DNA from: a virus
Direction: 5' to 3' (one strand)
IMG/VR virus record: IMGVR_UViG_3300037247_001602
Span: 30,489 to 94,488 of that record
DNA: 64,000 nucleotides
In this document: positions 1 to 64,000 of the stretch, piece after piece
Layout of the letters: every line of letters begins with the position of its first letter
How positions within the stretch are numbered: position 1 is the first letter of the stretch
Position numbers and translations under genes: made by a program
Notes under the pieces: model-generated
Database searches by the model: none
The model's input: the letters and a program-made list of their open reading frames with translations, nothing else
Told to the model about the DNA's origin: nothing

Positions 1-393
1 AACGCCTTGCAACATGATGATATGGCCGTGCAGATTCTCGATGCGCTCTTCGAGAAGCGTGCCCGCATGGAGCCCGCAAAATTCGCTCAGTCCTTGGAAA
101 CATTCGATCAGATGTACGGCCTAAGCGATTACTGGGACTCCACGATCATTGATCCCTACCAGAGCACGTTCGGCGGAATCAAGGTAGAGAAGCCCATCTA
201 CGTGGCCGGCAGAGCCGTCTATCGCGATAAGATCGCTGCTCTGGCCACCGACGAGAAAGTTCTAAAGCACCACTTCAATTCCGATTTTGTCGAGCAATTC
301 CGTAAGGCCCCGATCGAGGTATTCCAGAAGTTGGCCACGCCCGATCAGGAACTCATGCTCGTTCTGATCGACGAGAAGGAAAATCGTAGGTGA
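1..393 (+). CDS. C-terminal part of an unknown head-region protein
   Basis: The frame is open from the first base, so the start lies upstream of the window; about 130 residues are visible. I do not recognise the family. The fragment is acidic-to-neutral and soluble-looking, without membrane segments. It contains F-E-K-R-A and F-Q-K-L-A, which resemble the IEKIA tag found at the N-terminus of several following proteins. Its TGA overlaps the GTG start of the next gene, so the two are translationally coupled. Position just upstream of the portal suggests a virion or assembly role; this is inference from context only. Confidence 0.7.
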   Translation, partial: NALQHDDMAVQILDALFEKRARMEPAKFAQSLETFDQMYGLSDYWDSTIIDPYQSTFGGIKVEKPIYVAGRAVYRDKIAALATDEKVLKHHFNSDFVEQFRKAPIEVFQKLATPDQELMLVLIDEKENRR

Positions 394-671
394 CCGTGAT
401 CGAGAAGATCGCGTATGTGGGCGGCAAGGGCCCCAAATTCAAGGTCTTGAGGGATGGCCGCGTAAATCTCGATCCGGAAGAACGCGCCTTGGTGATGAAG
501 CGCAAGGCTGTCTGGCACATGAACGGTGGAGGTCCAAGCTCAGCGGTATTCAAGTCGAATGTGAAGGGGAAAACCTGGTACACGACTCACACGCACAGAG
601 CCTATAATGTGACCCCCACGCTGAAGGGAACGATCAACCGCTTCCATAAATTCATAAAGGGCACATCATGA
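390..671 (+). CDS. Small basic protein with N-terminal IEKIA tag
   Basis: A 93-residue basic protein starting at a GTG that overlaps the previous stop codon (GTGA). It begins M-T-V-I-E-K-I-A, the tag shared with the proteins at 668, 19314, 20097, 21515 and 25683. No known domain is recognised; the C-terminal half is rich in His, Lys and Thr. It lies in the run of short overlapping genes in front of the portal gene. A packaged or head-associated protein is a guess from the tag and the location. Confidence 0.7.
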   Translation: MTVIEKIAYVGGKGPKFKVLRDGRVNLDPEERALVMKRKAVWHMNGGGPSSAVFKSNVKGKTWYTTHTHRAYNVTPTLKGTINRFHKFIKGTS

Positions 672-874
672 AGATGATCGAGAAGATCGCTCGCGAGATG
701 CCGAGCTTCACTAAGCAAAAGCGACCTGCCAAAGTGAAAGAGATCTACCGTGCGCTCAAGCGGGAGCACCCCGAGATGCCAGCAGCCATGAAAGCTCGCA
801 TCGCCGGTCGCCAGGGCAAAGTCGGAAAACAAGAAGTTGGACCTCCGTACACGGCTCCACTAAGTGGAAAATGA
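668..874 (+). CDS. Small basic protein with N-terminal IEKIA tag
   Basis: A 68-residue, strongly basic protein beginning M-K-M-I-E-K-I-A. The ATG overlaps the TGA of the previous gene (ATGA). No domain is recognised. The length, charge and tag resemble the 57-residue protein at 21515, suggesting small DNA- or scaffold-associated virion proteins, which remains inference. Confidence 0.65.
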   Translation: MKMIEKIAREMPSFTKQKRPAKVKEIYRALKREHPEMPAAMKARIAGRQGKVGKQEVGPPYTAPLSGK

Positions 875-880
875 CGACCA

Positions 881-1597
881 ATGAGAGCCGAACTGGTGAT
901 AGAGCCGCTAGACACCACTGGACGGATTAAATCTGCCGACGAATGTTTCATCGAAGCATTCCATAGTCCCGGTGCGAACGGATCTGTCAGAAAACTAGCC
1001 GCAGTCCAAAAGCCAGATTCGTGGGAAGCGGGTAGGCCTCCGGGATGGTACTCCCAGACTCTCATCAAGAAATACGATCGGCTCTGGTTCGAATGGGAGC
1101 CAGAAACTCTCTGGTCCACGATCGAGAAAGATTTCAATACCGCAGTTTCCGAACTGACGCGGAACAAGATCAACGCCGCGAAGCTCATTTACCTGACGGA
1201 TGCATTCTGGAAGGAGTGGCATGTCTTCGAGAAAGTAGTTCAGGCCTTCACTGATCACATTCCCGACTTCTTCTCCGTAGAGCCTCCCAGCCCGGCAGAG
1301 GTCGCATGGGGCGTTTACGAAGTCAACCGGATGCGACCCAATATCACATTCTCCGAGGAAGTCGCAAGTTACGTTCAGGGGATCTGCAAGGAGGCAGGAC
1401 TCGTTCTCTTTCCCGAAGAACTGGAATTCGCACAGCCGAAGCCGTTGGGAACGCTTGCGGCTGACGTGAGGGCCGGATGGCAGATGATCAAAGAGTTGAA
1501 AGAGATTGAAATCGTAGAGAATGAGATCGGCGTGAATCTTGTAAGATTACAGGCCATCCGTGCTTACGTGGAGGAGCAGTTCAGTGAGCATGAATGA
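881..1597 (+). CDS. Unknown protein upstream of portal
   Basis: A 238-residue protein that I cannot assign to a family. It is soluble, with a Trp-rich central region and a helical C-terminal segment rich in Glu. It starts 7 bases after the preceding gene and overlaps the following gene, so it belongs to the same operon that leads into the portal gene. A head-assembly role is likely only by context. No signal peptide or membrane segment is visible. Confidence 0.75.
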   Translation: MRAELVIEPLDTTGRIKSADECFIEAFHSPGANGSVRKLAAVQKPDSWEAGRPPGWYSQTLIKKYDRLWFEWEPETLWSTIEKDFNTAVSELTRNKINAAKLIYLTDAFWKEWHVFEKVVQAFTDHIPDFFSVEPPSPAEVAWGVYEVNRMRPNITFSEEVASYVQGICKEAGLVLFPEELEFAQPKPLGTLAADVRAGWQMIKELKEIEIVENEIGVNLVRLQAIRAYVEEQFSEHE

Positions 1598-1871
1598 CCA
1601 GATAATCTCTGGATTCATCGACGAGATCGAGAAAGTCGCCCGCCTCACGGGAAAAGATATTGCTCGTGGAGCTGCTCTCGGAGCCTTGACTGGCATAACA
1701 GTAGGAACAGTCAAGGGTTATACAGAGAAGAAACTTGAAAAGAAACTTAAGAAAAAGTACGGGAAAAAGAGTGAGGTTCCTTGGGCAGCAGCCAGAGGCG
1801 TCACAAGCGCAGGAGCGGGTGCTCTTTATGCCTTGGCGCCACTGATTGCACTTGCTAAGATGAAGAAATAG
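1584..1871 (+). CDS. Small Gly/Ala-rich protein with DEIEKVA motif
   Basis: The GTG at 1584 is preferred because GGAGGAG at 1570-1576 lies 7 bases upstream; an ATG at 1590 is the alternative. The product has about 95 residues. Near the N-terminus it carries D-E-I-E-K-V-A, a variant of the IEKIA tag. A Gly/Ala-rich stretch follows, then a Lys-rich middle and a hydrophobic C-terminal segment rich in Ala and Leu that could be membrane-active or a packing helix. It ends 2 bases before the portal start. Function unknown. Confidence 0.65.
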   Translation: MSMNDQIISGFIDEIEKVARLTGKDIARGAALGALTGITVGTVKGYTEKKLEKKLKKKYGKKSEVPWAAARGVTSAGAGALYALAPLIALAKMKK

Positions 1872-1873
1872 CT

Positions 1874-3856
1874 ATGGCTGATCAAAGCCAATTCAATCTC
1901 GTCCGGCGTCGGGGTAATTTCAATTACCCTAGCCCGTACTTCGATATTTCCTCTACGTATGTTCCGCCGTCAGTCAAGGAACTGTTCAAGTGGTGCCGCT
2001 TCTTCTTTTACTCCCATTCGATCATTAGTCCGATTATCTACAAGATTTCGGAATATCCAATCACAGGACTGATCTATCAGAGCGTCGAATCTGATCAACC
2101 CCTACCTGAGCAGGCTAAGAGCAAATGGAAGACGCTGCTTGAGAGCACTCTTAAACTGAAGTCCAGACAGATCGAGATTCTTCTCGATTATAATACCTAC
2201 GGCAACGCATTCCTTTCGATCTTGTATCCGTTCAAACGCTATCTTGTCTGCGAGAAATGCGATACCAGATCAGCCATTGAGAAGACCTCCTATAAGTGGA
2301 AAGACCTGAAGTTCTACGGAGAATGTCAGAAGTGCAACCAACAAGTCGAATTCCAGATCAACGACGTAGAAGTCAAGAATAGATCGCAATGCCGTCTTAT
2401 TCGCTGGAATCCGTTCAATATAAGTATCGATCACTGTGGACCCACGGATGAACGAGTCTATGTATACAAAATCCCGTCCAAGGACAAGAAGTCCATTATT
2501 GCCGGGAAGAAATTTTGGATTGAACGCGCTCCATATGTCTTCATTGAAGCTGCGCGAAAGAACCAGGATATCGAACTAGATCCGAACAATCTATTCCACT
2601 TCAAGCGTCCTTCGATCGCCGATAATGATATGGGATGGGGAATGCCGATCGTTCTCCCTGTCCTGAAGGACGCCTATTGGCTTCAGATTCTACGTAAGGC
2701 GAACGAGGCGATCAGCCTGGAGCATATTGTCCCGTGGAGAATTATCTTTCCTGCGGCCAACGCAGATGCATCGCCTTATGTCAATCTGAACCTGAATTCT
2801 TGGAAGAATCAGATCGAGAAGGAGGTCAGGCGTTGGCGCCAGGACCCGAACCATATCTCGGTCATGCCGCTCCCGATCGGGAATATCAGCTTCGGTGGGG
2901 ATGCCAAGCTGCTTCTGGTTTGGCAGGAAGAGAAACTTATGCAAGGCCAAATCGCAGGTGGCCTTGGAGTTCCTCTCGAATTGGTATTCGGCGGACTCAC
3001 GTGGTCTGGATCATCGGTATCACTACGAGTGCTAGAGAATCATTTTCTCACAGATAGGGAATTGCTCGATGAATTCGTCAACGAATTCCTGATCCCGCGC
3101 CTGACGCGATATTTCCGGCTGCCGAAACTCAAAGTCAAGATGATTGAGTTCAAGATGGCCGATGATGTTCAGCAGAAACAGTTGGCCATGCAACTCAATC
3201 AGGCAGGGAAACTATCAGATACAACTCTTCTTGGCCAGTCGGGGTTCGACTTCGATGATGAAGTAAAACTCAGAAGGGCCGAGCAAATTCAGCTTATTGA
3301 GATGCAGAGAAAAGCCCTGATGCAACAGGCCGAACTTCAAGGAATGACACAGGTTGTCGGAGCCAAATACCAAGCTGTTGCTCAACTCGAAATGTCACGA
3401 GCGCAAAATGTGGCGAATCAGGAGGCCATGGAGGGGCAGTATGAATTCCAGAAAGGCGTCCAACAGGAACAGCAACAGCAGGCCACGCAGCAGATAGCCA
3501 TCGATCAGGCGCAAGGGCAGCAGGGCCAGGGGAAAGGCCAACAGTCGGCAGTTCCCATGGCACAAGGTGGTGTCGTCTCAGGACAAAAGCCAGGACAAAA
3601 GCCAGGGCAGAAATCAGATCAGAAGCCGGGCCAGATGCCGACGGTAAATACCATGGATATGGTTCGCTCCTGGGCACAGGGATTGATGTCACTACCAGAG
3701 GAACAGCGTGAGATGGCGCTCGGTTCCTATGAGCAAGAACACCCTGAGACAGTCGCGCTGATCCGTCAATTCATGAAGGAGATGTTGAAGCAGACGGCAG
3801 ACATGAGACCAAACCCAGAAGTAAAACCTCCAAGAAGAAAGAACACAACAGTCTAG
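1874..3856 (+). CDS. Portal protein with zinc-ribbon insertion
   Basis: A 660-residue protein that fits the portal family: Y-N-T-Y-G-N-A-F-L near residue 106 matches the conserved core strand of portals, and an H-F-K-R-P segment is followed by a Gly-Trp-Gly-Met-Pro turn and a long amphipathic helix. Portals form the dodecameric DNA channel at the head vertex and dock the terminase. Four cysteines (C126, C129, C151, C154) form a zinc-ribbon inserted after the core, which is uncommon. The last 180 residues are a Gln-rich helix followed by low-complexity G-Q-K-P repeats. The gene sits between small head genes and fibre-like genes. Assignment rests on motif recognition and context. Confidence 0.8.
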   Translation: MADQSQFNLVRRRGNFNYPSPYFDISSTYVPPSVKELFKWCRFFFYSHSIISPIIYKISEYPITGLIYQSVESDQPLPEQAKSKWKTLLESTLKLKSRQIEILLDYNTYGNAFLSILYPFKRYLVCEKCDTRSAIEKTSYKWKDLKFYGECQKCNQQVEFQINDVEVKNRSQCRLIRWNPFNISIDHCGPTDERVYVYKIPSKDKKSIIAGKKFWIERAPYVFIEAARKNQDIELDPNNLFHFKRPSIADNDMGWGMPIVLPVLKDAYWLQILRKANEAISLEHIVPWRIIFPAANADASPYVNLNLNSWKNQIEKEVRRWRQDPNHISVMPLPIGNISFGGDAKLLLVWQEEKLMQGQIAGGLGVPLELVFGGLTWSGSSVSLRVLENHFLTDRELLDEFVNEFLIPRLTRYFRLPKLKVKMIEFKMADDVQQKQLAMQLNQAGKLSDTTLLGQSGFDFDDEVKLRRAEQIQLIEMQRKALMQQAELQGMTQVVGAKYQAVAQLEMSRAQNVANQEAMEGQYEFQKGVQQEQQQQATQQIAIDQAQGQQGQGKGQQSAVPMAQGGVVSGQKPGQKPGQKSDQKPGQMPTVNTMDMVRSWAQGLMSLPEEQREMALGSYEQEHPETVALIRQFMKEMLKQTADMRPNPEVKPPRRKNTTV

Positions 3857-3865
3857 GGGCAGAAA

Positions 3866-6166
3866 ATGGCACTACATACAATCCCGACAAAGCAACTCGC
3901 TCCAGAAGTTCTGGAGGAGGGAGAAGATGCGGGCGGTCTCGGCTCGGGAGCTGCAACTGTTGGACAACTTCTTGAGGCGGACGGAGCAGGCGGCACCTCT
4001 TTCGAGGATATTGTAGATCACAAGGCTCGTCACGCTTCCGGCGGAGCGGATGCCTTCCTCGCGACGGACCTTCTTGAGGGGGTTGTCAAGCGGATTCAGA
4101 CGACGACCGGACCGACGATACTTGAGGTGGGTGCTATCGCCCTAGATGAGACGCTGGTCCGTGGACCTGGAAATACGATTGTCGGCAGCCCGCGTATAGC
4201 AGAGAACCTCTTTCTCAAAGCTCGCAACGAGACGGTCTCGATCATACCGAAAGATAAACTCGTTACCCCTATTGGTTTTGACGTAGGAACAGGCCGGATA
4301 TTGGTTGATCTGGCCGACAAAGATGATTCTGGGAAACGTCCGGCAGTGGGCATCACGACTGAGCCCATTGCCGCCAGCGGCGGCGAAACCGATCTCCTTC
4401 TCTCGGTGGGGACTGCCGTTGGCTTAAACACGTCGGCCTTTTCTGTGAACGATCAGTTGGTCTTGGGCAATGCTGGCGCGCTTTCTCGACCGCCGCCTGA
4501 AGTGGACCCCTTCACGGGAGAAATCCAGCTTATCGGGCAGGTGACACGTGTTGACGGATCAGACGGCCAAGTATTTGTCACTCTTTCTGCCGGACTATTG
4601 CCCACCACGGCTGCGCAGTTTTTTGCGACCAAGGAAATCACGCCGACCGGTGCTGTGACCGGTGGCGATGTCACGAGGGCATCGCCGCCGAGTCTAAACG
4701 TGGCCGTCGCTGCCGGGGAAGGTTTTGTCAACGACGATACTATGGCATCCCCCTTCCGTGTTGTATGGAGTTCTGTTTCAAGTCTCGCCCTCACAGCCAG
4801 CGATACGAACTTTATCACTGTCGATAAAGATGGCGTGGTGGCCGCCACCGTCAGCCCGCCCAACGAAGAAGACGTTATCATCCTTGCCGATGCGATCACC
4901 GATGGTTCGTCGGTCATTTTGTTGGCCAGTCACCGAGTCCTTTTGCAGGAGCGGTCGGCAAAAGCCCACGTATACGCGCAAGAGGTCATTGGCAATATAG
5001 TAGTCAGTGGGCTCATTACGACTGAGAATGCCGGCACTGATCTTCGTTTGGATGTTGATCTGGGAACCTTTTATACCCATGATTTCAGGGTCACCGTCCC
5101 GGCAACCGCCCCGATCCTCTTTACGTACTGGCATCGAGATAGCTTCGGCGGTTGGACACAGACGGCTGGTTCTACCCTAATCGATCAGAAGTGGGATGAC
5201 GACTCAGGCACATTGGTTGCCTTGACTGCGGGTGAGTTCAAGAAGGATTTGCTATTCGTCATCTTCACGGCGACGAACACTGTCGAGTACCACGTTTTTC
5301 ACGGTCAGGAAGTTTTCTCCTCTCAGTCGGAGGCCGAAGCGGGAGCCATTCCGGCAGCCGATTCGGACGTGATAGACAACGGCGTTCGATCCGGTGGGCT
5401 CGTGGTTGAAGGAGTCGTTGCCGCATCCCTAGCCCTCGTTTCTATCGTCGATCATCGGCCATTCCTCGGACAATTGGCACCGGGTGCCACGGCGGTGACG
5501 GACCACGGTCTTCTGAGCGGATTGGCTGATGACGACCATACTCAGTACCTGCTGACCAGCGGAAGGACGATGACTGGCGATCAGAATATGGGCGGCAACG
5601 CCATTACCAACGTCGGAAACGTCGATGGTGTGGATGTTAGCGCCCACGCAGGTCGTCACGAAAATGCCGGCGCGGACGAAATTAATGTGGGCGGCTTGTC
5701 AGGTGCCCTGGCCGACGATCAACCGGCCCAGGCCCATACCTTGGGTGGCGCCAAACACACTGCTGACACAATAGCAAATGTCGATGCGAAGGTGTCTGAT
5801 GCGACACTCGTTGCTGAAATCGAAAACACAACTACAACTACCACCGGAACGCCGTTCAATATCGCGACCATCGCCATCCCTGATGATACGGTCGTCCTGA
5901 TCGAAGTTAGGATTGTGGCACGACGAACCGATTCAGCCGGGCGAGCCACGTACATTCGCCATGCAGTGGTTTTTCGGGAAGCTGCCGGTGTGGCGACTCT
6001 TGAAGGCGCCGTGGATACACCATTTACCAGGGAATCCACTGGTGATTCAACTTGGGACGCGACGATATTGGTTGACGGCGGCAACAATGCACTTATAGAA
6101 GTTACTGGACAGGGCGCTAAGACAATCAACTGGAAATCTCTCCATCGAACAAGGCAGGTAAGCTAA
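3866..6166 (+). CDS. Fibre-like virion protein, multidomain
   Basis: A 766-residue protein with AGGGGC upstream of its ATG. Residues about 45-110 contain an H-x-x-R-H-A-S-G-G-A-D-A-F module followed by T-T-T-G-P-T, also found in the three fibre paralogues at 44654-48704. A central region has the D-H-G-L-L-S-G-L-A-D-D-D-H-T-Q-Y linker typical of phage tail fibres, with a second H-A-G-R-H module after it. The C-terminal ~130 residues are a beta-rich domain related to the ends of the same paralogues. It is therefore a virion fibre or decoration protein; whether it sits on tail or head cannot be decided. Confidence 0.75.
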   Translation: MALHTIPTKQLAPEVLEEGEDAGGLGSGAATVGQLLEADGAGGTSFEDIVDHKARHASGGADAFLATDLLEGVVKRIQTTTGPTILEVGAIALDETLVRGPGNTIVGSPRIAENLFLKARNETVSIIPKDKLVTPIGFDVGTGRILVDLADKDDSGKRPAVGITTEPIAASGGETDLLLSVGTAVGLNTSAFSVNDQLVLGNAGALSRPPPEVDPFTGEIQLIGQVTRVDGSDGQVFVTLSAGLLPTTAAQFFATKEITPTGAVTGGDVTRASPPSLNVAVAAGEGFVNDDTMASPFRVVWSSVSSLALTASDTNFITVDKDGVVAATVSPPNEEDVIILADAITDGSSVILLASHRVLLQERSAKAHVYAQEVIGNIVVSGLITTENAGTDLRLDVDLGTFYTHDFRVTVPATAPILFTYWHRDSFGGWTQTAGSTLIDQKWDDDSGTLVALTAGEFKKDLLFVIFTATNTVEYHVFHGQEVFSSQSEAEAGAIPAADSDVIDNGVRSGGLVVEGVVAASLALVSIVDHRPFLGQLAPGATAVTDHGLLSGLADDDHTQYLLTSGRTMTGDQNMGGNAITNVGNVDGVDVSAHAGRHENAGADEINVGGLSGALADDQPAQAHTLGGAKHTADTIANVDAKVSDATLVAEIENTTTTTTGTPFNIATIAIPDDTVVLIEVRIVARRTDSAGRATYIRHAVVFREAAGVATLEGAVDTPFTRESTGDSTWDATILVDGGNNALIEVTGQGAKTINWKSLHRTRQVS

Positions 6167-6972
6167 TGAGTATTACGGGATCTACAGATCAAGGCGATGG
6201 GCGCAGAGACGTAACGGTCGATCATGACCCGCGTTCGACGGCTACTGACGTTCCCGCTGGGTCAGTCATTCTCTACGTCGGATCGCCCAGCGGCGATTTG
6301 TGGACGGGGTGTCAGTTCGTCAAACTGGACGACGGCGCGACGACCAATGTTCATTATGTTGGCGGGCGCCCAACACTGTCCGGTAGTTGGGACCTCACTG
6401 CGGGTACACCCGCCAATAAAAACATCCCTGACGCCAAAAAAATCAAGCGTATCACCCGTGCTCGGTTTTGGATCAGCCAGAGCGGATTCGACGTAGGAAC
6501 GAACACCGCTACTCGTATTATACTCCAATTTTTTAATACTGATGCTTTTACTCATGCCGAACTTGATACGGTTGGCGAAGTGGCACTTATTAAACAATAT
6601 GCTGAGTTCCAGTTTGCAAGCCAGGATGTTTTCGTGAACATCAACAATGGTGTTGGTGCCTTCGACATTGATTCTACGGCCTCGTTTGTAGTTGAAGACT
6701 TAGTGCGAATCCACGATGGTACGAATTGGGAGTTTCAGCGGATCGATGATGTGACGGACGCCGATACGTTGAGCATTTATAACACTATCCTGAGGGCTGA
6801 CGGAGATCCAGTGTGGTCTGCTGATGACGATGTTACGCGCGTATTGGAGATCCGAGACCTGGGATGTAATGATGAAGACTACTCTGACGAGATCCATCTG
6901 CGCTTACTCCCTCGCACCGGCGACAACAATTGTCGCCTGCATTATTGGATCGAGTATGAAGGAGCTGCCTAA
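6166..6972 (+). CDS. Probable virion surface or fibre protein
   Basis: A 268-residue protein whose ATG overlaps the stop of the fibre-like gene before it (TAATG), implying coupled expression. The sequence is rich in Asp, Thr and Gly with predicted beta structure and short Asp-Gly turns, as in phage fibre or collar proteins. No signal peptide or membrane segment is present. No family is recognised; the virion assignment rests on composition and position. Confidence 0.65.
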   Translation: MSITGSTDQGDGRRDVTVDHDPRSTATDVPAGSVILYVGSPSGDLWTGCQFVKLDDGATTNVHYVGGRPTLSGSWDLTAGTPANKNIPDAKKIKRITRARFWISQSGFDVGTNTATRIILQFFNTDAFTHAELDTVGEVALIKQYAEFQFASQDVFVNINNGVGAFDIDSTASFVVEDLVRIHDGTNWEFQRIDDVTDADTLSIYNTILRADGDPVWSADDDVTRVLEIRDLGCNDEDYSDEIHLRLLPRTGDNNCRLHYWIEYEGAA

Positions 6973-7016
6973 TTTTACCTTGCAAATACTGTGCGGCTGT
7001 GTAGTATGAGGCTGAT

Positions 7017-7268
7017 ATGGCTAGATCCGTTTCTGTTAGGAAAATGTCAGGTGATGTTCGAATCCTGAAGCTCTGCATGGATGCGAAGGAAGATCGCCAG
7101 ACATACGAGAAGATCAGGAACGATACGAACTGTGAGATTATTGATAAGCAGTATTTTTCGACGCCGAAAGGAGTCGTTTGGGCAGTTGTAGAATATCGAG
7201 ATCAGAAGACCGAAACCCAGTCGCCGGAACAGGTTTCCGGTGGCGTCTCTAATGAAGAGGAGGAATAA
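7017..7268 (+). CDS. Small unknown protein of structural operon
   Basis: An 83-residue protein with an alpha/beta N-terminal part and a Glu-rich C-terminal tail. It ends 2 bases before the next gene, whose ribosome binding site (GAGGAGG) is formed by its last codons. No family recognised. Expression with the neighbouring fibre-like genes suggests a chaperone or accessory virion protein, but nothing in the sequence shows this. Confidence 0.6.
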   Translation: MARSVSVRKMSGDVRILKLCMDAKEDRQTYEKIRNDTNCEIIDKQYFSTPKGVVWAVVEYRDQKTETQSPEQVSGGVSNEEEE

Positions 7269-7270
7269 TC

Positions 7271-8224
7271 ATGGCCCTTATTCAGAACAGCAGCGGTGGT
7301 GAAATTCGTTTGTCTCGGGTGGGCAAGATTGGTCCTCCTAAACTCGAAGGCGTCAATATTGCCTTTGATGATACTGAGACGGCAACCGTCCCGGATGATT
7401 TTCTTCGTAGTGATGGAATGGTCGCGCTGGTGGCTGCCAATGACATTACAATCCTTCAGTTCGGCGCGGGAGATGAGGTTGTCGAGCAGGAATCGCTACA
7501 CCGATCTGCGTACAGTATATCCTTGGATAATACCCCGGCTGATATTGCCAACATAATGGTCGCTGCTGTCGATACTGGAGGTGCCGAAACCTACGATTTC
7601 AGCAACCCGGCAAATCGCAGCCTATCTATGGTTCTGAATGGAATTTCTGTTACCCACACTTTTGTAAGTGGGGATTTTTCAGATCAGGCCGCTGCGACGG
7701 CTGCCGAAGTAGTTACGTCATTGGCCGGGAACGCGGCGTTTGCAGCAGAAGCGGCTGCTGATGATAATGCCGGATCGATCCGTGTAACAAGCCTTGCGTT
7801 TGGAACGAGCAGCAACATTATCTTCAGTGGAACCGCGAATGCCATTCTTGCCCTCTCGGTGACTCAAGTCGATGGGACCATTGCCCCGAGTCTCGTCCAG
7901 GTTCTTGTCAAGGATTCTCGCGGGAATGCGATCCAGGGCGTGGACGTTGTCGCTGGCATTTGGGATACTGTAACCGGTGGAAGCCTCCTTGCTGACACTC
8001 AGATCCAGGAAGCCAGCAAGGGCTCGATCAAAACCGGGAAGTATACCAATACGGCCACGTTGACGACAAGTTCTACTGGCGAAGCTGATGTGGAAGTCGC
8101 ATCGGATATTTCCGGGGCCGACAGCCTTTTCCTTGATCTGGCTGCTCCGGCTGGTTTCTTCCTATCCGTTTCGGATAGAAAGGGAGTGGATAGCAGCAGA
8201 GAGCAGATCGACAAGAGTGCGTAG
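7271..8224 (+). CDS. Probable virion protein with Ig-like C-terminal region
   Basis: A 317-residue protein with a strong GAGGAGG site. The N-terminal ~75 residues look like a small attachment domain. An Ala/Asp/Thr-rich beta domain follows. From about residue 215 an L-V-Q-V-L-V-K-D-S-R-G-N-A pattern recalls bacterial Ig-like (Big) domains. It is the last + strand gene before a convergent minus-strand gene and a strong terminator. A structural protein of the head or tail surface is likely; exact role unknown. Confidence 0.65.
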   Translation: MALIQNSSGGEIRLSRVGKIGPPKLEGVNIAFDDTETATVPDDFLRSDGMVALVAANDITILQFGAGDEVVEQESLHRSAYSISLDNTPADIANIMVAAVDTGGAETYDFSNPANRSLSMVLNGISVTHTFVSGDFSDQAAATAAEVVTSLAGNAAFAAEAAADDNAGSIRVTSLAFGTSSNIIFSGTANAILALSVTQVDGTIAPSLVQVLVKDSRGNAIQGVDVVAGIWDTVTGGSLLADTQIQEASKGSIKTGKYTNTATLTTSSTGEADVEVASDISGADSLFLDLAAPAGFFLSVSDRKGVDSSREQIDKSA

Positions 8225-8234
8225 TAAAGAAAAA

Positions 8235-8264
8235 GGGGTGGGGAGGATTACTCCTCCTCACCCT
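8235..8264. terminator. Bidirectional intrinsic terminator
   Basis: A 12-13 bp hairpin pairs 8235-8247 with 8252-8264, with a 4-base loop TTAC and G-T wobbles. It is flanked by an A-rich run on the left and a pyrimidine-rich run on the right, so it can stop transcripts from both sides. The stop codon of the minus-strand gene lies in the loop. Confidence 0.8.
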
Positions 8265-8883
8265 CTTCTTCTTCTGCTGTCACGGGTCTCTCGAAGAGAC
8301 GCCACAGTCTTCCCGGAATATAATGCGGTGGGACCTCTCTTTCTTCCTGGGTTGGTTCCCAGAATATCACATCATCTACCTGGCCGTAGGTGTGAGTTAC
8401 ATAGGATCGGTCGCCATTTTTGAAGTCGCAATAAGAGACGAGCGCCTCGGGATGATTGGGATTGCCCAAAACCTGTTTAGATGGCTCCGATCTCAATTTG
8501 AATAGATGGGTTTTCGAAACCCAGCATCTCATGAGAAGTGCGTAGGCTCTGGAATCCATCTCACGGACCATCATTTCCATGGCGGCTTGGAGAAGATCAG
8601 GATCGAAGTCGATCATGGCCTGGACGTTTATCATCCGGCACATATCAAGGCCGTCTTTGACGTACCAGATGTAGAAATATGGGGCGACGTACCTGTTTTT
8701 GTTCATCTCGTCCTGGCCGAGTTCCAGGGTAATCTTATTGAATGCCCTGGGATCAATGCAATTATGGAAAAGGCTCTTGTCGGCGGGAACATCTTTTGTT
8801 TCAACGTGAATATGTTGCGCGACGGGGAATCTTTTGATAAGATTGCTTACTCTCGTGTAAGGAACACCTTGTGAAAAATCCAT
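8248..8883 (-). CDS. Unknown 211-residue protein, isolated minus-strand gene
   Basis: The ATG at 8883 is preceded on the minus strand by a strong GGGAGG site. The protein is soluble, with an acidic tail made almost entirely of Glu, encoded by one arm of the terminator hairpin. No family is recognised. It lies alone in the + strand structural operon, and its first 13 bases overlap the start of the divergent minor head gene. The nearest leftward promoter element is at 10153, beyond the + strand gene. Confidence 0.7.
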   Translation of the reverse strand: MDFSQGVPYTRVSNLIKRFPVAQHIHVETKDVPADKSLFHNCIDPRAFNKITLELGQDEMNKNRYVAPYFYIWYVKDGLDMCRMINVQAMIDFDPDLLQAAMEMMVREMDSRAYALLMRCWVSKTHLFKLRSEPSKQVLGNPNHPEALVSYCDFKNGDRSYVTHTYGQVDDVIFWEPTQEEREVPPHYIPGRLWRLFERPVTAEEEEGEEE

Positions 8884-10028
8884 GGAATCCTCCCGTAGTA
8901 GACCTAGATAAGATCGCCGATGAGAATCTTATACCAAAAGGCGATCCCTGGTTGCACGTTCTTTTTGCTGCCGATGATCTCCACAGCCTGCTGAAACTTG
9001 GTATAGCCGATATGGATCGGCTCGTCTACGGAATATATCAGAATCGGGATCATGCGGAGATTCCGTGGCATGAGCTTGTTGGGCCAATCGAGGCGCAGCT
9101 CTACCATTGCGGATATCAGGCAGTCTGCGGCGGGAGGCAGTATGCTGAATCGTTCCGGACGGATCATACGAAAGTCGCACAGCTCCTCGATTGGAATTAT
9201 CGAAAAGACATAGAAGAAATGATTACGGGCATGGGATACCCAGCCTCGAAGAAGACTATGGATATTGTTCACGAGGCTCTTGGAGGCGCTCAGGCTCCTC
9301 CTATCCACGAACTGAATCAGCTCATGGCATTCGAGCAGGCGAAGGCAATCGCACGCACGGTGATGATGAATATCTATGTGAAATCCGCCCTGCGCAAGTG
9401 GCAGGAAGACGGAATCACAAGAGTCAAACGCATGGAGATGCGGGACAAGAAAACATGCCCGATTTGCAAAGCGCTAAACGGAAAAGAGTACGAGCTTGCT
9501 GATCTCATCAATTTGGTATATCCGTTGACGAACGATAGCCATCCTTCCTGCCGAGGGACCTTCATTCCGCTGATCTCTCTAGAGACCTACGATCCGAAAG
9601 TTCGTGAGATTCCGCTGGCCGTGGATTTCTCCGTTAGTGGAAACACGGCCAAGAATGTTCCCCTCGAAGTCAAGCCATGGCTCTACAGCTTCTTGAGAAA
9701 GCTCAAAGGACCGATCAGCGTGGAGTTCGATCCTACGATTACTGAGTCTTACACGTGGGGTCCTTTCGAGATCAGGATCAACCCCGATGCCCTGGAAGAC
9801 GAAGACGTGCGCGAGATCATTCTGGAATCCATTGCACATCAGATCTGGCCCACTTTCGAAGATAAATTCATCGCGGAATATATTCCGCTGATCCAATCCG
9901 GACTGGCGCATCCATCGAAGAGCTTTTCTAACAACAAAGAGTTATTCATCTATAACTACATCGCCCATAGGATGGGACAGGACCCAGATCCCTTCTCCAA
10001 TGCCTGGTGGCTCCAAAACGTAAAATAA
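8871..10028 (+). CDS. Mu gpF/SPP1 gp7-like minor head protein
   Basis: A 385-residue protein with a GTG start. Residues about 200-230 carry K-T-C-P-I-C-K-A-L-N-G-K followed by a H-P-S-C-R-G-T motif, the metal-binding signature of the Phage_Mu_F head morphogenesis family. Members are minor capsid proteins that act with the portal during procapsid assembly or DNA ejection. A D-K-I-A-D sequence near residue 14 resembles the IEKIA tag. The C-terminal ~130 residues are an unrecognised extension. The gene starts inside the first codons of the divergent gene at 8883, and ends before a structured intergenic region. Confidence 0.75.
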   Translation: MKNPWNPPVVDLDKIADENLIPKGDPWLHVLFAADDLHSLLKLGIADMDRLVYGIYQNRDHAEIPWHELVGPIEAQLYHCGYQAVCGGRQYAESFRTDHTKVAQLLDWNYRKDIEEMITGMGYPASKKTMDIVHEALGGAQAPPIHELNQLMAFEQAKAIARTVMMNIYVKSALRKWQEDGITRVKRMEMRDKKTCPICKALNGKEYELADLINLVYPLTNDSHPSCRGTFIPLISLETYDPKVREIPLAVDFSVSGNTAKNVPLEVKPWLYSFLRKLKGPISVEFDPTITESYTWGPFEIRINPDALEDEDVREIILESIAHQIWPTFEDKFIAEYIPLIQSGLAHPSKSFSNNKELFIYNYIAHRMGQDPDPFSNAWWLQNVK

Positions 10029-10029
10029 T

Positions 10030-10113
10030 GGGGTGGCCAGACAGGTTTCCCAGAATCCGACCACCCCTCTGGTGAGCAGTCAGAATCGATCTGACTACTC
10101 ATCCCCCCAGAGG
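10030..10113 (+). other. Two adjacent strong hairpins after minor head gene
   Basis: GGGGTGG (10030-10036) can pair with CCACCCC (10061-10067). A longer hairpin follows: CCTCTGG (10066) with CCAGAGG (10107), TGAG with CTCA, and AGTCAG (10078) with CTGACT (10091) around a 7-base loop. The two share bases 10066-10067 and so compete slightly. There is no U-tract, so this is not a standard terminator; it may protect or terminate the 3' end of the + strand message. From here to 10330 I see no convincing gene. Confidence 0.5.
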
Positions 10114-10152
10114 AGATAGAGAGAAATATATCCTCAATCCATCTCCACTTTG

Positions 10153-10160
10153 CTTATACC
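10153..10160 (-). promoter_or_regulatory. GGTATAAG promoter-like element (leftward)
   Basis: The minus strand reads GGTATAAG directly after the T-tract of the terminator at 10169-10196. It matches the element found upstream of other minus-strand operons. The only leftward gene it could serve is the one at 8248-8883, over 1.2 kb away. Confidence 0.5.
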
Positions 10161-10168
10161 TAAAAAGA

Positions 10169-10196
10169 GAGGCGAGATGGCATAGCCACCCGCCTC
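10169..10196 (-). terminator. Leftward intrinsic terminator
   Basis: GAGGCG (10169-10174) pairs with CGCCTC (10191-10196), with an inner TGGC/GCCA helix, and is followed on the minus strand by a T-rich run. It lies downstream of the gene at 10335-10580 and directly in front of a GGTATAAG element. Confidence 0.6.
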
Positions 10197-10260
10197 CCTT
10201 TCGCCGAGAGTGGACACAAGCGCTACGGGCGCGGTGTCCTGGAGGAAATCCATGTAGGTT

Positions 10261-10329
10261 TCAGTCTTTTGGTGATCGAGCGATAATTGAAAGGATGGCC
10301 AACACGAACTGGACTCCAAAGATGAACAT
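10261..10329 (-). CDS. Possible 22-residue hydrophobic peptide
   Basis: A 22-codon frame with GGAG 8 bases before its ATG encodes a single hydrophobic segment (F-I-F-G-V-Q-F-V-L-A-I-L-S) with a charged C-terminus. It lies between the stop of the gene at 10335 and the terminator at 10196. It could be a membrane microprotein or chance. Confidence 0.25.
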   Translation of the reverse strand: MFIFGVQFVLAILSIIARSPKD

Positions 10330-10334
10330 ATTGT

Positions 10335-10580
10335 TTACTCCCCAATTGGGACCTTTTCGTCAGGAATCAATTCGCAGAATCCAGTAAAAACCTGAACTAG
10401 GCGAGGTAATCCATCTTCATTCATCTCGCCAAACCAAAGATCCACGTGTCCTCTGAAAACACCGCCACACGCCTCGTTGCGGATGATGACACCCATCTTA
10501 CCCTTGAGATCCGGATGCTTCTCCTCGCCATCATCCGGTACGCCTCGGTAGATCATGAAATCCCGAATTGTCATCACCAT
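10335..10580 (-). CDS. Small unknown protein
   Basis: An 81-residue protein with AGGAGA six bases before its ATG. It has a mixed alpha/beta composition with no recognised domain, signal or cysteine motif. It lies between two hairpins (10613-10651 upstream, 10169-10196 downstream) in a minus-strand island next to the polymerase gene. Confidence 0.65.
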   Translation of the reverse strand: MVMTIRDFMIYRGVPDDGEEKHPDLKGKMGVIIRNEACGGVFRGHVDLWFGEMNEDGLPRLVQVFTGFCELIPDEKVPIGE

Positions 10581-10612
10581 GTGAATTCTCCTGGCGAAAT
10601 TAGTTTATGAAA

Positions 10613-10651
10613 TAGCGCGAGCCACCTGGATGATCCAGATGACTCGCGCTA
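10613..10651 (-). terminator. Strong hairpin, probable leftward terminator
   Basis: TAGCGCGAG (10613-10621) pairs perfectly with CTCGCGCTA (10643-10651), and an inner CTGGA/TCCAG helix lies between them. A U-rich stretch follows on the minus strand. It separates the genes at 10729 and 10335 and may instead modulate translation of the latter, whose AGGAGA lies downstream. Confidence 0.6.
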
Positions 10652-10728
10652 CCCGAACCAGGAGGCGCTTGCGGGCAAAGGGCTCTAGGCCTGCTTCTTG
10701 TTTTTTTCGCCTTCTGGGGGGGGTGCTG

Positions 10729-11106
10729 CTAGGCAGCCTTCTTGCTCTTCTTCATCTGTTCGACGGTCTCGCTGAGGCTCTCGAAGGAGTTCTTCAGGCC
10801 TTCCGCCAACTCGGCGAGATCGGTGACCGTCTTGTGCAGATCGGGCTGCTCGCCCTTGCCATCGGTCTCCGTCTCGGTCGTACCCTCTTCCTTCGCCTTC
10901 TCGGAGGAGGTCCAGTCGGCCACCTTGTTCGCGACGTACTGGACACCCTTGGCGGCGCCCAGAACACTCAGGTAGATGGCGCCCCCGACACCGGCGACGA
11001 TGGCGAGGCCCAGGCCGGCTGCGGCGCCCGCCTCCGCCACTTCACCCGTCATCTCGAAGAAGCCGATCTCAGCCGTCACTTTCCCCTTCTCGTCTCGAAT
11101 CTTCAT
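10729..11106 (-). CDS. Membrane-anchored protein with C-terminal coiled coil
   Basis: The ATG at 11106 is chosen because AGGAGG lies just upstream; the frame is open further out but without a site. The product has 125 residues. A short N-terminal cytosolic part is followed by an Ala/Gly-rich transmembrane segment at about residues 25-55, a Glu/Thr-rich linker, and a C-terminal heptad-like helix ending in Lys and Ala. No family is recognised. A leftward GGTATAAG element at 11195 probably drives it. The gene stands directly in front of, and divergent from, the RNA polymerase gene. Confidence 0.65.
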   Translation of the reverse strand: MKIRDEKGKVTAEIGFFEMTGEVAEAGAAAGLGLAIVAGVGGAIYLSVLGAAKGVQYVANKVADWTSSEKAKEEGTTETETDGKGEQPDLHKTVTDLAELAEGLKNSFESLSETVEQMKKSKKAA

Positions 11107-11194
11107 GGTTTCTCCTCCTTTGCCATGACAATGATGTGTAGGCAAGCCCTGCACCGTGCAGGACTTACAAGACTACACTTCTCTCGGTACTTTT

Positions 11195-11202
11195 CTTATA
11201 CC
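11195..11202 (-). promoter_or_regulatory. GGTATAAG promoter-like element (leftward)
   Basis: The minus strand reads GGTATAAG 89 bases upstream of the gene starting at 11106. It has no -35 hexamer. It is back-to-back with the sigma70-like promoter of the polymerase gene at 11223-11250, forming a divergent control region. Confidence 0.65.
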
Positions 11203-11222
11203 GGATTTGGGCGTTGATTTTC

Positions 11223-11250
11223 TTGATTGTAAACCCTTACCATATATAAT
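11223..11250 (+). promoter_or_regulatory. Sigma70-like promoter for RNA polymerase gene
   Basis: TTGATT at 11223-11228 and a perfect TATAAT at 11245-11250 are separated by 16 bases, 35 bases upstream of the polymerase ATG. The form is that of a host housekeeping promoter. The same 16-base spacing occurs in the promoters at 21751 and 44597. Confidence 0.7.
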
Positions 11251-11285
11251 TATATCCGAATTCCACCACCCGAGAAGGTCACGAA

Positions 11286-14200
11286 ATGCTCGACTTCGAA
11301 GCTCAGGCTAGGAACAGCGAGAAGAGTCTCGTCGCCGCCATCAAGGCGATATTCCCCTATGCCGGGAAGAAGCAGACTCTCATTGCAGAGCGTATTTGGA
11401 TCGACAAGGAAGCACGAACTTTCGGGGACTTTGGTTCTCAGAAAGAGGTGAAAGGCAAAGATAAAACTTGGGCAATGCCGATCTACGGCAAGTTTCGCCT
11501 CGTGGACAACGCCACCAATGAAGTCATCGATCGGATCGACAAGATGACCCTGGTGAACCTGCCTCTGGCTACCGCTCGCGGAAGCTATATCGTGCGCGGG
11601 AGCGAGTACCAGGTCGCCAATCAGTTCCGCCTGAAGCCGGGCGTCTACACAAGAATCCAGCAGAACGGAGAGCTTGAGTCCCAGGTGAATCTGGCGAAAG
11701 GCATGAACTTCAGGATTCTCCTGGCGCCCAACTCCGGGATCTTCTTCATGAAGCTGGGGGAGACGAAGATACAACTCTATCACCTGCTCACGGCATTCGG
11801 CGTATCCCGCAGCGCCATAGAATCGATATGGGGACCGGAATTGACAGCCAAGAATTCCAAGAAAGGAAGCCAAGATGGCGAGGTTAATAAAGCTTACAAG
11901 ATCATATTTAGGAAAGAACCGGAAAATCTAGCAGAGGCGATTTCGAGCCTTGAGACTTACTTTGCTGGCAATGTGATAGATCGGAGCACGACGAAGCTCA
12001 CGCTGGGCAAGGGATTCAAGAACGTCAACGCAGATCTATTACTGAGGACTTCTGCAAGGATATTATCTGTCTCTCGCGGAGAGGATAAGGCGGACGACCG
12101 GGACTCCCTGGAATTCAAGCAGCTCTTGTCGGTGGATGATTTCCTGAGAGAGCGCATCGATAAGAATGCGAATAAGATCAAGTTCAAGATGCGTTTCAAC
12201 ATCGATCGCAAGGACAACATCCGGGAGATTATGGGTCTTTCCACGTTCAATTATCCGATAGAGAGCTTCTTCACGGGCGGGGCAGAAGCATTCGGCGGCA
12301 ATACGGGGCTGTCCAGCACGCCTGAGCAGACGAATCCCCTGCATATGCTCTCGGAGACCTCGAAAGTTATCCTGTCGGGCTCCGGAGGGATCACCAACCC
12401 ATATCAAGTTACTGTCGAGGCCAGGGCCGTCCATCCATCCACCATGGGCTTTGTAGATCCCGTGCACACGCCGGAGTCGGATCGCATAGGTACAACACTT
12501 CAGCTTCCTCTTGGCATCAAGAAAAAAGGGCAGAAAATATTGGCGGGTTTCTATAGTGTCAAGACTGGGAAGGTAGTTGATCTAGCCCCCGATCAGGCTG
12601 CGGATTCAGTCGTTTCTTTTAGAGATCAGTATGACGAGAAGAATGGCAAGTTGAAGCCTAAAACACGGAACGTAAAGGCCTCTGTGAAAGGCAAAATATC
12701 CATAGTCCCAGCAAATGAAGTCGAATATGTCATCCCGTCGCCGCAAGCTATGTTCGGGATAGCAACAAACATGATTCCTTTCTTACAAAACGATCAGGGC
12801 AATCGCGCCATGATGGCTGGCAAGATGATGACGCAGGCGCTCCCTCTGGTAAATAGAGAAGCCCCTCTCGTCCGCGTCGTGGCTGGCAAAGGCGTGGTCT
12901 TCGAAAGTGTTGCCGGCCAGGGATTCTCGCACAGAGCGCCAGTATCCGGGACTATCACGAGCGCAACCGAGAAGGAAGTCGTAATCAAAGGGGCGGACGG
13001 CAAGCGCCATACCGTGTCTCTGTACGACAATTTCCCACTCAACTCAAAAACAGCATTCATCGATGCGGAAGTTGTCGTGAAGAAAGGAGATAAAGTCAAG
13101 AAAGGGCAACTGCTTGCCGATACGACATTTACGAAGGATGGAGACCTTTCGCTTGGAATCAACGCAACTGTCGCATATATGCCCTTCAAAGGCTATAATT
13201 TCGAGGACGGAATCGTCATCAGCGAGAGTTTCTCTAAGAAATTCACATCATCGCACCTCTACAAACTTACGACTTCAATAGACAAGCAGACTCTGATGAA
13301 CCTTGCCAAGTTCAAGGCTTACTATCCGGAAGCTCTGGATCTCGCTTCGGCCAGCCGACTCGACTCGGATGGCGTCATCAAGAAAGGCGAGATCGTGAAG
13401 TTTGGCGACACGGTAATGTCCGTATTGAGGAAGGAGGAGAAAGGCCCGGAGGATCTGATTCTTGGGAGACTGCACAGAGCATTCATTAAGCCGTACAAGA
13501 ACAAGTCGGTGTTATGGGAGGAGGAGGACGAGGGCGAAGTTGTCGATGTTATCAAAACGGCGAGGAAGATCGAGGTTCATATCCGTACTGCCGAGCCAGC
13601 GAAGATTGGCGATAAGCTGGCCGGCAGGCACGGAAACAAAGGCACGATCACTTTCATCGGCGGAGATGCCGAGATGCCCACTACGGCAGATGGCGAAGTC
13701 ATTGAAGTCCTTTTGAATCCCCATAGCATTCCTGGGAGAATCAATCCAGGCCAGATCCTCGAAACGGTTGCAGGCAAGATTGCCGACAAGCAGGGCCGGC
13801 CATTTGATGTGCGTAACTTCACTGGCAGAAATTATTTGGAGGACGTGGAGAGAGCCGCAAAGAAGGCAGGCGTTCAAGACAAAGAAGATCTCGTCGATCC
13901 GGTGACGAACCAGAGACTTCCTGGCGTTCTCGTCGGAAAGCAATATATGCTGAAGCTGGACCACCCGACGAGGAAAAAATTCTCTGCTCGCGCCCAGGGG
14001 AGTTACACAGCCGACTTGCAACCATCTCGTGGTAAACACGAGGGCGGGCAGTCGATGGACACCCTGACGCTCTACTCGATGCTGTCACACGGAGCAAAAG
14101 CAAACCTGAGAGAAATGGCCACGTACAAATCTGGGCGTAACGATGAAGTATGGCGCGCCCTCCAGCTTGGCCAAAGTCTTCCGGCTCCCGCTGTTCCTTT

Positions 14201-17200
14201 TGCCACCGAGAAATTCATCTCGATGGTGAAGGGTCTTGGCGTGGACGTGAAGAAAGACGGGAATACCCTGGCCCTGTCTCCGATGACGGATAAGAAGATC
14301 CTAGAATATAGTTCTGGATCTATCAAGAATTCAAAGATTGTGCGGGGCAAGGATCTGAGGCCGGAAAAGGGCGGATTGTTTGATCCGATCATCACGGGCG
14401 GTGTTGCGGGCACGAATTGGAATCATATCGAACTAGCTGAGCCGATGCCGAATCCGATATTTGAAAACGCGATCAAGGCTATCTTGGGAATCACGGGAAC
14501 AATCTACGAGGATATTATTTCCGGGCGGCGTTATGTGACTCCGGATGGACAAATCGTTCCTGAATCCACTGATGAGACGGAAACGGGTGGTATCGGCATC
14601 AAGATCTTGCTATCCAAGATCGATATGGACAAGAAGATCAAGGAGCTGTTGGTCCAAGCCAAGAAGAAAAAAGGCGCCGCCCTGGACAAGATCAACAAGG
14701 TTATTCGTTACCTGACAGCGCTCCAGAAGAATGGACTCAAGCCGACTGATTATATCATCAAAAACATACCCGTGATGCCGGCTCGTTTGCGCCCTGTCTA
14801 CCCGCTTCCGGATGGGAGCCTGAACGTAACCGAGGTGAACCATCTCTATAAGGATCTGATTGATCTGAGCGATCAGAATCGGGACTTTATAGCCCTGGAT
14901 ATGCCCGACCAAGATATAGCCCCGCTGAGGGAGAATGTCTACAAGGGCATGAGGGCTCTCGTCGGCCTGCAAGACCATCTCGGCGGAAGGGGATACAAGG
15001 GACTCATCGAGCAGATAAGAGGCAACACGAACAAGGAGGGATTCTTCCAGAACCGTATCATGAGCCGTCGCCAGGAATTCTCAGGGCGATCAACCATTGT
15101 CCCTGAGCCTGCCCTTGGCCTCGATGACGTAGCCATTCCCGAAGAGATGGCCTGGAAAATATATCGTCCGTTTATCGTCAGGGAGCTGGTTCGCCAGGGC
15201 TACAAAGACAGCGCCCTAGAGGCAAGGGAGGAGCTGGACAAGAAGACCCCCTTGGCTATGAGAGCCTTGCAGATAGCTATGGAAGACCGGCCTGTGATGC
15301 TCAACCGGGCTCCGTCGCTGCACAAATTCAGCATTATGTCATTCATGCCACAACTCACCACGGGTAAGGCAATTAAGATAAACCCCTTGGTGGTAAAGGG
15401 TTACAACGCAGATTTTGACGGGGACACAATGGCCGTCCATGTTCCGATCACAGAAGAAGCACGAAACGAATCGTTCAAAATGCTGCCGAGCAGAAATTTA
15501 TACAACCCGCGAAGCGGCGAACTGATGAACTATCCCACTCAGGAGGCGATTACCGGACTCTATCTATTCACGCAGAGCCCGAAGGGCAGAGCAACGCTCA
15601 ATGCCATTCTCCCTGCGGCGAAATACCACATCAAGGGACCATTGACTGCCAAGGAGATGATAAGCGTTCTGGATCGGATCTCGAAGGAAATGCCGAACCA
15701 ATTCACTAAAGTCGTCAATGCACTCAAAGATATTGGGAATAGAGCATCTTACGAAATGGGATTTTCTGTCGGTCTTGAAGATCTCAAGATGGATTATTCC
15801 TCCAGGGATAGGATATTTAACGAGGCCGAAAACGCAATCAAAAAAGTGAAAGGCGACAAGACACAAGCAATCATCGATGCTTATACAAGTGCGGCGAAGA
15901 AACTCGACGTAGCTCTTCTTGGGGACAAGCGACTAAGAGCCAACTCCTTCATGATTATGGCCAGATCTGGCGGGAAGGGAAATATAGGCCAAATCAGACA
16001 GATCTTGGCTGGGCCTGTCCTCGTCAAGGATGTTCATGATCGCACTATTCCGGTTCCGATTAAGAAATCATATTCAGAAGGGTTGGACTTGGCGGACTAT
16101 TGGGCGTCAATGGCTGGTGCCCGAAAAGGTATGATTGACAGATCCCTGCAGACTTCTATCCCTGGTGCATTCGCCAAGGAACTTCTCAATGTTACCGTGA
16201 ATCACGTCATCTCGATAGCTGACTGCAAGACTACACGCGGCGTTGAAATCCCAGTGGACGATTCTGACATTCTGGATCGTTATCTGGCGCGAGGGATCAA
16301 GGACGTAGCCAGAAGAAACTCGATCGTGACGGCATATGTGATCAAGAAGGCCAGAAAGAATAATGTGAAGACCCTGCTTGTCCGAAGTCCGCTGACTTGT
16401 GAGGCCGAACAGGGCGTCTGCCAAAGATGTTACGGGCTCTCGGATAATGGGAGGCCTCCTGAAATCGGGACGAATGTTGGAGTGGAGGCTGGCCAATCAA
16501 TGGCGGAGCCTGCCACCCAGATGGTTATGCGCAGTTTCCATACGGGAGGAGCCGCAGGAATGGCAGGCGGGATCGTATCTGGATTCACGAGAATCTCCGA
16601 TCTCCTGAAGATGCCCAAAATCCTGAAAAATAAGGCAACTCTATCCCGAGAGTCCGGGAAAATCACGAAGATAGACACCTCTCCGATTGGAGGATGGAAT
16701 GTCTGGGTTGATGACGAAGAGCACCATGTGCCTGCCGGAAGACGAGTTCTTGTCAAACAAGGCCAAACAGTCTCGATGGGCGACCGCCTCAGTGATGGCC
16801 CAATTAAGCCGCAGGAACTTCTCGAACTACGAAACATGCGTGAAACACAGGATTATATTGTAAATTCGCTCAAGGATGAATATTTGAATCAAGGCATCCA
16901 AATGAGGCGCCGCGTCCTGGAAACAGTCGTCCGCCCGCTGACAAATTCAGCCAGAGTAACGCATCCGGGTGGACACGAGGCATATGTGCCCGGCGATCAT
17001 GCCCCACTGACTATTCTCGATGCATATAACCGCAAAGCTAAACCTGAAGACAAGATCGAATATGAACCGATTATTCGGGGAATCAACACGGCGCCCTTGG
17101 CGAGCCAGGACTGGATCACGAGGTTGAATTTCCAGCGCCTCAAAGAAACGCTCATCGAAGGCCCCGCGCAAGGCTGGAAATCTGATATTGCCACAATCGG

Positions 17201-17306
17201 TGCACCCCTGGCCGCATATGCATATGGTCCACTGATCGGAAGAGAGCGCGAAAAAGCTGCTGAAGATACTGCCCAACTAGAGGAGATTGGCAGTGTCTCA
17301 GAATAG
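11286..17306 (+). CDS. Fused beta/beta-prime DNA-dependent RNA polymerase
   Basis: One 2006-residue chain contains both catalytic subunits of cellular-type RNA polymerase. The beta part (to about residue 1000) shows the R-G-S-Y-I-V-R-G lobe motif, D/E-Q-T-N-P-L, G-Y-N-F-E-D (636), G-R-H-G-N-K-G (780-786) and the beta C-terminal clamp pattern. The beta-prime part has the R-R-x-E-F-S-G-R-S switch region, the catalytic N-A-D-F-D-G-D (1374-1380) with all three Asp, the trigger-loop start G-A-R-K-G (1611), and the second zinc site (C1647, C1705, C1712, C1715). The first beta-prime zinc ribbon is missing: G-L-F-D-P runs within about 15 residues into H-I-E-L-A. It is shorter than the E. coli subunits combined (about 2750). 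The clamp-helix region that binds sigma is retained in length. The next gene overlaps its end. It may be packaged in the virion or act late; unknown. Confidence 0.95.
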   Translation: MLDFEAQARNSEKSLVAAIKAIFPYAGKKQTLIAERIWIDKEARTFGDFGSQKEVKGKDKTWAMPIYGKFRLVDNATNEVIDRIDKMTLVNLPLATARGSYIVRGSEYQVANQFRLKPGVYTRIQQNGELESQVNLAKGMNFRILLAPNSGIFFMKLGETKIQLYHLLTAFGVSRSAIESIWGPELTAKNSKKGSQDGEVNKAYKIIFRKEPENLAEAISSLETYFAGNVIDRSTTKLTLGKGFKNVNADLLLRTSARILSVSRGEDKADDRDSLEFKQLLSVDDFLRERIDKNANKIKFKMRFNIDRKDNIREIMGLSTFNYPIESFFTGGAEAFGGNTGLSSTPEQTNPLHMLSETSKVILSGSGGITNPYQVTVEARAVHPSTMGFVDPVHTPESDRIGTTLQLPLGIKKKGQKILAGFYSVKTGKVVDLAPDQAADSVVSFRDQYDEKNGKLKPKTRNVKASVKGKISIVPANEVEYVIPSPQAMFGIATNMIPFLQNDQGNRAMMAGKMMTQALPLVNREAPLVRVVAGKGVVFESVAGQGFSHRAPVSGTITSATEKEVVIKGADGKRHTVSLYDNFPLNSKTAFIDAEVVVKKGDKVKKGQLLADTTFTKDGDLSLGINATVAYMPFKGYNFEDGIVISESFSKKFTSSHLYKLTTSIDKQTLMNLAKFKAYYPEALDLASASRLDSDGVIKKGEIVKFGDTVMSVLRKEEKGPEDLILGRLHRAFIKPYKNKSVLWEEEDEGEVVDVIKTARKIEVHIRTAEPAKIGDKLAGRHGNKGTITFIGGDAEMPTTADGEVIEVLLNPHSIPGRINPGQILETVAGKIADKQGRPFDVRNFTGRNYLEDVERAAKKAGVQDKEDLVDPVTNQRLPGVLVGKQYMLKLDHPTRKKFSARAQGSYTADLQPSRGKHEGGQSMDTLTLYSMLSHGAKANLREMATYKSGRNDEVWRALQLGQSLPAPAVPFATEKFISMVKGLGVDVKKDGNTLALSPMTDKKILEYSSGSIKNSKIVRGKDLRPEKGGLFDPIITGGVAGTNWNHIELAEPMPNPIFENAIKAILGITGTIYEDIISGRRYVTPDGQIVPESTDETETGGIGIKILLSKIDMDKKIKELLVQAKKKKGAALDKINKVIRYLTALQKNGLKPTDYIIKNIPVMPARLRPVYPLPDGSLNVTEVNHLYKDLIDLSDQNRDFIALDMPDQDIAPLRENVYKGMRALVGLQDHLGGRGYKGLIEQIRGNTNKEGFFQNRIMSRRQEFSGRSTIVPEPALGLDDVAIPEEMAWKIYRPFIVRELVRQGYKDSALEAREELDKKTPLAMRALQIAMEDRPVMLNRAPSLHKFSIMSFMPQLTTGKAIKINPLVVKGYNADFDGDTMAVHVPITEEARNESFKMLPSRNLYNPRSGELMNYPTQEAITGLYLFTQSPKGRATLNAILPAAKYHIKGPLTAKEMISVLDRISKEMPNQFTKVVNALKDIGNRASYEMGFSVGLEDLKMDYSSRDRIFNEAENAIKKVKGDKTQAIIDAYTSAAKKLDVALLGDKRLRANSFMIMARSGGKGNIGQIRQILAGPVLVKDVHDRTIPVPIKKSYSEGLDLADYWASMAGARKGMIDRSLQTSIPGAFAKELLNVTVNHVISIADCKTTRGVEIPVDDSDILDRYLARGIKDVARRNSIVTAYVIKKARKNNVKTLLVRSPLTCEAEQGVCQRCYGLSDNGRPPEIGTNVGVEAGQSMAEPATQMVMRSFHTGGAAGMAGGIVSGFTRISDLLKMPKILKNKATLSRESGKITKIDTSPIGGWNVWVDDEEHHVPAGRRVLVKQGQTVSMGDRLSDGPIKPQELLELRNMRETQDYIVNSLKDEYLNQGIQMRRRVLETVVRPLTNSARVTHPGGHEAYVPGDHAPLTILDAYNRKAKPEDKIEYEPIIRGINTAPLASQDWITRLNFQRLKETLIEGPAQGWKSDIATIGAPLAAYAYGPLIGREREKAAEDTAQLEEIGSVSE

Positions 17307-19314
17307 TTTGGACAGAATGCTTCTCATGCTCTCTGGCGATACACTTCAAGAGAAAATCGCGCAGTCAATCGTTGCGCCCACGCTTCAAGATACCAAAATC
17401 GAAACGGAGAAGATCGAACCAGGTCCAGGATTGAAAGAGGGCGTCCAGCTTACCCCGGCACAGATTGATTTCTCTAGATTCATCGCAGACCGTCGTGGGA
17501 TCGGAATCGCTGCTTGGAAACCTGGCGCCGGAAAGACACTTGGTACAATCGCTGCATTCCTGAATCTGAGGGCTCGGGGAGAGGCCAAGAAGGCAATCGT
17601 ACTTGTTCCCGCTTCATTGCGAGTGAACTTTGCTGAAGGAGGCGTCACTAAATTCACAGATGCCCAATATGGAATCATCGGGAACAAACAAGAAGCCGCA
17701 TCTTTCGCCGACATGGATGTTGAGCGCATGGGAGAGAAGGATTTTTATATCATCTCCCATGATATGTTTAGGGCTAACTCCGATTATTATTTGCAGAAAA
17801 CCGGCGCCGATACGGTCATCATGGATGAAATGCACCGTGTCAAAGATCCGCAATCCGTATTAAATGACGTAATCGAAAAGGTTGGCCCTACTGTCCGGAA
17901 TTTCATCGGCGCTACAGCAACGCCAGCAATGAATAAGCCCTTCGAGGCGATCGAGCTGAAAAATGTAATCAGTTCTCCCGAGGAACGATTCACGGAGAAG
18001 CAATTTACGCAAGCATTCATCGAGCGCGCTCCAAGAGATTTCTGGGAAAGAGTCCGAAGCTTGTTCGGAGGTAAACGCACCGGAGAGATCAAAGGATTCA
18101 AACGAAGGAAAGAGTTAGCCGAGCTGTTAGGTCGAACATTCCATTTTGCCGACCCTAAAGTTAAAGGGATGCCGAAGAAAGACGTTCAAATCATCGAAGT
18201 TCCGATGACCCCTACTCAGGAACAGAATTATCACGCGATCTTGAAGAAGAAACTGAACAGGCGCGAGCAACAGATTCTACGAGAGGGACAACTTTATCCT
18301 GATCGTGAAATGATCAAGATCCTCAACAAGGCCATGGCGACGCGCCAGCTATCAAACAACGCCAGGTGGGTTGAGGGCGATTTGCCAGAAAGAGCGGGAG
18401 CCGAAACGCCCAAAATACTGAGAATGACGAGAGACATTGAAGATCATATTAAGAGGCGACCTGATGCACAGATCATCATCGCATCGAACTTTGTTGGGTC
18501 TGGCGCGAAACTTATGGAGGCCATGCTCAAGCAGAGGGGTATATCATTCGGGAAATACTACGGGAAAGGCCAGGAGGGAATAACAGGGGAAACGAGAGAA
18601 CAGGCGATCAAGAACTATAACGCCGGCAAAGTCAAGGTTATGCTCATGACCGGCGCTGGCGCCGAGGGGCTGGATCTTCCGAATACGACGATGCACCTGA
18701 CGATGGACCCCCACTATAATCCCGAGAGAATCACTCAGCAAGAGGCTAGAGGAATCCGTCGTGGCGGGCAGGCTCATATTCCTCCCGAGAAGCGCAAAGT
18801 GATCGTGAAGCGCTATATATCAGTTCCCAGACAGGGATTCTCGATCGAGCGATCTATCTACCAGATCGCCGCAAAGAAGAAGGCCTTAGTCGATCAGCTA
18901 AAGCAGATCGGATTGGAAGCCCAGCAGGAGAGAGCGAGAAGAGATCCTGGACGCAGAAGGGCATTGGCCTTATTCTCTAGGCGCCAGCAGAAGCCTCAAT
19001 TACCCCAGGAGCCTGAGCGTCCCAAGCAGCCCATGATGAAAGCCGCTGGGAACGGGGGATATCTGAATGCTCGTGGTAATTTCGATGAGCACACAGTCCG
19101 ATTAATCGGTGGATCTCAGGCCGCATTCAATGTGGATTCAGGGGATACAATCGATCGAAAGTTCCATGCGCAAACTCGACTTGGGAAGTGGAGCAAGCGG
19201 AGAAAATCAACCTTGACGGGCAAGGAGCAGGCCCGGATGCGATTTACCGGGAAGACGGAAGGTAACCTAGGCCCGAACGAAAATGCCCAGCCGATAACAC
19301 GAGTAGGCTACTGA
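17293..19314 (+). CDS. SNF2/RapA-like helicase-family ATPase
   Basis: The GTG at 17293 is chosen because AGGAG lies 7 bases upstream; a TTG at 17287 is too close. The 673-residue protein has all SF2/SNF2 motifs: Walker A K-P-G-A-G-K-T (about 76-82), D-E-M-H in motif II, G-A-T-A-T-P in motif III, A-E-G-L-D-L-P in motif V and Q-E-A-R-G-I-R-R-G-G-Q in motif VI. Such proteins translocate on duplex DNA; bacterial RapA, of this family, binds and recycles RNA polymerase. Here the gene overlaps the fused polymerase gene by 14 bases, so a polymerase-associated role is a strong inference. L-Q-E-K-I-A near residue 18 resembles the IEKIA tag. The basic C-terminal ~100 residues are not conserved in SNF2 proteins. 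Confidence 0.88.
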   Translation: MSQNSLDRMLLMLSGDTLQEKIAQSIVAPTLQDTKIETEKIEPGPGLKEGVQLTPAQIDFSRFIADRRGIGIAAWKPGAGKTLGTIAAFLNLRARGEAKKAIVLVPASLRVNFAEGGVTKFTDAQYGIIGNKQEAASFADMDVERMGEKDFYIISHDMFRANSDYYLQKTGADTVIMDEMHRVKDPQSVLNDVIEKVGPTVRNFIGATATPAMNKPFEAIELKNVISSPEERFTEKQFTQAFIERAPRDFWERVRSLFGGKRTGEIKGFKRRKELAELLGRTFHFADPKVKGMPKKDVQIIEVPMTPTQEQNYHAILKKKLNRREQQILREGQLYPDREMIKILNKAMATRQLSNNARWVEGDLPERAGAETPKILRMTRDIEDHIKRRPDAQIIIASNFVGSGAKLMEAMLKQRGISFGKYYGKGQEGITGETREQAIKNYNAGKVKVMLMTGAGAEGLDLPNTTMHLTMDPHYNPERITQQEARGIRRGGQAHIPPEKRKVIVKRYISVPRQGFSIERSIYQIAAKKKALVDQLKQIGLEAQQERARRDPGRRRALALFSRRQQKPQLPQEPERPKQPMMKAAGNGGYLNARGNFDEHTVRLIGGSQAAFNVDSGDTIDRKFHAQTRLGKWSKRRKSTLTGKEQARMRFTGKTEGNLGPNENAQPITRVGY

Positions 19315-20054
19315 TGCTGATTGAGAAGATAGCTGTTTTTGGGGTCCGCGCTCAGGCACAAGTGCTGAAAGCCTTCAAGCGCAGGGCGCTACCTAAACAA
19401 TGGTATCGTAGGGTGGGCAAACCTTTAGTAGGCGTTGAGGGCCCTATAGGGGCTGCGTCGGAATTAGAAATGAAAAGAGCAACGAGAGCTGCCAACATGT
19501 TTGCTCCCATTCTTGGAGTGCCTCGCCTGAAATATGTAACTGCTCCGCACATTGGAAAAGCCTGGACTGCTGGAAAAGGAGATACTGTAACCCAACTAAC
19601 CAATTTCGTGTCTAAACATCGTCCTTCACGCGGAAAAACCTTAAGATCAATTGTTAAGACCATGAAACCTGAAGATCGGAAAGCGGTCAATGCGATCATT
19701 AAGGCTCATGAACTAGATGAACTTAATATACCTCTGAAACTACGCGAGAAAGGATATTTGGGCGCACTTGAACATTCTGGATTTGAAGTCATGTTTAGAG
19801 AAAGCAATAGAGTCAGGGCGCTTCCAAAAAGAATGAAGGCGGCTAAAACATTCATGAAAGAACTTCATCGGGGAACTACGGATGAACTTGCACTGAAGCC
19901 GGTTCCCGGATTCAGATATGGAGAGACAAAAATAAACAGATCGGCCAGGCGAAGGGCAATGGCTATTATTGTTAGGCATGATGAGGCCATACTAGAAGAT
20001 TATTCAAAATGGAGCGCATATATAAAGAAGCTTACGGAGATAAAAAAGAGTTAG
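19314..20054 (+). CDS. Basic protein with N-terminal IEKIA tag
   Basis: A 246-residue, highly basic protein starting M-L-I-E-K-I-A; its ATG overlaps the TGA of the SNF2 gene (TGATG). No domain is recognised. The high Lys/Arg content through the whole length suggests nucleic-acid or scaffold binding. It is cotranscribed with polymerase, SNF2 protein and ligase, so a role in a packaged transcription or DNA-processing complex is plausible but unproved. Confidence 0.7.
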   Translation: MLIEKIAVFGVRAQAQVLKAFKRRALPKQWYRRVGKPLVGVEGPIGAASELEMKRATRAANMFAPILGVPRLKYVTAPHIGKAWTAGKGDTVTQLTNFVSKHRPSRGKTLRSIVKTMKPEDRKAVNAIIKAHELDELNIPLKLREKGYLGALEHSGFEVMFRESNRVRALPKRMKAAKTFMKELHRGTTDELALKPVPGFRYGETKINRSARRRAMAIIVRHDEAILEDYSKWSAYIKKLTEIKKS

Positions 20055-20096
20055 ACTAGAAGCATATTTGGAGAGAGTGATTTAGAGGATGGGTGC

Positions 20097-21518
20097 ATGA
20101 ACTTTATCGAGAAAATAGCAAGGCGCAAACGCAAGAAGAAGGAATTTGCGCCTGGACTTCCCAGAAGAGAGCAGACGACGAATCCTCCCGTCACAGAAAA
20201 GCCGAAAATATGGGCTTCTGTTATTCAGCGACACGACGCCAGGCGAGCCGGAACTCATTTTGATTTCCGTCTTGGCGATCTAGAGACTGGGATAGGCCAC
20301 TCCTGGGCGATGCGTAAGCTTCCTGGACCTGGCGAGAAAGTCCTGGCTATCCAACAGCCCGATCATACGATCCCCTATTTCAAATTCACAGGCGAGATCC
20401 CTGTCGGTTATGGCGCCGGCGAAGTAGGGCGCCACAGCCTGCTCGACGCAGAGGTATTGGAATCCGATAAGAATCGTGTCATTTTCAACCGCTATGACGG
20501 GCGCGATACGCACGAATACGTCCTTCGCCGAATGGACGACAAGCATTGGCTCCTCATCAATCGCACTCCAACAGCCAAGTCAGAACCAATGCCTGAATCC
20601 AAGCCCAAATACAAAGAGATCAAGCCCGGCCAGGTTGATCCGAAGGCCCCAGGCAGATGGGATGCCAAGATCGACGGTGCGTCTCTGAACTATGTCATCC
20701 ATGATGGCAAGCCTATTCGGGCTTTCTCGTATCGCCGCAGTAGGCGAGGGCCGGCCCTGATCCAGCATACGCAACGAATTCCTACTCTACAGGGCGAGAA
20801 GGCACCCAAAGGGTACAAGAGGACGATCCTGAGAGGTGAAGTCTGGGCCACGAATCCCAAGACGAAGAAGGCGATTGAAGCACGGGAACTGGGAGCCTTA
20901 TTGAATTCTCATGTGCTGAGATCACGCAGGCTTCAGGAATCGAAAGGAAAACTTAAGAATATTATCTTCGACATTGTCATGCACAAAGGCAAGAATGTCG
21001 AAGGATTGCCTACGGAAGAAAAGCGCCGCCTGATCGACGAGGTGATCAAAGATTCCAGATTCAAGGGAATATTCGAGAAGCCGTCTTCTGCCACGACACC
21101 TTCTGCGAAAATGAAACTCTTCGAGAAGATCCGCAAGAAACAACACAAACAAACGAAGGAAGGAGTCATCATCCATTCCCCTGAAGGCGTGATGACGAAA
21201 GTGAAATTCAAACCCGAATGGGACGTTGAGATCTCCGGCATCTTCACGAAGCCTAAATCAAAGGCCAAGGGGCAAGCGGGAGGATTCACCTATCGCAAGC
21301 TAGATGGCAAGAGGATAAGCAGGCTGTCCCGTGTAGGAACAGGATTCAGTCGCAAATTACGCGAAGCGATGTATGAGAATCCGGAAGACTTTGTCGGCGT
21401 AGTAGCCAAAGTCACAGGGATGGAGCAGTATCCTTCTGGCGCGATCCGCACCCCTTCTTTCGTTGGATGGCATTTAGATAAGAACGAGCCGGCCATGATT
21501 CCGGAGATCAAAAAGTGA
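20097..21518 (+). CDS. LigD-like phosphoesterase-ATP-dependent DNA ligase
   Basis: A 473-residue protein with two domains after an M-N-F-I-E-K-I-A tag. Residues about 38-160 match the LigD 3'-phosphoesterase domain: R-H-D-A-R-R (H46), T-H-F-D-F-R-L (H54, D56, R58) and P-D-H (H90) correspond to the family's metal-binding and catalytic residues. Residues about 185-470 are an ATP-dependent ligase: A-K-I-D-G with the nucleotide-accepting Lys at 191, E-G-V-I-I in motif IV and K-V-K-F-K in motif V. The phosphoesterase trims 3' ends before sealing, as in bacterial end joining. No Ku or polymerase domain is seen nearby. Overlaps the next gene by four bases. Confidence 0.88.
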   Translation: MNFIEKIARRKRKKKEFAPGLPRREQTTNPPVTEKPKIWASVIQRHDARRAGTHFDFRLGDLETGIGHSWAMRKLPGPGEKVLAIQQPDHTIPYFKFTGEIPVGYGAGEVGRHSLLDAEVLESDKNRVIFNRYDGRDTHEYVLRRMDDKHWLLINRTPTAKSEPMPESKPKYKEIKPGQVDPKAPGRWDAKIDGASLNYVIHDGKPIRAFSYRRSRRGPALIQHTQRIPTLQGEKAPKGYKRTILRGEVWATNPKTKKAIEARELGALLNSHVLRSRRLQESKGKLKNIIFDIVMHKGKNVEGLPTEEKRRLIDEVIKDSRFKGIFEKPSSATTPSAKMKLFEKIRKKQHKQTKEGVIIHSPEGVMTKVKFKPEWDVEISGIFTKPKSKAKGQAGGFTYRKLDGKRISRLSRVGTGFSRKLREAMYENPEDFVGVVAKVTGMEQYPSGAIRTPSFVGWHLDKNEPAMIPEIKK

Positions 21519-21688
21519 CCATCATCGAAAAGATCGCTCAAATCGGGGGTCTCCGAGCCATGGGGCACGGAGCCAGGATGAAGGCAGTGAAAGCCTTCCT
21601 CAGAAGTATAGGCAAGCAGCCGAAGAAGAGGACACTGATTGAAAGGTTGGCCAGAATTCAGAGGCAACTTCCCCAGCCTGCAGGCTAA
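21515..21688 (+). CDS. 57-residue basic protein with IEKIA tag
   Basis: A GTG overlapping the ligase stop (GTGA) starts a 57-codon frame beginning V-T-I-I-E-K-I-A. The product is strongly basic (many Arg and Lys) and contains a second, related element, L-I-E-R-L-A, near residue 41. It is the last gene before the intergenic region with the promoter at 21751. It resembles the tagged proteins at 390 and 668. Confidence 0.65.
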   Translation: MTIIEKIAQIGGLRAMGHGARMKAVKAFLRSIGKQPKKRTLIERLARIQRQLPQPAG

Positions 21689-21726
21689 AGCAAGCCGGCT
21701 TACTGCAAGCAAGGCGCGATATGAAA

Positions 21727-21734
21727 CTTATACC
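21727..21734 (-). promoter_or_regulatory. GGTATAAG element, antisense to ligase operon
   Basis: The minus strand reads GGTATAAG in the 98-base gap between 21688 and 21787. It points left into + strand genes, so it would make antisense RNA if active. It may instead be a binding site with another role. Confidence 0.35.
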
Positions 21735-21750
21735 GGAACCATCTTGAATG

Positions 21751-21778
21751 TTGACAATTGTAGCACATGAGGTAGAAT
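21751..21778 (+). promoter_or_regulatory. Sigma70-like promoter for baseplate operon
   Basis: A consensus TTGACA at 21751-21756, 16 bases, then TAGAAT at 21773-21778, 9 bases before the ATG at 21787. The first part, TTGACAAYTGTAGCACAT, is almost identical to the promoter at 44597, so the two are related copies. The very short leader is odd and the real start site needs mapping. Confidence 0.6.
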
Positions 21779-21786
21779 CCTAACCT

Positions 21787-22902
21787 ATGGCAACGCCGCT
21801 ACATACAGCGCAGAGATTCGGATCGGATCGCCCGACTGAAGATCCGTACAATCAGTCGGCTACGCCGTTCCTGGAAGGGATTATCCGTGATGTGGATTCC
21901 GAGAAGTGGACATGTGAGGTTAAGACACTAGGCCTGGATCAGTCCCTCCAAGATGTCCGGATCATGTCGCCATATTTTAATTTTACGAATGGCCATGGAA
22001 TGTTCCAAATTCCAGAAATCGGCTCAATGTGCGTGGTTAGTCGCACGCAGTCTGATTGGTTCGTTGTCGGTTTCATACCGCCTTCCGATGTGGATGATAC
22101 TGAAGGTACGGAATCAGATGAGGCCACGACAGGCAGCCAGAACCTATCAGAGCCCTTCCTGGGCCAGGTAGCGGCCATTCAGAGCCGGCTACTAAAGCAA
22201 GAGCAAGGGGGAAACGGAATACCCAAACGGCACTCATTCAGATCTAACCGCGAAGGAGATATGATCCCTGGAGACGGATGCCTGAAAAGCCGGGCCGGAA
22301 ATAAATTCAAATGGTTTACAAATGGGAATCTTCTGGCCGAAGCATCGAAACTCTGCCAGAGAATATGGTCCCGATTGCAGAATCAGATCATAGATATTGC
22401 CGCCCGTTACAGTCTGCTCACTCCTGGAGTCCAGAAAGAGATCACCGTCTCTGATGAAACGCGGGAAGTCCTTGAGACGATTAAAGTTAGAAGAAAGACA
22501 GATGACGATACGCCGCAGATACAAATCAAGAGAGGATTCATCAATGGCCAAGAAGTCTATGAATTTATCGTTCAGGACAATAGCGGCGTAAAACACAGAA
22601 TCACCATTGGGACCGATGGTGAGCGCCTAGTCACAATTGGAGATCCCTCTTTCCCGGCAGTTAAGATTGAATCGAAACCATCAGGTGAGTATAATCTCAC
22701 CGCGACTACAGCGGTCAAAGTAGACGCTCCAAGCGTCATCGTAGGCGTGACAGGAGCCGAGGACTTTCTCGTGAAACTGAGTTCCTTGCTCGTCAAGTAC
22801 AACGCTCATACGCATAATGGGAATTTGGGGGCTCCGACTGGGCCAGTTCTTTCTGGTATCCTTGATAGTTCAGATGGAACGACAAAGCTGAGAGGCGGAT
22901 AG
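21787..22902 (+). CDS. Baseplate spike/hub protein, gpV (gp5) type
   Basis: A 371-residue protein. Residues about 25-100 have the pattern of the OB-fold N-terminal domain of phage baseplate assembly protein V. The centre is a beta-rich repeat region. The C-terminus has a K-Y-N-A-H-T-H-N-G motif followed by a Gly/Pro-rich end, as in gpV-like spikes whose His residues bind iron near the tip. Such proteins form the membrane-piercing spike under the tail tube of contractile-tailed phages, which supports a myovirus. A sigma70-like promoter lies directly upstream and a GGAG site precedes the next gene. Confidence 0.75.
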   Translation: MATPLHTAQRFGSDRPTEDPYNQSATPFLEGIIRDVDSEKWTCEVKTLGLDQSLQDVRIMSPYFNFTNGHGMFQIPEIGSMCVVSRTQSDWFVVGFIPPSDVDDTEGTESDEATTGSQNLSEPFLGQVAAIQSRLLKQEQGGNGIPKRHSFRSNREGDMIPGDGCLKSRAGNKFKWFTNGNLLAEASKLCQRIWSRLQNQIIDIAARYSLLTPGVQKEITVSDETREVLETIKVRRKTDDDTPQIQIKRGFINGQEVYEFIVQDNSGVKHRITIGTDGERLVTIGDPSFPAVKIESKPSGEYNLTATTAVKVDAPSVIVGVTGAEDFLVKLSSLLVKYNAHTHNGNLGAPTGPVLSGILDSSDGTTKLRGG

Positions 22903-22911
22903 GAGAAAATC

Positions 22912-24822
22912 ATGGATCTTTTCATCGAGACTCCGACTTTCGAGAAGACTGCATCGATCAAACTCTCGGAAGATATAAACGAGTGGCCTATACAGATCAC
23001 TCAGCATCTTCACGAAGAACATCCCTATCTCGTGGATGAATCATCGGAGGTCATCATCAAGAGATCCGATGCTCTTCGCGGCTACGGATATGGATTCGTG
23101 AAGATCGGAGAAAACGTGCGCGTGCCAGTTATCGTGAATCAATACGAGATGAGTCCCCTGGATGTTTGGCTTGATAAGAAGGGACTGGCCCATGTCCTCG
23201 ATGAAGATGCTGTCAGAGGAGCAACTCAGTCAACGACACTCGGCAAGGCTATCAAGCAACAGACCGATGGCTATGTCGATTCGCTGATCTACAGCAGAAC
23301 CTATCCGCCCTATGACGGCAAGTACGTATATGCTGCCGCCAACCACGAAACAGAAATAGCTGTCCACCCACGCCCATATGTTTCAGTTCTGTCCTCGATT
23401 CCGATGACGCCAGAGGAAAGGAAGGTTAACTTCGAGAAGCTGGCCCAATCCGTCGTGGCTGGATTTCATGCGAATGGAACGGACGTGACAGTTCTTAAAC
23501 CATGGCTCTCAGACGGATTCGAGAAGGTCGCCGCTGAACGGGACAAGCGTGCGAGCCCTATTGGAGCCTATTGCTCTGAGGATGCACCGATTCCCGATGC
23601 GATCATCAAGGAAGACATGAATACGGGCGATCCTCAGGTCGCCGACTCGTATGGTGACTACTTATGCGAAGGCAAGTCCGGAGAAAGATACATCGGTCAC
23701 GTTTTTCCCCATGTATACGATTTTGATCTCAAGCCCGTCGATCTTGCGATCTTCAAAGGCCGGTGGCAGCCGGATGTGAAACCAGGAGCAAGGTATCCAG
23801 TCGGACCAAAGATATGCTCCTCTGTCCAGGCCAGAATCGCCGGAATTAAGCTTCCAAAGAGCAGGAAACTACATGACGATCACGCCCGCTCGAATGAGCG
23901 CGGATTCTTCGTCAAAGAGAAGGGAGAGGCCGCAGTCGCCCTCATCCCCGTCACTATCCTGTCCGTGGCTCGGTCAAGAGAGCATCACGAGACGAAAAGA
24001 GAAAACGAGACTTATGACCGCCGAATCAAGATTGAAACAGATTATGAGATCACGAAATTCTATTGCAAGACCGATCTCGGCGAGGCGGTCACGATTGTGA
24101 AGTCGCCTAATACGACCGATGTGAAGCGGTCTGGATCGACAGTCTTCATCCCTGGATCGATGATCTTTTGCCGGCTAGAGACGCCGATCACGCTGAAAGA
24201 AGACCCGGAGATGATCAAGAAGGCTGCCCTGGCTGACTATGGCGTCAATGATATGAGGGTGAACCATATCGATGGCGTTTTCTCGTTCCACGGAACGAAT
24301 GTGGATGGCTATGAACTCCAAGCCGGCGTGCCAGAGAAAGAGGCGAGAGACTTTCTGGAACAAACGTGGACGAAGGAGGCTTCGGAGAAGATCATCAAGC
24401 GTGCCCAGCAGGGCAAGCCAGGAATCGCAACGACTATTCATGTCGCAATCGCGCCTCCTAAATTTGAAAAGACAGCTTCGGATCACATTGTCGAAGTGAA
24501 TGAAGAGGGGGTTGTCCTCACAGATCCGGAAGCGTTTGCGTTGAGGCTCCAGTATCTCACGCGGGATTTCGATAAGATTGCGGCAACGCTCCAAGATTCA
24601 GGACTCGTGGATTCCGTCTTGAGTCTGAAATTCATCAACAAAGAGAACATTGACAAATATGCTGAATTCGCTCCTCAGTTCGAAGAAGCCGTGAACCACT
24701 TGGCTGATTTGCTGATCGCATCTCGCGTCGGCCTTCAGATTCAGGAAGAAGCCGTCAAGACGGCCATGAAGAACATGGCCATCGTTGTGCGTGAGCTAAA
24801 GACGCTGAAAGGGATCAAATGA
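22912..24822 (+). CDS. Large unknown virion-module protein with repeated FEK-x-A motifs
   Basis: A 636-residue protein starting 9 bases after the spike gene. I do not recognise a family. It contains V-P-V-I-V-N-Q-Y-E-M-S-P-L-D-V near residue 65 and has an acidic helical C-terminal region. A short motif F-[ED]-K-[TLVI]-A occurs five times (near the N-terminus, then mid-chain twice, then twice in the last quarter) and resembles the IEKIA tag of other proteins. Context suggests a virion, tail or scaffold protein. The motifs could be protease sites or binding sites; nothing proves this. Confidence 0.65.
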   Translation: MDLFIETPTFEKTASIKLSEDINEWPIQITQHLHEEHPYLVDESSEVIIKRSDALRGYGYGFVKIGENVRVPVIVNQYEMSPLDVWLDKKGLAHVLDEDAVRGATQSTTLGKAIKQQTDGYVDSLIYSRTYPPYDGKYVYAAANHETEIAVHPRPYVSVLSSIPMTPEERKVNFEKLAQSVVAGFHANGTDVTVLKPWLSDGFEKVAAERDKRASPIGAYCSEDAPIPDAIIKEDMNTGDPQVADSYGDYLCEGKSGERYIGHVFPHVYDFDLKPVDLAIFKGRWQPDVKPGARYPVGPKICSSVQARIAGIKLPKSRKLHDDHARSNERGFFVKEKGEAAVALIPVTILSVARSREHHETKRENETYDRRIKIETDYEITKFYCKTDLGEAVTIVKSPNTTDVKRSGSTVFIPGSMIFCRLETPITLKEDPEMIKKAALADYGVNDMRVNHIDGVFSFHGTNVDGYELQAGVPEKEARDFLEQTWTKEASEKIIKRAQQGKPGIATTIHVAIAPPKFEKTASDHIVEVNEEGVVLTDPEAFALRLQYLTRDFDKIAATLQDSGLVDSVLSLKFINKENIDKYAEFAPQFEEAVNHLADLLIASRVGLQIQEEAVKTAMKNMAIVVRELKTLKGIK

Positions 24823-25472
24823 CCACAGGAACCTTAGCCACACCCGTTAATTCACTTACAGAATGTCAGACCGCTGGAGCAAATAGCTCTATACCCCCAA
24901 TGCCAACGTTTGTCGGTCATGATTATACAGTGGTGGAGAGCACAACGACGGCAGGTACATCAGAGCAGATTGTTAGCCACCCAGCCGCCTTTCCTTCCGT
25001 CGTAAATACACCTATCGTGATGCCGAGTCCTATATACTCCGCTCCTTCGTATGGCGGACAGTTTAATGCTGGACAATCCAAGGGAGACCTGATTCTAGAG
25101 CGCTTGGCCGAATTTGATTCAGGGAAGATTCATGAGTTCATCCGAAGGAACCGCAAGACAATCACTAGCCTGGAAGAGATGATTGTCAATCTTCTTAAAG
25201 ATGCCGATCTCATGGCCTATGAGATCTTGAAGCCTCTGATGGTGGCCAAGGATGAGGCCTATAATATGATCAAATACGCACTGCACACTTTAGAGCAGCG
25301 CTGCGCGCCCGTTAATGATCTTCAGCCGGTGGTAGCGCAGGAATTCCGGGTTGAATTGTCAAATGAGGACTGTGCCCGGATAACGGAAACTATAGCTGCT
25401 GGAAGTAAAGCAGTAAGCGTGAGTTGCGCTAATTCAACATATATTCACCCTCGCATAGTAGCTGGTAGTTGA
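24819..25472 (+). CDS. Unknown virion-module protein
   Basis: A 217-residue protein whose ATG overlaps the stop of the previous gene (ATGA). The first ~85 residues are Thr/Ser/Pro-rich and probably unstructured; residues 90-170 are helical with many charged residues; the end is beta-like. No family recognised. Operon position suggests tail or baseplate function. Confidence 0.6.
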   Translation: MTTGTLATPVNSLTECQTAGANSSIPPMPTFVGHDYTVVESTTTAGTSEQIVSHPAAFPSVVNTPIVMPSPIYSAPSYGGQFNAGQSKGDLILERLAEFDSGKIHEFIRRNRKTITSLEEMIVNLLKDADLMAYEILKPLMVAKDEAYNMIKYALHTLEQRCAPVNDLQPVVAQEFRVELSNEDCARITETIAAGSKAVSVSCANSTYIHPRIVAGS

Positions 25473-25491
25473 CAAGAAGGAGGACGCAGGT

Positions 25492-25683
25492 ATGGCGACG
25501 ATTATAGGCACTCAAACATCCGAGACCCCCAAAGATAAGACTGTAACCCTGAAAGGAGAGGCGGTCCTGAATCCTGCGGACGCAGCATTACAGATCGATA
25601 TTCCTATCGATCATCAGGCTCCAACCGGAAGGCGACTGAAAGTATCGTGGACAGTCACGATTCTTGAAGAGGATAATACTTAG
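25492..25683 (+). CDS. Small beta-rich protein
   Basis: A 63-residue protein with a strong GAAGGAGG site. It is predominantly beta with alternating hydrophobic residues, compatible with a small virion protein. Its TAG overlaps the GTG start of the next gene (TAGTG). Confidence 0.6.
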   Translation: MATIIGTQTSETPKDKTVTLKGEAVLNPADAALQIDIPIDHQAPTGRRLKVSWTVTILEEDNT

Positions 25684-26153
25684 TGAGGGTTATTGAGAAA
25701 ATCGCTGATGCACCGAAGGCAAAGAAGAATCTCCAAGGCTCTCTTCCGAAGACCTGGGGAGTTCTCTATGCACATCCAAATCCAGACGGGTCCCGCAAGA
25801 AGTGCGACAATTGCATGATGTTTATTTCTGGCGAGAAGCAATGCGAAATCCATGATATAAACATTGTCGTTACGAAAGAGGATGTTTGTGGCTACCATGT
25901 TTACGGCAAGACGCATCCCAAGCGGATGCACAAGCCTGACAATGTTCACCTTCAGGCCGTGGACCCGAAGCATAGCGGACTGGCGAAAGTCCCTGGCGGG
26001 ACTTCGTGCGGCACATGTGAATACTTTAAGAACTCGAAGAACGGGAAGGGGACGTGCATCGTTGTCCAGGAAGGGGTTGGAGAGGATGAATCGACGGGCA
26101 AGCTAGCCACTGTTGAAGCACTTGGATGTTGCGCAAGATGGAAATCCAAATGA
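25683..26153 (+). CDS. IEKIA-tagged Cys-rich protein, two metal-binding repeats
   Basis: A 156-residue protein with a GTG start overlapping the previous stop. It begins M-R-V-I-E-K-I-A. Two Cys clusters follow: C-D-N-C, then two single Cys ending C-G-Y-H; and C-G-T-C-E-Y-F, a single Cys, then G-C-C-A-R-W. Spacing resembles small Fe-S (high-potential iron-sulfur protein-like) modules that are often annotated in phage genomes, duplicated here; zinc is an alternative ligand. Its role in the virion is unknown. The next gene starts inside its stop codon. Confidence 0.7.
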   Translation: MRVIEKIADAPKAKKNLQGSLPKTWGVLYAHPNPDGSRKKCDNCMMFISGEKQCEIHDINIVVTKEDVCGYHVYGKTHPKRMHKPDNVHLQAVDPKHSGLAKVPGGTSCGTCEYFKNSKNGKGTCIVVQEGVGEDESTGKLATVEALGCCARWKSK

Positions 26154-26440
26154 GAAGCCAGACTAGGACGATTTTGAGCAAAAGGGGTGAACATCTCAAT
26201 GCCCTTGCATTAAGGCGGAAAATAGTTGCCTTACAAGAACGGGGCACCTTGGGAATCAGAATCTTCTTGTTCCTCATCAATGAGGATCTAGAGCCAGACG
26301 CCAGAGAACAGATGGACCTTGCTCTGGTTCTCGCCAAACAGCGTTTCAATAAACACACGCATGTCAGCAGATGGCCTGGACTGCGCGGCCCGTACAGCGA
26401 CTTCGGTAGGAGAAGGAGGCTCATCGGAGCGAAGGCATGA
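26150..26440 (+). CDS. Small basic helical protein
   Basis: A start at the ATG overlapping the previous stop (ATGA, 26150) gives 96 residues; in-frame ATGs at 26126 and 26138 are alternatives. The protein is basic and mostly helical. No family recognised. The TGA overlaps the ATG of the next gene. Confidence 0.5.
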   Translation: MRSQTRTILSKRGEHLNALALRRKIVALQERGTLGIRIFLFLINEDLEPDAREQMDLALVLAKQRFNKHTHVSRWPGLRGPYSDFGRRRRLIGAKA

Positions 26441-26664
26441 ACAGCATTATATCTACATTTGGTCTTTCTACTAGCAATCCAGCTAGTGCACTATTGCAAA
26501 GAGCCCTACACGTAATCGAAAGCCAAGCCTATGAAGACCAGATGAGATATTATAGATTTAGAGACTTGACGAACAAGGACTACACTAGAGTTGTTTCGCG
26601 CGCCGAATCCATATCCGCCCCGAGAAACCTGGGCAAACGAATCCTCCAGTTCCTCTACTTCTAG
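26437..26664 (+). CDS. Small unknown protein
   Basis: A 75-residue frame starting at an ATG that overlaps the previous stop (ATGA). It is rich in Ser, Arg and Tyr with no recognised motif. Coupling to the previous gene is the main support. Confidence 0.45.
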   Translation: MNSIISTFGLSTSNPASALLQRALHVIESQAYEDQMRYYRFRDLTNKDYTRVVSRAESISAPRNLGKRILQFLYF

Positions 26665-26665
26665 C

Positions 26666-26673
26666 GGTATAAG
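26666..26673 (+). promoter_or_regulatory. GGTATAAG promoter-like element (rightward)
   Basis: This is the only intergenic GGTATAAG on the + strand that stands in front of a + strand gene: it lies 2 bases after the gene ending at 26664 and 53 bases before the ATG at 26727. Its orientation switches with gene direction, which supports a promoter role for the motif. Confidence 0.6.
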
Positions 26674-26726
26674 AGCCCTACAGTTGGTTTTAGAAGGAGT
26701 CCTGAAGGAAATTGTGGGAGACCGGC

Positions 26727-27143
26727 ATGACACTCGGAGAGAGAATCACCGATTTTTACTATTGGGATTATGTTCAACCACATGTAGACAAGTGTATCAA
26801 AAGGGCGGCGAAAGATGGATTTCGCCCAATGCCCCTTACAGAAGAGAAGAAATTCTACAATGACCCAGCGTTCAGAGTCACAATGGCAATGCCGAGATTA
26901 TCGATCCGGATTATTCTACAAATGATGCATCGAGAGCAAGGCGAATATTACTACGACAATGTCACCATCATCTTCTTCGAACAGGTCATGACGGCTCTAT
27001 ATATTCTGGAAGGCTTACGCGCCTGGTGCTGCCATCGAGGCGAGGACATTCCTATGATCGGGACAGATAAGAAACAACGAATGGCTGAATGGATAGAATG
27101 GGGTAAGCAAAGAGGCTACATCCATGACGAATCTCTTGTATAA
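26727..27143 (+). CDS. Unknown 138-residue protein
   Basis: The ATG at 26727 follows GGGAG by 6 bases. The protein is helical with aromatic-rich segments (Y-Y-Y-D) and ends with a W-I-E-W-G-K-Q-R-G-Y pattern similar to the end of the next protein, so the two may share a small C-terminal element. No family recognised. Confidence 0.6.
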   Translation: MTLGERITDFYYWDYVQPHVDKCIKRAAKDGFRPMPLTEEKKFYNDPAFRVTMAMPRLSIRIILQMMHREQGEYYYDNVTIIFFEQVMTALYILEGLRAWCCHRGEDIPMIGTDKKQRMAEWIEWGKQRGYIHDESLV

Positions 27144-27171
27144 TACGCCTTTCCCTCAGGGAGGGTTGGCG

Positions 27172-27513
27172 ATGAGAGCATCAGATCATCTTCTCATGGC
27201 TGAGTTTATGACCTTAGCGGAGAAGTGGGTTGAGGAAACTAAGGATATAAAGAATACCGAGAAGTACTTCGATCGGAATTATGCCAAAATCGTTGAAATG
27301 GGAGATCGGATAATTCCCATTCTTCTCGATGAGATTGTGGGAGAATTGGGAATGTCGAAAGGAGAACCCAGCAAATGGTTTTGGGCACTCAAGTTGATCA
27401 CAGGAGATAATCCAGTTCCTGAGCGGTTCAGGAACAAGCCTAAAAAGGCTGCATCATGTTGGTTACATTGGGGAAAGACTCATGGATTCGAAACAGAATT
27501 CCCAGAAGACTGA
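27172..27513 (+). CDS. Small helical protein of a widespread uncharacterised family
   Basis: The ATG at 27172 has AGGGAGG 7 bases upstream and is preferred to the ATG at 27124. The 113-residue protein has I-V-E-M-G-D-R-I-I-P-I-L-L followed by W-F-W-A-L-K-L-I-T-G-D-N-P-V-P and a final W-L-H-W-G-K. This arrangement recurs in many short bacterial and phage proteins of unknown function, as far as I recall. No catalytic residues are evident. Confidence 0.6.
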   Translation: MRASDHLLMAEFMTLAEKWVEETKDIKNTEKYFDRNYAKIVEMGDRIIPILLDEIVGELGMSKGEPSKWFWALKLITGDNPVPERFRNKPKKAASCWLHWGKTHGFETEFPED

Positions 27514-27646
27514 ACGGACATTCAGTTCTCTGAAAGATTTCTCGGACGCCTTCTTTCGAGAGCATGTCAAGAAGGGAGGAGCCACCCAAAAGAAAAGGGC
27601 CGGCGCACGCAAGAAACGCGCAACGCCTGTCAGTGGCAAGACATAG
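27482..27646 (+). CDS. 54-residue Lys/Arg-rich protein
   Basis: An ATG at 27482 inside the end of the previous gene, with GGGGA upstream, starts a 54-codon frame. The second half is dense in Lys and Arg, suggesting nucleic-acid binding. It is the last + strand gene before the convergent terminator. Confidence 0.45.
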   Translation: MDSKQNSQKTERTFSSLKDFSDAFFREHVKKGGATQKKRAGARKKRATPVSGKT

Positions 27647-27691
27647 CAAGTTATTGCCGGGACTAAATTCCGGGACATAGAGCCGCACGGT

Positions 27692-27721
27692 AAAGAAAAA
27701 GGGCCTTAGCCCTTCTTCTTT
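27692..27721. terminator. Bidirectional intrinsic terminator
   Basis: A 13-bp hairpin (27692-27704 with 27709-27721, one mismatch, loop CTTA) has an A-rich left arm and a T-rich right arm, so it works in both directions between the convergent + and minus transcripts. The stop codon of the gene at 27706 starts in the loop. Confidence 0.85.
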
Positions 27722-27945
27722 TTACCTTTCTTCTTGGCCTTGGATCTTTCGTCGTGCACTCCGTATGCAAAGGCATGGAGAGATTCTGCGAATATGAAAA
27801 TGGCGACTTGACGAACATAGGGTGATTCCTTTCCTTTCCTTCGCACTACAAATACCTTCATTGGAGAAAGCTCTACTTCATATCCCAGGCGTTCGAGTTT
27901 TTTTACGGATGCGAGATATAGATTTACGACGGTGCAGTCTTCCAT
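27706..27945 (-). CDS. Small protein with Lys-rich tail
   Basis: The ATG at 27945 follows AGGAGG by 6 bases; that site is made by the last codons of the 32-residue frame upstream. The 79-residue product has an alpha/beta core and ends in K-K-K-G-K-K-K-K-G, encoded by the terminator arm. No family recognised. Confidence 0.6.
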   Translation of the reverse strand: MEDCTVVNLYLASVKKLERLGYEVELSPMKVFVVRRKGKESPYVRQVAIFIFAESLHAFAYGVHDERSKAKKKGKKKKG

Positions 27946-27946
27946 C

Positions 27947-28045
27947 CTATACCTCCTTGAGATCAGTGATGAGAAGCAGAACGAATGCTTCGGGTAGCGC
28001 GTCAATCCTTACCGTGTTCAGTTTTTTGTACTGTTTCAGGTTCAT
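27947..28045 (-). CDS. 32-residue peptide
   Basis: AGGAGG lies six bases before the ATG at 28045, and the TAG lies next to the following ATG, so the peptide is well placed for translational coupling. It overlaps the end of the gene at 28002 in another frame. The sequence is mixed, with a hydrophobic middle (A-F-V-L-L-L-I-T). Confidence 0.5.
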   Translation of the reverse strand: MNLKQYKKLNTVRIDALPEAFVLLLITDLKEV

Positions 28046-28415
28046 TTTCTTCCTCCTGAATTCTCTTCGGGCTTCTGAACGAGAATGACACACTTGTGGC
28101 CATTTCGAAGTTGTGGCCGCATTCGCAGCAGTGTGCATCATGATCTCCGTCAGCCAGGAGATCGTAATTCTCGCATGCCATCGGGTCCCAGAGGTGTCCA
28201 CACTTCGGGCAGCGCAAAAACGAGTCATGCCAGAATTCCTCTGTCCCCCCAGCCTTTCTGCACTGGTGGCAAAGGGCTGGATGCCCCCTGCTAAACATGA
28301 TATGACCATGGCACTTCTGGCAGTTCTCGCCGTTGTCTATCTGCGCCTGGTGTAAAGCGCGCCAATCGATTTTACCATTTGCTTTCCTGAAGCTATCCAT
28401 CTTGACTAGGCTCAT
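28002..28415 (-). CDS. Zinc-ribbon protein, four CxxC motifs
   Basis: The ATG at 28415 has a G-rich site (GGGGGGAG) upstream. The 137-residue protein has four C-x-x-C motifs (C-Q-K-C, C-H-Q-C, C-P-K-C, C-C-E-C), enough for two zinc ribbons, followed by a charged tail. Zinc ribbons of this type mediate nucleic-acid or protein contacts. No specific function is recognisable. Confidence 0.65.
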   Translation of the reverse strand: MSLVKMDSFRKANGKIDWRALHQAQIDNGENCQKCHGHIMFSRGHPALCHQCRKAGGTEEFWHDSFLRCPKCGHLWDPMACENYDLLADGDHDAHCCECGHNFEMATSVSFSFRSPKRIQEEENEPETVQKTEHGKD

Positions 28416-28566
28416 CGCTCCCCCCTTTCCCAGCGAAGACTTTGCGAATGTGGTGGTAGTTTGCGAGAAACAGGAATATCGCCCAGGCCGCCACAACAAC
28501 CCACCATTCCATATACGGGGACCAGAGCAGCATGAGGAATCCGATTGTTATTATGATCTGCGCCAT
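28393..28566 (-). CDS. 57-residue membrane protein, two helices
   Basis: AGGAGG precedes the ATG at 28566. The protein has two hydrophobic segments (about residues 3-16 and 20-36) with a W-S-P-Y-M-E turn and a charged C-terminus, so it is a small inner-membrane protein. It overlaps the start of the next gene in another frame. Possible roles include lysis or exclusion, without evidence. Confidence 0.6.
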   Translation of the reverse strand: MAQIIITIGFLMLLWSPYMEWWVVVAAWAIFLFLANYHHIRKVFAGKGGSDEPSQDG

Positions 28567-28602
28567 CACTTCCTCCTTTCTTTTTAGCTATATCATCCCT
28601 AC

Positions 28603-28989
28603 TCATTCTATCCTTTCAATCCTTGCAATCTCGAACCCATCTCTGAGCTTCACGACCATTCTGCCCACAGTCTTGACTGCTTCTTGTTGCGAAAAACCGT
28701 CCGGGTCCCACTTGTCAATCTCTACGATGGCCTCTCGCAACACCTTAATTTTAGCCTCGTGGATGGCATCGGCATTTTTCTTCCAGTGCCAGATCCCCAA
28801 GAACGCCGTGTACAGATAGGCCGTGAACAGCCCCGCAGCCGCCCACTGTTCGTGCCAGCAGAAGTATACGATCCATCCGGTGTTGCCTGGAACCCAGCAG
28901 TAGAATCCCTCGATTCTCTTCTTGGCGATGAGCCACGCCCCAGCGATACCCAGTGCCGTACAGGTCCAGGATAGGATTTCCCAGAGCAT
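28603..28989 (-). CDS. Small multi-helix membrane protein, PnuC-like pattern
   Basis: The 128-residue protein has AGGAGG 9 bases before the ATG. The first ~75 residues contain about three hydrophobic segments with G-F-Y-C-W-V-P-G-N and a final G-I-W-H-W-K, a pattern reminiscent of half a PnuC-type nicotinamide riboside transporter. The C-terminal 50 residues are a charged cytosolic helix. Transport function is uncertain; an NAD-related role would fit the NADAR gene at 50187. Confidence 0.55.
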   Translation of the reverse strand: MLWEILSWTCTALGIAGAWLIAKKRIEGFYCWVPGNTGWIVYFCWHEQWAAAGLFTAYLYTAFLGIWHWKKNADAIHEAKIKVLREAIVEIDKWDPDGFSQQEAVKTVGRMVVKLRDGFEIARIERIE

Positions 28990-29001
28990 TATTTTTTCCT
29001 C

Positions 29002-29790
29002 CTAATCAGGCGCATTCTCTCCAATGCTGCCTTTGGTTTGCATCTTCTTGATCTTGGCGAGGGCCTTGTCCAGCACCTGACGAGCATCGCTGGGAGTGCC
29101 TAGAGACCCAATGAGCAGCGTGCCCGCACTTTCCATTGCCGTCCGCGCCACGTCCAGCCGTTCCTCGCAATCACTCAGACATTCACACGTCACATCCAGA
29201 CTTCTTTGTAGATTCGTATTGCTGAGATTCATTTTCCCCACCGCCGTGCATATGGCGTCGGCGATATGTTCCGTCGAACGCACGATTCTGTCCTTAACCA
29301 TCTCGTCGGTGCACCCCAGGATAGACGGCCCTCTGTTACACTTCTTCGCCGCTTCCCGCGCCAGTTCCTCAATGCGTGCGTCATCCTCGGTGATCTCGAT
29401 GGGCTCGTTCACGGCTGATTCTCCTTGTTTGGCCTCACGGGCGGCGGCGATAACTGCCTGAGAAGGCGGGAAATTGCCGAACACGGCGATGCGTAGATCC
29501 GCCAGAGATTGCAGGTGAGCCAATTCGCGTTCTTTACTCTCATCTAATCCATTCTTGATCTGGGCTTCAATCAACACGATACGCCTAGCATTTGTCGCGT
29601 CCCAATTCCTCGTCACGGCCAACACCGCCTTAACCGTGTCCTTCTCCACCGGCTCCAGTTTCGCCGCCAGTTCCTCGACGAGGGGAGAGACATGACGGTA
29701 AATAGCCTGAGCCTTAGAAACCATTCCGTCGGCTGCCTTCAAACATGCATCCGCCAACCGTTTACGGATTTCGTCCTTTTCCTTATTCAT
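29002..29790 (-). CDS. Unknown helical protein
   Basis: The ATG at 29790 overlaps the previous gene and follows GGAG. The 262-residue product is largely helical and charged, with two Cys pairs in the C-terminal third. It has no recognised domain. Ends 13 bases before the next minus-strand ribosome binding site. Confidence 0.65.
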   Translation of the reverse strand: MNKEKDEIRKRLADACLKAADGMVSKAQAIYRHVSPLVEELAAKLEPVEKDTVKAVLAVTRNWDATNARRIVLIEAQIKNGLDESKERELAHLQSLADLRIAVFGNFPPSQAVIAAAREAKQGESAVNEPIEITEDDARIEELAREAAKKCNRGPSILGCTDEMVKDRIVRSTEHIADAICTAVGKMNLSNTNLQRSLDVTCECLSDCEERLDVARTAMESAGTLLIGSLGTPSDARQVLDKALAKIKKMQTKGSIGENAPD

Positions 29791-30136
29791 CCTCATTCTC
29801 CACCAACAATTCCATGAGTTCTTGTATCTTCTCCCGGCTGAATTCTGGATTTTGCCGCTCATCCTGTCCACTGATCATTGCTTGGATGATCTTCTCTGCG
29901 GCACAGTTATAGGCCCCCCCTGCCTCTTTGGTGGCGAATAGATCCAAGTGGATTAGTCTCTCGCCCTTTGGAAGAAATTTGAAGGGGATTGTCTCTTTGC
30001 AGGCGGGGCACAACATCGCTGCCGCCGTCATCATTCCCCTGTAGAATGCGTATTCAAGGAGCTGGATCGTCGGTTGGTTGAAGTGCCGCTCCCTCTCCTC
30101 GAACTTCTCCTGAAACTGCTGATCGTATAAGTCCAT
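29783..30136 (-). CDS. Unknown protein with CxxC motif
   Basis: The ATG at 30136 follows GAGGAGG. The 117-residue protein has one C-P-A-C and a Cys further on, and ends in an acidic helix. It overlaps the end of the next upstream gene by 83 bases in another frame and the next gene by 8. Function unknown. Confidence 0.6.
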   Translation of the reverse strand: MDLYDQQFQEKFEERERHFNQPTIQLLEYAFYRGMMTAAAMLCPACKETIPFKFLPKGERLIHLDLFATKEAGGAYNCAAEKIIQAMISGQDERQNPEFSREKIQELMELLVENEDE

Positions 30137-30392
30137 CGTTATCCTCCTCGAAGCGAACAACATCATTATGACCTGGTGGAATAACTTCTTCGTAGGGATT
30201 CCCATCGAAGAGTTTAGCAACAGGAATGAGTTCGTAGCCTTCTTTTTCGTCCGGATTGTAGTTTACTGCACAGATTACATAGATCTTTTCGCCGTCAGCT
30301 TTTCTGGTGCATTCTACGAGAGCAAGCATCCCGTCATCAGCCGCCTGTACCATCGTATTAAAGTTGGCCTTGTAGCCTTCTGGGATCGCCAT
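30054..30392 (-). CDS. DUF6117-like protein
   Basis: A 112-residue protein with GAGAGG upstream of its ATG. The order I-P-E-G-Y-K-A-N-F, A-L-V-E-C-T, Y-V-I-C-A-V-N, then P-V-A-K-L-F-D-G-N-P-Y-E-E matches a short uncharacterised family that I associate with DUF6117, common in phages and plasmids. No activity is known. The C-terminal 27 residues overlap the next gene and may be variable. Confidence 0.65.
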   Translation of the reverse strand: MAIPEGYKANFNTMVQAADDGMLALVECTRKADGEKIYVICAVNYNPDEKEGYELIPVAKLFDGNPYEEVIPPGHNDVVRFEEDNDGLIRSAVSGEVRGEGAALQPTDDPAP

Positions 30393-30395
30393 GGA

Positions 30396-30698
30396 TCACC
30401 TCTCTTCGTCTGGCAGTTTGGCGCAAACAGGGCAAGCCAAACCGATGAGTTCATAGCTATCGGAATCTACCTCTCTCCAGCCATCCGCATAGAGACGTTT
30501 TGCTAGTTTGTTGCCTAAATTTATGGAATCAATGAGGCCGTAAGGAATCATTCCTTCATCTTTCTCTTCACAGAACACACACTCTGCGTTCGCGAGTAGG
30601 AAGAAATCGATATGTTCGCGAATTAGTTTGATTCTTTCATGCTTTTTGGGTGAAGGCCTGCCGCCTTTCTTGGCCTTTTTCTTCTTCTTTTTAGCCAT
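30396..30698 (-). CDS. Small zinc-ribbon protein with Lys-rich N-terminus
   Basis: The start at 30698 lies after GGAG. The 100-residue product begins with a Lys cluster, then a helical part, C-V-F-C near residue 44 and C-P-V-C near the end, forming one zinc site. It overlaps the previous gene by 8 bases. The basic end suggests nucleic-acid contact. Confidence 0.6.
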   Translation of the reverse strand: MAKKKKKKAKKGGRPSPKKHERIKLIREHIDFFLLANAECVFCEEKDEGMIPYGLIDSINLGNKLAKRLYADGWREVDSDSYELIGLACPVCAKLPDEER

Positions 30699-30990
30699 AA
30701 CCTTGCTCCTTCGCACGTGCCCGCACGGTTTTCGAGCGCTTGAGAGCCTCCTCCTGCGTTTTGTATTCGAATCTGCCTTCTTCCTCAAACTCATCGACGA
30801 GATCTCGCAGTTCTCTATCCGATGGAAACCAGTTGTATGGCGTTCCATGGCTCGTTAGAATTTGGATCGCATGCCATATATTCGCCTCGAATAGATCCAG
30901 GCGCTTTGTGTCCTTGTCTCGCTCTGCATTCTTGAACGAGACGCCGATACCGATACCTATGAGAATGGACAGTGGAATCAAAAACACCAT
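30691..30990 (-). CDS. Membrane-anchored small protein
   Basis: The ATG at 30990 follows AGGAGG. An N-terminal hydrophobic segment (about residues 2-19, I-L-I-G-I-G-I-G-V) anchors an 80-residue charged cytosolic or periplasmic domain. No lipobox. Function unknown. Confidence 0.6.
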   Translation of the reverse strand: MVFLIPLSILIGIGIGVSFKNAERDKDTKRLDLFEANIWHAIQILTSHGTPYNWFPSDRELRDLVDEFEEEGRFEYKTQEEALKRSKTVRARAKEQGYG

Positions 30991-30991
30991 A

Positions 30992-31261
30992 TCACTCCTC
31001 CTTCCTCGCTCTCTCATGCTCCTTTATCTCGCGCAGTTGTCCTTCCGAGGGTTTAACCAATTTAGTTCTGTCTTTTGGAGGCAATTTCAAGAAGCAGCGT
31101 ATACACATCAAGGCCTCGCCACCTGAGTGGATTAGACTGGCCTTGCTGGCCCAAACGTCTTTCCTACATGTGTCGCATTTCTTGATGAGGCTGCCTCCCG
31201 CTACATGCTCAAGAGGTATGTCAGCCACGCGATGGCAAACCAGAACTGATTTTTCTGTCAT
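30992..31261 (-). CDS. Small zinc-ribbon protein
   Basis: AAGGAG lies 7 bases before the ATG at 31261. The 89-residue protein has C-D-T-C and C-I-R-C separated by about 22 residues and a charged helical tail, a standard zinc ribbon. Function unknown. Confidence 0.6.
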   Translation of the reverse strand: MTEKSVLVCHRVADIPLEHVAGGSLIKKCDTCRKDVWASKASLIHSGGEALMCIRCFLKLPPKDRTKLVKPSEGQLREIKEHERARKEE

Positions 31262-31283
31262 TCTTAAGCTCCTTATACCGTTC

Positions 31284-31547
31284 TCATTGGTCATCTAACC
31301 TGTTTGGTTCGTGTTTGATGATGGCGACTGCTCTATGTCTAAACACAGCCACGTATCTTTCGCCCTCATATTTGATCTCGTAGATTTTGTAATCCCCCAC
31401 TGTGCCAATTAGCTTGGCCTGGGCTGGCTGTTCATTAATAATGTTCGGTTGAGACTTCTCGGTAGCATTCAGCGCTAAAGCCAATCCGAATCCCAATATG
31501 GCAATCAGCGAGATGCTTAGAAGGGCCTTTGCTACATAATTGTCCAT
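31284..31547 (-). CDS. Signal-anchored small protein
   Basis: An 87-residue protein with GGAGG before the ATG. Residues 5-27 are a hydrophobic anchor rich in Leu, Ile and Ala; the rest is a short beta-rich domain (I-G-T-V-G-D-Y-K-I-Y-E-I). It ends close to the next gene. Likely exposed at the membrane; function unknown. Confidence 0.6.
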   Translation of the reverse strand: MDNYVAKALLSISLIAILGFGLALALNATEKSQPNIINEQPAQAKLIGTVGDYKIYEIKYEGERYVAVFRHRAVAIIKHEPNRLDDQ

Positions 31548-31548
31548 G

Positions 31549-31785
31549 TTATCCTCCCATGAAACTCTTGATGATGTGCCAAATGAATGAAATGAAGAAG
31601 GCCAGGGCGCCGATGCTGACTCCGCAGGATGCTATTATTGCCATGGCCGATCCGACTATGACCGCGCCAGGTCTCTTACCTTCGAATGCCACTATGATCA
31701 CTGCTCCCAGTAGACCTAGCACAAGCGAACTTGTAATTGTGATAGCCGTCCATTTCATCATCATCGCAGAAGTTACTTCTTCCAT
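31549..31785 (-). CDS. Two-helix membrane protein
   Basis: A 78-residue protein with two hydrophobic segments (about 10-33 and 38-70) separated by E-G-K-R-P-G. Its gene ends 2 bases before the start of the next one. With the genes at 31284 and 30691 it makes a cluster of small membrane proteins. Function unknown. Confidence 0.6.
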   Translation of the reverse strand: MEEVTSAMMMKWTAITITSSLVLGLLGAVIIVAFEGKRPGAVIVGSAMAIIASCGVSIGALAFFISFIWHIIKSFMGG

Positions 31786-31806
31786 CGTCTTACCCCTCTC
31801 TTGTAC

Positions 31807-32592
31807 TTAGGTGACAACCTCGTCTTGCTCCACCTGGTTTTGGAAGAACTCAACCACCTCGTTATATACTTTCTCTGGATTATCAGGCTCCAAAATACAG
31901 AAGAACTCGCGATCTTCCCAGTAGATTTCGACGCCCAACTCCTGGGATAGATGATCATCATAGGTATCTTCCAAGCCTTCATCCGCGATATTCTGTGGCG
32001 GAAATTCAGGGAATTCGATCGTGACATTTCCATCTTCAGTGAGCGAAATTGTCGGGTCCCAACCCGATTGCTCATCGAATCCTTCAATCGTCTGGCTTTT
32101 GCTGACCATTTTGATCTTCCTTTTTTCCGTTGGTTTCAGGTTCTCCAGCATCTGATTTTCATTGTTCTCGATGAACTCTTCGAGTTCATGATAGATTTCC
32201 CTCTCAACATCCATAATTAGCCGGACGAACAATCGGCGCCTGTCCATGGAACAGAATTGTCCAACAAGCCTTTTTATAATGCTGACTCTGGCAGATTGGA
32301 TGAGTTGATTTCCATGCATATTTACATATTCTTTGAAAGCGCCTTCGACAATCATATTCACAAAATTGCGAATCTTCTGTTCGGCCTGAGGACGCCCTTG
32401 GCGCTGAATCAATTTGATTCGTTCATTTTTCTTTCTCAGAATATATTTAAGTCTTTCTACTTCCTCTTGCGGATTTTGCGGACTTGCGGGGCTTTGATCC
32501 ATTTTCTCCTCCTTGAACGCACTGCGGATCATCATATCGCCCAGCGCTATGTTCAGAGCGTCAGAAATGCCTGTCTTTTGGGGATTACGCAT
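31807..32592 (-). CDS. Unknown helical protein with two possible starts
   Basis: The ATG at 32592 overlaps the previous gene, with GGAGG 9 bases upstream, giving 261 residues. An in-frame ATG at 32502 has an even better site (AAGGAGG) and may give a shorter form. The protein has a coiled-coil-like N-terminal half rich in Arg/Glu and an acidic C-terminal half. No family recognised. Confidence 0.65.
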   Translation of the reverse strand: MRNPQKTGISDALNIALGDMMIRSAFKEEKMDQSPASPQNPQEEVERLKYILRKKNERIKLIQRQGRPQAEQKIRNFVNMIVEGAFKEYVNMHGNQLIQSARVSIIKRLVGQFCSMDRRRLFVRLIMDVEREIYHELEEFIENNENQMLENLKPTEKRKIKMVSKSQTIEGFDEQSGWDPTISLTEDGNVTIEFPEFPPQNIADEGLEDTYDDHLSQELGVEIYWEDREFFCILEPDNPEKVYNEVVEFFQNQVEQDEVVT

Positions 32593-32893
32593 TGGCCATT
32601 GCCTCCAGTGTCTCGCCCAGGACAGCATCCAGATTCATACTGATGGCCATAGGCTCTTTCGTATACAGAATCTGGAGCTTCCGCTTGGCATCAGCAGACA
32701 GACGTAGCGAAGCGTTCAGCATGATCTCCAGCAGGGCGGCATCGGAACCAAAGGCATCCTCTTCGAGGTACTTGACATAGGTCCGCTGCGCTGGCAGAGG
32801 CACCGGCATTTTCTCTTGCTTGGACGTTGTGACTGCACGAGAAAGAGCATCATCGATGGCTCTTGGCAGCTTGTTCGGATCTGTGAGATTCAT
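32585..32893 (-). CDS. Unknown helical protein
   Basis: A 102-residue, mostly helical protein with GGAG seven bases before its ATG. It overlaps both neighbours. No motif recognised. Confidence 0.6.
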   Translation of the reverse strand: MNLTDPNKLPRAIDDALSRAVTTSKQEKMPVPLPAQRTYVKYLEEDAFGSDAALLEIMLNASLRLSADAKRKLQILYTKEPMAISMNLDAVLGETLEAMANA

Positions 32894-33137
32894 GGTGTTT
32901 CTCCATATCCGCCAGCATCTGCCGGCGCTCTTCTTCTAGTTTCTCTTTGTCGATGCCGAGGAACTCCAAGATCAAGTCCTCGCTCTTGGCATTTGCGGGA
33001 GTCAGCCATTTACAGCCTGGCTCAAAGTACGCCAATTCGTAGGCCTGATCGCGCTCTTCTGTCAGCCACACCATAAATCGGCGTAGATCCTTTATATTTG
33101 AGTGGCGCAGCTTTTCGGTTTCGGGGTAACTGGGCAT
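32850..33137 (-). CDS. Unknown charged helical protein
   Basis: A 95-residue protein with AAGGAGG upstream. It is rich in Glu, Lys and His toward the C-terminus. It overlaps the next gene by 44 bases in another frame. No family recognised. Confidence 0.6.
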   Translation of the reverse strand: MPSYPETEKLRHSNIKDLRRFMVWLTEERDQAYELAYFEPGCKWLTPANAKSEDLILEFLGIDKEKLEEERRQMLADMEKHHESHRSEQAAKSHR

Positions 33138-33322
33138 CAGTCCTCCTTCTTCACCATCAGGCCTTTGATCACAGCCACTAGATCAGAAATGTCCAGCCTG
33201 CGCCCGAACTTCGTCGTGAAAAGTGAGCTTTGCAGGTAGTCCGTAATCTCGCGATCGAGAAAACCGTCGGCGAACATAGAGGCAATCCATTCGGCAAGTT
33301 TCTTTCGATTTTCAGAGTTCAT
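33137..33322 (-). CDS. Small unknown protein
   Basis: The ATG at 33322 has GGAGG upstream; the frame is open further but without a site. 61 residues, helical. Coupled to both neighbours by overlap or adjacency. Confidence 0.55.
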   Translation of the reverse strand: MNSENRKKLAEWIASMFADGFLDREITDYLQSSLFTTKFGRRLDISDLVAVIKGLMVKKED

Positions 33323-33657
33323 CTGGCCCTCCTCTTTTTCAGGATCAATCCTCTTCCTATGTCGCCTTCGCAAACCCATTTGGGATTCTCTTTGGCGTCG
33401 ATATAGAAGACATTGAATCTCTCCCTGTACTTGGGGCGGACTATATCTTTGACATTTCGCGCCCAGATTTCCAGTAACACCCGATTGTCGCGCAGAAGCA
33501 CCTTAATCACCATCCTATCGACGCAATCACCGAAGCGAAGAAGTTTTGATTCTTTGATCAGTTTGTGCACATCAGGGTTATCACCCCGATATACTCGAAG
33601 CCAGATCCCTTTTCGGTAGCGCCTTCTATTTTGATCCTTCAAGAAAAACCATGACAT
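33319..33657 (-). CDS. Small basic protein
   Basis: The ATG at 33657 follows GGGAGG. The 112-residue product is basic and beta-rich, with W-F-F-L-K-D near the N-terminus and a Lys/Arg-rich end. It overlaps the next gene by 4 bases. No family recognised. Confidence 0.6.
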   Translation of the reverse strand: MSWFFLKDQNRRRYRKGIWLRVYRGDNPDVHKLIKESKLLRFGDCVDRMVIKVLLRDNRVLLEIWARNVKDIVRPKYRERFNVFYIDAKENPKWVCEGDIGRGLILKKRRAR

Positions 33658-33676
33658 ACTTTCCTCCCTGGCAAAA

Positions 33677-33698
33677 AAGGAGGGGGTTAAGCCTCCTT
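33677..33698 (-). terminator. Leftward intrinsic terminator with stop codon in loop
   Basis: AAGGAGG (33677-33683) pairs with CCTCCTT (33692-33698), followed on the minus strand by TTTT. The TAA of the gene at 33687 lies in the loop. It ends the operon that begins upstream of 34112; the next gene (33657) has its own ribosome binding site just beyond. Confidence 0.7.
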
Positions 33699-34112
33699 CT
33701 TGGCTTCCTCCTTTGGGTGCAAGATCTGGATGTACGGCATGCCGCCAGGGCAAATCTCCTTGGGCGGGAACTCGCACACCTTCATCAGGCCGAGCGCTAT
33801 TCCTAGGCAGATCAGATGATCCATGTCCCGGTGTTCGCCCCACTGACGATCATTCTTGTCCATACACATATTGAGGAAGGACCAGCCTCCACCCTTGCTT
33901 TCGTGGAACTGATCTGGTAGCAGATCGAGCATTTGGGATACCTCTTCCCTGCGCGCCTGCAGCCTCTCAGAGTGGAATCCGAAGTTGCCCAGGAGGCCCT
34001 TCCCGACCACCATAACAAGGCCTTCCTTCGGTTTCCCGGCCTCGATCTCGTCCTCATTGAACAGGCATTCGCGAATGATTTCCTCAATTAGCTCTGTCGA
34101 AATCGTGTCCAT
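33687..34112 (-). CDS. Conserved protein of unknown function
   Basis: A 141-residue protein with AGGAG before the ATG. It has F-H-S-E-R-L then M-L-D-L-L-P-D-Q-F, G-G-G-W-S-F-L-N-M-C, a G-E-H-x-x-M-D-x-L segment and C-P-G-G-M-P-Y. I recall this order in a widespread family of short bacterial and phage proteins without known function. The invariant Gly, Trp and His residues suggest a small enzyme or binding protein. Confidence 0.65.
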   Translation of the reverse strand: MDTISTELIEEIIRECLFNEDEIEAGKPKEGLVMVVGKGLLGNFGFHSERLQARREEVSQMLDLLPDQFHESKGGGWSFLNMCMDKNDRQWGEHRDMDHLICLGIALGLMKVCEFPPKEICPGGMPYIQILHPKEEAKKEA

Positions 34113-34124
34113 TATACACTCCTT

Positions 34125-34286
34125 TCATGATCGTGTTTCTTTAACCAATTTGTTTCGACATGACGCACAGAGCCGGATCTGGGTAGTACGCATCGTGATC
34201 ACCCATACGCGCCAGTGATTGGAATTGCAGGCGCTGCACCCACCTGCTTCTTTTCTCTCCTGTTTGCAGACGTGCATTCTTCTCAT
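34125..34286 (-). CDS. 53-residue zinc-ribbon protein
   Basis: The ATG at 34286 directly follows the TGA of the previous gene. The product has C-S-A-C and C-A-S-C separated by about 22 residues, with basic flanks. A small zinc-binding protein of unknown function. Confidence 0.5.
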   Translation of the reverse strand: MRRMHVCKQERKEAGGCSACNSNHWRVWVITMRTTQIRLCASCRNKLVKETRS

Positions 34287-34287
34287 C

Positions 34288-34497
34288 TCACACCGCCCAT
34301 CCGTTGCGTGGAGCCTGGATTGCGATTCCTGCTGCTTCTTCAAGCTCGACTCCCGCCCCTAGCAGGAATCCGAGTAGCACGCCCTCCCAGATGAAATGCA
34401 GTCCTGGATCTACTTCGACGCTGCGGTTCCACACTTCCTTATGCCAGCGATCTTGGATCTTCTGTAACTGCGGGGTTGCCGCCATTTGTTTTGCCAT
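34288..34497 (-). CDS. Small unknown protein
   Basis: A 69-residue protein with GGAG seven bases before the ATG. The centre (W-E-G-V-L-L-G-F-L-L-G-A-G) is moderately hydrophobic. Overlaps the previous gene by 59 bases in another frame. Confidence 0.5.
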   Translation of the reverse strand: MAKQMAATPQLQKIQDRWHKEVWNRSVEVDPGLHFIWEGVLLGFLLGAGVELEEAAGIAIQAPRNGWAV

Positions 34498-34867
34498 CGG
34501 CTTTCTCCAAATATAGGGCGTAATCTACGTCCCATCCAAGGTTCTGACACGTCAGCAGCCACACATCAGGTGTTTTCTCAAGGGACAACTTGAGCACCCG
34601 ACGAAATATTGTGCTCATATCGCCAATCAGCTCGAATTTCTTATTCTTCTCCACGGAGATTCGAACCAAAGCATTAAACTTATCATCCTGCTCTCGGATG
34701 ACTGCCAAAGTCGATTCTCCGCGCTTTATTCGTCTGGCCTTAACGATTGTGCTGATTTCTCGAACCATCTCTTGCGCGCAGTCAACCAGGCCGTCGATCA
34801 GGGCGTCCTTGGACGGATCATCCTCCGGACGAATTTTGTGCTTGGCTGCCAGATCTTTGGCTTTCAT
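34439..34867 (-). CDS. Unknown helical protein
   Basis: A 142-residue, largely helical protein with GGGAG before the ATG, which overlaps the stop of the receiver gene. No family recognised. Coexpression with the CheY-like protein might make it a partner, which is speculative. Confidence 0.6.
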   Translation of the reverse strand: MKAKDLAAKHKIRPEDDPSKDALIDGLVDCAQEMVREISTIVKARRIKRGESTLAVIREQDDKFNALVRISVEKNKKFELIGDMSTIFRRVLKLSLEKTPDVWLLTCQNLGWDVDYALYLEKADGKTNGGNPAVTEDPRSLA

Positions 34868-35253
34868 GGGCTTCTCCCTTGAAGATTCTCCTCTTTTTTG
34901 CAGCCCAATTCCTCCATCGCGTGCTGCAAGTCGGCCACCAGGAGAGGTTTCTGGAGAATGGTGAATGGGCCAGTATCGCAGTCGATGTGCCCTCGGGCCA
35001 GAGCGGGTTCACTAGTCACCATGATGAATGGAATCTTTTTGTCTTTCCGCCGAACAAATCTGAGGAATTTGGCCCCGTTCATCCTAGGCATCATGAAATC
35101 GGAAATGATCAGATCGAATTTTCCCTCCTCGAATTTCCTGCTTCCTTCGGCACCATTCGCGGCCTCTATAATCTCATGCTCTCCAATCATTGTGAGCATC
35201 ATAGAAACCAGATTCCGAATACAAAGATCGTCGTCCACCAGTAGAATTTTCAT
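34864..35253 (-). CDS. Stand-alone CheY-like receiver domain
   Basis: A 129-residue protein with AGGAG upstream. It is a complete response-regulator receiver: acidic pocket D7-D8-D9, phosphoacceptor D52 in L-I-I-S-D-F-M-M-P, T80/S81 in M-V-T-S, and K102 in L-Q-K-P. No output domain follows, so like CheY it should act by protein contact after phosphorylation by a histidine kinase, presumably of the host. Possible outcomes include interference with host two-component signalling or chemotaxis. Receivers are rare in phages. No kinase gene is seen in this window. Confidence 0.85.
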   Translation of the reverse strand: MKILLVDDDLCIRNLVSMMLTMIGEHEIIEAANGAEGSRKFEEGKFDLIISDFMMPRMNGAKFLRFVRRKDKKIPFIMVTSEPALARGHIDCDTGPFTILQKPLLVADLQHAMEELGCKKEENLQGRSP

Positions 35254-35285
35254 GACAAGCTCCTTCTCTCTGGGGGAATAAGTTC

Positions 35286-35699
35286 TTACTCTGTTCTGCC
35301 ATCCATCTTCGGCATCTTACCGAACGCCACAAAGCGCTTTGCGGCCTCTAGGGCGTCCTGCTTCCGCCTCCAGCCCGATCCACAGAAGACTTCTTCCATC
35401 GTTTGCACTCTGGTAAGCGCATACACTCTGAGGCCCCACGTTCGTTTGGTACGGGCGTTCTTATATAGCTCGGCCCTACGTTCGGTCCACAGCGCATCGA
35501 CAGCGAGATCACCAATTACGCCATGTACGCACAAGGCCTTACCCTCGAAAATCTCAGTGACCCTATAAATAATTTCATACTGCTTCCGCGCTTTGCTTTC
35601 GCGTCTGTCCGCTTTGGTCCAGGCCTTGCTGGCTCGCCTGTACTCAGTACAGATTTTTTTACGGTTCTTGAGCAGCTTGATAGCTTGCTTGTTCGTCAT
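35286..35699 (-). CDS. Duplicate protein (paralogue of 35696 gene)
   Basis: The ATG at 35699 follows AAGGAG and overlaps the stop of its paralogue. The 137-residue protein starts M-T-N-K-Q-A-I-K-L and shares most of its length with the next gene, including W-T-E-R-R-A-E-L-Y-K and C-G-S-G-W-x-R-K-Q-D-A-L. It lacks the 15-residue insertion seen in the paralogue. Basic; function unknown. Confidence 0.65.
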   Translation of the reverse strand: MTNKQAIKLLKNRKKICTEYRRASKAWTKADRRESKARKQYEIIYRVTEIFEGKALCVHGVIGDLAVDALWTERRAELYKNARTKRTWGLRVYALTRVQTMEEVFCGSGWRRKQDALEAAKRFVAFGKMPKMDGRTE

Positions 35700-36151
35700 T
35701 TGTTTTCTCCTTCCATCTTCGGCATTTTGCCGAATGCCACGAATCGTTTTGCGTCCTCCAGAGCGTCCTGTTTGCGTTTCCAGCCCGAGCCACAGAAGAT
35801 TTCTTCCATCGTTTGCACTCTGGTGAGCGCATATATCCGAAGACCCCATGTTCGTTTGGTGCGAACGCTCTTATACAGTTCGGCCCTGCGTTCGGTCCAC
35901 GGCGCGTAGACAGCGATCTTGCCTATATACACAGCTTTACCTTTGAAGACTACACTATTGACGATTTCGTCATTACCTACGTACAAAGCCTTACCTTCGA
36001 AGATCTCAGTGACTTCACGGGCAACCTCATACTGCTTCCGCGTCTCGTCCATTCGCTTACGTGCTCTGTCCCATGCTGCCTTGGCCTTCTTGAGCTGAAC
36101 CTTGATCTTCTTACGGTTCTTGAATAGCTTGATGGCCTGCTTGTTTGTCAT
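35696..36151 (-). CDS. Duplicate protein (paralogue of 35286 gene)
   Basis: A 151-residue basic protein with AAGGAG before the ATG and a GGTATAAG element 43 bases upstream. It is clearly a tandem duplicate of the next gene, with an extra segment in the middle that repeats the K-A-V-Y/K-A-L-Y pattern. No family recognised. Confidence 0.65.
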   Translation of the reverse strand: MTNKQAIKLFKNRKKIKVQLKKAKAAWDRARKRMDETRKQYEVAREVTEIFEGKALYVGNDEIVNSVVFKGKAVYIGKIAVYAPWTERRAELYKSVRTKRTWGLRIYALTRVQTMEEIFCGSGWKRKQDALEDAKRFVAFGKMPKMEGENK

Positions 36152-36193
36152 TTGATTTCTCCTTTTCTCGGGCAGAATATTCTCTACATGATA

Positions 36194-36201
36194 CTTATAC
36201 C
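36194..36201 (-). promoter_or_regulatory. GGTATAAG promoter-like element (leftward)
   Basis: Minus strand GGTATAAG, 43 bases upstream of the ATG at 36151 and 12 bases beyond the terminator at 36214-36250. No -35 hexamer. Confidence 0.75.
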
Positions 36202-36213
36202 GAATTCCAGGCT

Positions 36214-36250
36214 AAAAAAAAGAGGGGAGGAAAACCTCGACCCTCTTTTT
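36214..36250 (-). terminator. Leftward intrinsic terminator
   Basis: AAAAAGAGGG pairs with CCCTCTTTTT around an inner GAGG/CCTC helix with an AAAA loop, followed on the minus strand by a run of T. It ends the short non-coding transcript from 36385. Confidence 0.8.
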
Positions 36251-36379
36251 CGCAACATCTAGGGTTCTTCTGGGAAAGGCAGTTCCTCACCCTTACGCTA
36301 GTCCATGACTCTTCTCCTTCCTGGCTTTCGCCAAACAACGGTCAGGCGGGGTTGGCCGGCATGCAAACTCTCATCGCTA
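36214..36379 (-). ncRNA. Candidate small non-coding RNA
   Basis: Between a leftward GGTATAAA element (36385-36392) and a strong terminator (36214-36250) lie about 130 bases with no usable reading frame: the only ATGs after good ribosome sites run into stops within 2-10 codons. The unit looks like an independent short RNA gene. The function is unknown and there is no evidence of expression. Confidence 0.4.
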
Positions 36380-36384
36380 TTATC

Positions 36385-36392
36385 TTTATACC
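36385..36392 (-). promoter_or_regulatory. GGTATAAA promoter-like element (leftward)
   Basis: Minus strand GGTATAAA directly after the T-tract of the terminator at 36403-36419. It would start a short transcript ending at 36214. Confidence 0.55.
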
Positions 36393-36402
36393 AGAAAAGA
36401 AA

Positions 36403-36419
36403 AGGAGGTTAGGCCTCCT
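36403..36419 (-). terminator. Leftward terminator with stop codon in loop
   Basis: AGGAGG (36403-36408) pairs with CCTCCT (36414-36419) and is followed by TTTCTTTT on the minus strand. The loop TTAGG contains the stop codon of the gene at 36409. A GGTATAAA element follows at once. Confidence 0.75.
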
Positions 36420-36621
36420 CCTCTTCTTCTCCGGTCGCCTTAAGTATCATCTCAGATAGCTCCCGAAGCTCTTTCCCGACTTCCCGAATCATTATCTCGC
36501 ACTCCCCGGAATCTGTCATTCTCTGGCAGCGAAGAACATCGTTGCGCAGACTCGCCAACCTGTCTCTGATTCTCTCTATGTTGAGCTTCTTGAACTTGGT
36601 TTGCAGCTCGCTGTCGCGCAT
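36409..36621 (-). CDS. Small helical protein with Glu-rich end
   Basis: The ATG at 36621 follows GAGGAGG. 70 residues, helical, ending in E-E-E-E-E-A encoded by the terminator arm. Function unknown. Confidence 0.55.
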   Translation of the reverse strand: MRDSELQTKFKKLNIERIRDRLASLRNDVLRCQRMTDSGECEIMIREVGKELRELSEMILKATGEEEEEA

Positions 36622-36631
36622 CGTCTCCTCC

Positions 36632-37033
36632 TCATGCCGCAAGGTGTAGCACTTCAGTGCGGAACTTCTCCCAACTGAGCCGGCGTTTCTCGCACATGGC
36701 CTCATGGGCGACCTGGAGAGCCTGTAGCATGATCAGTTCGAACTGTCCACGCTGCTTGACGGTGATCTGATGCTTCAGCCTCAGTTCATCACCCAAATCA
36801 TCATAGTATTTCATGCAGGCCCTTCTGTACCCAGTCCAGATCTCGCAGAAAATGAAATCCATCACAGACTGGTATCTGCCCATGTTCTTGCGAGCCGCCA
36901 CGTATTCCAGCGACTTCCACATCTCCGTGGAACCGTTCAACAAGTTCTCGACAGCAGGAAATATCGAGTCTGTGGCGCCGCCAGAAATCTTCAGTCCCTG
37001 CTCCATCGCCATACCTAGATTCATGCCCATCAT
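36632..37033 (-). CDS. Unknown helical protein
   Basis: A 133-residue protein with GGAGG upstream and a GGTATAAG element 47 bases before the ATG. The N-terminus is Met/Gly-rich; the rest is helical. No family recognised. Confidence 0.6.
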   Translation of the reverse strand: MMGMNLGMAMEQGLKISGGATDSIFPAVENLLNGSTEMWKSLEYVAARKNMGRYQSVMDFIFCEIWTGYRRACMKYYDDLGDELRLKHQITVKQRGQFELIMLQALQVAHEAMCEKRRLSWEKFRTEVLHLAA

Positions 37034-37079
37034 GATTGGTCCTCCTATGCTCTCGGCACGATAAGTTTCCTCTGCAAAT

Positions 37080-37087
37080 CTTATACC
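37080..37087 (-). promoter_or_regulatory. GGTATAAG promoter-like element (leftward)
   Basis: Minus strand GGTATAAG at the end of the T-tract of the terminator at 37096-37124, upstream of the gene starting at 37033. Confidence 0.75.
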
Positions 37088-37095
37088 TTAAAAAA

Positions 37096-37124
37096 GAGAG
37101 GAGGGGGCGAGCCCCCCCTCTCTC
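37096..37124 (-). terminator. Leftward intrinsic terminator
   Basis: A G-rich arm (37096-37107) pairs with a C/T-rich arm (37112-37124) around CGAG, with a two-base bulge, followed by TTTTTT on the minus strand. It ends the gene at 37128. Confidence 0.75.
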
Positions 37125-37127
37125 TCC

Positions 37128-37889
37128 TCAAGGACTGTTACGGTCCTCTTCGATTTCCTCGCAGACTCTGCGTCTGCCGGTTAGGAGCCACTGGCTCAGG
37201 CGCTTGCGGAGCGCTTCTTCTTGTTTTGAGTGTGGATAGCCTTGGATCTGGGCCTCTACCGTGAACATTTTTCCTGCTTCGATCTTATAGCTTTTCCACA
37301 CTGGGACAGAGGTCTTCACATAATGACCTCTGGGGCTAACCGACACTAAGTGATGAAGACCGAGTATGCTGTTCCACGCAAGTCGCAGCATCCTCTGGAA
37401 CTCAACATCTAATTCCACGTCCTTTTTCAGGGCTTCGCAGAAATCGCTGTAGGAAACCTTGCCTACGCAAGTCGTTCCCGGCCCTCCCCGATTTCCGTAG
37501 ATGGCCATGACGAGAAATCCTCCCGGCTTTACAAGTTTCCGCCGTAGGATAACTTGAGCATCAAAGGTAATCACGGAATTCAGGTTGGTCATATAATCAA
37601 GATAGATCAAATCAAATGGATTTGCCTCCTGTAAGAGGTAGTCCGAGCTGTGTTGCCTCACTATCTTGACTCTTTTGTCTTCGTGCCACTGTATCTCCTC
37701 GACAATAGTTGGGACTATTTCGAGGCCGACAATCTCGGAGACCTCTTTGTATTGGGAGAAGAAGTCCAGATCCCAAACCTCCTCTCCGGGGAGACACAGT
37801 ATCCGTATCTTTTTGCGGTTTTTCAATGTGGCCATGATCTTAGTTAGAACGAGATTCTGCAATGCTCGCTTTGCAGGTACGAACTCCAC
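37128..37889 (-). CDS. Putative class I methyltransferase-like protein
   Basis: A 253-residue protein. I-R-I-L-C-L-P-G-E-E near residue 30 resembles the glycine-rich S-adenosylmethionine loop, V-G-L-E-I-V-P the acidic end of strand 2, D-L-I-Y-L-D-Y the motif IV strand, and K-P-G-G-F-L-V-M the strand before motif V. This order fits a Rossmann methyltransferase. The substrate cannot be read: no D/N-P-P-Y DNA-methylase motif is present. The C-terminal ~90 residues are an unrecognised extension. Confidence 0.55.
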   Translation of the reverse strand: MEFVPAKRALQNLVLTKIMATLKNRKKIRILCLPGEEVWDLDFFSQYKEVSEIVGLEIVPTIVEEIQWHEDKRVKIVRQHSSDYLLQEANPFDLIYLDYMTNLNSVITFDAQVILRRKLVKPGGFLVMAIYGNRGGPGTTCVGKVSYSDFCEALKKDVELDVEFQRMLRLAWNSILGLHHLVSVSPRGHYVKTSVPVWKSYKIEAGKMFTVEAQIQGYPHSKQEEALRKRLSQWLLTGRRRVCEEIEEDRNSP

Positions 37890-37916
37890 AGGAGTCCTCC
37901 TTTCTGCGTATTGCGG

Positions 37917-39014
37917 TTACTCGCCAAGAGTCTTGAGAATAGTGCTCGCAGCACGCTTGGCGCCTACAAAGCTCGGATAGGGCTCACTCGCCTTCCTGGA
38001 GAGTTTCAGGCGCCCCTTGCTCCGAGCGTTAGTCACGAATAGATTCCAGGAAACGATCACGGCCTCCAGGCACTGCTCCAGGAATTTATTCTTCCTTTCT
38101 TCGGATGCCTTCTCACCGAGCCAGTTGCGCAAAGCCAAGACCGGGCTCGCTGAACCGAGATTAGCACCACTCGCGAGTCCATCCCAGAATTCCGATGCCT
38201 TGCCTTTGTCCGACGCTGAGGTGAAATACATCGCTGAGATTGCTATTCCTGGGGTCAGACCAAGCACCTTCTTGAAGACATTCTTGTACTCTGGGCATTG
38301 GTACCACCTGCACAACTCTGCAAATTGCGGATGGTCATTGAAGACAGCCTTGGGGTGTCTGGGTTTCGTTTTCTCCCTACCGAGTGTGACTCCCTTTCTC
38401 TTGATCGCCTGAGCATACCGGATGGACGTATTGATCGCATCCGTCAGCATCCCTGTAAAGTCCAGGGGATTCCCCTTCTTGTCTCTCCAACTCTCCATGA
38501 CATGCTTGGCGCTTCGGGCGATACCGTTGTCTATGAACTCGAAGTTCTTGTGTGGTATCCCTTGCACGACAAGTACTTCCATTGGTATCCCCGTCTCGAT
38601 TACTGCGCCGATTCTGTTTTGTCCGTCAAGAAGGCGACCAGTATCATCGATGATTATGCACTGCCCTGTGAGCATCCACGAACCAAGTTCAAGCTCACTG
38701 GCGTAAGTGCGCATAGCCCTCGGGACGATTCGCCGGTTTGCCCTGCGGTACGGAAGGAGAAGTACGGCCAACGCGGGGGTAATGATCGCCCAACGCATTG
38801 TGACATTTTCGGACTCCTTCATCTTCTTATATCCCTGTTCCAATAGTTTCAAGACCGCTTTCTTGTATGAAGGTTTGATGGATGATGATGGGAATTCCTG
38901 GGGGATAACAGACTTTTTAATGAATCTCATCTCTACTTTGCTGTGTACTGCTACTTTTGAGAAATCCCATTTGTCCTTCGACAACATACTTGTTCCATAG
39001 AGGCTCTTGGCCAT
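37917..39014 (-). CDS. ParB/Srx-like domain protein
   Basis: A 365-residue protein. Residues about 90-175 contain N-R-R-I-V-P, Y-A-S-E-L-E-L-G-S-W, D-D-T-G-R-L-L-D-G-Q-N-R and an F-I-D-N-G-I-A-R segment. This is the ParB/sulfiredoxin-like fold commonly found in phages, with the D-G-Q-N-R nucleotide pocket. Relatives act as DNA-binding or NTP-dependent regulators, and some as nucleases or ADP-ribosyltransferases. The C-terminal part is helical. Two GGTATAA elements lie upstream (39061 and 39120). Confidence 0.7.
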   Translation of the reverse strand: MAKSLYGTSMLSKDKWDFSKVAVHSKVEMRFIKKSVIPQEFPSSSIKPSYKKAVLKLLEQGYKKMKESENVTMRWAIITPALAVLLLPYRRANRRIVPRAMRTYASELELGSWMLTGQCIIIDDTGRLLDGQNRIGAVIETGIPMEVLVVQGIPHKNFEFIDNGIARSAKHVMESWRDKKGNPLDFTGMLTDAINTSIRYAQAIKRKGVTLGREKTKPRHPKAVFNDHPQFAELCRWYQCPEYKNVFKKVLGLTPGIAISAMYFTSASDKGKASEFWDGLASGANLGSASPVLALRNWLGEKASEERKNKFLEQCLEAVIVSWNLFVTNARSKGRLKLSRKASEPYPSFVGAKRAASTILKTLGE

Positions 39015-39060
39015 GCCAATCTCCTTGCTTCTCGGTTGAATGTGATAAGATCCCGTGATT

Positions 39061-39068
39061 TTTATACC
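39061..39068 (-). promoter_or_regulatory. GGTATAAA promoter-like element (leftward)
   Basis: Minus strand GGTATAAA 47 bases before the ATG at 39014. It is the downstream member of a tandem pair with 39120. Confidence 0.65.
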
Positions 39069-39119
39069 TAGAAAAGAAGAAGATCAATTTGGCTAGAGTT
39101 AAGGTTCTCCTCCATGATT

Positions 39120-39127
39120 CTTATACC
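39120..39127 (-). promoter_or_regulatory. GGTATAAG promoter-like element (leftward)
   Basis: Minus strand GGTATAAG directly after the T-rich tail of the terminator at 39145-39187. Confidence 0.7.
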
Positions 39128-39144
39128 GAAAAAAGATAAAAGAT

Positions 39145-39187
39145 AGAGGTAGCACTTGGAGGACCCAAGCTGCTTGTCGCTACCTCT
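39145..39187 (-). terminator. Leftward intrinsic terminator
   Basis: AGAGGTAGC (39145-39153) pairs with GCTACCTCT (39179-39187), with an inner CTTGG/CCAAG helix, and is followed on the minus strand by a T-rich tract. It ends the gene at 39208. Confidence 0.75.
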
Positions 39188-39207
39188 GGGGGGATGTTGA
39201 GGATTGA

Positions 39208-39675
39208 TTAGGTGGGAGTATTGCCGATCGTGACTTCGACCTTTGTGTGTGTCGTGATTTCTGCGAGAGGCCCAGCCACGAAAGCCACAAACGGAACTCT
39301 GGCCAGCGTTTTCTTGGCGATCTCACGCTCCCACTCTCGCTTGTCCTGCGTGGCCATATAGCGGGTGTAGGCCACGTCGTGTGCATGATACCCATGTCCA
39401 GGAGCGTCCCTGGATCTCTGATCTCCTGGCACATGATAACTGGAGAACTCCAGAATCACGAAATGCTTGCCCCTGAACATGTCTTCTGCTTTTGTGATGG
39501 TTTTCATGGTTTTCTTCCTTTCCTCCAGCGCTTCTTTTGCCTCCTTCAACGTTGTCCTGAACACCGCTCGGTGTATCTTGAGTGCCTCGATCAGCTTGTT
39601 AGCAGCCATCAACCGATGGATCTCCGCCCACGCCTCTGCATTGTTCAGATTGGCATCGTCCTCTCCCGTTGGCAT
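39208..39675 (-). CDS. Protein with ribosomal L7/L12 C-terminal-like element
   Basis: The ATG at 39675 follows AGGAGG. Residues about 20-50 (L-I-E-A-L-K-I-H-R, then L-K-E-A-K-E-A-L-E) match the helix-turn motif of the L7/L12 C-terminal domain, a protein-binding module reused in many small bacterial and phage proteins. The C-terminal ~100 residues have no recognised family. Total 155 residues. A ribosome- or factor-mimicking role is possible but unproved. Confidence 0.6.
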   Translation of the reverse strand: MPTGEDDANLNNAEAWAEIHRLMAANKLIEALKIHRAVFRTTLKEAKEALEERKKTMKTITKAEDMFRGKHFVILEFSSYHVPGDQRSRDAPGHGYHAHDVAYTRYMATQDKREWEREIAKKTLARVPFVAFVAGPLAEITTHTKVEVTIGNTPT

Positions 39676-39721
39676 CGCCTCCTCCTTTCTCGACTTCACC
39701 AGGATCAATCACGAAACTGTT

Positions 39722-39907
39722 TCAAGTGTCACGTAGTTGCCTCCTAGTGTCAATTATCTCAATTGCCTTGACAAGGGCCAGTCTGTCTTTCGCCTCTTGC
39801 CACAAATAATTGAGGCGACAATCAGATACGTGATCGCCACCAGACACCGTGCCACCGCACGTGCAATACGGGTTGAGACTCAAGTATTCCCGTATTAGTT
39901 GCTCCAT
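39722..39907 (-). CDS. Small protein with Cys cluster
   Basis: A 61-residue protein with AGGAGG before the ATG. C-T-C-G-G and a later Cys could bind a metal. The remainder is helical. Function unknown. Confidence 0.55.
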   Translation of the reverse strand: MEQLIREYLSLNPYCTCGGTVSGGDHVSDCRLNYLWQEAKDRLALVKAIEIIDTRRQLRDT

Positions 39908-39940
39908 GATTCTCCTCCTTTCTCGTCTCTCGCCAGTCCT

Positions 39941-40183
39941 CTAGCTCCCCGTCCTTTGCTTTTTGATTCGCTGCCGATACGCCAGATTCTTGTTCGTGTC
40001 ATTGCTGGACGGTGGAGAGTCCGTCTCGAAATAACAGATCGGGCAAGTCGCGCGATTCTGTGATGTAACCTTGGGATCATATTGCAGTCGCTCTCCAGTC
40101 TTCGATCGCATGGTGTAGCCTAGCCCCACGGCGTGCCTCCACATCCTTTCACAGGCAGGGCATTCTACTAAGCGGGTTTCCAT
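39941..40183 (-). CDS. Small zinc-ribbon protein
   Basis: An 80-residue protein with AGGAGG upstream. C-P-A-C near the N-terminus and C-P-I-C about 40 residues later form one zinc site; the C-terminal tail is Lys/Arg-rich. Function unknown. Confidence 0.6.
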   Translation of the reverse strand: METRLVECPACERMWRHAVGLGYTMRSKTGERLQYDPKVTSQNRATCPICYFETDSPPSSNDTNKNLAYRQRIKKQRTGS

Positions 40184-40224
40184 GATCTCAGCCCTCCTTT
40201 CTCGTCTCTCGTCTCGATTTTCGC

Positions 40225-40953
40225 CTAATTGCTCAGGCTGAATATGTCGGACTCAGCAGGAGGCCCAACCAAGCCACCAGGAATCTCCGCATGAAGTCGA
40301 ATCTGGTAGTCATTGGCAGTGATACCCGCCTCATCAATGGACGCCTCCCAATAAGCCCGGTGTCGTCCTGCCGGCCACAGTATTCCCGGATTCGTCATCG
40401 TTGCTGGGACCCAGGATGAGATAGCCGAACCTCCCCGATACTCCATGATTGCATATACACTGAGGCCAGCAGTCCAAATGTCGTAATTGACCGTGACGTT
40501 TCCCGTTCCGGAATTTTCAATGGAAGCGATCGTGATATACGGAGGCGGTGACCCTGTGCTGAAAACCACGATAGGCATGCCCCTGTAACCGGCCTTGACG
40601 GCCTGATTTGTGCCATCGTCGATCACGCCATAGACATAATACAGCCCGTCCGCGACGCTGGTAACATCCCAACTGAACTTCGCGGTTTCATCGTTTTCGT
40701 TTTTAGTACCGATTTGCCATCCGTCAAAGCCCTTGTTGTCATAATCGGCGAAGAACGTAATGATCGCTTGATCATCCGGATCAGAAGCAACATAAGTGAT
40801 AAGCGCTGTTCCTCTCGCCTGTGTAAGCTTCGATTCATCTATCAAAGTGAGGGTCGGAGGAGAATTGGCACTGATGGGAGACGAGCTATCGGAACATCCC
40901 CCGATGCAGAACAATAAGGCGATCGTCAGAACAAAGGGTTGGGGTATACTCAT
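40225..40953 (-). CDS. Lipoprotein with Ig/cadherin-like domain
   Basis: A 242-residue protein with AGGAG upstream. The N-terminus has a signal peptide with lipobox (L-F-C-I-G-G-C, Cys at about 20) followed by a Ser/Asp-rich tether, so it is predicted to be processed by signal peptidase II and anchored in the host membrane. The first beta domain (V-A-S-D-P-D-D-Q-A) is typical of Ig/cadherin-like folds; a second beta region follows. Phage lipoproteins of this kind often block superinfection or alter the host surface; that role is inferred. Confidence 0.75.
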   Translation of the reverse strand: MSIPQPFVLTIALLFCIGGCSDSSSPISANSPPTLTLIDESKLTQARGTALITYVASDPDDQAIITFFADYDNKGFDGWQIGTKNENDETAKFSWDVTSVADGLYYVYGVIDDGTNQAVKAGYRGMPIVVFSTGSPPPYITIASIENSGTGNVTVNYDIWTAGLSVYAIMEYRGGSAISSWVPATMTNPGILWPAGRHRAYWEASIDEAGITANDYQIRLHAEIPGGLVGPPAESDIFSLSN

Positions 40954-40980
40954 AATTTCGCTCCTTCTTGAAGATGTGCC

Positions 40981-41322
40981 TTAAGTTTCTTTCGCGACTT
41001 TTACCAGCCTCAGATCGGCCTTGTATTCTGGGCCCGTGTCATAGTAAATCCTGAAGACTTTGTAGTAGCCAACGTACTTGCCACTACGGAACGCAGGGAT
41101 CAGGGCCTTTCTGTCCTTCAGGATCGTTTCGTAGGGGTTGAACATGAATATCCCTTCGATTGGATATTTCACGGGAGCGCTATTGTCTTCCCTATGATAT
41201 TTCCTCCTCTCCATTCGTACCATGTCTTGATAGCAGTACCAACCGATGCAAAACGCCCACCCGAACTTGAACATGGGCATTTTCCCCCAGGCCATGAGCC
41301 ATCTTATCAGATCCATGATCAT
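40981..41322 (-). CDS. Membrane-associated protein
   Basis: A 113-residue protein with AGGGAG upstream. Residues about 3-33 are hydrophobic and aromatic (W-L-M-A-W-G, W-A-F-C-I-G-W-Y-C-Y), giving one N-terminal membrane segment. A basic soluble domain follows. It overlaps the previous gene by 4 bases (ATGA). Function unknown. Confidence 0.6.
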   Translation of the reverse strand: MIMDLIRWLMAWGKMPMFKFGWAFCIGWYCYQDMVRMERRKYHREDNSAPVKYPIEGIFMFNPYETILKDRKALIPAFRSGKYVGYYKVFRIYYDTGPEYKADLRLVKVAKET

Positions 41323-41609
41323 GGCGCTCTCCCTGTCTGCTTGTAGGCCTCCAGTTCGGCTCTGAGGCGTTCGATCTCATCCAGAGCCTCAGGCATGGCC
41401 GTGCGGGAAGCGGCGATGAATTCGTCACCTGCGAACGATCCTGGGTTTTGCAGAATGGCGACAACCTGATACCATTGTGCCTTCTCGGCGTCCGTAACAA
41501 CAAACCGCATGGCTCCGAACCCTATGAGCTGGCATGCCCTCCAGGGCCCAGGTGTTGCCTCGTTACACAGTCTCCGAAGTTCCTTGATCCGCTTGGGCGT
41601 CATGCTCAT
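41319..41609 (-). CDS. Ead/Ea22-like protein
   Basis: A 96-residue protein with AAGGAG upstream. E-A-T-P-G-P-W near the N-terminus, F-I-A-A-S-R-T-A-M-P and L-D-E-I-E-R-L-R-A-E-L at the C-terminus match the Ead/Ea22-like family of phage early-region proteins, whose role is not known. A GGTATAAG element lies 43 bases upstream. It is the first gene of the leftward array. Confidence 0.65.
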   Translation of the reverse strand: MSMTPKRIKELRRLCNEATPGPWRACQLIGFGAMRFVVTDAEKAQWYQVVAILQNPGSFAGDEFIAASRTAMPEALDEIERLRAELEAYKQTGRAP

Positions 41610-41651
41610 TTACATCTCCTTTCTCGACTTATGAATAGTTCCTTCAGTAGT

Positions 41652-41659
41652 CTTATACC
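41652..41659 (-). promoter_or_regulatory. GGTATAAG promoter-like element (leftward)
   Basis: Minus strand GGTATAAG, 43 bases before the ATG at 41609; it opens the leftward array. A rightward promoter lies next to it (41682-41710). Confidence 0.75.
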
Positions 41660-41681
41660 CGGATTGGTTGCTGAAATAGTC

Positions 41682-41710
41682 TGGACAATCGGGCGCACCT
41701 AAGTTATATT
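41682..41710 (+). promoter_or_regulatory. Sigma70-like promoter for terminase operon
   Basis: TGGACA (41682-41687), 17 bases, then TATATT (41705-41710), 38 bases before the ATG at 41748. Weaker than the promoters at 11223, 21751 and 44597, but divergent from the leftward element in the same way as at 11195-11250. Confidence 0.45.
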
Positions 41711-41747
41711 AGGTTCCCACGAAGTGTAAGTAGAGTAAGTAGGCGGG

Positions 41748-42917
41748 ATGAAACGCGACAATAACGGCAAACCCACCGTTGCAAGACCGTTGCAGCTCAG
41801 CAATGGTAATGCAATGGTAACGGTACCCCTTGAGCGTAGCTGGGTTACAGTATCTGAGTTCTCCAGGATCACCCACATTGCGATCAAGACAGTCAGAGAT
41901 TACATCCGACAGGGCCGGATCGCTACCAAGGCTCACCCTCACGTCAACAGACGCAGAGTCATCCCCGTAAGAGAACTCAATCGGACGATGATGAACCCTG
42001 CTGGGGCTCTCATCCCGTACCACGGCAGGATGTACCCACACAGCTTCTACATCTTTTACTGCTTGGCCAGCTATGGCAGTCGGTTCGAGATGATTAAGAG
42101 AGACCTGGAACGATACCGTGTAGTCGTGCCTCCGATGAGCGTGCTGAGAGCAATGGAAGAGGCCATATTCGAGACAGCGCCGAAAATCATCAAGAGAAAG
42201 CATAGGCTAGGATTCAGATACAACACGCTCATTGAATTCGAGAATTGGATGGAGATCTTAGGCTTCAAAGAAATATATGAAGATCCGCTTGGCTATATCC
42301 CTGCCAGAATTCTAAATTCGCAACGACTCCGGATGGTAATGGAAGTCATGGCGAGCGCAGGATTTAGACCATACGAGATCTCTGACAAGCTCCATGAGGT
42401 AACTGATGTTCTTGTAGATCCGTCGATTATTAGTAATTACCTCCTCATGTTCTTTTACCACAGGCAGATGGAGGATGATGACTGGTATGACTATCTGATA
42501 GATGTTCGCGCAGTAAATGCAATGGAGGCCAAGATCAGGGATGAGTGCGCGGACAGTAAAGTCGCCGTATACCAGCACTTAGGGCTTACCGGCGGCATAG
42601 ATATCCTTACTGAATTTGAGAAAAACCTCTATGTCGCCACGAATCTATACCGAAAAATGGCCACCTCTGAAGACTTCATGCATCAACAGGCAAGCGTGGC
42701 ACAAACCAGGGCAATGGGTAATCTTGTAGCCATCATGATGAAGTGGAAAGAGATTCACACCAAGGAGTCTGCCGAATTGCAGCAGCGGAGACAAGCTGCA
42801 CAGGGCCAAGGCCTGAATCCAGCCAATATCCCGGAGAAATCTGCCGAGGATAATGACGAAGTATTTGAGGAAGTGATCCAGAAGGAAGCCGAAGATGAAT
42901 CCGTTTCAAGCGCGTGA
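41748..42917 (+). CDS. Putative small terminase-like DNA-binding protein
   Basis: A 389-residue protein directly upstream of, and overlapping, the large terminase. Residues about 30-58 (W-V-T-V-S-E-F-S-R-I-T, then T-V-R-D-Y-I-R-Q-G-R-I) form an excisionase/MerR-type winged helix-turn-helix. The centre is helical and the C-terminus is Gln/Glu-rich and acidic, which could bind the large subunit. It is much longer than usual small terminases (about 150-200). Position and DNA-binding domain support a packaging-recognition role, without direct evidence; a regulator is an alternative. Confidence 0.55.
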   Translation: MKRDNNGKPTVARPLQLSNGNAMVTVPLERSWVTVSEFSRITHIAIKTVRDYIRQGRIATKAHPHVNRRRVIPVRELNRTMMNPAGALIPYHGRMYPHSFYIFYCLASYGSRFEMIKRDLERYRVVVPPMSVLRAMEEAIFETAPKIIKRKHRLGFRYNTLIEFENWMEILGFKEIYEDPLGYIPARILNSQRLRMVMEVMASAGFRPYEISDKLHEVTDVLVDPSIISNYLLMFFYHRQMEDDDWYDYLIDVRAVNAMEAKIRDECADSKVAVYQHLGLTGGIDILTEFEKNLYVATNLYRKMATSEDFMHQQASVAQTRAMGNLVAIMMKWKEIHTKESAELQQRRQAAQGQGLNPANIPEKSAEDNDEVFEEVIQKEAEDESVSSA

Positions 42918-44589
42918 AACCTGTGCATACTTGGATGGTAAGTCCAGGGCATGTGATATACAGCCTCCGGCTGAAGTGAATGGCCTCAAACCAGATGACG
43001 ATGCCCAGATGGCCCAGTTCGGACTCACCCACTCCGAATGGTGCGAGAAGTATGTTGTGCTCAACGGAAGGGCCTTCAGCCTGAGGCAGAGGCCGTATCT
43101 GCGGCCCATCTATGATCGCCTTCAAGTCCGACACAAAAGGATGATAATCAAGGCTGGACGCCAGGTGGAGAAGTCGACTACCTTGGCCAATAAGATTTTG
43201 CTGAATTCCTGTCGCCGCCCGAATTTCAAGGCAATTTACGTGGCGCCGCGAGGAATGCAGTCTCGTCAGTTCAGCATCGATAGAGTCAAGCCGGTGATTC
43301 GTTATTCTCCCTTTATCGCCACATTTATAGACAAGTCCTGCGTGGACCAGGTGTTCGACAAGACCTTCAACAATGGCTCGTCGCTATATTTCAGATCGGC
43401 ATTCTTGAATCCGGATTCCTGTCGTGGCTTGAGTGGCGACTTACTCAATGTTGACGAGATTCAGGACATTCTGCCCGAGAATATTCCTGTCATCGAGGAG
43501 TGCCTATCGCACTCAATATATAAATTCTTCCTGTACTCAGGCACGCCTAAGACTACCGACAATACGATGGAGCATTACTGGAAGCTCAGTACGCAGCGAG
43601 AGTGGTTAGTCACATGCCGCACCATGGGTTGCCGTTACATAAACTATCTCGACGAAGAATCCATTGGTACCACTTCGCTTATCTGCAAAAAGTGTGGCAA
43701 GACAATTTATCCGCAGGATGGGAAGTGGTACATCTTCAACAAGAAAGCCACCTGGGAAGGATACAGGATTTCCCAACTGATTGTCCCCTGGGTGAAGATC
43801 TTTGACCCGACAGGAGGAGAAGAGTCGGTCATAGATAAACGGAATCGTTACTCGCCGGCTAGATTCCACAACGAGGTTCTTGGCCTACCATATGACCTGG
43901 GCCAGAAGCCCATCACAGAAGCCGAGGTCATTGCATGCTGCACCCTCAAGCATCCCGAGACGGGGAATCCATGTCCCAATACTGTCTCGTCTGAGCCCTG
44001 GATCGCGAAGTATCCCTGCTTTGCTGGGATTGACTGGGGAACTGGATCTGGCGAGAACCCTGCTTACACGGTCCTCACCATCGGCGCCTGGCTCGATCCT
44101 GGGAGATTCTGCCCATTCTACATCAAGCGCTTCATCGGAAGAGAGGCCAACCTAGCGACCCAGCCTGAGGCAATCAGCAAGATATGCGCTAGATACAATG
44201 TCCAGCTCATGGGCTCTGACTGGGGTTTCGGCGCCGCACAGAATGCGATCCTGAGAGAGACATGGCGCATCGAGCGCGTCATGGAATTCCAGTATGTCGG
44301 GGATCAGCGAGTCCCGATTAAATTTGACAAGTCTACTCTAAGATATACTGTGAATAGAACTTCCATCATGACGGAGTTCTTCCGAAAGATCCAAAGGCAG
44401 GAATACAGATTCTTCCGCTGGGAAGAGTTCGAGAATTTTGGCAAAGACATTCTGGCTATCAATGTCGAGTACAATGACACCAGGCAAGTCATCCATTATA
44501 CGCACAGCAGCCAAAACCCCGACGACGCAGCGCACTCAATCATCTATGCTGATCTGGCGGCAATGTACTATATAGGGAAGTACAGATAG
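42895..44589 (+). CDS. Terminase large subunit
   Basis: A 564-residue protein. The ATPase has a deviant Walker A, G-R-Q-V-E-K-S-T (88-95), in which Glu replaces the usual Gly before Lys, and Walker B N-V-D-E-I-Q-D (D187, E188). A C-R-T-M-G-C ... C-K-K-C zinc site lies between the domains. The C-terminal RNase H-like nuclease shows F-A-G-I-D-W-G, G-S-D-W-G-F-G and a late D-D-A-A-H-S. It cuts and pumps DNA into the head through the portal. The portal gene is about 40 kb away. A sigma70-like promoter follows the gene. Confidence 0.9.
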   Translation: MNPFQARETCAYLDGKSRACDIQPPAEVNGLKPDDDAQMAQFGLTHSEWCEKYVVLNGRAFSLRQRPYLRPIYDRLQVRHKRMIIKAGRQVEKSTTLANKILLNSCRRPNFKAIYVAPRGMQSRQFSIDRVKPVIRYSPFIATFIDKSCVDQVFDKTFNNGSSLYFRSAFLNPDSCRGLSGDLLNVDEIQDILPENIPVIEECLSHSIYKFFLYSGTPKTTDNTMEHYWKLSTQREWLVTCRTMGCRYINYLDEESIGTTSLICKKCGKTIYPQDGKWYIFNKKATWEGYRISQLIVPWVKIFDPTGGEESVIDKRNRYSPARFHNEVLGLPYDLGQKPITEAEVIACCTLKHPETGNPCPNTVSSEPWIAKYPCFAGIDWGTGSGENPAYTVLTIGAWLDPGRFCPFYIKRFIGREANLATQPEAISKICARYNVQLMGSDWGFGAAQNAILRETWRIERVMEFQYVGDQRVPIKFDKSTLRYTVNRTSIMTEFFRKIQRQEYRFFRWEEFENFGKDILAINVEYNDTRQVIHYTHSSQNPDDAAHSIIYADLAAMYYIGKYR

Positions 44590-44596
44590 AAAGATC

Positions 44597-44624
44597 TTGA
44601 CAACTGTAGCACATCCTGCATAAT
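44597..44624 (+). promoter_or_regulatory. Sigma70-like promoter for fibre cluster
   Basis: TTGACA (44597-44602), 16 bases, CATAAT (44619-44624), 29 bases before the ATG at 44654. The first 18 bases differ at one position from the promoter at 21751. Confidence 0.65.
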
Positions 44625-44630
44625 TGAACC

Positions 44631-44653
44631 GTCCCTAATAAGAGGGCTCCAAT
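44631..44653 (+). promoter_or_regulatory. Hairpin-embedded ribosome binding site, repeated before each fibre
   Basis: CCCTAATAAGAGGG folds as CCCT/AGGG with the purine-rich ribosome site in loop and stem. Nearly the same block (CCCTAACAGGAGGG) precedes the fibres at 46024 (about 46004-46017) and 47388 (about 47367-47380), in each case after a conserved TAATTGTGA-like sequence. The repeats suggest co-duplication and possibly weak translational control. Confidence 0.45.
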
Positions 44654-45967
44654 ATGCTCATCCGAAGCGAAGTCACCGGAAAATACGTCCTTGACCTGAA
44701 AGATCCTGCCGTTGGGCTCGCTCTTGGAACAGAAACTCGAAAACAGATTGTCTTCACGGCAGCTCTACAAACAAAAAGCCTACCGGACAGGTTCTTTCAG
44801 ACTGTCGATTTGCAGAATGCTGTCACTTTATCGCGTATTACCGTCCTAAGCTTTGACGCTGGCGATGAATATCAGGCGGGATCTGAGCCCGTGGAGAACT
44901 TGGCCACAGCGGGAGGTTCCGGAACGGTTCCGATATCAGATGGCGCTGGCGGCTTGACGATGGCCGCTCCTGCTGGAGCCGCACATAAAGACACTCACAA
45001 AAGCGGCGGCTCGGACGCTTTCTTTCCCGCCGATATTCTCGATGCCACAATTCAGCGCCTGGTAACAACGGATGGTCCAACGACCCTATTGATGGGCGCT
45101 GTTGCCGACGGAGAACTACTGAAAAGAAGCGGAACGGGTATCGTTAGTGATGTTGCTCCTGCCGGCTTCTTCACAGATGGCGCCGGAGTAGATGCCGCGA
45201 TTGGCAAGGGGGCCACGCCTCCTACGGCTGCCGGTGATAACTCGTTTGCTCAAGGACATTACACTTACACAGATGTCAACGGGGACAACTCCTTTGTATT
45301 GGGTAACGAATGTTTCTGCAAGGCTGCAAATTCATTTGCACTAGGAAGACAGGCTTATGTAAGTGCAGCCGGGGGTTCGTCTTTTGCGCAAGGGAGTTAT
45401 GTCGACGCCTACGGCACGTATGCTTTCGCACAGGGAAAGAATATTATTGCCAGTGGAAGTAGCTCCTTCGGACAAGGGGAGTTTAATACCGTAGCTCAAG
45501 ATAGAGCTTTTGGTCAAGGTCGCAGGGTCGTGACTTCCCGAGAAGACCAGAAGGCTTGGGGATCAAATAGGAGTATTGCCGGATCACAATTCAGTCACAT
45601 GGCAAAACATTTGCAGACCGGGGACGATACTCCGGCAACCCTCATCGATTTGACTCTTGAAGAAGATAGAAGCTACGTAATCTGGGTTCACGTAGTTGCC
45701 CGGAACACGACAACGGATGCGGAGACCGCCTCATTCTTCCTGAATCAGGCAACCGCTTATCGAGATACCGCAGGGGCGGCTGTACTTGTTGGCTCTCCGA
45801 CATTCACAAAAGAAAACACGACAGGCGGTCCTGCAGGCGGAGCGTTTACTGTGGCTATTTCCGCGAGTTCAAACAGCATCCTGATCCAGGTAACAGGCGA
45901 ACCAGGAGCAGAAGTACAAACTTACGAATGGACTGGGACGATCATGTTCACAGAATCTAGTGGATAA
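44654..45967 (+). CDS. Receptor-binding fibre, YadA-head-type repeats (copy 1)
   Basis: A 437-residue protein. Residues 1-95 are a conserved N-terminal domain (M-L-I-R-S-E-V-T-G-K-Y) probably attached to the virion. The H-K-D-T-H-K-S-G-G-S-D-A-F module follows, then T-T-D-G-P-T. Residues about 195-310 hold seven S-F-A-Q-G-type repeats, as in the left-handed beta-roll heads of trimeric autotransporters and other phage fibres. The C-terminal ~130 residues are a conserved beta domain. It is the first of three tandem paralogues and is expected to be a trimeric host-binding fibre. Confidence 0.8.
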   Translation: MLIRSEVTGKYVLDLKDPAVGLALGTETRKQIVFTAALQTKSLPDRFFQTVDLQNAVTLSRITVLSFDAGDEYQAGSEPVENLATAGGSGTVPISDGAGGLTMAAPAGAAHKDTHKSGGSDAFFPADILDATIQRLVTTDGPTTLLMGAVADGELLKRSGTGIVSDVAPAGFFTDGAGVDAAIGKGATPPTAAGDNSFAQGHYTYTDVNGDNSFVLGNECFCKAANSFALGRQAYVSAAGGSSFAQGSYVDAYGTYAFAQGKNIIASGSSSFGQGEFNTVAQDRAFGQGRRVVTSREDQKAWGSNRSIAGSQFSHMAKHLQTGDDTPATLIDLTLEEDRSYVIWVHVVARNTTTDAETASFFLNQATAYRDTAGAAVLVGSPTFTKENTTGGPAGGAFTVAISASSNSILIQVTGEPGAEVQTYEWTGTIMFTESSG

Positions 45968-46023
45968 CCGAGAGCTAAAAATTCTAATTGTGAATGAGCC
46001 GTCCCTAACAGGAGGGGGCCGAT

Positions 46024-47331
46024 ATGCTTATACGGAGTGATGTTACCGGAAAATATATCCTCTATTTGAGAGATCCCGCCGTTGGGCTTGCGCTCGGGGC
46101 GGCAAATCGAAAGCAGATTGCCTTTACGGCATCCGGACAGACTAAAAGCCTGCCGGACAGATTCTTCCAGACTGTCGATTTGCAGAATGCTATCACTCTA
46201 TCACGCATCACTGTTCTCAGCTTCGATGCTGGTGACGAGTACCAGGCGGGATCTGAGCCGGTTGAAAACTTGGCCACAGCAGGGGGCTCTGGAACAGTTC
46301 CAGTATCAGATGGCTCTGGTGGCTTGACAATGGCCGCTCCTGCGGGCGCTGCACACAAAGACACTCACAAAAGCGGCCAGTCAGACGCCTTTCTTGCTGC
46401 TGATACGCTTAACGCCACGGGCAAGCGCCTGGAAACAACCACGGGGCCAACGACTCTATTGATAGGCGCTGTCGCCGATGGGGAATTCCTGAAGAGAAGC
46501 GGAACGGATATTATTGGTGATGACGGCGGCAGCTTCTTCACGGATGGCGCTGGAATAAACGCAGCTCTCGGCAAGGGTAGTGGCACATCCGAAGCGGCTG
46601 ATGGCAGAAATTCACTTGCTCATGGTCGCAATTGTTACACGAGTGCGACTGGAGATCAAGGTTTTGCATTGGGTAACGAATGTCATGTTACGGCTGCTAA
46701 TGGGTTTGCACAAGGGAATCAGTGCTACGCAAACGGAATTGCATCTTTCGCACAAGGCTTTAGTACTCAAGCTAATGGCGCGTATTCTTTTGCGCAAGGA
46801 GGATATAATCGCTCCTTGGGAAGTAATTCTTTCACGCAAGGACAAAATTGTAAGGCGGAACAAGATAGGACTTTCGCTCAAGGACGCCGGGCCGTAACTT
46901 CCCGAGAAGACCAAAAGGCTTGGGGAACCAATAGGGCTGTTGAGGGATCACAGTTCAGTCACATGGCGAAATATCTACAAACTGGAAACGACACCCCGAC
47001 GACTCTCATTGATGTGACTCTTGAGGCGGACAGAAGTTATGTGATGTGGATTCATGTAGTTGCCCGAAATACGACAACGAATGCGGAAAGCGCCTCATTC
47101 TTCTTGAATCGGGCAACTGCTTATCGAGATACGGCAGGCGCGGCTGTGCTTATTGGCGCTCCGACATTCACAAAAGAAAACACGACAGGTGGTCCTGCAG
47201 GTGCAGGATTTACCGTAACTATCTCCGCAAGTTCAAACAGCATCTTGATTCAGGTGACAGGCGAAGCAAGCGGCGAGTCACAGACTTACCAATGGACTGG
47301 GACCGTCATGTTTACAGAATCTAAGGGATAA
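46024..47331 (+). CDS. Receptor-binding fibre, YadA-head-type repeats (copy 2)
   Basis: A 435-residue paralogue of the fibre at 44654 with the same domain order. The ends are closely similar, whereas the seven x-F-A-Q-G/x-F-A-L-G repeats in the middle (about residues 190-300) differ in sequence. The leader repeats the hairpin ribosome site. Together the copies suggest alternative receptors or a mixed fibre. Sequence blocks of this gene recur unchanged in copy 3. Confidence 0.8.
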   Translation: MLIRSDVTGKYILYLRDPAVGLALGAANRKQIAFTASGQTKSLPDRFFQTVDLQNAITLSRITVLSFDAGDEYQAGSEPVENLATAGGSGTVPVSDGSGGLTMAAPAGAAHKDTHKSGQSDAFLAADTLNATGKRLETTTGPTTLLIGAVADGEFLKRSGTDIIGDDGGSFFTDGAGINAALGKGSGTSEAADGRNSLAHGRNCYTSATGDQGFALGNECHVTAANGFAQGNQCYANGIASFAQGFSTQANGAYSFAQGGYNRSLGSNSFTQGQNCKAEQDRTFAQGRRAVTSREDQKAWGTNRAVEGSQFSHMAKYLQTGNDTPTTLIDVTLEADRSYVMWIHVVARNTTTNAESASFFLNRATAYRDTAGAAVLIGAPTFTKENTTGGPAGAGFTVTISASSNSILIQVTGEASGESQTYQWTGTVMFTESKG

Positions 47332-47387
47332 CTGGGATCTAAAACTTCTAATTGTGATTGAGGTATCCCTAACAGGAGGGAACCAAT

Positions 47388-48704
47388 ATGCTTATTCGAA
47401 GTGAAGTGACTGGGAAATATATCCTCGATCTGAGAGATCCTGCCGTTGGGAGCGCTATTGCGGCAGCAAATCGAAAGCTGATTATCTTTACAGCATCCGG
47501 GCAGACCAAGACCTTACCGGACAGATTTTTTCAAACTGTCGATTTACAGAATGCCGTCACTCTATCACGCATCACTGTGCTCAACTTCGATGCTGGCGAT
47601 GAATATCAGGCGGGATCTGAGCCCGTGGAGAACTTGGCCACAGCGGGAGGTTCCGGAACGGTTCCGATATCAGATGGCGCTGGCGGCTTGACGATGGGTA
47701 CGCCTACGGGAGCTGCACACAAAGACACTCACAAAAGCGGCCAGTCAGACGCCTTTCTTGCTGCTGATATTCTCGATGCCACAATTCAGCGCCTGGTAAC
47801 AACGGATGGTCCAACGACTCTATTGATAGGCGCTGTCGCCGATGGGGAATTCCTGAAGAGAAGCGGAACGGATATTATTGGTGCTGCCGTCGCCGGCTTC
47901 TTCACGGATGGCGCTGGAACGGATGCGGCAGTCGGTAAAGGGGCTGTACCTCCTACCGCTGCCGGTGATAATTCATTTGCTCAAGGCTCTAACTGCTTTA
48001 CGACTGCAGCCGCCGACAATGGTTTTGCATTGGGCAACTCATGCTCCGCTAGAGCTATAAACGGATTTGCACAGGGCTTATATACCTATGTAGATACAGG
48101 CGGGATTTCGGCGTTTGCACAAGGTGCCAATAACTATGCCTCCGGTGCATATTCTTTTGCGCAGGGAACGTATAATAATGCCGGTGGAAGTAGTTCCTTC
48201 GCGCAAGGAGAACGTAATCTAGCATCGCAAGACAGGGTTTTTGCCCAAGGATTGCAGGTTACGGCCACCCGAGAAGACCAAAAGGCTTGGGGAACTAATA
48301 AGGCCAATCAGGGCTCACAGTTCAGTCACATGTCGAAACATGTGCAAACTACAGATAATCCTATAACGACTCTTATCGATTTGACCCTTAGTCAGGACCA
48401 CACTTATGTAATCTGGGCTCACGTAGTTGCTCGGAATACGACAACGAATGCGGAGACTGCCTCATTCTTCTTAGCCCAGGCAACCGTTTATCGAGATCAA
48501 GGAGGAGCGGCTGTACTTATCGGCTCTCCGGCATTCACAAAACAAGACACAGGGCAAGATCCTGGACCTGGGAATGCATTATTTACCGTAGCTATTTCCG
48601 CAAGCGGGAACAGCATCCTGATCCAGGTAACAGGCGAACCAGCCGCCCAGTCAGCCACTTACGAATGGACTGGGACTATTATGTTTACAGAATCTAAGGG
48701 GTAA
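47388..48704 (+). CDS. Receptor-binding fibre, YadA-head-type repeats (copy 3, mosaic)
   Basis: A 438-residue paralogue with the same order of domains and seven S-F-A-Q-G-type repeats. At DNA level its first half alternates between exact matches to copy 1 (47592-47697, 47766-47818) and to copy 2 (47712-47769, 47811-47883), so it was shaped by recombination between the other two. The repeat region is its own. The following sulfotransferase gene starts within four bases of the stop. Confidence 0.8.
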   Translation: MLIRSEVTGKYILDLRDPAVGSAIAAANRKLIIFTASGQTKTLPDRFFQTVDLQNAVTLSRITVLNFDAGDEYQAGSEPVENLATAGGSGTVPISDGAGGLTMGTPTGAAHKDTHKSGQSDAFLAADILDATIQRLVTTDGPTTLLIGAVADGEFLKRSGTDIIGAAVAGFFTDGAGTDAAVGKGAVPPTAAGDNSFAQGSNCFTTAAADNGFALGNSCSARAINGFAQGLYTYVDTGGISAFAQGANNYASGAYSFAQGTYNNAGGSSSFAQGERNLASQDRVFAQGLQVTATREDQKAWGTNKANQGSQFSHMSKHVQTTDNPITTLIDLTLSQDHTYVIWAHVVARNTTTNAETASFFLAQATVYRDQGGAAVLIGSPAFTKQDTGQDPGPGNALFTVAISASGNSILIQVTGEPAAQSATYEWTGTIMFTESKG

Positions 48705-48707
48705 TTG

Positions 48708-49508
48708 GTGAATGTCATTACGGGGCTGCCTCGTAGTGGCAGCACACTTCTGTGCAATATCTTGAATCAGAATCCCCGATTCTGGGCAAGCAGCACTAGC
48801 ACTCTAGCCGTACTCTGTGCCAATCTAATAAGTACATGGAGTACATCAGCCGAAGTCAAAGGAGACCTGCAGCAAGATCGTGACGAAACAGAACAGCGAC
48901 TAATGCGATCTCTCAAGGTCTTCTGCGAAGCCTGGCATAAAGACAGGAAAGAAAAGATCATTTTCGACAAGTCTAGGCCTTGGATGCATCATTTGCTTCC
49001 CCTTCGTCAAGTATTCCCCGAGAGCAAAGTTATTGTCTGTGTCAGGGATCTTCGAGACGTATTTGCTTCGGTGGAGAAACAGCATCTCAAAAATCCAATT
49101 CTGGATGATGCCCGGAATCCTCAGGCAAAAACCCTACATGGCCGTGCGGACACAATGTTCTCGCCAGATGGATTCATTGGGAGTCCTCTCAATGGCCTTT
49201 CAGACGTAATCAGAAGAAGGCAAAGCGTCTACTGGTTTAAGTATGAGACTTTCGTCGAAAGGCCCAAAGCCACGATGAAAGAGTTATATGAATATCTCGA
49301 AGAAAAGGAATTCGATCATGACTTCGAGAACATCGAAAACACAGCGACAGATCCAGATGCTTTCTATCTAAATAAATTCCCGCATGAAGGAAATGGAAGA
49401 GTTGAAGTTCAGAGTCCGAATGGCTGGAAAGAGTTTCTCTCTAATGATATAGCCGCTGCAATTATGACCAAGTTCCCCGAATACAATCAGTTCTTCCACT
49501 ACGCATAG
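48708..49508 (+). CDS. Sulfotransferase-family protein
   Basis: The GTG at 48708 is preferred to a TTG at 48705 because AAGGGG lies 6 bases upstream. The 266-residue product begins V-I-T-G-L-P-R-S-G-S-T-L-L, the 5'-phosphosulfate-binding loop of PAPS-dependent sulfotransferases, and has V-C-V-R-D-L-R-D-V-F-A-S, the 3'-phosphate-binding motif. It should transfer sulfate from PAPS to a hydroxyl or amine acceptor, perhaps a fibre, glycan or host surface molecule. It is coupled to the fibre genes, which favours a virion or receptor-related substrate, though this is inferred. Confidence 0.8.
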   Translation: MNVITGLPRSGSTLLCNILNQNPRFWASSTSTLAVLCANLISTWSTSAEVKGDLQQDRDETEQRLMRSLKVFCEAWHKDRKEKIIFDKSRPWMHHLLPLRQVFPESKVIVCVRDLRDVFASVEKQHLKNPILDDARNPQAKTLHGRADTMFSPDGFIGSPLNGLSDVIRRRQSVYWFKYETFVERPKATMKELYEYLEEKEFDHDFENIENTATDPDAFYLNKFPHEGNGRVEVQSPNGWKEFLSNDIAAAIMTKFPEYNQFFHYA

Positions 49509-49515
49509 CTAAAAA

Positions 49516-49533
49516 AGGGGCTTCATAGCCCCT
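49516..49533. terminator. Hairpin terminator between convergent genes
   Basis: AGGGGCT (49516-49522) pairs with AGCCCCT (49527-49533), loop TCAT. A run of A on the left gives a T-tract for the leftward transcript; the rightward side has no T-run, so stopping the + strand transcript is less certain. Confidence 0.65.
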
Positions 49534-49730
49534 CACCTTGTAAGACCTTTCATGTAAACCTCATGGGCGAGACCCTGTGCTCGCTTAGGGTCGTTGGTTA
49601 GAGCGAGGAAGTATCCGTAAGACAGAGCCTCCCAGGAGTACTCTTTATTGGGATCTATATCATCAGCTTTCTTATACACACTCGCCTCCCACTGCTTAAT
49701 TAACTGTTCGTTATACCTTCTTTGCGGCAT
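49533..49730 (-). CDS. Small unknown protein
   Basis: A 65-residue protein with GGAGG before the ATG, which lies inside the end of the upstream gene. Helical and aromatic-rich. Its stop codon touches the terminator stem. Function unknown. Confidence 0.55.
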   Translation of the reverse strand: MPQRRYNEQLIKQWEASVYKKADDIDPNKEYSWEALSYGYFLALTNDPKRAQGLAHEVYMKGLTR

Positions 49731-50190
49731 TCTTATTCCTCCGCTCCCTTTTCCGTTCGCGACGCTGGCGGATTTTTCTGAATCTCTTTTTCATCTCCTC
49801 GTCGGTTTCCTGTCTCACCCCATAAGGCACATACGAGGTTCCGTCGTAATCGCCTTCCTCACGGAAGTGAACGTGCGTGTAACCAGCATAGAGAGCTTTT
49901 GAGGCGAATCCCGTTAGCGTTCTCACTAGGTCCTCGATTGGGCCCTCAAACAAACCCCCAGGGCCCCACTCACAATCAATATCTACGTGGGCAATAATGA
50001 ACATTCTCCTCAAGCGGTCTTCTCGTTTGAGGGGCAACCTCCTTCTTGTCTTTGCTCCGGAGTGGAGGCCATATAGGTCTCCGTATTGATTGCAGTAATC
50101 GCATAGATACGTTCCCTTGCCATACGATCCTACGCCACACGAGAATCTGTCTTCGTAGTATCTATTGATGCATTCTTCGCAAATTCTCAT
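49711..50190 (-). CDS. Zinc-binding protein with very basic tail
   Basis: A 159-residue protein with GGGAG upstream. C-E-E-C, a single Cys and C-D-Y-C in the first 35 residues form a zinc site. The middle is alpha/beta and the last 30 residues are almost all Arg, Lys and Glu. It overlaps both neighbours. Nucleic-acid binding is likely; function unknown. Confidence 0.6.
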   Translation of the reverse strand: MRICEECINRYYEDRFSCGVGSYGKGTYLCDYCNQYGDLYGLHSGAKTRRRLPLKREDRLRRMFIIAHVDIDCEWGPGGLFEGPIEDLVRTLTGFASKALYAGYTHVHFREEGDYDGTSYVPYGVRQETDEEMKKRFRKIRQRRERKRERRNKNAAKKV

Positions 50191-50612
50191 GGCAAGGTCT
50201 CCCTTACCAGTTCGAGGATCTTTCCAAGGTGATTTGCTCCTTGTCCATTAGAGACGCCAAAATACGTGTCGCCCCACCAATTCCCCTCGATCAATTGGGC
50301 ATCGCCTGTCTCTTTGAGCTTCTCAGCCAAACGAGGATTCTTATGGAATTTGGTCCACACAATGTCGAACATGATTCCCCATTTAAGTTTGTCCCAATCA
50401 GGGCGTTGATCGACTTTTCGCCCCATCTTCTTTGCAGCACTCGGGGACTTTGCGGCCAAAATCTCGCGCCTAACAGCGGGATCTAACGTCTTTGCTGCCT
50501 GATAGGCATGTTCGGCTGATGGGTATTCATAGCCGCAGTATTCGACTTTGGCCAATGCGAAATTGGACAGGAATCGATGATCTCCATCGAAGGTTTCAAT
50601 CGGTATTGTCAT
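50187..50612 (-). CDS. NADAR (YbiA-like) family protein
   Basis: A 141-residue protein with the full family pattern: R-F-L-S-N-F, Y-P-S-A-E-H-A-Y-Q-A-A-K, S-P-x-A-A-K-K-M-G-R-K-V, R-P-D-W, K-F-x-x-N-P, L-I-E-G-N-W-W-G-D and G-x-G-x-N-x-L-G-K. YbiA/NADAR proteins are N-glycosidases acting on riboflavin intermediates or on ADP-ribose attached to guanine, and can reverse DNA ADP-ribosylation. In a phage this could counter NAD- or ADP-ribose-based defence; that is inference. Overlaps the next gene by 4 bases. Confidence 0.85.
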   Translation of the reverse strand: MTIPIETFDGDHRFLSNFALAKVEYCGYEYPSAEHAYQAAKTLDPAVRREILAAKSPSAAKKMGRKVDQRPDWDKLKWGIMFDIVWTKFHKNPRLAEKLKETGDAQLIEGNWWGDTYFGVSNGQGANHLGKILELVRETLP

Positions 50613-50886
50613 CTTCTTTCCTTCTCCTCTCGCGGCTCATCTCATCAACCTGGGATTTGAGTTTGCTTTCCGCCAATTGGTTGGCAATTTCCTTCTCTTT
50701 CTTTCGCTGTTTTATCTCCAGACCTAGCAGTTCATGCGCGATATTCCAGGAAGTTCTGGCGATCATTTTAACAGGTTCAGCGAAGTCTTGCTGTAGATAT
50801 TTTGCCGCCACTGCTGGCACTACGGCCTTTATAAACCCCGTTCTCATCTCGGACAAGAGCCTTGGACTATGTTCTTCAGTCATCAT
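50596..50886 (-). CDS. Unknown helical protein
   Basis: A 96-residue protein with GGGAG before two adjacent ATGs. The C-terminal half is a charged helix (K/E/R-rich). It overlaps the NADAR gene by 17 bases. Function unknown. Confidence 0.55.
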   Translation of the reverse strand: MMTEEHSPRLLSEMRTGFIKAVVPAVAAKYLQQDFAEPVKMIARTSWNIAHELLGLEIKQRKKEKEIANQLAESKLKSQVDEMSRERRRKEDDNTD

Positions 50887-51167
50887 GGTACTCCCGCTGC
50901 TGATTTAATGCGCTGAATAATACCAGCGACAGTTCCAATAAAGTAGTAGGCCGACTCGTCATGATCCACTCGGAAAATCTGGTGGTTTCCTGCCTTTTGG
51001 GCAAGTTCTAATCCTTCTTCGAATAGCCCGACTTCATTTACTCTGTCCTCAGAGTCGAATTGCACCCATGCATCCGCAATTTCCCATAATTCTAGAGATG
51101 CATCAGAGAGAATCTGTCGTCTGTCTAGATCTCTCAGTAATTTATCCAATTGTGGATTTGTTTTCAT
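50883..51167 (-). CDS. Unknown small protein
   Basis: A 94-residue helical acidic protein with GGGAGG upstream, overlapping the next gene by 4 bases. No motif recognised. Confidence 0.55.
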   Translation of the reverse strand: MKTNPQLDKLLRDLDRRQILSDASLELWEIADAWVQFDSEDRVNEVGLFEEGLELAQKAGNHQIFRVDHDESAYYFIGTVAGIIQRIKSAAGVP

Positions 51168-51185
51168 ATTCCCTCCCAGCTAAAA

Positions 51186-51201
51186 GGGAGCGGATGCTCC
51201 C
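51186..51201 (-). terminator. Leftward intrinsic terminator
   Basis: GGGAGC (51186-51191) pairs with GCTCCC (51196-51201), loop GGAT, followed by TTTT on the minus strand. It ends the gene at 51209. Confidence 0.7.
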
Positions 51202-51208
51202 TGGGAAA

Positions 51209-51610
51209 CTATGGATTAACCGCAGCTTTTTCCAAGATCTTGTGATAGCGAATTCCTGCTCTGGCGGAGATTGGAGACTTTCCCCAACCAACTCGCAGGA
51301 CATTGTAGACGTATTCGATTTGGATCGTTCCGTAGCGGTAGCGCCAGTATGCCTCGTGCCACCCATCCCCTTTGGGGTCATCGGAGTCATCGGCCAGTTC
51401 GGAGTCATCGCCCGCATCGGCGCGGGCCAGGAGACTGAATTCTTGTTCGCTCCTCCAACTGATTGTGCGTTCGAACTGTCTCGCAGTATCCAGAGTCCGG
51501 CAGGCCTCGAACCCCTCGATAGATCCCTCCAGTTTTGCTCCCTCGAACTCTTGTTTCACGCTGGCGATTCCCTCGGTGATGAGGATCTCTTTAAGCGCTT
51601 CAAGTGTCAT
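51209..51610 (-). CDS. Unknown protein
   Basis: The ATG at 51610 overlaps the end of the upstream gene and follows GGGGGA. 133 residues; an acidic middle (D-D-S-E-L-A-D-D-S-D-D) and a Trp/Tyr-rich second half. No family recognised. Confidence 0.6.
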   Translation of the reverse strand: MTLEALKEILITEGIASVKQEFEGAKLEGSIEGFEACRTLDTARQFERTISWRSEQEFSLLARADAGDDSELADDSDDPKGDGWHEAYWRYRYGTIQIEYVYNVLRVGWGKSPISARAGIRYHKILEKAAVNP

Positions 51611-51890
51611 TATGAGTTTCCCCCGTAGGTGCCTGTCTGTAGATAAACATCTTTTCACGGAAAAGATTGTCACCAAGCACCATACTATATTCAAGAATGT
51701 CGAGTTCTGGCGTGGCCTCGACAGTGCTGAAAACCAGATCCTGGAATTGCTTGGCATCGGTAAAAGCTTTGCATCGCGCATCTCTTTCGATGAGGGCGGT
51801 GATCAGCGCAATGAGTTTGATTCCTCCGCTATTGCCGTCAACGATTTGGAGGATCAGTTTCGCAAGATCCTGTTCCTTTTCCTGTGGCAT
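51600..51890 (-). CDS. Unknown protein
   Basis: A 96-residue protein with AAAGGAGG upstream; overlaps both neighbours (10 and 53 bases). Helical. No motif recognised. Confidence 0.55.
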   Translation of the reverse strand: MPQEKEQDLAKLILQIVDGNSGGIKLIALITALIERDARCKAFTDAKQFQDLVFSTVEATPELDILEYSMVLGDNLFREKMFIYRQAPTGETHNDT

Positions 51891-52371
51891 CGTAAATCCT
51901 CCTTTCGTCAGGGCTTAGAGATGATCTGGTGAGTCCGTGTTCTTTGTATACGAACTGAGCGAGCTGTCCGAGTTCCCGTTCAACGTCCTTGAGGGTGATT
52001 GGATGGTCAACAGCCTCTTGAGTAACGGCAGCAATTGCTGCATCTTCACCATGCCTCTCCTCGATGGCCTCAGCGGCTATTATGGCCCTGTGGTAATCGA
52101 TCATCTCCGGATCATCCCCGAGCTTCCTGATGAGATCCGCCATATTGTCTTCGTCATGACTTTCGAGGAATCTAGCGCAGACCTCGAAAGCCTCCCGTAG
52201 AGACTTGCCCTGGTGGACACAGGCAGCACAGACAAAATCTGCCGCGAAGATCCCATCTAAAGGAGTAGCGTTTTCCACAAAATGCCCGCAAGGAAGCTTG
52301 GGGTGTCTATTGATTGAATCAACGGCTTCCTCCTTTTCTTCCTCCGGGCTATCAGAGTTTTTAAGAGCCAT
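51838..52371 (-). CDS. Unknown protein with Cys/His cluster
   Basis: The ATG at 52371 follows AAGGAGG; an upstream in-frame ATG at 52401 is an alternative. 177 residues. C-G-H and C-A-A-C near the N-terminus may bind zinc; the rest is helical and acidic. A GGTATAAG element lies 49 bases upstream. Function unknown. Confidence 0.6.
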   Translation of the reverse strand: MALKNSDSPEEEKEEAVDSINRHPKLPCGHFVENATPLDGIFAADFVCAACVHQGKSLREAFEVCARFLESHDEDNMADLIRKLGDDPEMIDYHRAIIAAEAIEERHGEDAAIAAVTQEAVDHPITLKDVERELGQLAQFVYKEHGLTRSSLSPDERRIYDATGKGTGSCETDPPNR

Positions 52372-52419
52372 CTTCCACAACCTCCTTGTCTCGGTGAACA
52401 TGTTAACTTCTCCACTCTA

Positions 52420-52427
52420 CTTATACC
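52420..52427 (-). promoter_or_regulatory. GGTATAAG promoter-like element (leftward)
   Basis: Minus strand GGTATAAG just after the stop of the gene at 52429 and upstream of the one starting at 52371. I see no terminator hairpin beside it, unlike most others. Confidence 0.65.
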
Positions 52428-52428
52428 C

Positions 52429-53073
52429 CTAAAGCGGAGGGTTCTTGAGCGATTCGGCCAATCTGATTCTCCAAATATTATATCCCTGCGCCCATTTCTT
52501 TCCTTCGCCGCCCAGAAGGACTACCTCACAGAACAACGGCGGCTTCGGGGCTTCTAATGCGATTTGGACGATTTCCTTCAGGACCTCATACTCTCTAGCG
52601 CCAGCATCTTCTACGGCGAAAGAGAGTCTTGCCCGCAGACCTGTGAGAGCAGAATGCATTGGGCCATCGGCGAGTCCGTTTTCGTCGAGTGTCATAGCCA
52701 TAAGTGCGGCGATCTTCTCCAGTTCCTCCTGGACTTTAATAATGACTGCCCGGTGCAAGTCCCAGGGTTTAGGAGCCTTGTCGCCACTGCATTTGAGGCA
52801 GATCCCTCCACGATGCCATGTGGTGCCGCCGCCAGAGCAAAAAGTACATTTATCCATGATCTCTGTTCCATCGCCCCAGCAAGTAAGGCAAGATTTCGAG
52901 GCATATGACACACCATGAGGGCAAGTAGGAAATTGCACTTCAGCTTTTAGAAGCTCTATTTCCTCCTCCTTGCGCTGCAGTGATAGTTCTAATTCTCGGA
53001 TCTCTTCCATCGCACACTCTTTGTCCGAAGTCGTAGGTTCTGTCGAAGACTTGGATTCTTGATTCAATGTCAT
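52429..53073 (-). CDS. DnaJ-type zinc-finger-like protein
   Basis: The ATG at 53073 lies 6 bases after GGAGG. A 214-residue protein with an N-terminal coiled coil (about 20-45), then C-L-T-C-W-G-D-G, C-T-F-C-S-G-G-G and C-L-K-C-S-G-D, close to the C-x-x-C-x-G-x-G repeats of the DnaJ central domain. The C-terminal ~110 residues are helical. There is no J domain. Possibly a protein-binding zinc module; function unknown. Confidence 0.65.
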   Translation of the reverse strand: MTLNQESKSSTEPTTSDKECAMEEIRELELSLQRKEEEIELLKAEVQFPTCPHGVSYASKSCLTCWGDGTEIMDKCTFCSGGGTTWHRGGICLKCSGDKAPKPWDLHRAVIIKVQEELEKIAALMAMTLDENGLADGPMHSALTGLRARLSFAVEDAGAREYEVLKEIVQIALEAPKPPLFCEVVLLGGEGKKWAQGYNIWRIRLAESLKNPPL

Positions 53074-53566
53074 CAATCACCTCCGTTCGGATGGGAATCC
53101 ACTCTAGTGGTTTGCCCATAACGGCCTCGTAGAAGCGCCTCTCGATTAACAAATCATCGTATACCAGCGTCAGGAAGGATGTCAGTGACCTGATATGGGG
53201 TAGAGTGCGTGAGTCCTGAATAGTAAGCAGCTTCATCTCTTCTATAGAGTGAACAAGACCCAATCCTTTCTTCAAGTCGTCCATGAGAAGATTCAACAAC
53301 TTTCCCAATCTAGCCAATTGGGCGTAGGCTTCGTCTCTCTCCTTGATGATGTTCGTGATGTTCCTCGGATGCTTGGGGTAGCCGTCCAACCGGGTGAATT
53401 CGACGGCCCATTCTAGATCTGCTTCTAGTTTTTTGATTTTCGTCCTCAGCTTATCGTTCTCAGCATTCAGATTTTTGATAACAACTCTGCTATATTGGTC
53501 TGGATCAGATCCGTCATTATCAGGAAGCCAATCATGAACTGGCTCTAGCTTATCAGATTCTGGCAT
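52940..53566 (-). CDS. Coiled-coil protein
   Basis: The ATG at 53566 has AAAGGAG upstream and overlaps the previous stop. 208 residues; residues about 35-70 form a coiled coil. The end overlaps the next gene by 134 bases in another frame, an unusually long overlap that may mean the true C-terminus is recent. Function unknown. Confidence 0.6.
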   Translation of the reverse strand: MPESDKLEPVHDWLPDNDGSDPDQYSRVVIKNLNAENDKLRTKIKKLEADLEWAVEFTRLDGYPKHPRNITNIIKERDEAYAQLARLGKLLNLLMDDLKKGLGLVHSIEEMKLLTIQDSRTLPHIRSLTSFLTLVYDDLLIERRFYEAVMGKPLEWIPIRTEVIDDIESRIQVFDRTYDFGQRVCDGRDPRIRTITAAQGGGNRASKS

Positions 53567-54423
53567 TACTTCTCCTTTGTCAGGCCTGGGACTACTTCCG
53601 CGAGGCTGGCAACATGTTTGAAAACCTTCCTGCCAGGCATTGCCGCCCACAAATGGTACTTATCCGCGTCTGTGAAATAGTTCCAGCCTCTTTTAATCGT
53701 CATGGTCGATACAAGTGTTGGGGAATCGAAGGTAACAAGGTAATCCGGCTTCTTCTGGCGTCTCTTTTCCGGATGAACTTTGCTTGCGTACACTGAAGAG
53801 GCAATGAAACGGTGTGCACTATTCCCATTGATGAAGATTTTTCTCCCTTGGAGATTCCTCAGGAAGTTAACTACTTTAATGCTGCGAAGACTTCTGAAGT
53901 ACGTGCCGAGCTGATAGATGATGGCGAGCTTAACAACGAATACCCACGGCATTGGGGAAGTCCCTTCGCTTGCTGTTTTTATCAGTGCCGCCCTACGTAT
54001 GATGGAACTTCTTTTGTCAAATATTGTTGCAAGATCTACCCGGAACATGAAGAGAGATAGACTCTTGTCTACCCGAACTGAGACCTCGACTACGTTTTCT
54101 CGCATAGTATTGTTCGCGAGAAACCCCCGATCTATATTTGGACCCACATATTCGATTTCGGGAAGCGGTTCATGGTAGTTATCCGTCATATATTCCAGCA
54201 TTCTTAAATATTGAGTCAGGGTATCGTGATGCATCTCGACGCTTCTTTTGAAATGTAGGGCGGGACGTACCATTTCCCCGCCAAGCTGCTTGTGATAGTC
54301 CTTTCCCTTCATAAGAGTTTTGGTTAGATTCTTCTTGCTTTGTTCGATGAGGTCACGGGTGCGTTGCATGTCTTTGCTGAGATCTTTGCGGCACCTTCTG
54401 AGCAATTCGCCGTAAGTAATCAT
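53566..54423 (-). CDS. Unknown basic protein
   Basis: A 285-residue basic protein with GGAGG upstream and a GGTATAAG element only 20 bases before the ATG, so its leader is very short. The N-terminal third is helical; the rest is mixed. No family recognised. Confidence 0.65.
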   Translation of the reverse strand: MITYGELLRRCRKDLSKDMQRTRDLIEQSKKNLTKTLMKGKDYHKQLGGEMVRPALHFKRSVEMHHDTLTQYLRMLEYMTDNYHEPLPEIEYVGPNIDRGFLANNTMRENVVEVSVRVDKSLSLFMFRVDLATIFDKRSSIIRRAALIKTASEGTSPMPWVFVVKLAIIYQLGTYFRSLRSIKVVNFLRNLQGRKIFINGNSAHRFIASSVYASKVHPEKRRQKKPDYLVTFDSPTLVSTMTIKRGWNYFTDADKYHLWAAMPGRKVFKHVASLAEVVPGLTKEK

Positions 54424-54442
54424 GATCTACCTCCACGCCCTC

Positions 54443-54450
54443 CTTATACC
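54443..54450 (-). promoter_or_regulatory. GGTATAAG promoter-like element (leftward)
   Basis: Minus strand GGTATAAG, four bases after the terminator stem at 54455-54474 and 20 bases before the next start codon. Confidence 0.75.
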
Positions 54451-54454
54451 TAAA

Positions 54455-54474
54455 GAAAGGGCGCAGGCCCTTTC
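54455..54474 (-). terminator. Leftward intrinsic terminator
   Basis: GAAAGGGC (54455-54462) pairs perfectly with GCCCTTTC (54467-54474), loop GCAG, followed by TTTA on the minus strand. The stop of the gene at 54473 overlaps the stem. Confidence 0.75.
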
Positions 54475-54700
54475 AGAGATGCGATACGATGAACCGGGCA
54501 ATCACCCCTTCCCAGGTCACGACATGGCGATGCTTGGCCACTGGGAGATTCTCGAAGTTATGCAGTATATATTTTAGTTCATCGCCACCAGCCTGGACCT
54601 TCTCGACGAACTCGACGAGTACTCCCGAGGCAGCAACTGGCAAAGATTCGCCCACATGCCATTCGTATGTTTTCCCCGATCGATCTATAATGACAAGCAT
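54473..54700 (-). CDS. Small unknown protein
   Basis: A 75-residue beta-rich protein with GGGAG before the ATG, starting one base after the previous stop. No motif recognised. Confidence 0.55.
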   Translation of the reverse strand: MLVIIDRSGKTYEWHVGESLPVAASGVLVEFVEKVQAGGDELKYILHNFENLPVAKHRHVVTWEGVIARFIVSHL

Positions 54701-54701
54701 G

Positions 54702-55067
54702 CTAGTCTCCCTTCAGTTGTGCGAGTGATTGTCCCTCAAACGGCCACACCACTTCTCCCGGATTGTCGGCCTCGTATGCTCGTGCGCATTCGAAGCAAGG
54801 ATGTTCCCAATACCCATTGTCGTTCAGTTCGCCGCTGCCGAATGTCAAACCGCTAACAACTCCTGTACTCACGCCACATTCTGGATTTCCGCAAGCCGCT
54901 CCAGTTGCAGTCCGCTCCGTCTGTTCACACTGATGACAGCGCGGCTTGGATGCATTATACAAACCGCAATAGTTACAGGTATATTCGTTGTCGCCCGGAT
55001 GCTGCTTAACCCACTCGCAGACACAATCAAAACCAAGGCTGGGATTGCCGCATGTGCAGTTTGCCAT
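54702..55067 (-). CDS. Cys-rich zinc-binding protein
   Basis: The ATG at 55067 follows AAGGAGG. The 121-residue protein has about twelve Cys arranged as C-T-C-G, C-V-C, C-N-Y-C, C-H-Q-C, C-G-N-P-E-C and C-F-E-C, enough for three zinc sites. A GGTATAAG element lies 44 bases upstream. Function unknown. Confidence 0.65.
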   Translation of the reverse strand: MANCTCGNPSLGFDCVCEWVKQHPGDNEYTCNYCGLYNASKPRCHQCEQTERTATGAACGNPECGVSTGVVSGLTFGSGELNDNGYWEHPCFECARAYEADNPGEVVWPFEGQSLAQLKGD

Positions 55068-55110
55068 TGGAGTTCCTCCTTCTCCCGGCAAAGTTAATCG
55101 TTCTACTACT

Positions 55111-55118
55111 CTTATACC
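55111..55118 (-). promoter_or_regulatory. GGTATAAG promoter-like element (leftward)
   Basis: Minus strand GGTATAAG right after the T-tract of the terminator at 55124-55153, 44 bases before the ATG at 55067. Confidence 0.8.
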
Positions 55119-55123
55119 TAAAA

Positions 55124-55153
55124 AAAGCCGGGATCAGATTGAATCCCGGCTTT
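55124..55153 (-). terminator. Leftward intrinsic terminator
   Basis: A perfect 11-bp stem pairs 55124-55134 with 55143-55153, loop of 8, followed by TTT on the minus strand. It ends the gene at 55159. Confidence 0.85.
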
Positions 55154-55158
55154 GGCAT

Positions 55159-55437
55159 TTAACGTGCAGATACCCATTTGCCCTTACGAAGCCGCGCAAG
55201 AATCTTGCAGCACCAGTAATTCTTCTCGTCATGTGTTGTCTGTATCCTGGGCCTTCGCCACGTCAACCAAAACGTTCCTGCAATCGCCTGTAGCCACACG
55301 CAGTTCTTCGGCAACAAGTTTTCGATATTTTCAAAATCCGCCTGCTTGTCCCATTTGACGGTCTTCTGATGCCGCCAATTGTGATAGTACCTCCTGAATG
55401 CTTCACGTAACTTTTTCGACAGTCGTATTTTACTCAT
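55159..55437 (-). CDS. Small basic protein
   Basis: The ATG at 55437 follows GAGGA. A 92-residue basic, Trp-rich protein with two adjacent Cys. No family recognised. Confidence 0.55.
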   Translation of the reverse strand: MSKIRLSKKLREAFRRYYHNWRHQKTVKWDKQADFENIENLLPKNCVWLQAIAGTFWLTWRRPRIQTTHDEKNYWCCKILARLRKGKWVSAR

Positions 55438-55457
55438 TCTCCATTCCTCTTGTTGGG

Positions 55458-55769
55458 CTACCACTCGTCCCAACCTCGCAGTTCGTGGGGCTTCTGACAG
55501 TACGCAGACGTACACGTCCACGTGTGCTCACGGAACTCCCACCTGCGGCAAGGATCGTCGCTCGTGTAGGTCACAGCACGATACGAACCTTCGTAGCAGT
55601 AGTACGTGTATTTAACTCTACTATAAGAGGTTTCCCTTATGTCTGTCATTGTCTCATCGGGAGCGCCGTAGGGCGGGTAAGGTACATCATCTCGTTTGCA
55701 GTTCTTGCAGCCCCCAGCAGCGAGACCAAGGATGAGGATTACGCTGATCTTTAATCGTGTTTTACTCAT
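55458..55769 (-). CDS. Small lipoprotein, Cys/Tyr-rich
   Basis: A 103-residue protein with AAGGA upstream. The N-terminus is a signal peptide with lipobox (L-A-A-G-G-C, Cys at about 21), so it should be lipidated and exported. The mature part has six Cys and many Tyr, suggesting disulfides in the periplasm or on the surface. Candidate for superinfection exclusion or surface modification; unproved. Confidence 0.7.
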   Translation of the reverse strand: MSKTRLKISVILILGLAAGGCKNCKRDDVPYPPYGAPDETMTDIRETSYSRVKYTYYCYEGSYRAVTYTSDDPCRRWEFREHTWTCTSAYCQKPHELRGWDEW

Positions 55770-55821
55770 TTGTCATTTTCCTTGCTTGGTAAATGGCAGG
55801 AGGGGCAAGAGCTTCAATTCA

Positions 55822-56274
55822 TCAAACAGCTTCCAAGACTTCGTTCTCAGTAATAAGGCGTGTATGTTGCACCATCCGAACTCTCACGACCTGAAATTTA
55901 TGCCTCACGCGCTGCATATGTTTCTTATGGAAGCCAGGATCGAATGTATCCCACGCCCCCTGGTCATCGAGTTGTTTTGCTCGCTTTAGGGCCTTCAGTG
56001 CATACTTGATGTCATGCCACCCATGCCGCCCTGTGTGTCGAAATGTATACTCAAAATCATCATGAGCCCTCGGGGCTTTGTATCTGGGGTAGCCGTCCTT
56101 GTCGCAGGTAGACGGGTCTACGGCCTCGGCCCATGAATCCGGTCCGCAATCAAACCAGCCCTTAGCATCAGGTCCTTTTGCCCATTCAAACGGGCTGTCT
56201 GGATAGCCCCACTCTTTGGTTTCACGCTCAAGTTGCCATTGAAGGACGTAGATCGTATATTCCCCGTCAAGCAT
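55822..56274 (-). CDS. Unknown protein
   Basis: The ATG at 56274 lies 8 bases after GAGGAG and is preferred to 56280. About 150 residues, rich in Asp, His and Trp, with a helical C-terminus. It lies just downstream of the first serine tRNA. No family recognised. Confidence 0.6.
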   Translation of the reverse strand: MLDGEYTIYVLQWQLERETKEWGYPDSPFEWAKGPDAKGWFDCGPDSWAEAVDPSTCDKDGYPRYKAPRAHDDFEYTFRHTGRHGWHDIKYALKALKRAKQLDDQGAWDTFDPGFHKKHMQRVRHKFQVVRVRMVQHTRLITENEVLEAV

Positions 56275-56298
56275 CGGCATCTCTCCTCGTCTGGTAAA

Positions 56299-56388
56299 TG
56301 GCGGAGCAGGAGGGAATCGAACCCACAGCCCCTTTCAGGGCAACAGTTTAGCAAACTGCCCCAGCTAACCAATATCTGGCTCTACTCC
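56299..56388 (-). tRNA. tRNA-Ser (anticodon GCT)
   Basis: The minus strand folds into a class II tRNA: 7-bp acceptor stem GGAGTAG/CTGCTCC, anticodon loop TTGCTAA, long variable arm, T-loop with GGTTCGATTCC and encoded CCA. It reads AGC/AGU. Confidence 0.92.
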
Positions 56389-56597
56389 TAACTGTCTATC
56401 GGGTAGATTTCATCCACGAGCCGTTTCGCCCTCGTATGAGTCCGGAACCTGTTCTTTTCAAGAAGGAACTGTCCATCTGCCCCCTTGATGAGCCACTGTC
56501 CGGCAAGGCGATACACAATGATACCATCGGATCGGACGAAGATGTTCTTGCTTTTGCGATCCCACGGCCCGCAGCCATTAGTTCCATTAGTCTTCAT
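56388..56597 (-). CDS. Small unknown protein
   Basis: A 69-residue basic protein with AGGGAG before the ATG. Its stop codon touches the 5' end of the serine tRNA. Beta-rich, with no motif recognised. Confidence 0.55.
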   Translation of the reverse strand: MKTNGTNGCGPWDRKSKNIFVRSDGIIVYRLAGQWLIKGADGQFLLEKNRFRTHTRAKRLVDEIYPIDS

Positions 56598-56599
56598 AT

Positions 56600-57031
56600 C
56601 TATCTCCCTGTTGAGCCAAACCCTGCATCTCCTCGTGAGGGACTTGTAGGTCTCTCGGAGATCTCGTGCACGCCCATCTCGTAAACGGGCTTAGGTACGG
56701 CCTGAGCAATCCTATCACCAATGTGGACTTCAAACACCTCTTTGCCAAGATTCACGAGCATAACCTTCACATCGCCCGTGTAGGTTTGATCGATTGTTCC
56801 AGGCGCATTGATTACTGTGATCCCCCTCGCAGCCATACCGCTACGGGGACGTATCTGCACCTCCCAGGCACGAGGAAGTTGCAATACGATTCCAGTAGAT
56901 ATGATCTCTACTTCCCCAGGATCTATGAATCGATGTTCAACAGAATAAAGATCGTAACCAGAATCAGTTGGATGAGATTTTGCTGGCACTTTGGCCTTAG
57001 AATGAGCCAGGAATACTCCGATTGATCTCAT
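56600..57031 (-). CDS. dut: dUTPase (trimeric type)
   Basis: The ATG at 57031 follows AAGGAG. The 143-residue protein has all five dUTPase motifs: S-G-Y-D-L-Y-S, R-P-R-S-G-M-A, N-A-P-G-T-I-D-Q-T-Y-T-G-D, G-D-R-I-A-Q-A and the C-terminal R-G-D-A-G-F-G-S-T-G-R. It hydrolyses dUTP to dUMP and pyrophosphate, keeping uracil out of phage DNA and feeding thymidylate synthesis. It lies between two serine tRNA genes. Confidence 0.95.
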   Translation of the reverse strand: MRSIGVFLAHSKAKVPAKSHPTDSGYDLYSVEHRFIDPGEVEIISTGIVLQLPRAWEVQIRPRSGMAARGITVINAPGTIDQTYTGDVKVMLVNLGKEVFEVHIGDRIAQAVPKPVYEMGVHEISERPTSPSRGDAGFGSTGR

Positions 57032-57046
57032 AACGACTCCTTGAAA

Positions 57047-57138
57047 TGGCGGAGAGCAAGAGAATCGAACTCTCAGCCCATGTTTCAGGGCACCTGTTCT
57101 CCAAACAGGCCCGGCGAACCAATATCCGGCTACTCTCC
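57047..57138 (-). tRNA. tRNA-Ser (anticodon GGA)
   Basis: Class II tRNA on the minus strand: acceptor GGAGAG/CTCTCC, anticodon arm CCTGT/ACAGG with loop TTGGAGA, long variable arm, T-arm with GTTCGATTC and encoded CCA. It reads UCC/UCU. Confidence 0.92.
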
Positions 57139-57243
57139 TCCGTAGATGAACCACAGAATCCTGGCGCCAAGTGTCCGAGTCATGTCGAGCCAAGATTTTC
57201 TATTTATAACTCGTAACCGTGCAAGGCCATTGGTATGCCTCAT
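57130..57243 (-). CDS. 37-residue microprotein, paralogue family
   Basis: GGAGA lies 7 bases before the ATG at 57243. The product ends R-T-L-G-A-R-I-L-W-F-I-Y-G-G-E, sharing the L-G-A-x-I-L-x-F motif with the next two microproteins. Its stop codon is formed by the first bases of the serine tRNA. A hydrophobic C-terminal segment suggests membrane contact. Confidence 0.45.
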   Translation of the reverse strand: MRHTNGLARLRVINRKSWLDMTRTLGARILWFIYGGE

Positions 57244-57246
57244 CAC

Positions 57247-57381
57247 TTACTCTCCTCTTTTGTCCCAGTCGTCTGGATGCCAAATGAAGAAAAGAATCCC
57301 TGCACCGAGAGACTTGGTATCTCGCCAGCGAAAATAGATGCCGCATATGATATTCCATCTGTCACGAGTATCTAGTTTCAT
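57247..57381 (-). CDS. 44-residue microprotein, paralogue family
   Basis: GGAGA precedes the ATG at 57381 by 8 bases. It contains K-S-L-G-A-G-I-L-F-F-I-W, shared with its neighbours, followed by an acidic and basic end. The three genes are back-to-back with 3-4 bases between them. Confidence 0.5.
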   Translation of the reverse strand: MKLDTRDRWNIICGIYFRWRDTKSLGAGILFFIWHPDDWDKRGE

Positions 57382-57385
57382 CTGT

Positions 57386-57544
57386 TCACTCTCCATACAA
57401 GAACCACAGAATCCCGGCGCCGAGCGAATTAGCGGATCTCCAGCATATACTGATCATTGCGAGCCAAGACTTCAAACCGTTTTCAGCGTGTGGATGTTTC
57501 CTCGCATAATGATCCACTAGCCTACGATCGAGCGTCTTTTGCAT
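57386..57544 (-). CDS. 52-residue microprotein, paralogue family
   Basis: CGGAG precedes the ATG at 57544. The second half, N-S-L-G-A-G-I-L-W-F-L-Y-G-E, matches the two other microproteins downstream, and K-S-W-L-x-M also recurs in the one at 57130. It overlaps the previous gene by 23 bases. Confidence 0.5.
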   Translation of the reverse strand: MQKTLDRRLVDHYARKHPHAENGLKSWLAMISICWRSANSLGAGILWFLYGE

Positions 57545-57752
57545 GATTGTCTCCGCTGAGGATTCTTCTCCTCCGGAATATGTGCATTTTGCCGCATACG
57601 CATCTTACCATGTTTATCCTTAGGGACATTGGCGCGAGAAAACCCCCACACCTAGTACAGGAACCCCCTCGTGAGGCGTTGGAAATAATGCCCGCAGGAC
57701 AGAAGTCACCAATTATGTAGATGAATCTGTGTAGCATGATTCCGAGAGTCAT
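57522..57752 (-). CDS. Small zinc-binding protein
   Basis: A 76-residue protein with AGGGGA upstream. C-T-R-C-G-G and C-V-C-G-K form a zinc knuckle pair; the end is Arg-rich. Function unknown. Confidence 0.55.
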   Translation of the reverse strand: MTLGIMLHRFIYIIGDFCPAGIISNASRGGSCTRCGGFLAPMSLRINMVRCVCGKMHIFRRRRILSGDNHAKDARS

Positions 57753-57768
57753 GGGAATCCCCTAAAAA

Positions 57769-57854
57769 TGGCGGAGCTGGAGGGACTCGAACCCCCGAGG
57801 CATTGCTGCCCACCTATTTTCAAAATAGGCCCCTCGTCCAGCCGGACCAGCTCC
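57769..57854 (-). tRNA. tRNA-Ser (anticodon TGA)
   Basis: Class II tRNA on the minus strand: acceptor GGAGCTG/CAGCTCC, anticodon arm CCTAT/ATAGG with loop TTTGAAA, long variable arm, T-loop GTTCGAGTC and encoded CCA. It reads UCA and wobble partners. Confidence 0.92.
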
Positions 57855-58124
57855 TCATAGCCCCCCTGGAATCGTAAATCCATCTACCTTGCGGACTTCT
57901 ATTATATCCGAATAAACAAATTCCGCTCGGCACTGATAGCATCTGTCATGGGCGTTCAGTACGGAGCCTGTCTTTCTCACCATCAGCAAAGGCCCTATGC
58001 GGCAAACTGGACATATTGATGCAAGCCTACCTCCACTGTATCTTTGTAGTTCGCCATGTTTGACAATGACGACTTCAGCGTCTAGCCCCATCTGGAAGTA
58101 GTGAATCGATCTTCCTACGCTCAT
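57855..58124 (-). CDS. Small zinc-ribbon protein
   Basis: The ATG at 58124 overlaps the previous stop (ATGA); an ATG at 58136 is an alternative. About 89 residues with C-P-V-C and C-Y-Q-C separated by about 25 residues. Its stop touches the serine tRNA. Function unknown. Confidence 0.6.
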   Translation of the reverse strand: MSVGRSIHYFQMGLDAEVVIVKHGELQRYSGGRLASICPVCRIGPLLMVRKTGSVLNAHDRCYQCRAEFVYSDIIEVRKVDGFTIPGGL

Positions 58125-58405
58125 CGTATATGGCATCCTTCCATGGTTTCAACGGCGCCGATATTCATATCGAAGAATGTGCAGATCACGAATCGATTTC
58201 TCCTCATTTGATCTGCGGGGAAAGCGCATCTTACAAAATTGCACTGTAAGAATTCACAATTGGTCACTTTGCTTAGGTCTACATCTGTGAAATGGCATGT
58301 GTCAATTCCCATCAGGTTCAATACAATTTTACCGCCAGTGAATGATCCATTGCTAAAAAGGCCACACTCATAGAAGTCTACGAGTTTTGCTCCTAGTGTA
58401 TTCAT
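58121..58405 (-). CDS. Pentapeptide-repeat-like protein
   Basis: GGAGAAG lies before the ATG at 58405, which overlaps the previous stop. The 94-residue protein has repeats of the type C-x-F-x-x near residues 40-80 (C-H-F-T-D, C-E-F-L-Q, C-N-F-V-R, C-A-F), as in right-handed beta-helix pentapeptide proteins. Some of these mimic DNA and inhibit gyrase; this one is short and its function is unknown. Confidence 0.55.
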   Translation of the reverse strand: MNTLGAKLVDFYECGLFSNGSFTGGKIVLNLMGIDTCHFTDVDLSKVTNCEFLQCNFVRCAFPADQMRRNRFVICTFFDMNIGAVETMEGCHIR

Positions 58406-58767
58406 CTCTTCTCCGGTGGCGCCACTTCGCCCACTCCTGATTCCAGCACGGTTCCGCAGTGGGAGCAAAGGAAGAAGAAGGGGGAGGTTTTCGATGGGAG
58501 ATGCATTCCCCTGGGTGCTAGCATATGGACATTCTTTTCACAATGTGGGCAATAGCTCTTTTCTGCCTTTTGGAGAGCATAGTCGCTAAGATCGATGAGA
58601 TGTGTTTCTTGAAGAACCTCTTTGCAGGTAGCGATCATGAGTTTCCTGTTCTTTTCTGGGACATTCTTCCAGGCGACAGCCGACTCATCACGAGTCTTAT
58701 ACCCATATCTAGACGCTAAGCGCTCGTATATCCCGTGAAACTTCTTTGCTAGTTCTCCTGGCGTCAT
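58402..58767 (-). CDS. Zinc-ribbon protein
   Basis: The ATG at 58767 follows GGGAGGA. 121 residues: a helical N-terminal domain (about 1-65) and a C-terminal ribbon with C-P-H-C and C-S-H-C. Overlaps the next gene (ATGA). Function unknown. Confidence 0.6.
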   Translation of the reverse strand: MTPGELAKKFHGIYERLASRYGYKTRDESAVAWKNVPEKNRKLMIATCKEVLQETHLIDLSDYALQKAEKSYCPHCEKNVHMLAPRGMHLPSKTSPFFFLCSHCGTVLESGVGEVAPPEKR

Positions 58768-58786
58768 TATTTTCTCCTCCCAGAGA

Positions 58787-58875
58787 TGGCGGAAGCGGGG
58801 AGAGTCGAACTCCCAAGGCCTATTAAGCTCGTCCGGTTTCGAACCGGGTGCCGTCGCCAATCGGCTTGCGCTTCC
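58787..58875 (-). tRNA. tRNA-Ser (anticodon CGA)
   Basis: Class II tRNA on the minus strand: acceptor GGAAGCG/CGCTTCC, anticodon loop TTCGAAA, long variable arm, T-arm GGGAGTTCGACTCTCC and encoded CCA. The outer pair of the anticodon stem is a C-A mismatch. It reads UCG and completes the set of four serine isoacceptors. Confidence 0.9.
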
Positions 58876-58880
58876 ATCCC

Positions 58881-59045
58881 TCAAAGATCAGGCTCAGGCG
58901 GATATGGGAATTTCATCCATTTGCTTTGGTAGTAGTCTCTGATCTTTCGCCCATTCTTGGTTCGACGGGCGCGAGGCCTGCCGTGAATGAGCAGGAACAT
59001 CTCGCCCAGGAAGAAATACCAGAAACGAAGGAGGAAGACGATCAT
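58881..59045 (-). CDS. 54-residue membrane-associated protein
   Basis: AGGAG lies 7 bases before the ATG at 59045. The first ~20 residues are hydrophobic and aromatic (I-V-F-L-L-R-F-W-Y-F-F-L); the rest is Arg/Lys-rich. It lies between the HNH gene and a serine tRNA. A small membrane-anchored peptide of unknown role. Confidence 0.5.
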   Translation of the reverse strand: MIVFLLRFWYFFLGEMFLLIHGRPRARRTKNGRKIRDYYQSKWMKFPYPPEPDL

Positions 59046-59046
59046 G

Positions 59047-59610
59047 CTAATCTCCTACAAAGTTCCGCCACACTTTCCTGCCACCGATCTTAGCCCTGAG
59101 TAGTTTCATCGGTTCAGGTCTAGATGGTGTGCTCCGCAACTTCATGCCTACTTCATCTGGGGTTGCATTGGCCTTGTTCGCGTTACATGGCTCACAGGAC
59201 GTAACACAGTTGTCCCAGGCAGTCTTTCCCCCACGTGACTTTGGTAGGACGTGATCGATCGTCACACGCTCCCTACCAGGCTGGGAGCCGCAGTATTGGC
59301 ACGTGTACTTGTCGCGCTTGAAGATACTGAATTTGGAGTAGTTCATGTGCCTGAGAGGAACTTCACCATACTCAGAGAGTACGACGATCTCTGGCACCTG
59401 GACCGGGTAACTCGGCGTTTTCACGAAAAACTGTCCTTCCTGGACGCCCCGCTCAACCCACTTCCCAAATCTAAATACCTCATAGGTTACAACATCGACA
59501 GCGAACGCCTTGCTCTGGTACATTTTGGTAAGAGCATCAGCGGCGTTGGAGACAGCGACCGGATACCAATTTTTATTCAAAACGAGGACGGATCGTTCTA
59601 AAGCGTTCAT
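59047..59610 (-). CDS. HNH endonuclease
   Basis: The ATG at 59610 follows AAGGAG. A 187-residue protein whose C-terminal half is an HNH domain: C-Q-Y-C-G, then T-I-D-H-V-L-P-K-S-R-G-G, a W-D-N-C and C-E-P-C-N-A-N-K, which binds zinc and metal at the active site. The N-terminal half (L-N-K-N-W-Y-P-V) resembles the larger bacterial HNH family acting as restriction or homing-type nucleases. It could be mobile or help packaging; no intron is seen. Confidence 0.85.
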   Translation of the reverse strand: MNALERSVLVLNKNWYPVAVSNAADALTKMYQSKAFAVDVVTYEVFRFGKWVERGVQEGQFFVKTPSYPVQVPEIVVLSEYGEVPLRHMNYSKFSIFKRDKYTCQYCGSQPGRERVTIDHVLPKSRGGKTAWDNCVTSCEPCNANKANATPDEVGMKLRSTPSRPEPMKLLRAKIGGRKVWRNFVGD

Positions 59611-59624
59611 CGGATCTCCTTTTC

Positions 59625-59861
59625 TCAGGCAGGCTTTTTGCTGTAGTGATTGTAGCCAGCTTCTACGAGGTCCTTGCGAGCTAACTCTAAGATCCACGCA
59701 AGAAAGCCTTCCAGGAACTCATCCTCTTCGGCGTGATCTAGCACGGCTCCTAGCTTCCGCAGATCATCAACCCCGCATCTTTCGCTGGTGCCGCCCTTGA
59801 GTATGCCACGATAGCGACACAAGGCTATCATCATAGGGCCGTTGAGTGTTTCTAGGGGCAT
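59625..59861 (-). CDS. Small unknown protein
   Basis: A 78-residue helical protein with AAGGAG upstream. No motif recognised. Confidence 0.55.
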   Translation of the reverse strand: MPLETLNGPMMIALCRYRGILKGGTSERCGVDDLRKLGAVLDHAEEDEFLEGFLAWILELARKDLVEAGYNHYSKKPA

Positions 59862-59895
59862 TGTCTTTCTCCTTTACAACTGGGCGTTTCTAGGG

Positions 59896-60156
59896 TTATC
59901 GGATCTCTCCTCCACAACCGCCATCAGCGATATGTTTTCGATACCACTTGGCCCAGGACTTGTAGTTTACCCAATCAGTGTAATCGTGTCCACACTTTGG
60001 GCAGAGTGTTTCTCCTGCTCCTCCGCTCGTCCGCGAGATTTTGAAGTCAGGTGGTCTTGGATCTTTTCTATACCCCTGCCATTCGAAGTTGCATTTTCTG
60101 CAGCGATACCTACAATCAGGAAATTCCTTCCGTTTCTTCTTCTTTTTTCTAGCCAC
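59896..60156 (-). CDS. Small zinc-ribbon protein with Lys-rich start
   Basis: The start is a GTG at 60156 with AGGGAG about 10 bases upstream. 86 residues: a Lys/Arg cluster, then C-R-K-C and C-P-K-C-G. Probably binds nucleic acid; function unknown. Confidence 0.55.
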   Translation of the reverse strand: MARKKKKKRKEFPDCRYRCRKCNFEWQGYRKDPRPPDFKISRTSGGAGETLCPKCGHDYTDWVNYKSWAKWYRKHIADGGCGGEIR

Positions 60157-60179
60157 TCATGTGGTTCTCCCTAAGGTAA

Positions 60180-60262
60180 TGCGAGTGGAGGGATTCGAAC
60201 CCTCATGCCCGAAGGCAACGGATTTTAAGTCCGTCGTGTATGCCAGATTCCACCACACCCGC
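60180..60262 (-). tRNA. tRNA-Leu (anticodon TAA)
   Basis: Class II tRNA on the minus strand: acceptor GCGGGTG/CACTCGC with one wobble, anticodon loop CTTAAAA, variable arm closed by TTCG, T-loop GTTCGAATC. No CCA is encoded. It reads UUA. Confidence 0.9.
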
Positions 60263-60424
60263 TTATGTTTTCACATCATCAACATGTTGCTCGACGATAT
60301 AAATGGCTTCGTGTTGTTTTGCGACTTCCCTCTCAAAGGCTTCGTTCTGATCGAGAAGATCTGCTTCGAGTGCATTTTCGCGAGCCAGATCGAGAACGAC
60401 TACCAAAGCTTCTGCCAATGTCAT
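60263..60424 (-). CDS. 53-residue acidic protein
   Basis: AGGGAG lies six bases before the ATG at 60424. The product is a single acidic helix (A-L-V-V-V-L-D-L-A-R-E). It fills the gap between two tRNAs. Function unknown. Confidence 0.5.
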   Translation of the reverse strand: MTLAEALVVVLDLARENALEADLLDQNEAFEREVAKQHEAIYIVEQHVDDVKT

Positions 60425-60446
60425 TGTGATCTCCCTGAATTAGAGA

Positions 60447-60530
60447 TGGTAGGACGGGACGGAGTTGAACCGCCACAGCCGAAGCGTCGCGTTTACAGCG
60501 CGGTGGGCTCTCCACATGCCCAGCCGTCCC
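60447..60530 (-). tRNA. tRNA-Tyr (anticodon GTA)
   Basis: Class II tRNA on the minus strand: acceptor GGGACGG/CCGTCCT, anticodon loop CTGTAAA, variable arm with TTCG loop as in bacterial tyrosine tRNAs, encoded CCA. It reads UAC/UAU. Confidence 0.9.
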
Positions 60531-60534
60531 ATAA

Positions 60535-60625
60535 CCGGGATCGTAGCATCGCAAGCCACCCATTATTGGTGGTCCGCATTTTCCGCCTATTTATGACGGC
60601 TGCGTTTTTAATGCGGCTCCCCCGG
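60535..60625 (-). ncRNA. Tandem structured RNA-like element, unit 1
   Basis: Closed by CCGGG (60535-60539) and CCCGG (60621-60625). It contains the conserved pair ATCGTAGCATCGC (60540) and GCGGCTCC (60613) also present in units 2 and 3. Inside are a 5-bp hairpin CCACC/GGTGG with a 7-base loop and a 7-bp CCGCATT/AATGCGG helix. Drawn here on the minus strand because the surrounding tRNAs are on it. Confidence 0.5.
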
Positions 60626-60631
60626 AAATAT

Positions 60632-60725
60632 AAAACAGGATCATAGCATCGCCGAGGCCATAGGTTCAGCCCCTCAGCTCCTCCCGGTTAGAGCCGGGTA
60701 CTACGGGCGGCTCCCCTGATGTTTT
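60632..60725 (-). ncRNA. Tandem structured RNA-like element, unit 2
   Basis: Terminal pairing CAGG (60636) with CCTG (60715), extended by AAAA/TTTT past a 3-base bulge. It carries ATCATAGCATCGC (60640) and GCGGCTCC (60707). Inside, CCCGG/CCGGG and GAGG/CCTC hairpins. Exactly 17 bases separate the conserved core from those of units 1 and 3. Confidence 0.5.
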
Positions 60726-60726
60726 C

Positions 60727-60827
60727 AGCTCAGATCATAGCATCGCGGCATTGGCAGTTTCAGGCCACCAATGTTTGTCCTGGTCGCGTCGGGGTATAAG
60801 CCCGATGACCTGGCGGCTCCCTGAGCT
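60727..60827 (-). ncRNA. Tandem structured RNA-like element, unit 3
   Basis: Closed by a perfect 7-bp stem AGCTCAG (60727) with CTGAGCT (60821). It has ATCATAGCATCGC (60734) and GCGGCTCC (60813). Inside, a CATTGG/CCAATG hairpin and a GGTC...CGGG/CCCG...GACC stem. The sequence differs from units 1 and 2 except in the conserved core, but the pairing is kept. Confidence 0.5.
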
Positions 60828-60839
60828 TTGTTTCCTTAG

Positions 60840-60923
60840 TACGGGTGACTGGATTCGAACCAGCATGAGCTAAGCTCACAGCGCCCTTAACGCTGCGCGT
60901 CTACCAAGTTCCGCCACACCCGC
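60840..60923 (-). tRNA. tRNA-Leu (anticodon AAG)
   Basis: Class II tRNA on the minus strand: acceptor GCGGGTG/CACCCGT, anticodon arm CAGCG/CGCTG with loop TTAAGGG, variable arm, T-loop GTTCGAATC. No CCA encoded. It reads CUU. Confidence 0.85.
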
Positions 60924-60930
60924 ATTATAC

Positions 60931-61197
60931 TTACTGGTCCTCGCCGTCGCCCTCTTCTGATTCAGTCATAGCGTCAGCCCAAGGGCCTTCGGCTGGAATC
61001 AGCATAATCATGGGGACCATTTCTTCCTGTGCTTGCCCGTCAGGATCAATTCCAGATGGTTCTTTAGTTTCCATCTCCTCGATGACAATCTCTTCGGAGT
61101 AAAGAAACTCGTCATCCGAATCTTTCCCGCAGGGGACACCTATCTCAATATGGTCCGGATACTTCTCAAGTGCTTCAATGAGATCTCGTTTTGTCAT
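60931..61197 (-). CDS. Small acidic protein
   Basis: An 88-residue, very acidic protein with GGAG before the ATG and GGTATAAT 30 bases upstream. M-T-K-R-D-L-I-E-A-L followed by a Y-P-D-H-I-E-I pattern occurs in many short phage proteins of unknown role. The acidic tail (E-E-G-D-G-E-D) might mimic DNA. Confidence 0.6.
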   Translation of the reverse strand: MTKRDLIEALEKYPDHIEIGVPCGKDSDDEFLYSEEIVIEEMETKEPSGIDPDGQAQEEMVPMIMLIPAEGPWADAMTESEEGDGEDQ

Positions 61198-61226
61198 GGT
61201 CAGACTCCGGTATGATTCCTATTTGA

Positions 61227-61234
61227 ATTATACC
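61227..61234 (-). promoter_or_regulatory. GGTATAAT promoter-like element (leftward)
   Basis: Minus strand GGTATAAT, between tRNA-Ile and the gene starting at 61197. It is a variant of the GGTATAAG element. Confidence 0.6.
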
Positions 61235-61241
61235 AGAAAGC

Positions 61242-61317
61242 TGGTTGGGCGCTCGGGAGTTGAACCCGACACGCAGACTTTATAAGAATCCGCAGATCAA
61301 CCGGATCGTCGCGCCCA
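61242..61317 (-). tRNA. tRNA-Ile-like (anticodon TAT), atypical D-arm
   Basis: 76 bases on the minus strand: acceptor TGGGCGC/GCGCCCA, anticodon loop CTTATAA, T-arm TCGGG/CCCGA with loop TTCAACT, encoded CCA. The D-arm pairs only in a shifted form (GATC/GATC), so it is atypical. If functional it reads AUA. Confidence 0.7.
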
Positions 61318-61328
61318 TTCCTTTCCTT

Positions 61329-61715
61329 CTATGCCAGTGCCCATTCAGTCCACAGGTGGCTGTAAGCATCTAAAGAGTAATCGAGCAGCATACTTCCTGC
61401 AAGATAACTCCAGAAATTGTTGCACTCAATATATGTCGCCATATACTTCGATGGAGAAGTTACCGTATTAGACATAATAGAGTCTGTGCGCGTGAGTTGG
61501 TTTTCGAAGATATGATAGCCGCAGTTGTGGCAATAGAGATGCCTGCCTCTGCCTGGGAATAAGACGCCCCAGGTTCCGATCAAAGAGCCCTGTTGCACGC
61601 GTATTTTGGTCTTGGTGATATATTGTGGATCGAAGCAATTTGTACAAAACACAATGGATCTAGCCGGAATCTGACTCCTTTCGTTAGGTAGTCCCAGCCT
61701 GACTGTGGTGATCAT
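61329..61715 (-). CDS. Zinc-binding protein
   Basis: The ATG at 61715 overlaps the previous stop (ATGA). 128 residues with C-T-N-C and C-H-N-C-G separated by about 37 residues. The rest is aromatic-rich. Function unknown. Confidence 0.6.
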   Translation of the reverse strand: MITTVRLGLPNERSQIPARSIVFCTNCFDPQYITKTKIRVQQGSLIGTWGVLFPGRGRHLYCHNCGYHIFENQLTRTDSIMSNTVTSPSKYMATYIECNNFWSYLAGSMLLDYSLDAYSHLWTEWALA

Positions 61716-62122
61716 AGGTATTTGGTGTTGGAGAATACCCAGTCGCGCTTCCAGTCCCATTCATCCTGGACATAGCAACAGAACTGATCTCTGTTCAGGG
61801 AAATTGTCTCGTCCTCGCACATTTCTAGCATCCCGATGACTGTGGTATATGCATCAAGATGGCTGGATGGCTCGTCGAAAACAGCAGCCAGCAGAGGATG
61901 CCTTTTCCCGCCTCTAGCCCCACGTCCATGATTAGGGCTGATTTCTTTGAGCGTCCCCTCGCTAGCTTCAGCAACAACTTTCTTGGCCTCTTCGGCGACA
62001 TCCCTGCGCCAGTTCCTCATGGCCTTCTGGTAATCGGATCGATGTTGCTCTTTATTTGCCATGAGTACTGAAAGAAGTTTGTCCTTCTTGATCATCACCG
62101 ACATTGGACTTGGGCTTGGCAT
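61712..62122 (-). CDS. Unknown protein
   Basis: GGGAGG lies before two adjacent ATGs; 62122 has the better spacing. About 136 residues, helical, with a C-C-Y sequence near the end. It overlaps the upstream gene by 71 bases in another frame. Function unknown. Confidence 0.55.
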   Translation of the reverse strand: MPSPSPMSVMIKKDKLLSVLMANKEQHRSDYQKAMRNWRRDVAEEAKKVVAEASEGTLKEISPNHGRGARGGKRHPLLAAVFDEPSSHLDAYTTVIGMLEMCEDETISLNRDQFCCYVQDEWDWKRDWVFSNTKYL

Positions 62123-62330
62123 CATTTTCCTCCCTATTGGGCGACCATGGTTGCAGGTGAATCGTAACAGGTGTCCAGCTAGTAGCAGCTATGACCATTT
62201 TGACAGCTTGTTCGCAGTTATATTTCTGCGTGTATCCTCTCGGTGAGATCGCGATGATTTGTCCGTTCTTCCCTTTGAGAATCCAATTCCACCGTGATTC
62301 CAAAGTCTCTTGATAGACAACGAACTTCAT
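62052..62330 (-). CDS. DUF1508 (YegP-like) protein
   Basis: The ATG at 62330 follows GGGGA. In the 92-residue protein, W-N-W-I-L-K-G-K-N-G-Q-I-I-A and G-Y-T-Q-K-Y-N-C-E-Q-A-V match the DUF1508/YegP unit, a small fold of unknown function common in bacteria and phages. A charged 35-residue tail follows. Confidence 0.7.
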   Translation of the reverse strand: MKFVVYQETLESRWNWILKGKNGQIIAISPRGYTQKYNCEQAVKMVIAATSWTPVTIHLQPWSPNREENDAKPKSNVGDDQEGQTSFSTHGK

Positions 62331-62349
62331 GATGTTCCCCAAGGGCTGG

Positions 62350-63129
62350 TCATGTTTCATCTGATCCCATCCATCCCCAGGATATTTCTGCGAGAGCCAT
62401 ATCCGTGCAGTACCACTCGCCTCGAACATCCCAGAGCCAATCGATACTCCACTTTCCGTCGAAGTGCTGAGCGACCTGATAAGTCAGATCCGTGAGAATA
62501 CCAACCTCCTCGCCGCTTTCCTCATTGAGTTGTGCGAGTTGCTCCCGCCAATCATCTGGAATGTCTGTCTTTTTCGGAGGCGGCAGTTCGCCTTCGACTC
62601 CGAATATATCTAGATCTTGCGGCTCTGCCCATTCGGCGATCGCCCCTTCCGGCCAGTAGGGAATGTGTCCAACGACCTTGCGATCCTGGATAAAGTAGCG
62701 TCGCTCTTTGCTGACGGGGAATTTCCCCACGAATGCGGTAAAGGCGATCTCTGGCTGGAGCATTTCCCGGATGACCCATACATCATGGGGCAAGCCCATC
62801 ATATGTACGAGATGGCTCCATTCAATGAGTTTCCCCATATGGGAAAGCAGGTCATCGGCCTTCTTGACGAAGCACGTATCCTTCCACTCATGCTTTCCAG
62901 CTCCCTGGCCCGTGCGGAGGAAGAGTGGGTAGCCAATCTGAGACTTGGCGGCATTCTTGATATTCTGGATGAAATCGTCGATTCCATCAGGCCTGTGGCC
63001 GTCAAGGACTCTCACAAGATCGATGCTGGTTTGGAAGATGATCGTCTTCGGTGTCTTCACGCCCGACGCTTTAAGTTTTGGATACCAGTAAGATAGGCAA
63101 CACTTCTTACGGTCTTCCACTTCCTTCAC
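62350..63129 (-). CDS. ATP-grasp (R2K-type) domain protein
   Basis: A GTG at 63129 with AGGGAG upstream is preferred to an ATG at 63219 that would overlap the small gene there. 259 residues. L-F-L-R-T-G-Q-G-A-G-K-H-E-W, W-V-I-R-E-M-L, and a late W-S-I-D-W-L-W-D with D-M-A-L fit the phage ATP-grasp families with the R2K arrangement of Arg and Lys residues. Such enzymes ligate a carboxylate to an amine; the substrate is unknown and may be a peptide or virion or host protein tag. Confidence 0.65.
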   Translation of the reverse strand: MKEVEDRKKCCLSYWYPKLKASGVKTPKTIIFQTSIDLVRVLDGHRPDGIDDFIQNIKNAAKSQIGYPLFLRTGQGAGKHEWKDTCFVKKADDLLSHMGKLIEWSHLVHMMGLPHDVWVIREMLQPEIAFTAFVGKFPVSKERRYFIQDRKVVGHIPYWPEGAIAEWAEPQDLDIFGVEGELPPPKKTDIPDDWREQLAQLNEESGEEVGILTDLTYQVAQHFDGKWSIDWLWDVRGEWYCTDMALAEISWGWMGSDET

Positions 63130-63325
63130 GGGATTCTCCCTTGATCCTGTACTGAGTCCTGCGGTGACGCTTCCAGCAGCGATCATCGAAATCGCTGCGA
63201 AGAATATCATCCCAAGCACAAACTAAATGCTTGGGTTTACGACGCCCACGGACTGGCCAATTCTGGTTAGCCCTCTTCTCCTGAAGCGTCCGTGGGTGCT
63301 TCATCAGGCTTTCGATCCGTCCCAT
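63107..63325 (-). CDS. Small basic protein
   Basis: AGGAGGG precedes the ATG at 63325. A 72-residue Arg/Lys-rich protein with W-P-V-R-G-R-R-K-P-K-H. It overlaps the ATP-grasp gene by 23 bases. Function unknown. Confidence 0.6.
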   Translation of the reverse strand: MGRIESLMKHPRTLQEKRANQNWPVRGRRKPKHLVCAWDDILRSDFDDRCWKRHRRTQYRIKGESREGSGRP

Positions 63326-63488
63326 GTTGTCCCTCCTTAGGTTGATTACCTAGGGGGGATGCATTGTCTCCATCATCTGGCTTCTCCTTTGGAACGTAGT
63401 CGGAACAGTCCATTATGACGCCGCAGTTCATGCAGCGCACCTGGCAAGGAAGTTCGATCGTTTCGTGGCCGCAGAATTCGCAGATCAA
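63267..63488 (-). CDS. Zinc-ribbon protein, TTG start beside a tRNA
   Basis: To keep both zinc pairs (C-E-F-C and C-M-N-C) the start must be the TTG at 63488, whose G-rich ribosome site is formed by the 3' end of the arginine tRNA. 73 residues; the second half is acidic and unstructured. It overlaps the next gene by 59 bases. Confidence 0.5.
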   Translation of the reverse strand: MICEFCGHETIELPCQVRCMNCGVIMDCSDYVPKEKPDDGDNASPLGNQPKEGQHGTDRKPDEAPTDASGEEG

Positions 63489-63491
63489 AAG

Positions 63492-63564
63492 TACCCCCGG
63501 CAGGACTCGAACCTGCATGATCCGGGTAGAGGCCGGACAGTTTATCCGATTAGCTTACGGGGGC
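63492..63564 (-). tRNA. tRNA-Arg (anticodon TCT), C33
   Basis: 73 bases on the minus strand: acceptor GCCCCCG/CGGGGGT, anticodon stem TCCGG/CCGGA with loop CCTCTAC, T-arm GCAGG/CCTGC. No CCA encoded. Base 33, almost always T, is C, so function is uncertain. It would read AGA. Confidence 0.75.
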
Positions 63565-63786
63565 TCATTCGATCAGCCCTTCCTTCTTGAGTAGATAGAG
63601 AAGATCGATTTGGCTTTTGACCGAGCAGCAGATCAACGCTCGTGGGGCGTTGTTCCAGATATTTGAATTCGTACCATCATCATTATAGGGGTCTTCGATT
63701 GGGTTTCCACCTGTGTTTCTGATATATTTTCGATATTTTTCCATCCATTCAGGCATCTTCCAGGTCTTCTTGGCTTTGGCTACCAT
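63565..63786 (-). CDS. Small unknown protein
   Basis: The ATG at 63786 overlaps the stop of the upstream gene; a TTG at 63792 has better ribosome-site spacing. About 73 residues, basic at the start. Its stop touches the arginine tRNA. Function unknown. Confidence 0.5.
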   Translation of the reverse strand: MVAKAKKTWKMPEWMEKYRKYIRNTGGNPIEDPYNDDGTNSNIWNNAPRALICCSVKSQIDLLYLLKKEGLIE

Positions 63787-64000
63787 GAGCAAGTGAACCT
63801 CACTATAGAAACATGCAAGGGGAGTTTTGAGGTATCGACTTCAAAGCCAGTCGTGTCATCTCGGCTGTATTTCTTAAGCCAACAAGGAAGATCCTTTGCC
63901 ATATCATACCGTGACCAGGACCCCACCCCAACGCCTGCTTCATCTGGGTCCTCATGATTGAAATACTTCTCGACTTCTTCGGGAATCGCAATCCCTGCTG
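63780..64000 (-). CDS. C-terminal part of an unknown protein (runs off window)
   Basis: A minus-strand frame open to the window edge and ending in TAG at 63780. At least 73 residues are visible, with E-E-V-E-K-Y-F-N-H-E-D and W-L-K-K-Y-S-R-D-D. Composition is more protein-like than the competing frame at 63803-63991, which I leave out. Function unknown. Confidence 0.55.
   Translation of the reverse strand, partial: AGIAIPEEVEKYFNHEDPDEAGVGVGSWSRYDMAKDLPCWLKKYSRDDTTGFEVDTSKLPLHVSIVRFTCSW

Follow-up and report, generated by a model that had tools for sequence, protein, structure and literature searches.

The protein encoded at 11286..17306 of the phage DNA analysed here is, as judged by its sequence and by models of its two halves, a near-complete bacterial beta plus beta-prime RNA polymerase (RNAP) carried on one chain. 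This fusion is the rule across a large, worldwide and poorly known lineage of tailed phages. Cellular-type phage beta/beta-prime proteins and divergent single-chain RNAPs were known beforehand, and the novelty is the fusion as a near-canonical single chain across a lineage. No report of this fusion was found in the open literature, a search that left out subscription papers and preprints. The preliminary description of the DNA could not see that the fusion is lineage-wide, nor that beta-prime has been split secondarily in a sub-clade that includes cultured phages. We hold with high confidence that the polymerase is single-chain, free of alpha and omega, active and ancestrally fused; this judgement excludes virion packaging and is made without biochemical data.

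The window, meaning the whole 64,000-nucleotide stretch that was analysed, comprises bases 30489-94488 of a 94,488-base IMG/VR record that contains one RNAP. The open reading frame starts with ATG, lies on the plus strand and encodes 2006 amino acids with no internal stop. Its features are as follows.

11286..17306, plus strand: putative single-chain beta/beta-prime RNA polymerase, 2006 amino acids (open reading frame, Pfam, PDB chains, relatives and models)
11286..14249, plus strand: beta half, residues 1-988 (AlphaFold model of residues 1-995)
13623..13643, plus strand: GRHGNKG motif of beta, residues 780-786, with K785 equivalent to E. coli beta K1073 (sequence and alignment)
14250..14267, plus strand: junction KKDGNT, residues 989-994 (alignment of 98 chains)
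14268..17303, plus strand: beta-prime half, residues 995-2006 (AlphaFold model of residues 996-2006)
14400..14426, plus strand: GGVAGTNWN, residues 1039-1047, the gap where beta-prime zinc-binding domain 1 is missing (alignment)
15405..15425, plus strand: catalytic NADFDGD, residues 1374-1380 (three Asp invariant in 98/98 chains)
16224..16430, plus strand: second zinc site C1647, C1705, C1712 and C1715 (kept in 93/98 chains)
16518..16547, plus strand: start of the trigger loop, QMVMRSFHTG, residues 1745-1754, with H1752 equivalent to E. coli H936 (His invariant in 98/98 chains)

The preliminary description had placed the catalytic landmarks of both large subunits in one stop-free frame, and GRHGNKG, NADFDGD, the trigger loop start and the second zinc site were all located there. 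Pfam detects the protein at E values down to 1e-58, and its domains run collinearly along the chain, Rpb2 3 and 6 followed by Rpb1 1, 2, 3, 4 and 5. A sequence search of the PDB returns bacterial beta-prime chains at the top (E ~1e-115). Structure prediction, which had been proposed as a check, gave confident models for both halves. The beta model (residues 1-995) has a pLDDT of 84.8 and matches a bacterial beta best (TM ~0.79), and the beta-prime model (residues 996-2006) has a pLDDT of 85.6 and matches a bacterial beta-prime best (TM 0.88). The folds of bacterial beta and beta-prime are thus predicted in separate models; the limit of 1200 amino acids meant that the halves were modelled apart and that their joint fold was not seen. 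E. coli beta and beta-prime are 1342 and 1407 residues long. The window chain is about 740 residues shorter than the two together, in line with an earlier estimate of about 700.

The linker between the subunits is nearly nil. The beta C-terminus VKGLGVDV (cf. E. coli IRSLGINI) is followed by KKDGNT and then by the beta-prime N-terminus LALSPMTDKKIL (cf. KIALASPDMIR), so that the C-terminal helix of beta passes straight into the N-terminal segment of beta-prime. The aligned junction is 18 residues long in 96 of the 98 phage chains and 29-30 residues in the other two, the basal L081 and L072. No Met is conserved near the junction in the alignment of chains, and for this reason a separate beta-prime made from an internal translation start was rejected. 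Processing of the chain in vivo cannot be excluded.

Functional residues were checked by aligning 98 non-redundant phage chains to Salmonella beta and beta-prime. Beta R678, Q688, D814, K1065, K1073 and R1106 are invariant in all of them, as are beta-prime R425, D460/D462/D464 and the trigger-loop H936. Both double-psi-barrel halves of the window protein hold their expected residues, the catalytic Asp triad and the HGNKG lysines, and its bridge helix is in place as well. The active-site residues remain invariant across a very large divergence, which argues for selection for catalysis. Catalysis should follow the normal two-metal mechanism, although activity is inferred here from sequence and fold only. 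The first zinc ribbon of beta-prime had been described as lost and the second as present, and both statements hold beyond the window. Zinc site 1 (E. coli C70, C72, C85 and C88) is missing in 98/98 phage chains, the window chain included, whereas 65/65 bacteria have it, as do GN1 and Carin-5, phages with a two-gene RNAP; the four cysteines of the second site are conserved in 93/98. The clamp helices have changed too. R275, a known sigma contact in E. coli, is retained in 0/98 chains, and E295 in 28/98. The rifampicin contact H526 is not conserved, and the window protein carries the changes Q513S, H526E and S531I. Because its rifampicin pocket is altered, the enzyme should be rifampicin-insensitive, an inferred property.

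The small subunits were looked for in the genomes of relatives. The search for alpha covered 41 records and that for omega 15; neither gene turned up, although the positive controls worked. The window's own record gave no match to sigma region 2, sigma region 4 or omega, in agreement with the preliminary description, which had seen no alpha, omega or sigma gene. Sigma-70 region 2 scores above the cut-off in 24 of 62 records, including those of phages Arash and D69; the window's record and that of its closest relative are not among them. The window's record is probably incomplete, so a sigma gene missing from it need not be missing from the phage. Very divergent alpha or omega proteins could hide behind their apparent absence.

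Relatives in IMG/VR were recovered with an alignment query, while a single-sequence query returned nothing. The closest is IMG/VR 3300031576_000004, which is 53% identical over the full length. The counted set comprises 123 distinct contigs with a complete relative, drawn from IMG/VR and phage records. One full chain is found in 103 of these (94 distinct sequences, median 2048 amino acids), and the chain is in pieces in the remaining 20. In none of the 20 does a break fall at the beta/beta-prime junction. In most of them beta-prime itself is interrupted, either after residue ~1430 or after both ~1080 and ~1430. Vibrio phage D181 is additionally cut inside beta, and an open reading frame for a homing endonuclease lies between the two beta parts. 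In two contigs, L034 and L042, the apparent cuts are due solely to in-frame TGA; in L034, two of these codons fall at positions that are Trp in 93-95 of 98 relatives. Two further scans, the lists of which partly overlap the earlier ones, found one frame across the junction in 80/80 and 76/80 matches, and the other four matches were cut by contig ends.

The preliminary description had called for a phylogeny, with placement inside a single host genus as a result that would refute an independent viral lineage. Trees were built with FastTree and IQ-TREE (LG+F+R5, 88 taxa, 1885 columns), with bacteria as the only cellular taxa and archaea left out. The phage chains form one clade on a long stem (FastTree 1.0, IQ-TREE UFBoot 100), which is not nested inside any one bacterial group. 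A position outside bacterial clades is therefore supported against the sampled bacteria only. A clade of phage RNAPs outside cells has been reported with archaea included, for the multi-subunit RNAP-encoding Caudovirales or mReC (PMC7481178). The mean tree distance is 2.4 between phages, 0.96 between bacteria and 3.4 between phages and bacteria. The phage clade attaches beside Patescibacteria (support 100) or, when Patescibacteria and the two-gene phages are removed, beside one unclassified MAG (78). Both attachments are probably long-branch attraction, and placement relative to bacterial phyla is unresolved. Within the clade, L081 and L072, which are basal, have a single chain, and the split genes form a nested sub-clade, from which we infer that the fusion is ancestral and the splitting derived. 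Since most members of this lineage, which stands apart from every bacterium sampled, carry the fusion, we conclude that the polymerase has been inherited among the phages and that neither chance nor recent capture accounts for the gene.

The window RNAP has tailed-phage surroundings, which include a portal-like protein, a Mu F-like head protein, a GpA-type terminase, Baseplate_J and tail-fibre genes. The following neighbours were compared across loci.

1874..3856, plus strand: portal-like protein; 116 loci have a homologue upstream of the RNAP gene and in the same orientation (median gap 708 bp)
17287..19314, plus strand: SNF2/DEAD-type helicase, whose reading frame shares 20 bases with the end of the RNAP gene, stop codon included
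21787..22902, plus strand: protein without family match; 80 loci have a homologue downstream of the RNAP gene and co-oriented with it (median gap 290 bp)
22912..24822, plus strand: conserved protein, family unknown; found co-oriented with the RNAP gene and downstream of it in 101 loci
42895..44589, plus strand: terminase large subunit (GpA_ATPase, PF05876; phrog_675), a family found in 33/35 records tested

Against the 116 loci with the portal homologue on the RNAP strand, none has it on the opposite strand. The SNF2 helicase was rejected as a core partner: only 20 loci have a homologue near the RNAP gene, and just 7 have it immediately after that gene. On visual inspection, the protein at 21787..22902 is reminiscent of a baseplate spike. 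When repeated words were searched for as candidate phage promoters, only a repeat array outside the window came up.

We propose that the gene encodes a complete bacterial-type two-barrel core in one polypeptide, with beta joined head to tail to beta-prime and without alpha and omega. The covalent linkage would stand in for the alpha dimer and omega during assembly. Promoters would probably be recognised by phage sigma-70-like factors where these are present and by other phage proteins elsewhere; initiation factors coded by the phage are inferred because the clamp helices have lost their sigma-docking arginine. A single fusion event would have taken place in the ancestor of a diverse tailed-phage lineage, and a sub-clade would later have been split again inside beta-prime. 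Because its gene sits in the structural block after the portal gene, we infer that the enzyme is most probably a late product and that virions may carry it, so that it can transcribe early genes in the next infection.

Three other accounts of the gene itself fare poorly. That a sequencing or assembly error deleted a stop between two adjacent genes, the other refutation which the preliminary description had allowed for, can practically be dismissed. Nothing was found in its favour, the same frame and junction length recur in relatives from many independent metagenomes, no start codon is conserved near the junction, and a single frame in 103 distinct contigs rules out an error peculiar to the window. 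Natural beta/beta-prime fusions occur in some bacteria, and the head-to-tail order of the phage chain is that of the bacterial operon, as would be expected had a fused host rpoBC gene been captured recently. Such a capture is nevertheless very improbable, given that the sampled homologues from 80 bacterial rpoC loci in ~20 phyla are all 25-31% identical to the window protein, with none closer and none (0/80) fused, and that the long-stemmed phage clade is more diverse than the bacteria. The loss of zinc domain 1 and of the sigma-docking residues might suggest a degenerate or repurposed RNAP without transcription activity; this we consider very unlikely in view of the checked active-site residues, which are invariant in both halves in 98/98 chains.

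Whether the single-chain polymerase is packaged in the virion or acts as a purely intracellular late polymerase is evenly balanced, as the inference comes from gene order alone and no proteomic data exist. Virion RNAP genes are placed with structural genes in N4 and crAss-like phages. The same placement is described for P23-45 (PMC10770324). A shared late operon could also explain the position without the RNAP being part of the virion. A competing account, which rivals packaging only, has an early or middle intracellular polymerase made by host RNAP, which transcribes late genes with a phage sigma and owes its place among structural genes to history. We give this account a little less than an even chance. 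The sigma-70-like genes in 24/62 records, including both cultured relatives tested, and the lone RNAP of the window's record speak for it, while the invariant co-oriented place behind the portal gene speaks against it, as other phages usually have the genes for their non-virion RNAPs in early or middle modules. The fullest version of our proposal, in which the fusion is a shared derived character of ancient and diverse tailed phages and the single-chain, self-assembling enzyme is also carried in the virion and injected with the genome, is possible but rather doubtful. If a packaged ancestral fusion proves true, it would be a naturally occurring minimal model for the core of cellular RNAPs and would connect these with the single-chain RNAPs of phages.

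A one-polypeptide core throughout the lineage suggests that alpha and omega are dispensable while the whole canonical active centre is kept. How a minimal RNAP assembles, how transcription is initiated independently of sigma and how two subunits became a single chain can be tested with one gene.

Several known systems resemble the window lineage in part. The mReC encode cellular-type beta and beta-prime (Weinheimer and Aylward, 2020, PMC7481178). Like them, the window lineage consists of tailed-phage IMG/VR contigs with beta and beta-prime alignable to bacteria, NADxDGD and a clade apart from cells. With Pfam equivalents used for COG0085/COG0086, the mReC criterion is met together with NADxDGD on a tailed-phage contig, and two single-chain contigs come from metagenome 3300017989, the source of two mReC reference contigs (PMC7481178). 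The T4-type capsid PF07068 reported for mReC, which was detected in only 8/97 of their contigs (PMC7481178), is a point of difference, as it was found in none of 35 lineage records including the window's; it scores above the cut-off in phages GN1, Carin-5 and Y65. PF03237, an mReC terminase family along with VOG01069, is above the cut-off in 4/16 lineage records, and the window's gene matches PF05876 instead. The terminase was dropped as a discriminator because both families match the same gene in some members. Membership in a reported metagenomic lineage, as the preliminary description had suggested, is backed by the common source collection, NADxDGD, the shared metagenome and the clade apart from bacteria, and not by the capsid. 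Because the capsid was not met and mReC sequences were not compared, the assignment is withheld; the window lineage is probably mReC, which is not proven. If it is, the architecture is undescribed in the main text of PMC7481178, where 'fused' or 'fusion' is used for crAssphage alone and never for mReC, and a single ancestral fusion belongs in models of its origin.

Yersinia phage GN1 and Cobetia phage Carin-5 also have a bacterial-type beta/beta-prime and join the window lineage in the tree, a grouping that may be long-branch attraction. They differ in having separate genes, beta-prime then beta, in keeping zinc domain 1 and in their T4-type capsid. A scan with the beta-prime of two-gene phages (GN1, Carin-5 and others) yielded no more than three contigs, all of them distant. 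The RNAPs of phiKZ, AR9 and PBS1 are likewise phage-encoded kin of beta/beta-prime without alpha or omega, but they consist of several chains (PMC7598289), and their matches cover only ~20% of the beta-prime half of the window protein, with 24-28% identity.

Salmonella phage Arash and Vibrio phages D69 and D181 (INPHARED) are 31-36% identical to the window protein, with the junction at the same place. All three lack alpha, like the window lineage, and Arash and D69 share the upstream portal gene. Unlike in the window, the chain of these three phages is split after residue ~1430, which leaves the last third of beta-prime to a gene of its own. As cultured relatives, they open the way to experiments now. 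Other phages with single-chain two-barrel RNAPs are the crAss-like phages and P23-45 (PMC10770324). The crAss-like virion RNAP (phi14:2 gp66) and the P23-45 RNAPs resemble the window protein in having two double-psi barrels per polypeptide and no small subunits. Those enzymes are extremely divergent, and that of crAssphage is unrecognisable with beta/beta-prime profiles (PMC7481178), whereas the window protein is recognised by them.

Inserts of 340-530 residues occur in the RNA polymerase chains of nine loci (L021, L030, L035, L041, L069, L216, L259, L268 and L269), frequently at the most conserved motifs, and many of them have intein-like ends (C... to ...GN followed by S/T/C). The sites at these motifs are the following:

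Beta: after residues about 398, 778-816 and 948
Beta-prime: after residues about 1379 and 1748

In Vibrio phage D181 (L111, 2938-8452), a homing endonuclease ORF breaks the polymerase gene inside beta, and this interruption is either a group I intron or a true split.

In-frame TGA codons are found in the polymerase frames of two other relatives, L034 (IMGVR 3300009703_000014) and L042 (IMGVR 3300038361_000164). Two such codons of L034 align with sites that are Trp in 93-95 of the 98 aligned non-redundant phage chains, and the single TGA of L042 sits within an inserted segment. Both ORFs become longer when TGA is read as Trp, and on this sequence evidence the two are a sub-clade with putatively recoded TGA.

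The following features lie in the window or upstream of it, on its own locus (L005):

Window 20097-21518: protein with a LigD-type 3'-phosphoesterase domain and an ATP-dependent DNA ligase domain
Window 44654-48704: three adjoining ORFs of about 437 residues each
Window 56299-63564, minus strand: nine tRNA genes
L005 9240-12897, upstream of the window: a MoxR-type AAA ATPase paired with a vWA protein

The closest relative, L194, encodes a homologue of the ligase-like protein immediately downstream of its polymerase. The three adjoining ORFs share a weak match to phrog_25468 and may form a tandem structural-protein family adjoining the terminase. Four of the nine tRNAs are Ser tRNAs with differing anticodons. 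On the minus strand of L005 (about 1190-1720, lying 13.3-13.8 kb before the window begins), GGAAAGGTAGG(C) occurs eight times in about 500 bases, with several copies followed by an apparent inverted repeat; what kind of element this array represents is unknown. The ATPase and vWA pair resembles the chaperone pairs that have been reported for some jumbo phages (PMC7824862).

Follow-up and report, generated by a model that had tools for sequence, protein, structure and literature searches.

RapA (HepA), a protein with an SNF2 superfamily ATPase core, is the host-encoded recycling factor of bacterial RNA polymerase. The mReC phages, which Weinheimer and Aylward are said to have described in 2020, are reportedly Caudovirales that encode both β and β′ subunits, and these subunits reportedly group apart from the cellular enzymes. 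SNF2-type proteins that belong to viruses are already known from several systems. In jumbo phages of the phiKZ group, Snf2 has been proposed to be a functional equivalent of RapA (Iyer et al. 2021, PMC7824862). The polyvalent proteins, among them DarB of phage P1, include SNF2 ATPases that are delivered by the virion (PMC5512222), and poxviruses package the ATPase NPH-I (PMC10965686). Here, we describe an SNF2 protein encoded directly behind a fused phage RNA polymerase and compare its locus with these systems and with Salmonella phage Arash (OQ632216).

The window is the whole stretch of DNA that was analyzed, 64,000 nucleotides from positions 30,489 to 94,488 of the 94,488-base virus record IMGVR_UViG_3300037247_001602. 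The polymerase-SNF2 gene pair that it contains is flanked by homologues of Arash virion proteins. The features discussed below are as follows.

390 to 671, plus strand: 93-aa tagged protein (VTVIEKIA); the same domain is fused to the C terminus of the SNF2 protein of the relative L080
668 to 874, plus strand: small tagged protein (MKMIEKIA), from the tag search
1560 to 1871, plus strand: small tagged protein (FIDEIEKVA), from the tag search
1874 to 3856, plus strand: portal protein (phrog_2833), homologous to the Arash portal Gp204; upstream edge of the virion module
11286 to 17306, plus strand: RNA polymerase, β and β′ fused in one 2006-aa chain (Pfam, PHROG, and NCBIfam domains)
17281 to 17285, plus strand: Shine-Dalgarno-like motif (AGGAG) of the SNF2 gene, located within the polymerase gene
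17293 to 19314, plus strand: SNF2-family ATPase, 673 aa
17344 to 17361, plus strand: near match to the tag (LQEKIA) at residues 18 to 23 of the SNF2 protein, seen in its sequence
19314 to 20054, plus strand: 246-aa protein with no family match in domain scans and the N-terminal tag MLIEKIA (tag search)
20097 to 21518, plus strand: LigD-type 3′-phosphoesterase (PF13298) and ATP-dependent DNA ligase (PF01068), with the tag MNFIEKIA
21787 to 22902, plus strand: homologue of the Arash virion protein Gp238
22912 to 24822, plus strand: homologue of the Arash virion protein Gp218 (E value, 1.6e-133)
25683 to 26153, plus strand: tagged protein (VRVIEKIA) with no assigned function, from the tag search
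42895 to 44589, plus strand: terminase large subunit, homologous to Arash gp1

The first-pass annotation of this DNA had placed a fused polymerase upstream of the ATPase, and the domain searches bear this out: domains of β and then of β′ follow each other in the single chain, the Pfam domains include PF00562, PF00623, and PF04998, and the catalytic motif NADFDGD is present. Single-sequence searches of IMG/VR with either the polymerase or the SNF2 protein gave no matches, and a polymerase alignment of three rows (the window, Arash, and Vibrio phage D69) led to 80 IMG/VR loci. Identity of the polymerase to its relatives is 34 to 43%. The window phage encodes both subunits and has many relatives in IMG/VR, and it may belong to the mReC phages. 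Among the closer relatives, the polymerase gene is bordered by the portal gene on one side and by homologues of window genes 21787 and 22912 on the other. Since the Arash homologues of all three are virion proteins, this polymerase family is encoded in the virion module. The further suggestion that polymerase and ATPase would make up a self-contained transcription machine was not borne out, as queries with the Arash and D69 sigma factors gave no match in the 94-kb record, which is possibly incomplete.

The SNF2 open reading frame extends for 675 aa from the first possible start, TTG at 17287, to the stop at 19314. GTG at 17293 is the best start and is favored because the AGGAG motif precedes it with a 7-nt spacer. 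This GTG lies ahead of the polymerase stop codon (TAG, 17304 to 17306), giving an overlap of 14 nt and confirming that the ATPase gene begins inside the end of the polymerase gene. The start of the next gene in turn shares one base with the SNF2 stop. The coupling of the two genes is real but little informative on its own; overlaps are ordinary in this plus-strand run, where they occur at 9 of the 18 consecutive junctions.

A Pfam scan of the SNF2 protein returned SNF2-rel_dom (3.5e-15) and Helicase_C (6.8e-13). The Walker A (GAGKT) and DExH (DEMH) motifs and the arginines of motif VI are intact and conserved in 13 relatives. AlphaFold modeled a two-lobe SNF2 core with confidence at residues 42 to 560, preceded by about 45 residues of low confidence and followed by a second low-confidence stretch (residues 564 to 673), and structure comparison identified the fold, among the matches listed, as a standard SNF2 motor. 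Domains, motifs, and modeled core all agree with the initial identification of an SNF2 ATPase. The same annotation had likened the protein to RapA, and here the evidence points the other way. The ATPase core is shared with RapA, but the scan returned SNF2/helicase families only and none of the RapA-specific Pfam domains (an N-terminal Tudor-like pair and a C-terminal domain), and the space before the core is too short for the RapA N-terminal domains. We conclude that the protein is an SNF2 ATPase and that its membership in the RapA family is not supported. RapA does not occur among the matches listed in profile and structure searches with the window protein, though it may stand further down those lists. 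The best among the profile matches listed were a Sulfolobus Rad54-like protein and eukaryotic remodellers; profile similarity to vaccinia NPH-I amounted to 87 bits, and the viral structure matches listed include proteins of giant viruses whose annotation is early transcription factor.

Arash encodes a polymerase of the same family and has the same gene order, in which the β′ gene is followed with a 1-nt overlap by the SNF2 gene and then by the next conserved gene, that for Gp218, the homologue of window gene 22912 to 24822. The two phages differ in that the Arash polymerase is split by inserted genes into two (Gp206 and Gp216) and in that the Arash SNF2 protein, Gp217, is 472 aa long, without the N-terminal tag or the C-terminal tail. 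It is 31% identical to the window SNF2 in the alignment and falls on a separate branch of the SNF2 tree. Proteomics of Arash virions detected 128 unique peptides for Gp206 (β), 40 for Gp216 (β′), 38 for Gp217 (SNF2), 36 for Gp218, 32 for the portal Gp204, and 30 for the capsid protein Gp226; Gp238 was also found, and the DNA ligase Gp177, the primase Gp183, and the helicases Gp193 and Gp197 had 2 each (PMC10585845). Expressed per 100 aa, these data give 8.4 unique peptides for β, 6.6 for β′, 8.1 for SNF2, and 5.5 for the portal. The Arash authors caution that enzymes in particles may be carry-over from infected cells (PMC10585845). The Arash proteome is the strongest support for an SNF2 protein that travels with the polymerase; what it shows is that the two are packaged together, which need not mean that they form a complex.

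We favor the reading, to which we assign a probability of roughly 55%, that the protein is a virion-delivered SNF2 translocase on double-stranded DNA that serves the entering genome, with the polymerase and repair enzymes as co-cargo. The virion would carry both the translocase and the fused RNA polymerase, as the virion evidence from the Arash homologue of the translocase suggests, and the translocase would be ejected into the host together with the genome. It would then walk along the incoming DNA, clearing or remodeling bound proteins and polymerases. Such clearing could allow the virion polymerase to start and to keep transcribing, and the movement of the motor could let the co-delivered 3′-phosphoesterase/ligase reach nicks or ends. 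A role in transcription and a role in repair are given equal weight, and sequence alone cannot separate them. By analogy, poxvirus NPH-I offers a precedent in function, an SNF2-like ATPase that the virion holds alongside its own polymerase. Vaccinia NPH-I (D11) is likewise of the SNF2 type and travels in the particle with the virus's own multisubunit polymerase, the phage side of the comparison being the Arash homologue. NPH-I binds the polymerase via RAP94 (PMC6211774), an interaction that for the window SNF2 is hypothetical.

Alternatively, the ATPase might be a dedicated transcription partner that binds the polymerase and brings about its recycling, release, or termination in the manner of RapA or NPH-I, which we consider unlikely. 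The first-pass annotation had suggested that the two genes form a functional pair, which conserved adjacency in related phages would support. SNF2 is found immediately downstream of the polymerase in two lineages, the window and the Arash clade (five genomes, with the 1-nt overlap), and SNF2 and polymerase occur in Arash virions at near-equal peptide density. The NPH-I profile similarity is consistent with such a partnership, as is the association of the fused polymerase of yeast linear plasmids with an NPH-I-like helicase (PMC6211774). The published proposal of a RapA equivalent in phiKZ-group phages also lends it support: there, too, a phage SNF2-type helicase is associated with phage multisubunit polymerase genes, although that Snf2 is described as Rad25-related and the polymerase is split into several polypeptides (PMC7824862).

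However, the distribution of SNF2 among relatives argues against a dedicated partner. A search at the protein level covered 50 further records, many of them fragments in which absence is indicative only; SNF2 turned up in 12, in most cases at a distance from the polymerase. The same search found none in contigs of 191, 199, 137, and 175 kb, and a profile search likewise found none in the contigs that were retested. Vibrio phage D69 (186,708 bases) has the polymerase, but the sole match in its SNF2 search was weak and fell on a UvsW-like helicase. Conversely, the circular 137-kb genome of Pseudanabaena phage PA-SR01 has an SNF2 of the window clade, and a search in which Arash and D69 served as positive controls detected no polymerase there. 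Because most polymerase-bearing relatives are without a detectable SNF2, SNF2 appears dispensable.

The absence of RapA domains counts against a dedicated partner as well, and the trees give no sign of inherited pairing. The SNF2s of these phages, together with that of PA-SR01, make up a single clade with good support; the outgroup was a distinct family of UvsW-like helicases, into which an iterative SNF2 profile had drifted. The window SNF2 groups with those of L034 and L080 (support, 94/93), which are separated from the polymerase by 4.6 and 7 kb, whereas the Arash SNF2s are elsewhere in the tree, with a clade that has its polymerase in three pieces. In a polymerase tree built by a quick method, the window is near phages with no SNF2 or a distant one. 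The disagreement of both trees with inherited pairing suggests that the adjacency most likely arose at least twice; an ancestral adjacency was considered and found less likely, given the separate positions of the window and Arash SNF2s. What stands of the functional pair is therefore its recurrence in Arash-like phages and the abundance of both proteins in the Arash virion, while conserved adjacency does not hold, SNF2 being missing or distant in most relatives.

Another doubtful possibility is that SNF2 belongs to a DNA repair module, in which it would reach nicks or broken ends so that the LigD-type 3′-phosphoesterase and the ligase could clean and seal 3′ ends. One gene separates the window SNF2 gene from the phosphoesterase/ligase gene. 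Among 17 non-redundant SNF2 loci, with near-identical loci counted once and the Arash clade counted once, 9 have a LigD-type 3′-phosphoesterase and/or ligase within about 2.5 kb, and these 9 span several branches. The SNF2s of L049/L053 and L082 carry the phosphoesterase domain as an N-terminal fusion, and ligases and SNF2s have the N-terminal tag in common. The phosphoesterase/ligase is a more frequent neighbor of SNF2 than the polymerase is. As far as gene neighborhoods can indicate function, the ligase link points to a role in end or nick repair at least as strongly as the polymerase neighborhood points to transcription. Nevertheless, the linkage is absent in the Arash clade, L034, L080, L101, L102, and L103, ligase occurs without a nearby SNF2 in L012, L022, and L062, and the 2 unique peptides of the Arash ligase do not suggest a major virion component alongside SNF2.

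We regard as improbable an ordinary replication or recombination helicase of the UvsW/Rad54 type whose place after the polymerase would be accidental. In other phages, SNF2 genes do lie near replication genes, the adjacency is rare, with two origins being most likely, and overlaps are common locally; yet Arash and some relatives have a separate UvsW-like helicase, and the Arash SNF2 matches the polymerase in virion peptide density. Very unlikely is a counter-defense role of the kind proposed for DarB, in which virion-delivered SNF2 would shield the DNA as it enters: DarB combines SNF2 and methylase in a virion protein, such polyvalent proteins adjoin virion genes (PMC5512222), and the relative L099 has an SNF2-pyrophosphatase fusion, but the methyltransferase to which DarB is coupled has no counterpart in the Pfam scan of the window SNF2 or in the neighboring proteins that were scanned.

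For the favored virion-delivered translocase, a candidate loading signal is found among its neighbors. Variants of the sequence LEKIA start unrelated proteins of these phages. The version is MNKYLEKIA in one clade, AFIDELEKIA in G037, and VIEKIA in the window phage, and three other contigs each have their own version on several proteins. Among 1394 non-redundant proteins, EKIA was seen 29 times in the first 25 residues versus 2.7 expected from the rest of the proteins, and permuted words had no comparable enrichment. The broader pattern [LIF]EK[IVT]A within the first 40 aa occurs in 29 families. Its bearers include many SNF2s from several lineages, several ligases, a C39-peptidase-like protein, and many proteins of no assigned function. 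In the window phage genome, 7 of 25 open reading frames in the virion module are tagged versus 0 of 116 elsewhere (Fisher P = 2.5e-6, with the module boundaries drawn around the observed gene run). The N terminus of the G037 capsid protein (QFNESFLEKVA) also resembles the tag.

The tag of the window SNF2 itself is weaker than those of its neighbors because it has Q in place of a hydrophobic residue before EKIA. Tag and virion detection were not found together on any one SNF2; the SNF2s of the Arash clade are untagged, and the tag was rejected as the cause of Arash SNF2 packaging, since that protein is nonetheless in virions. In phage T4, the capsid targeting sequence is a short N-terminal stretch that directs internal head proteins into the prohead (PMC5694885). 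The LEKIA tag has a different sequence; it is N-terminal and common to unrelated virion-module proteins. In its behavior it resembles a sorting signal of the T4 kind and by this analogy may have a role in packaging. More tentatively, and with the odds somewhat against it, LEKIA would be a lineage-specific capsid-packaging tag that loads SNF2, the 3′-phosphoesterase/ligase, and other proteins beside the fused polymerase. The result would be a counterpart of the poxvirus core, in which the entering genome could be transcribed and repaired before phage gene expression.

As far as the literature searched shows, the presence of SNF2 in the fused-polymerase lineage and its recognition in the Arash virion data are new, as are the N-terminal tag and the repeated association with a phosphoesterase/ligase. 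With Arash in culture and its proteome in print, the central claims are already open to testing. If they are true, phages with bacterial-type RNA polymerases would deliver an SNF2 motor alongside the polymerase, converging on the poxvirus solution, and a short peptide tag would predict, from sequence, the injected proteins of a large group of uncultured phages.

Several otherwise unrelated genes of the virion module, the gene run that includes the portal, the RNA polymerase and the SNF2-family ATPase (SNF2), were found to share a short LEKIA-like sequence at their N-termini. This tag, [FLIV]EK[ITV]A, is common to seven genes of the window and was not found in the remaining ORFs of the 94-kb record.

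Genes with the N-terminal tag (window positions)
390-671
668-874
1560-1871
19314-20054
20097-21518 (+), LigD-type 3'-phosphoesterase/ligase
22912-24822
25683-26153

The domain encoded by the first of these (390-671) recurs in related phages: L080 carries it as a C-terminal fusion to its SNF2 (24018-26150, minus strand), and in L062 it is encoded immediately 3' of the polymerase (16316-16786). The SNF2 of Pseudanabaena phage PA-SR01 (L111) has two RRxFLKN motifs close to its N-terminus (5542-5800), which resemble twin-arginine signals, and a 1218-aa protein of L099 (7938-11594) combines an SNF2 of the same clade with an inorganic pyrophosphatase domain.

Elsewhere in the window, the portal protein (1874-3856) contains a CxxC...CxxC cluster (CEKCDT...CQKCNQ) that is possibly a zinc site. 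Three successive genes at 44654-48704 encode products of almost equal length (437, 435, and 438 aa) and are possibly paralogues; the two that were scanned had no family match. Nine tRNA genes lie at 56299-63564 (minus strand), four of them for tRNA-Ser (anticodons gct, gga, tga, and cga).

In L105 (5586-6623 and 15109-17604), L041 (9989-17053), and L033 (9992-16066), genes for ligase, terminase, and polymerase are split into fragments that lie in line. This pattern points to reassigned stop codons, errors of sequencing, or decay in these contigs. Sizeable in-frame insertions in the polymerases of L020/L022 (2829 aa) and L034 (2427 aa) and in the L022 portal (1638 aa) look like inteins. Inserted gene groups divide the fused polymerase gene into two or three pieces in the clade of Salmonella phage Arash and the three-piece clade (L002, 20094-31262; L049, L052, L053, and L055). 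In the three-piece clade, the SNF2 and ligase genes lie within the polymerase-splitting insert, on the opposite strand.
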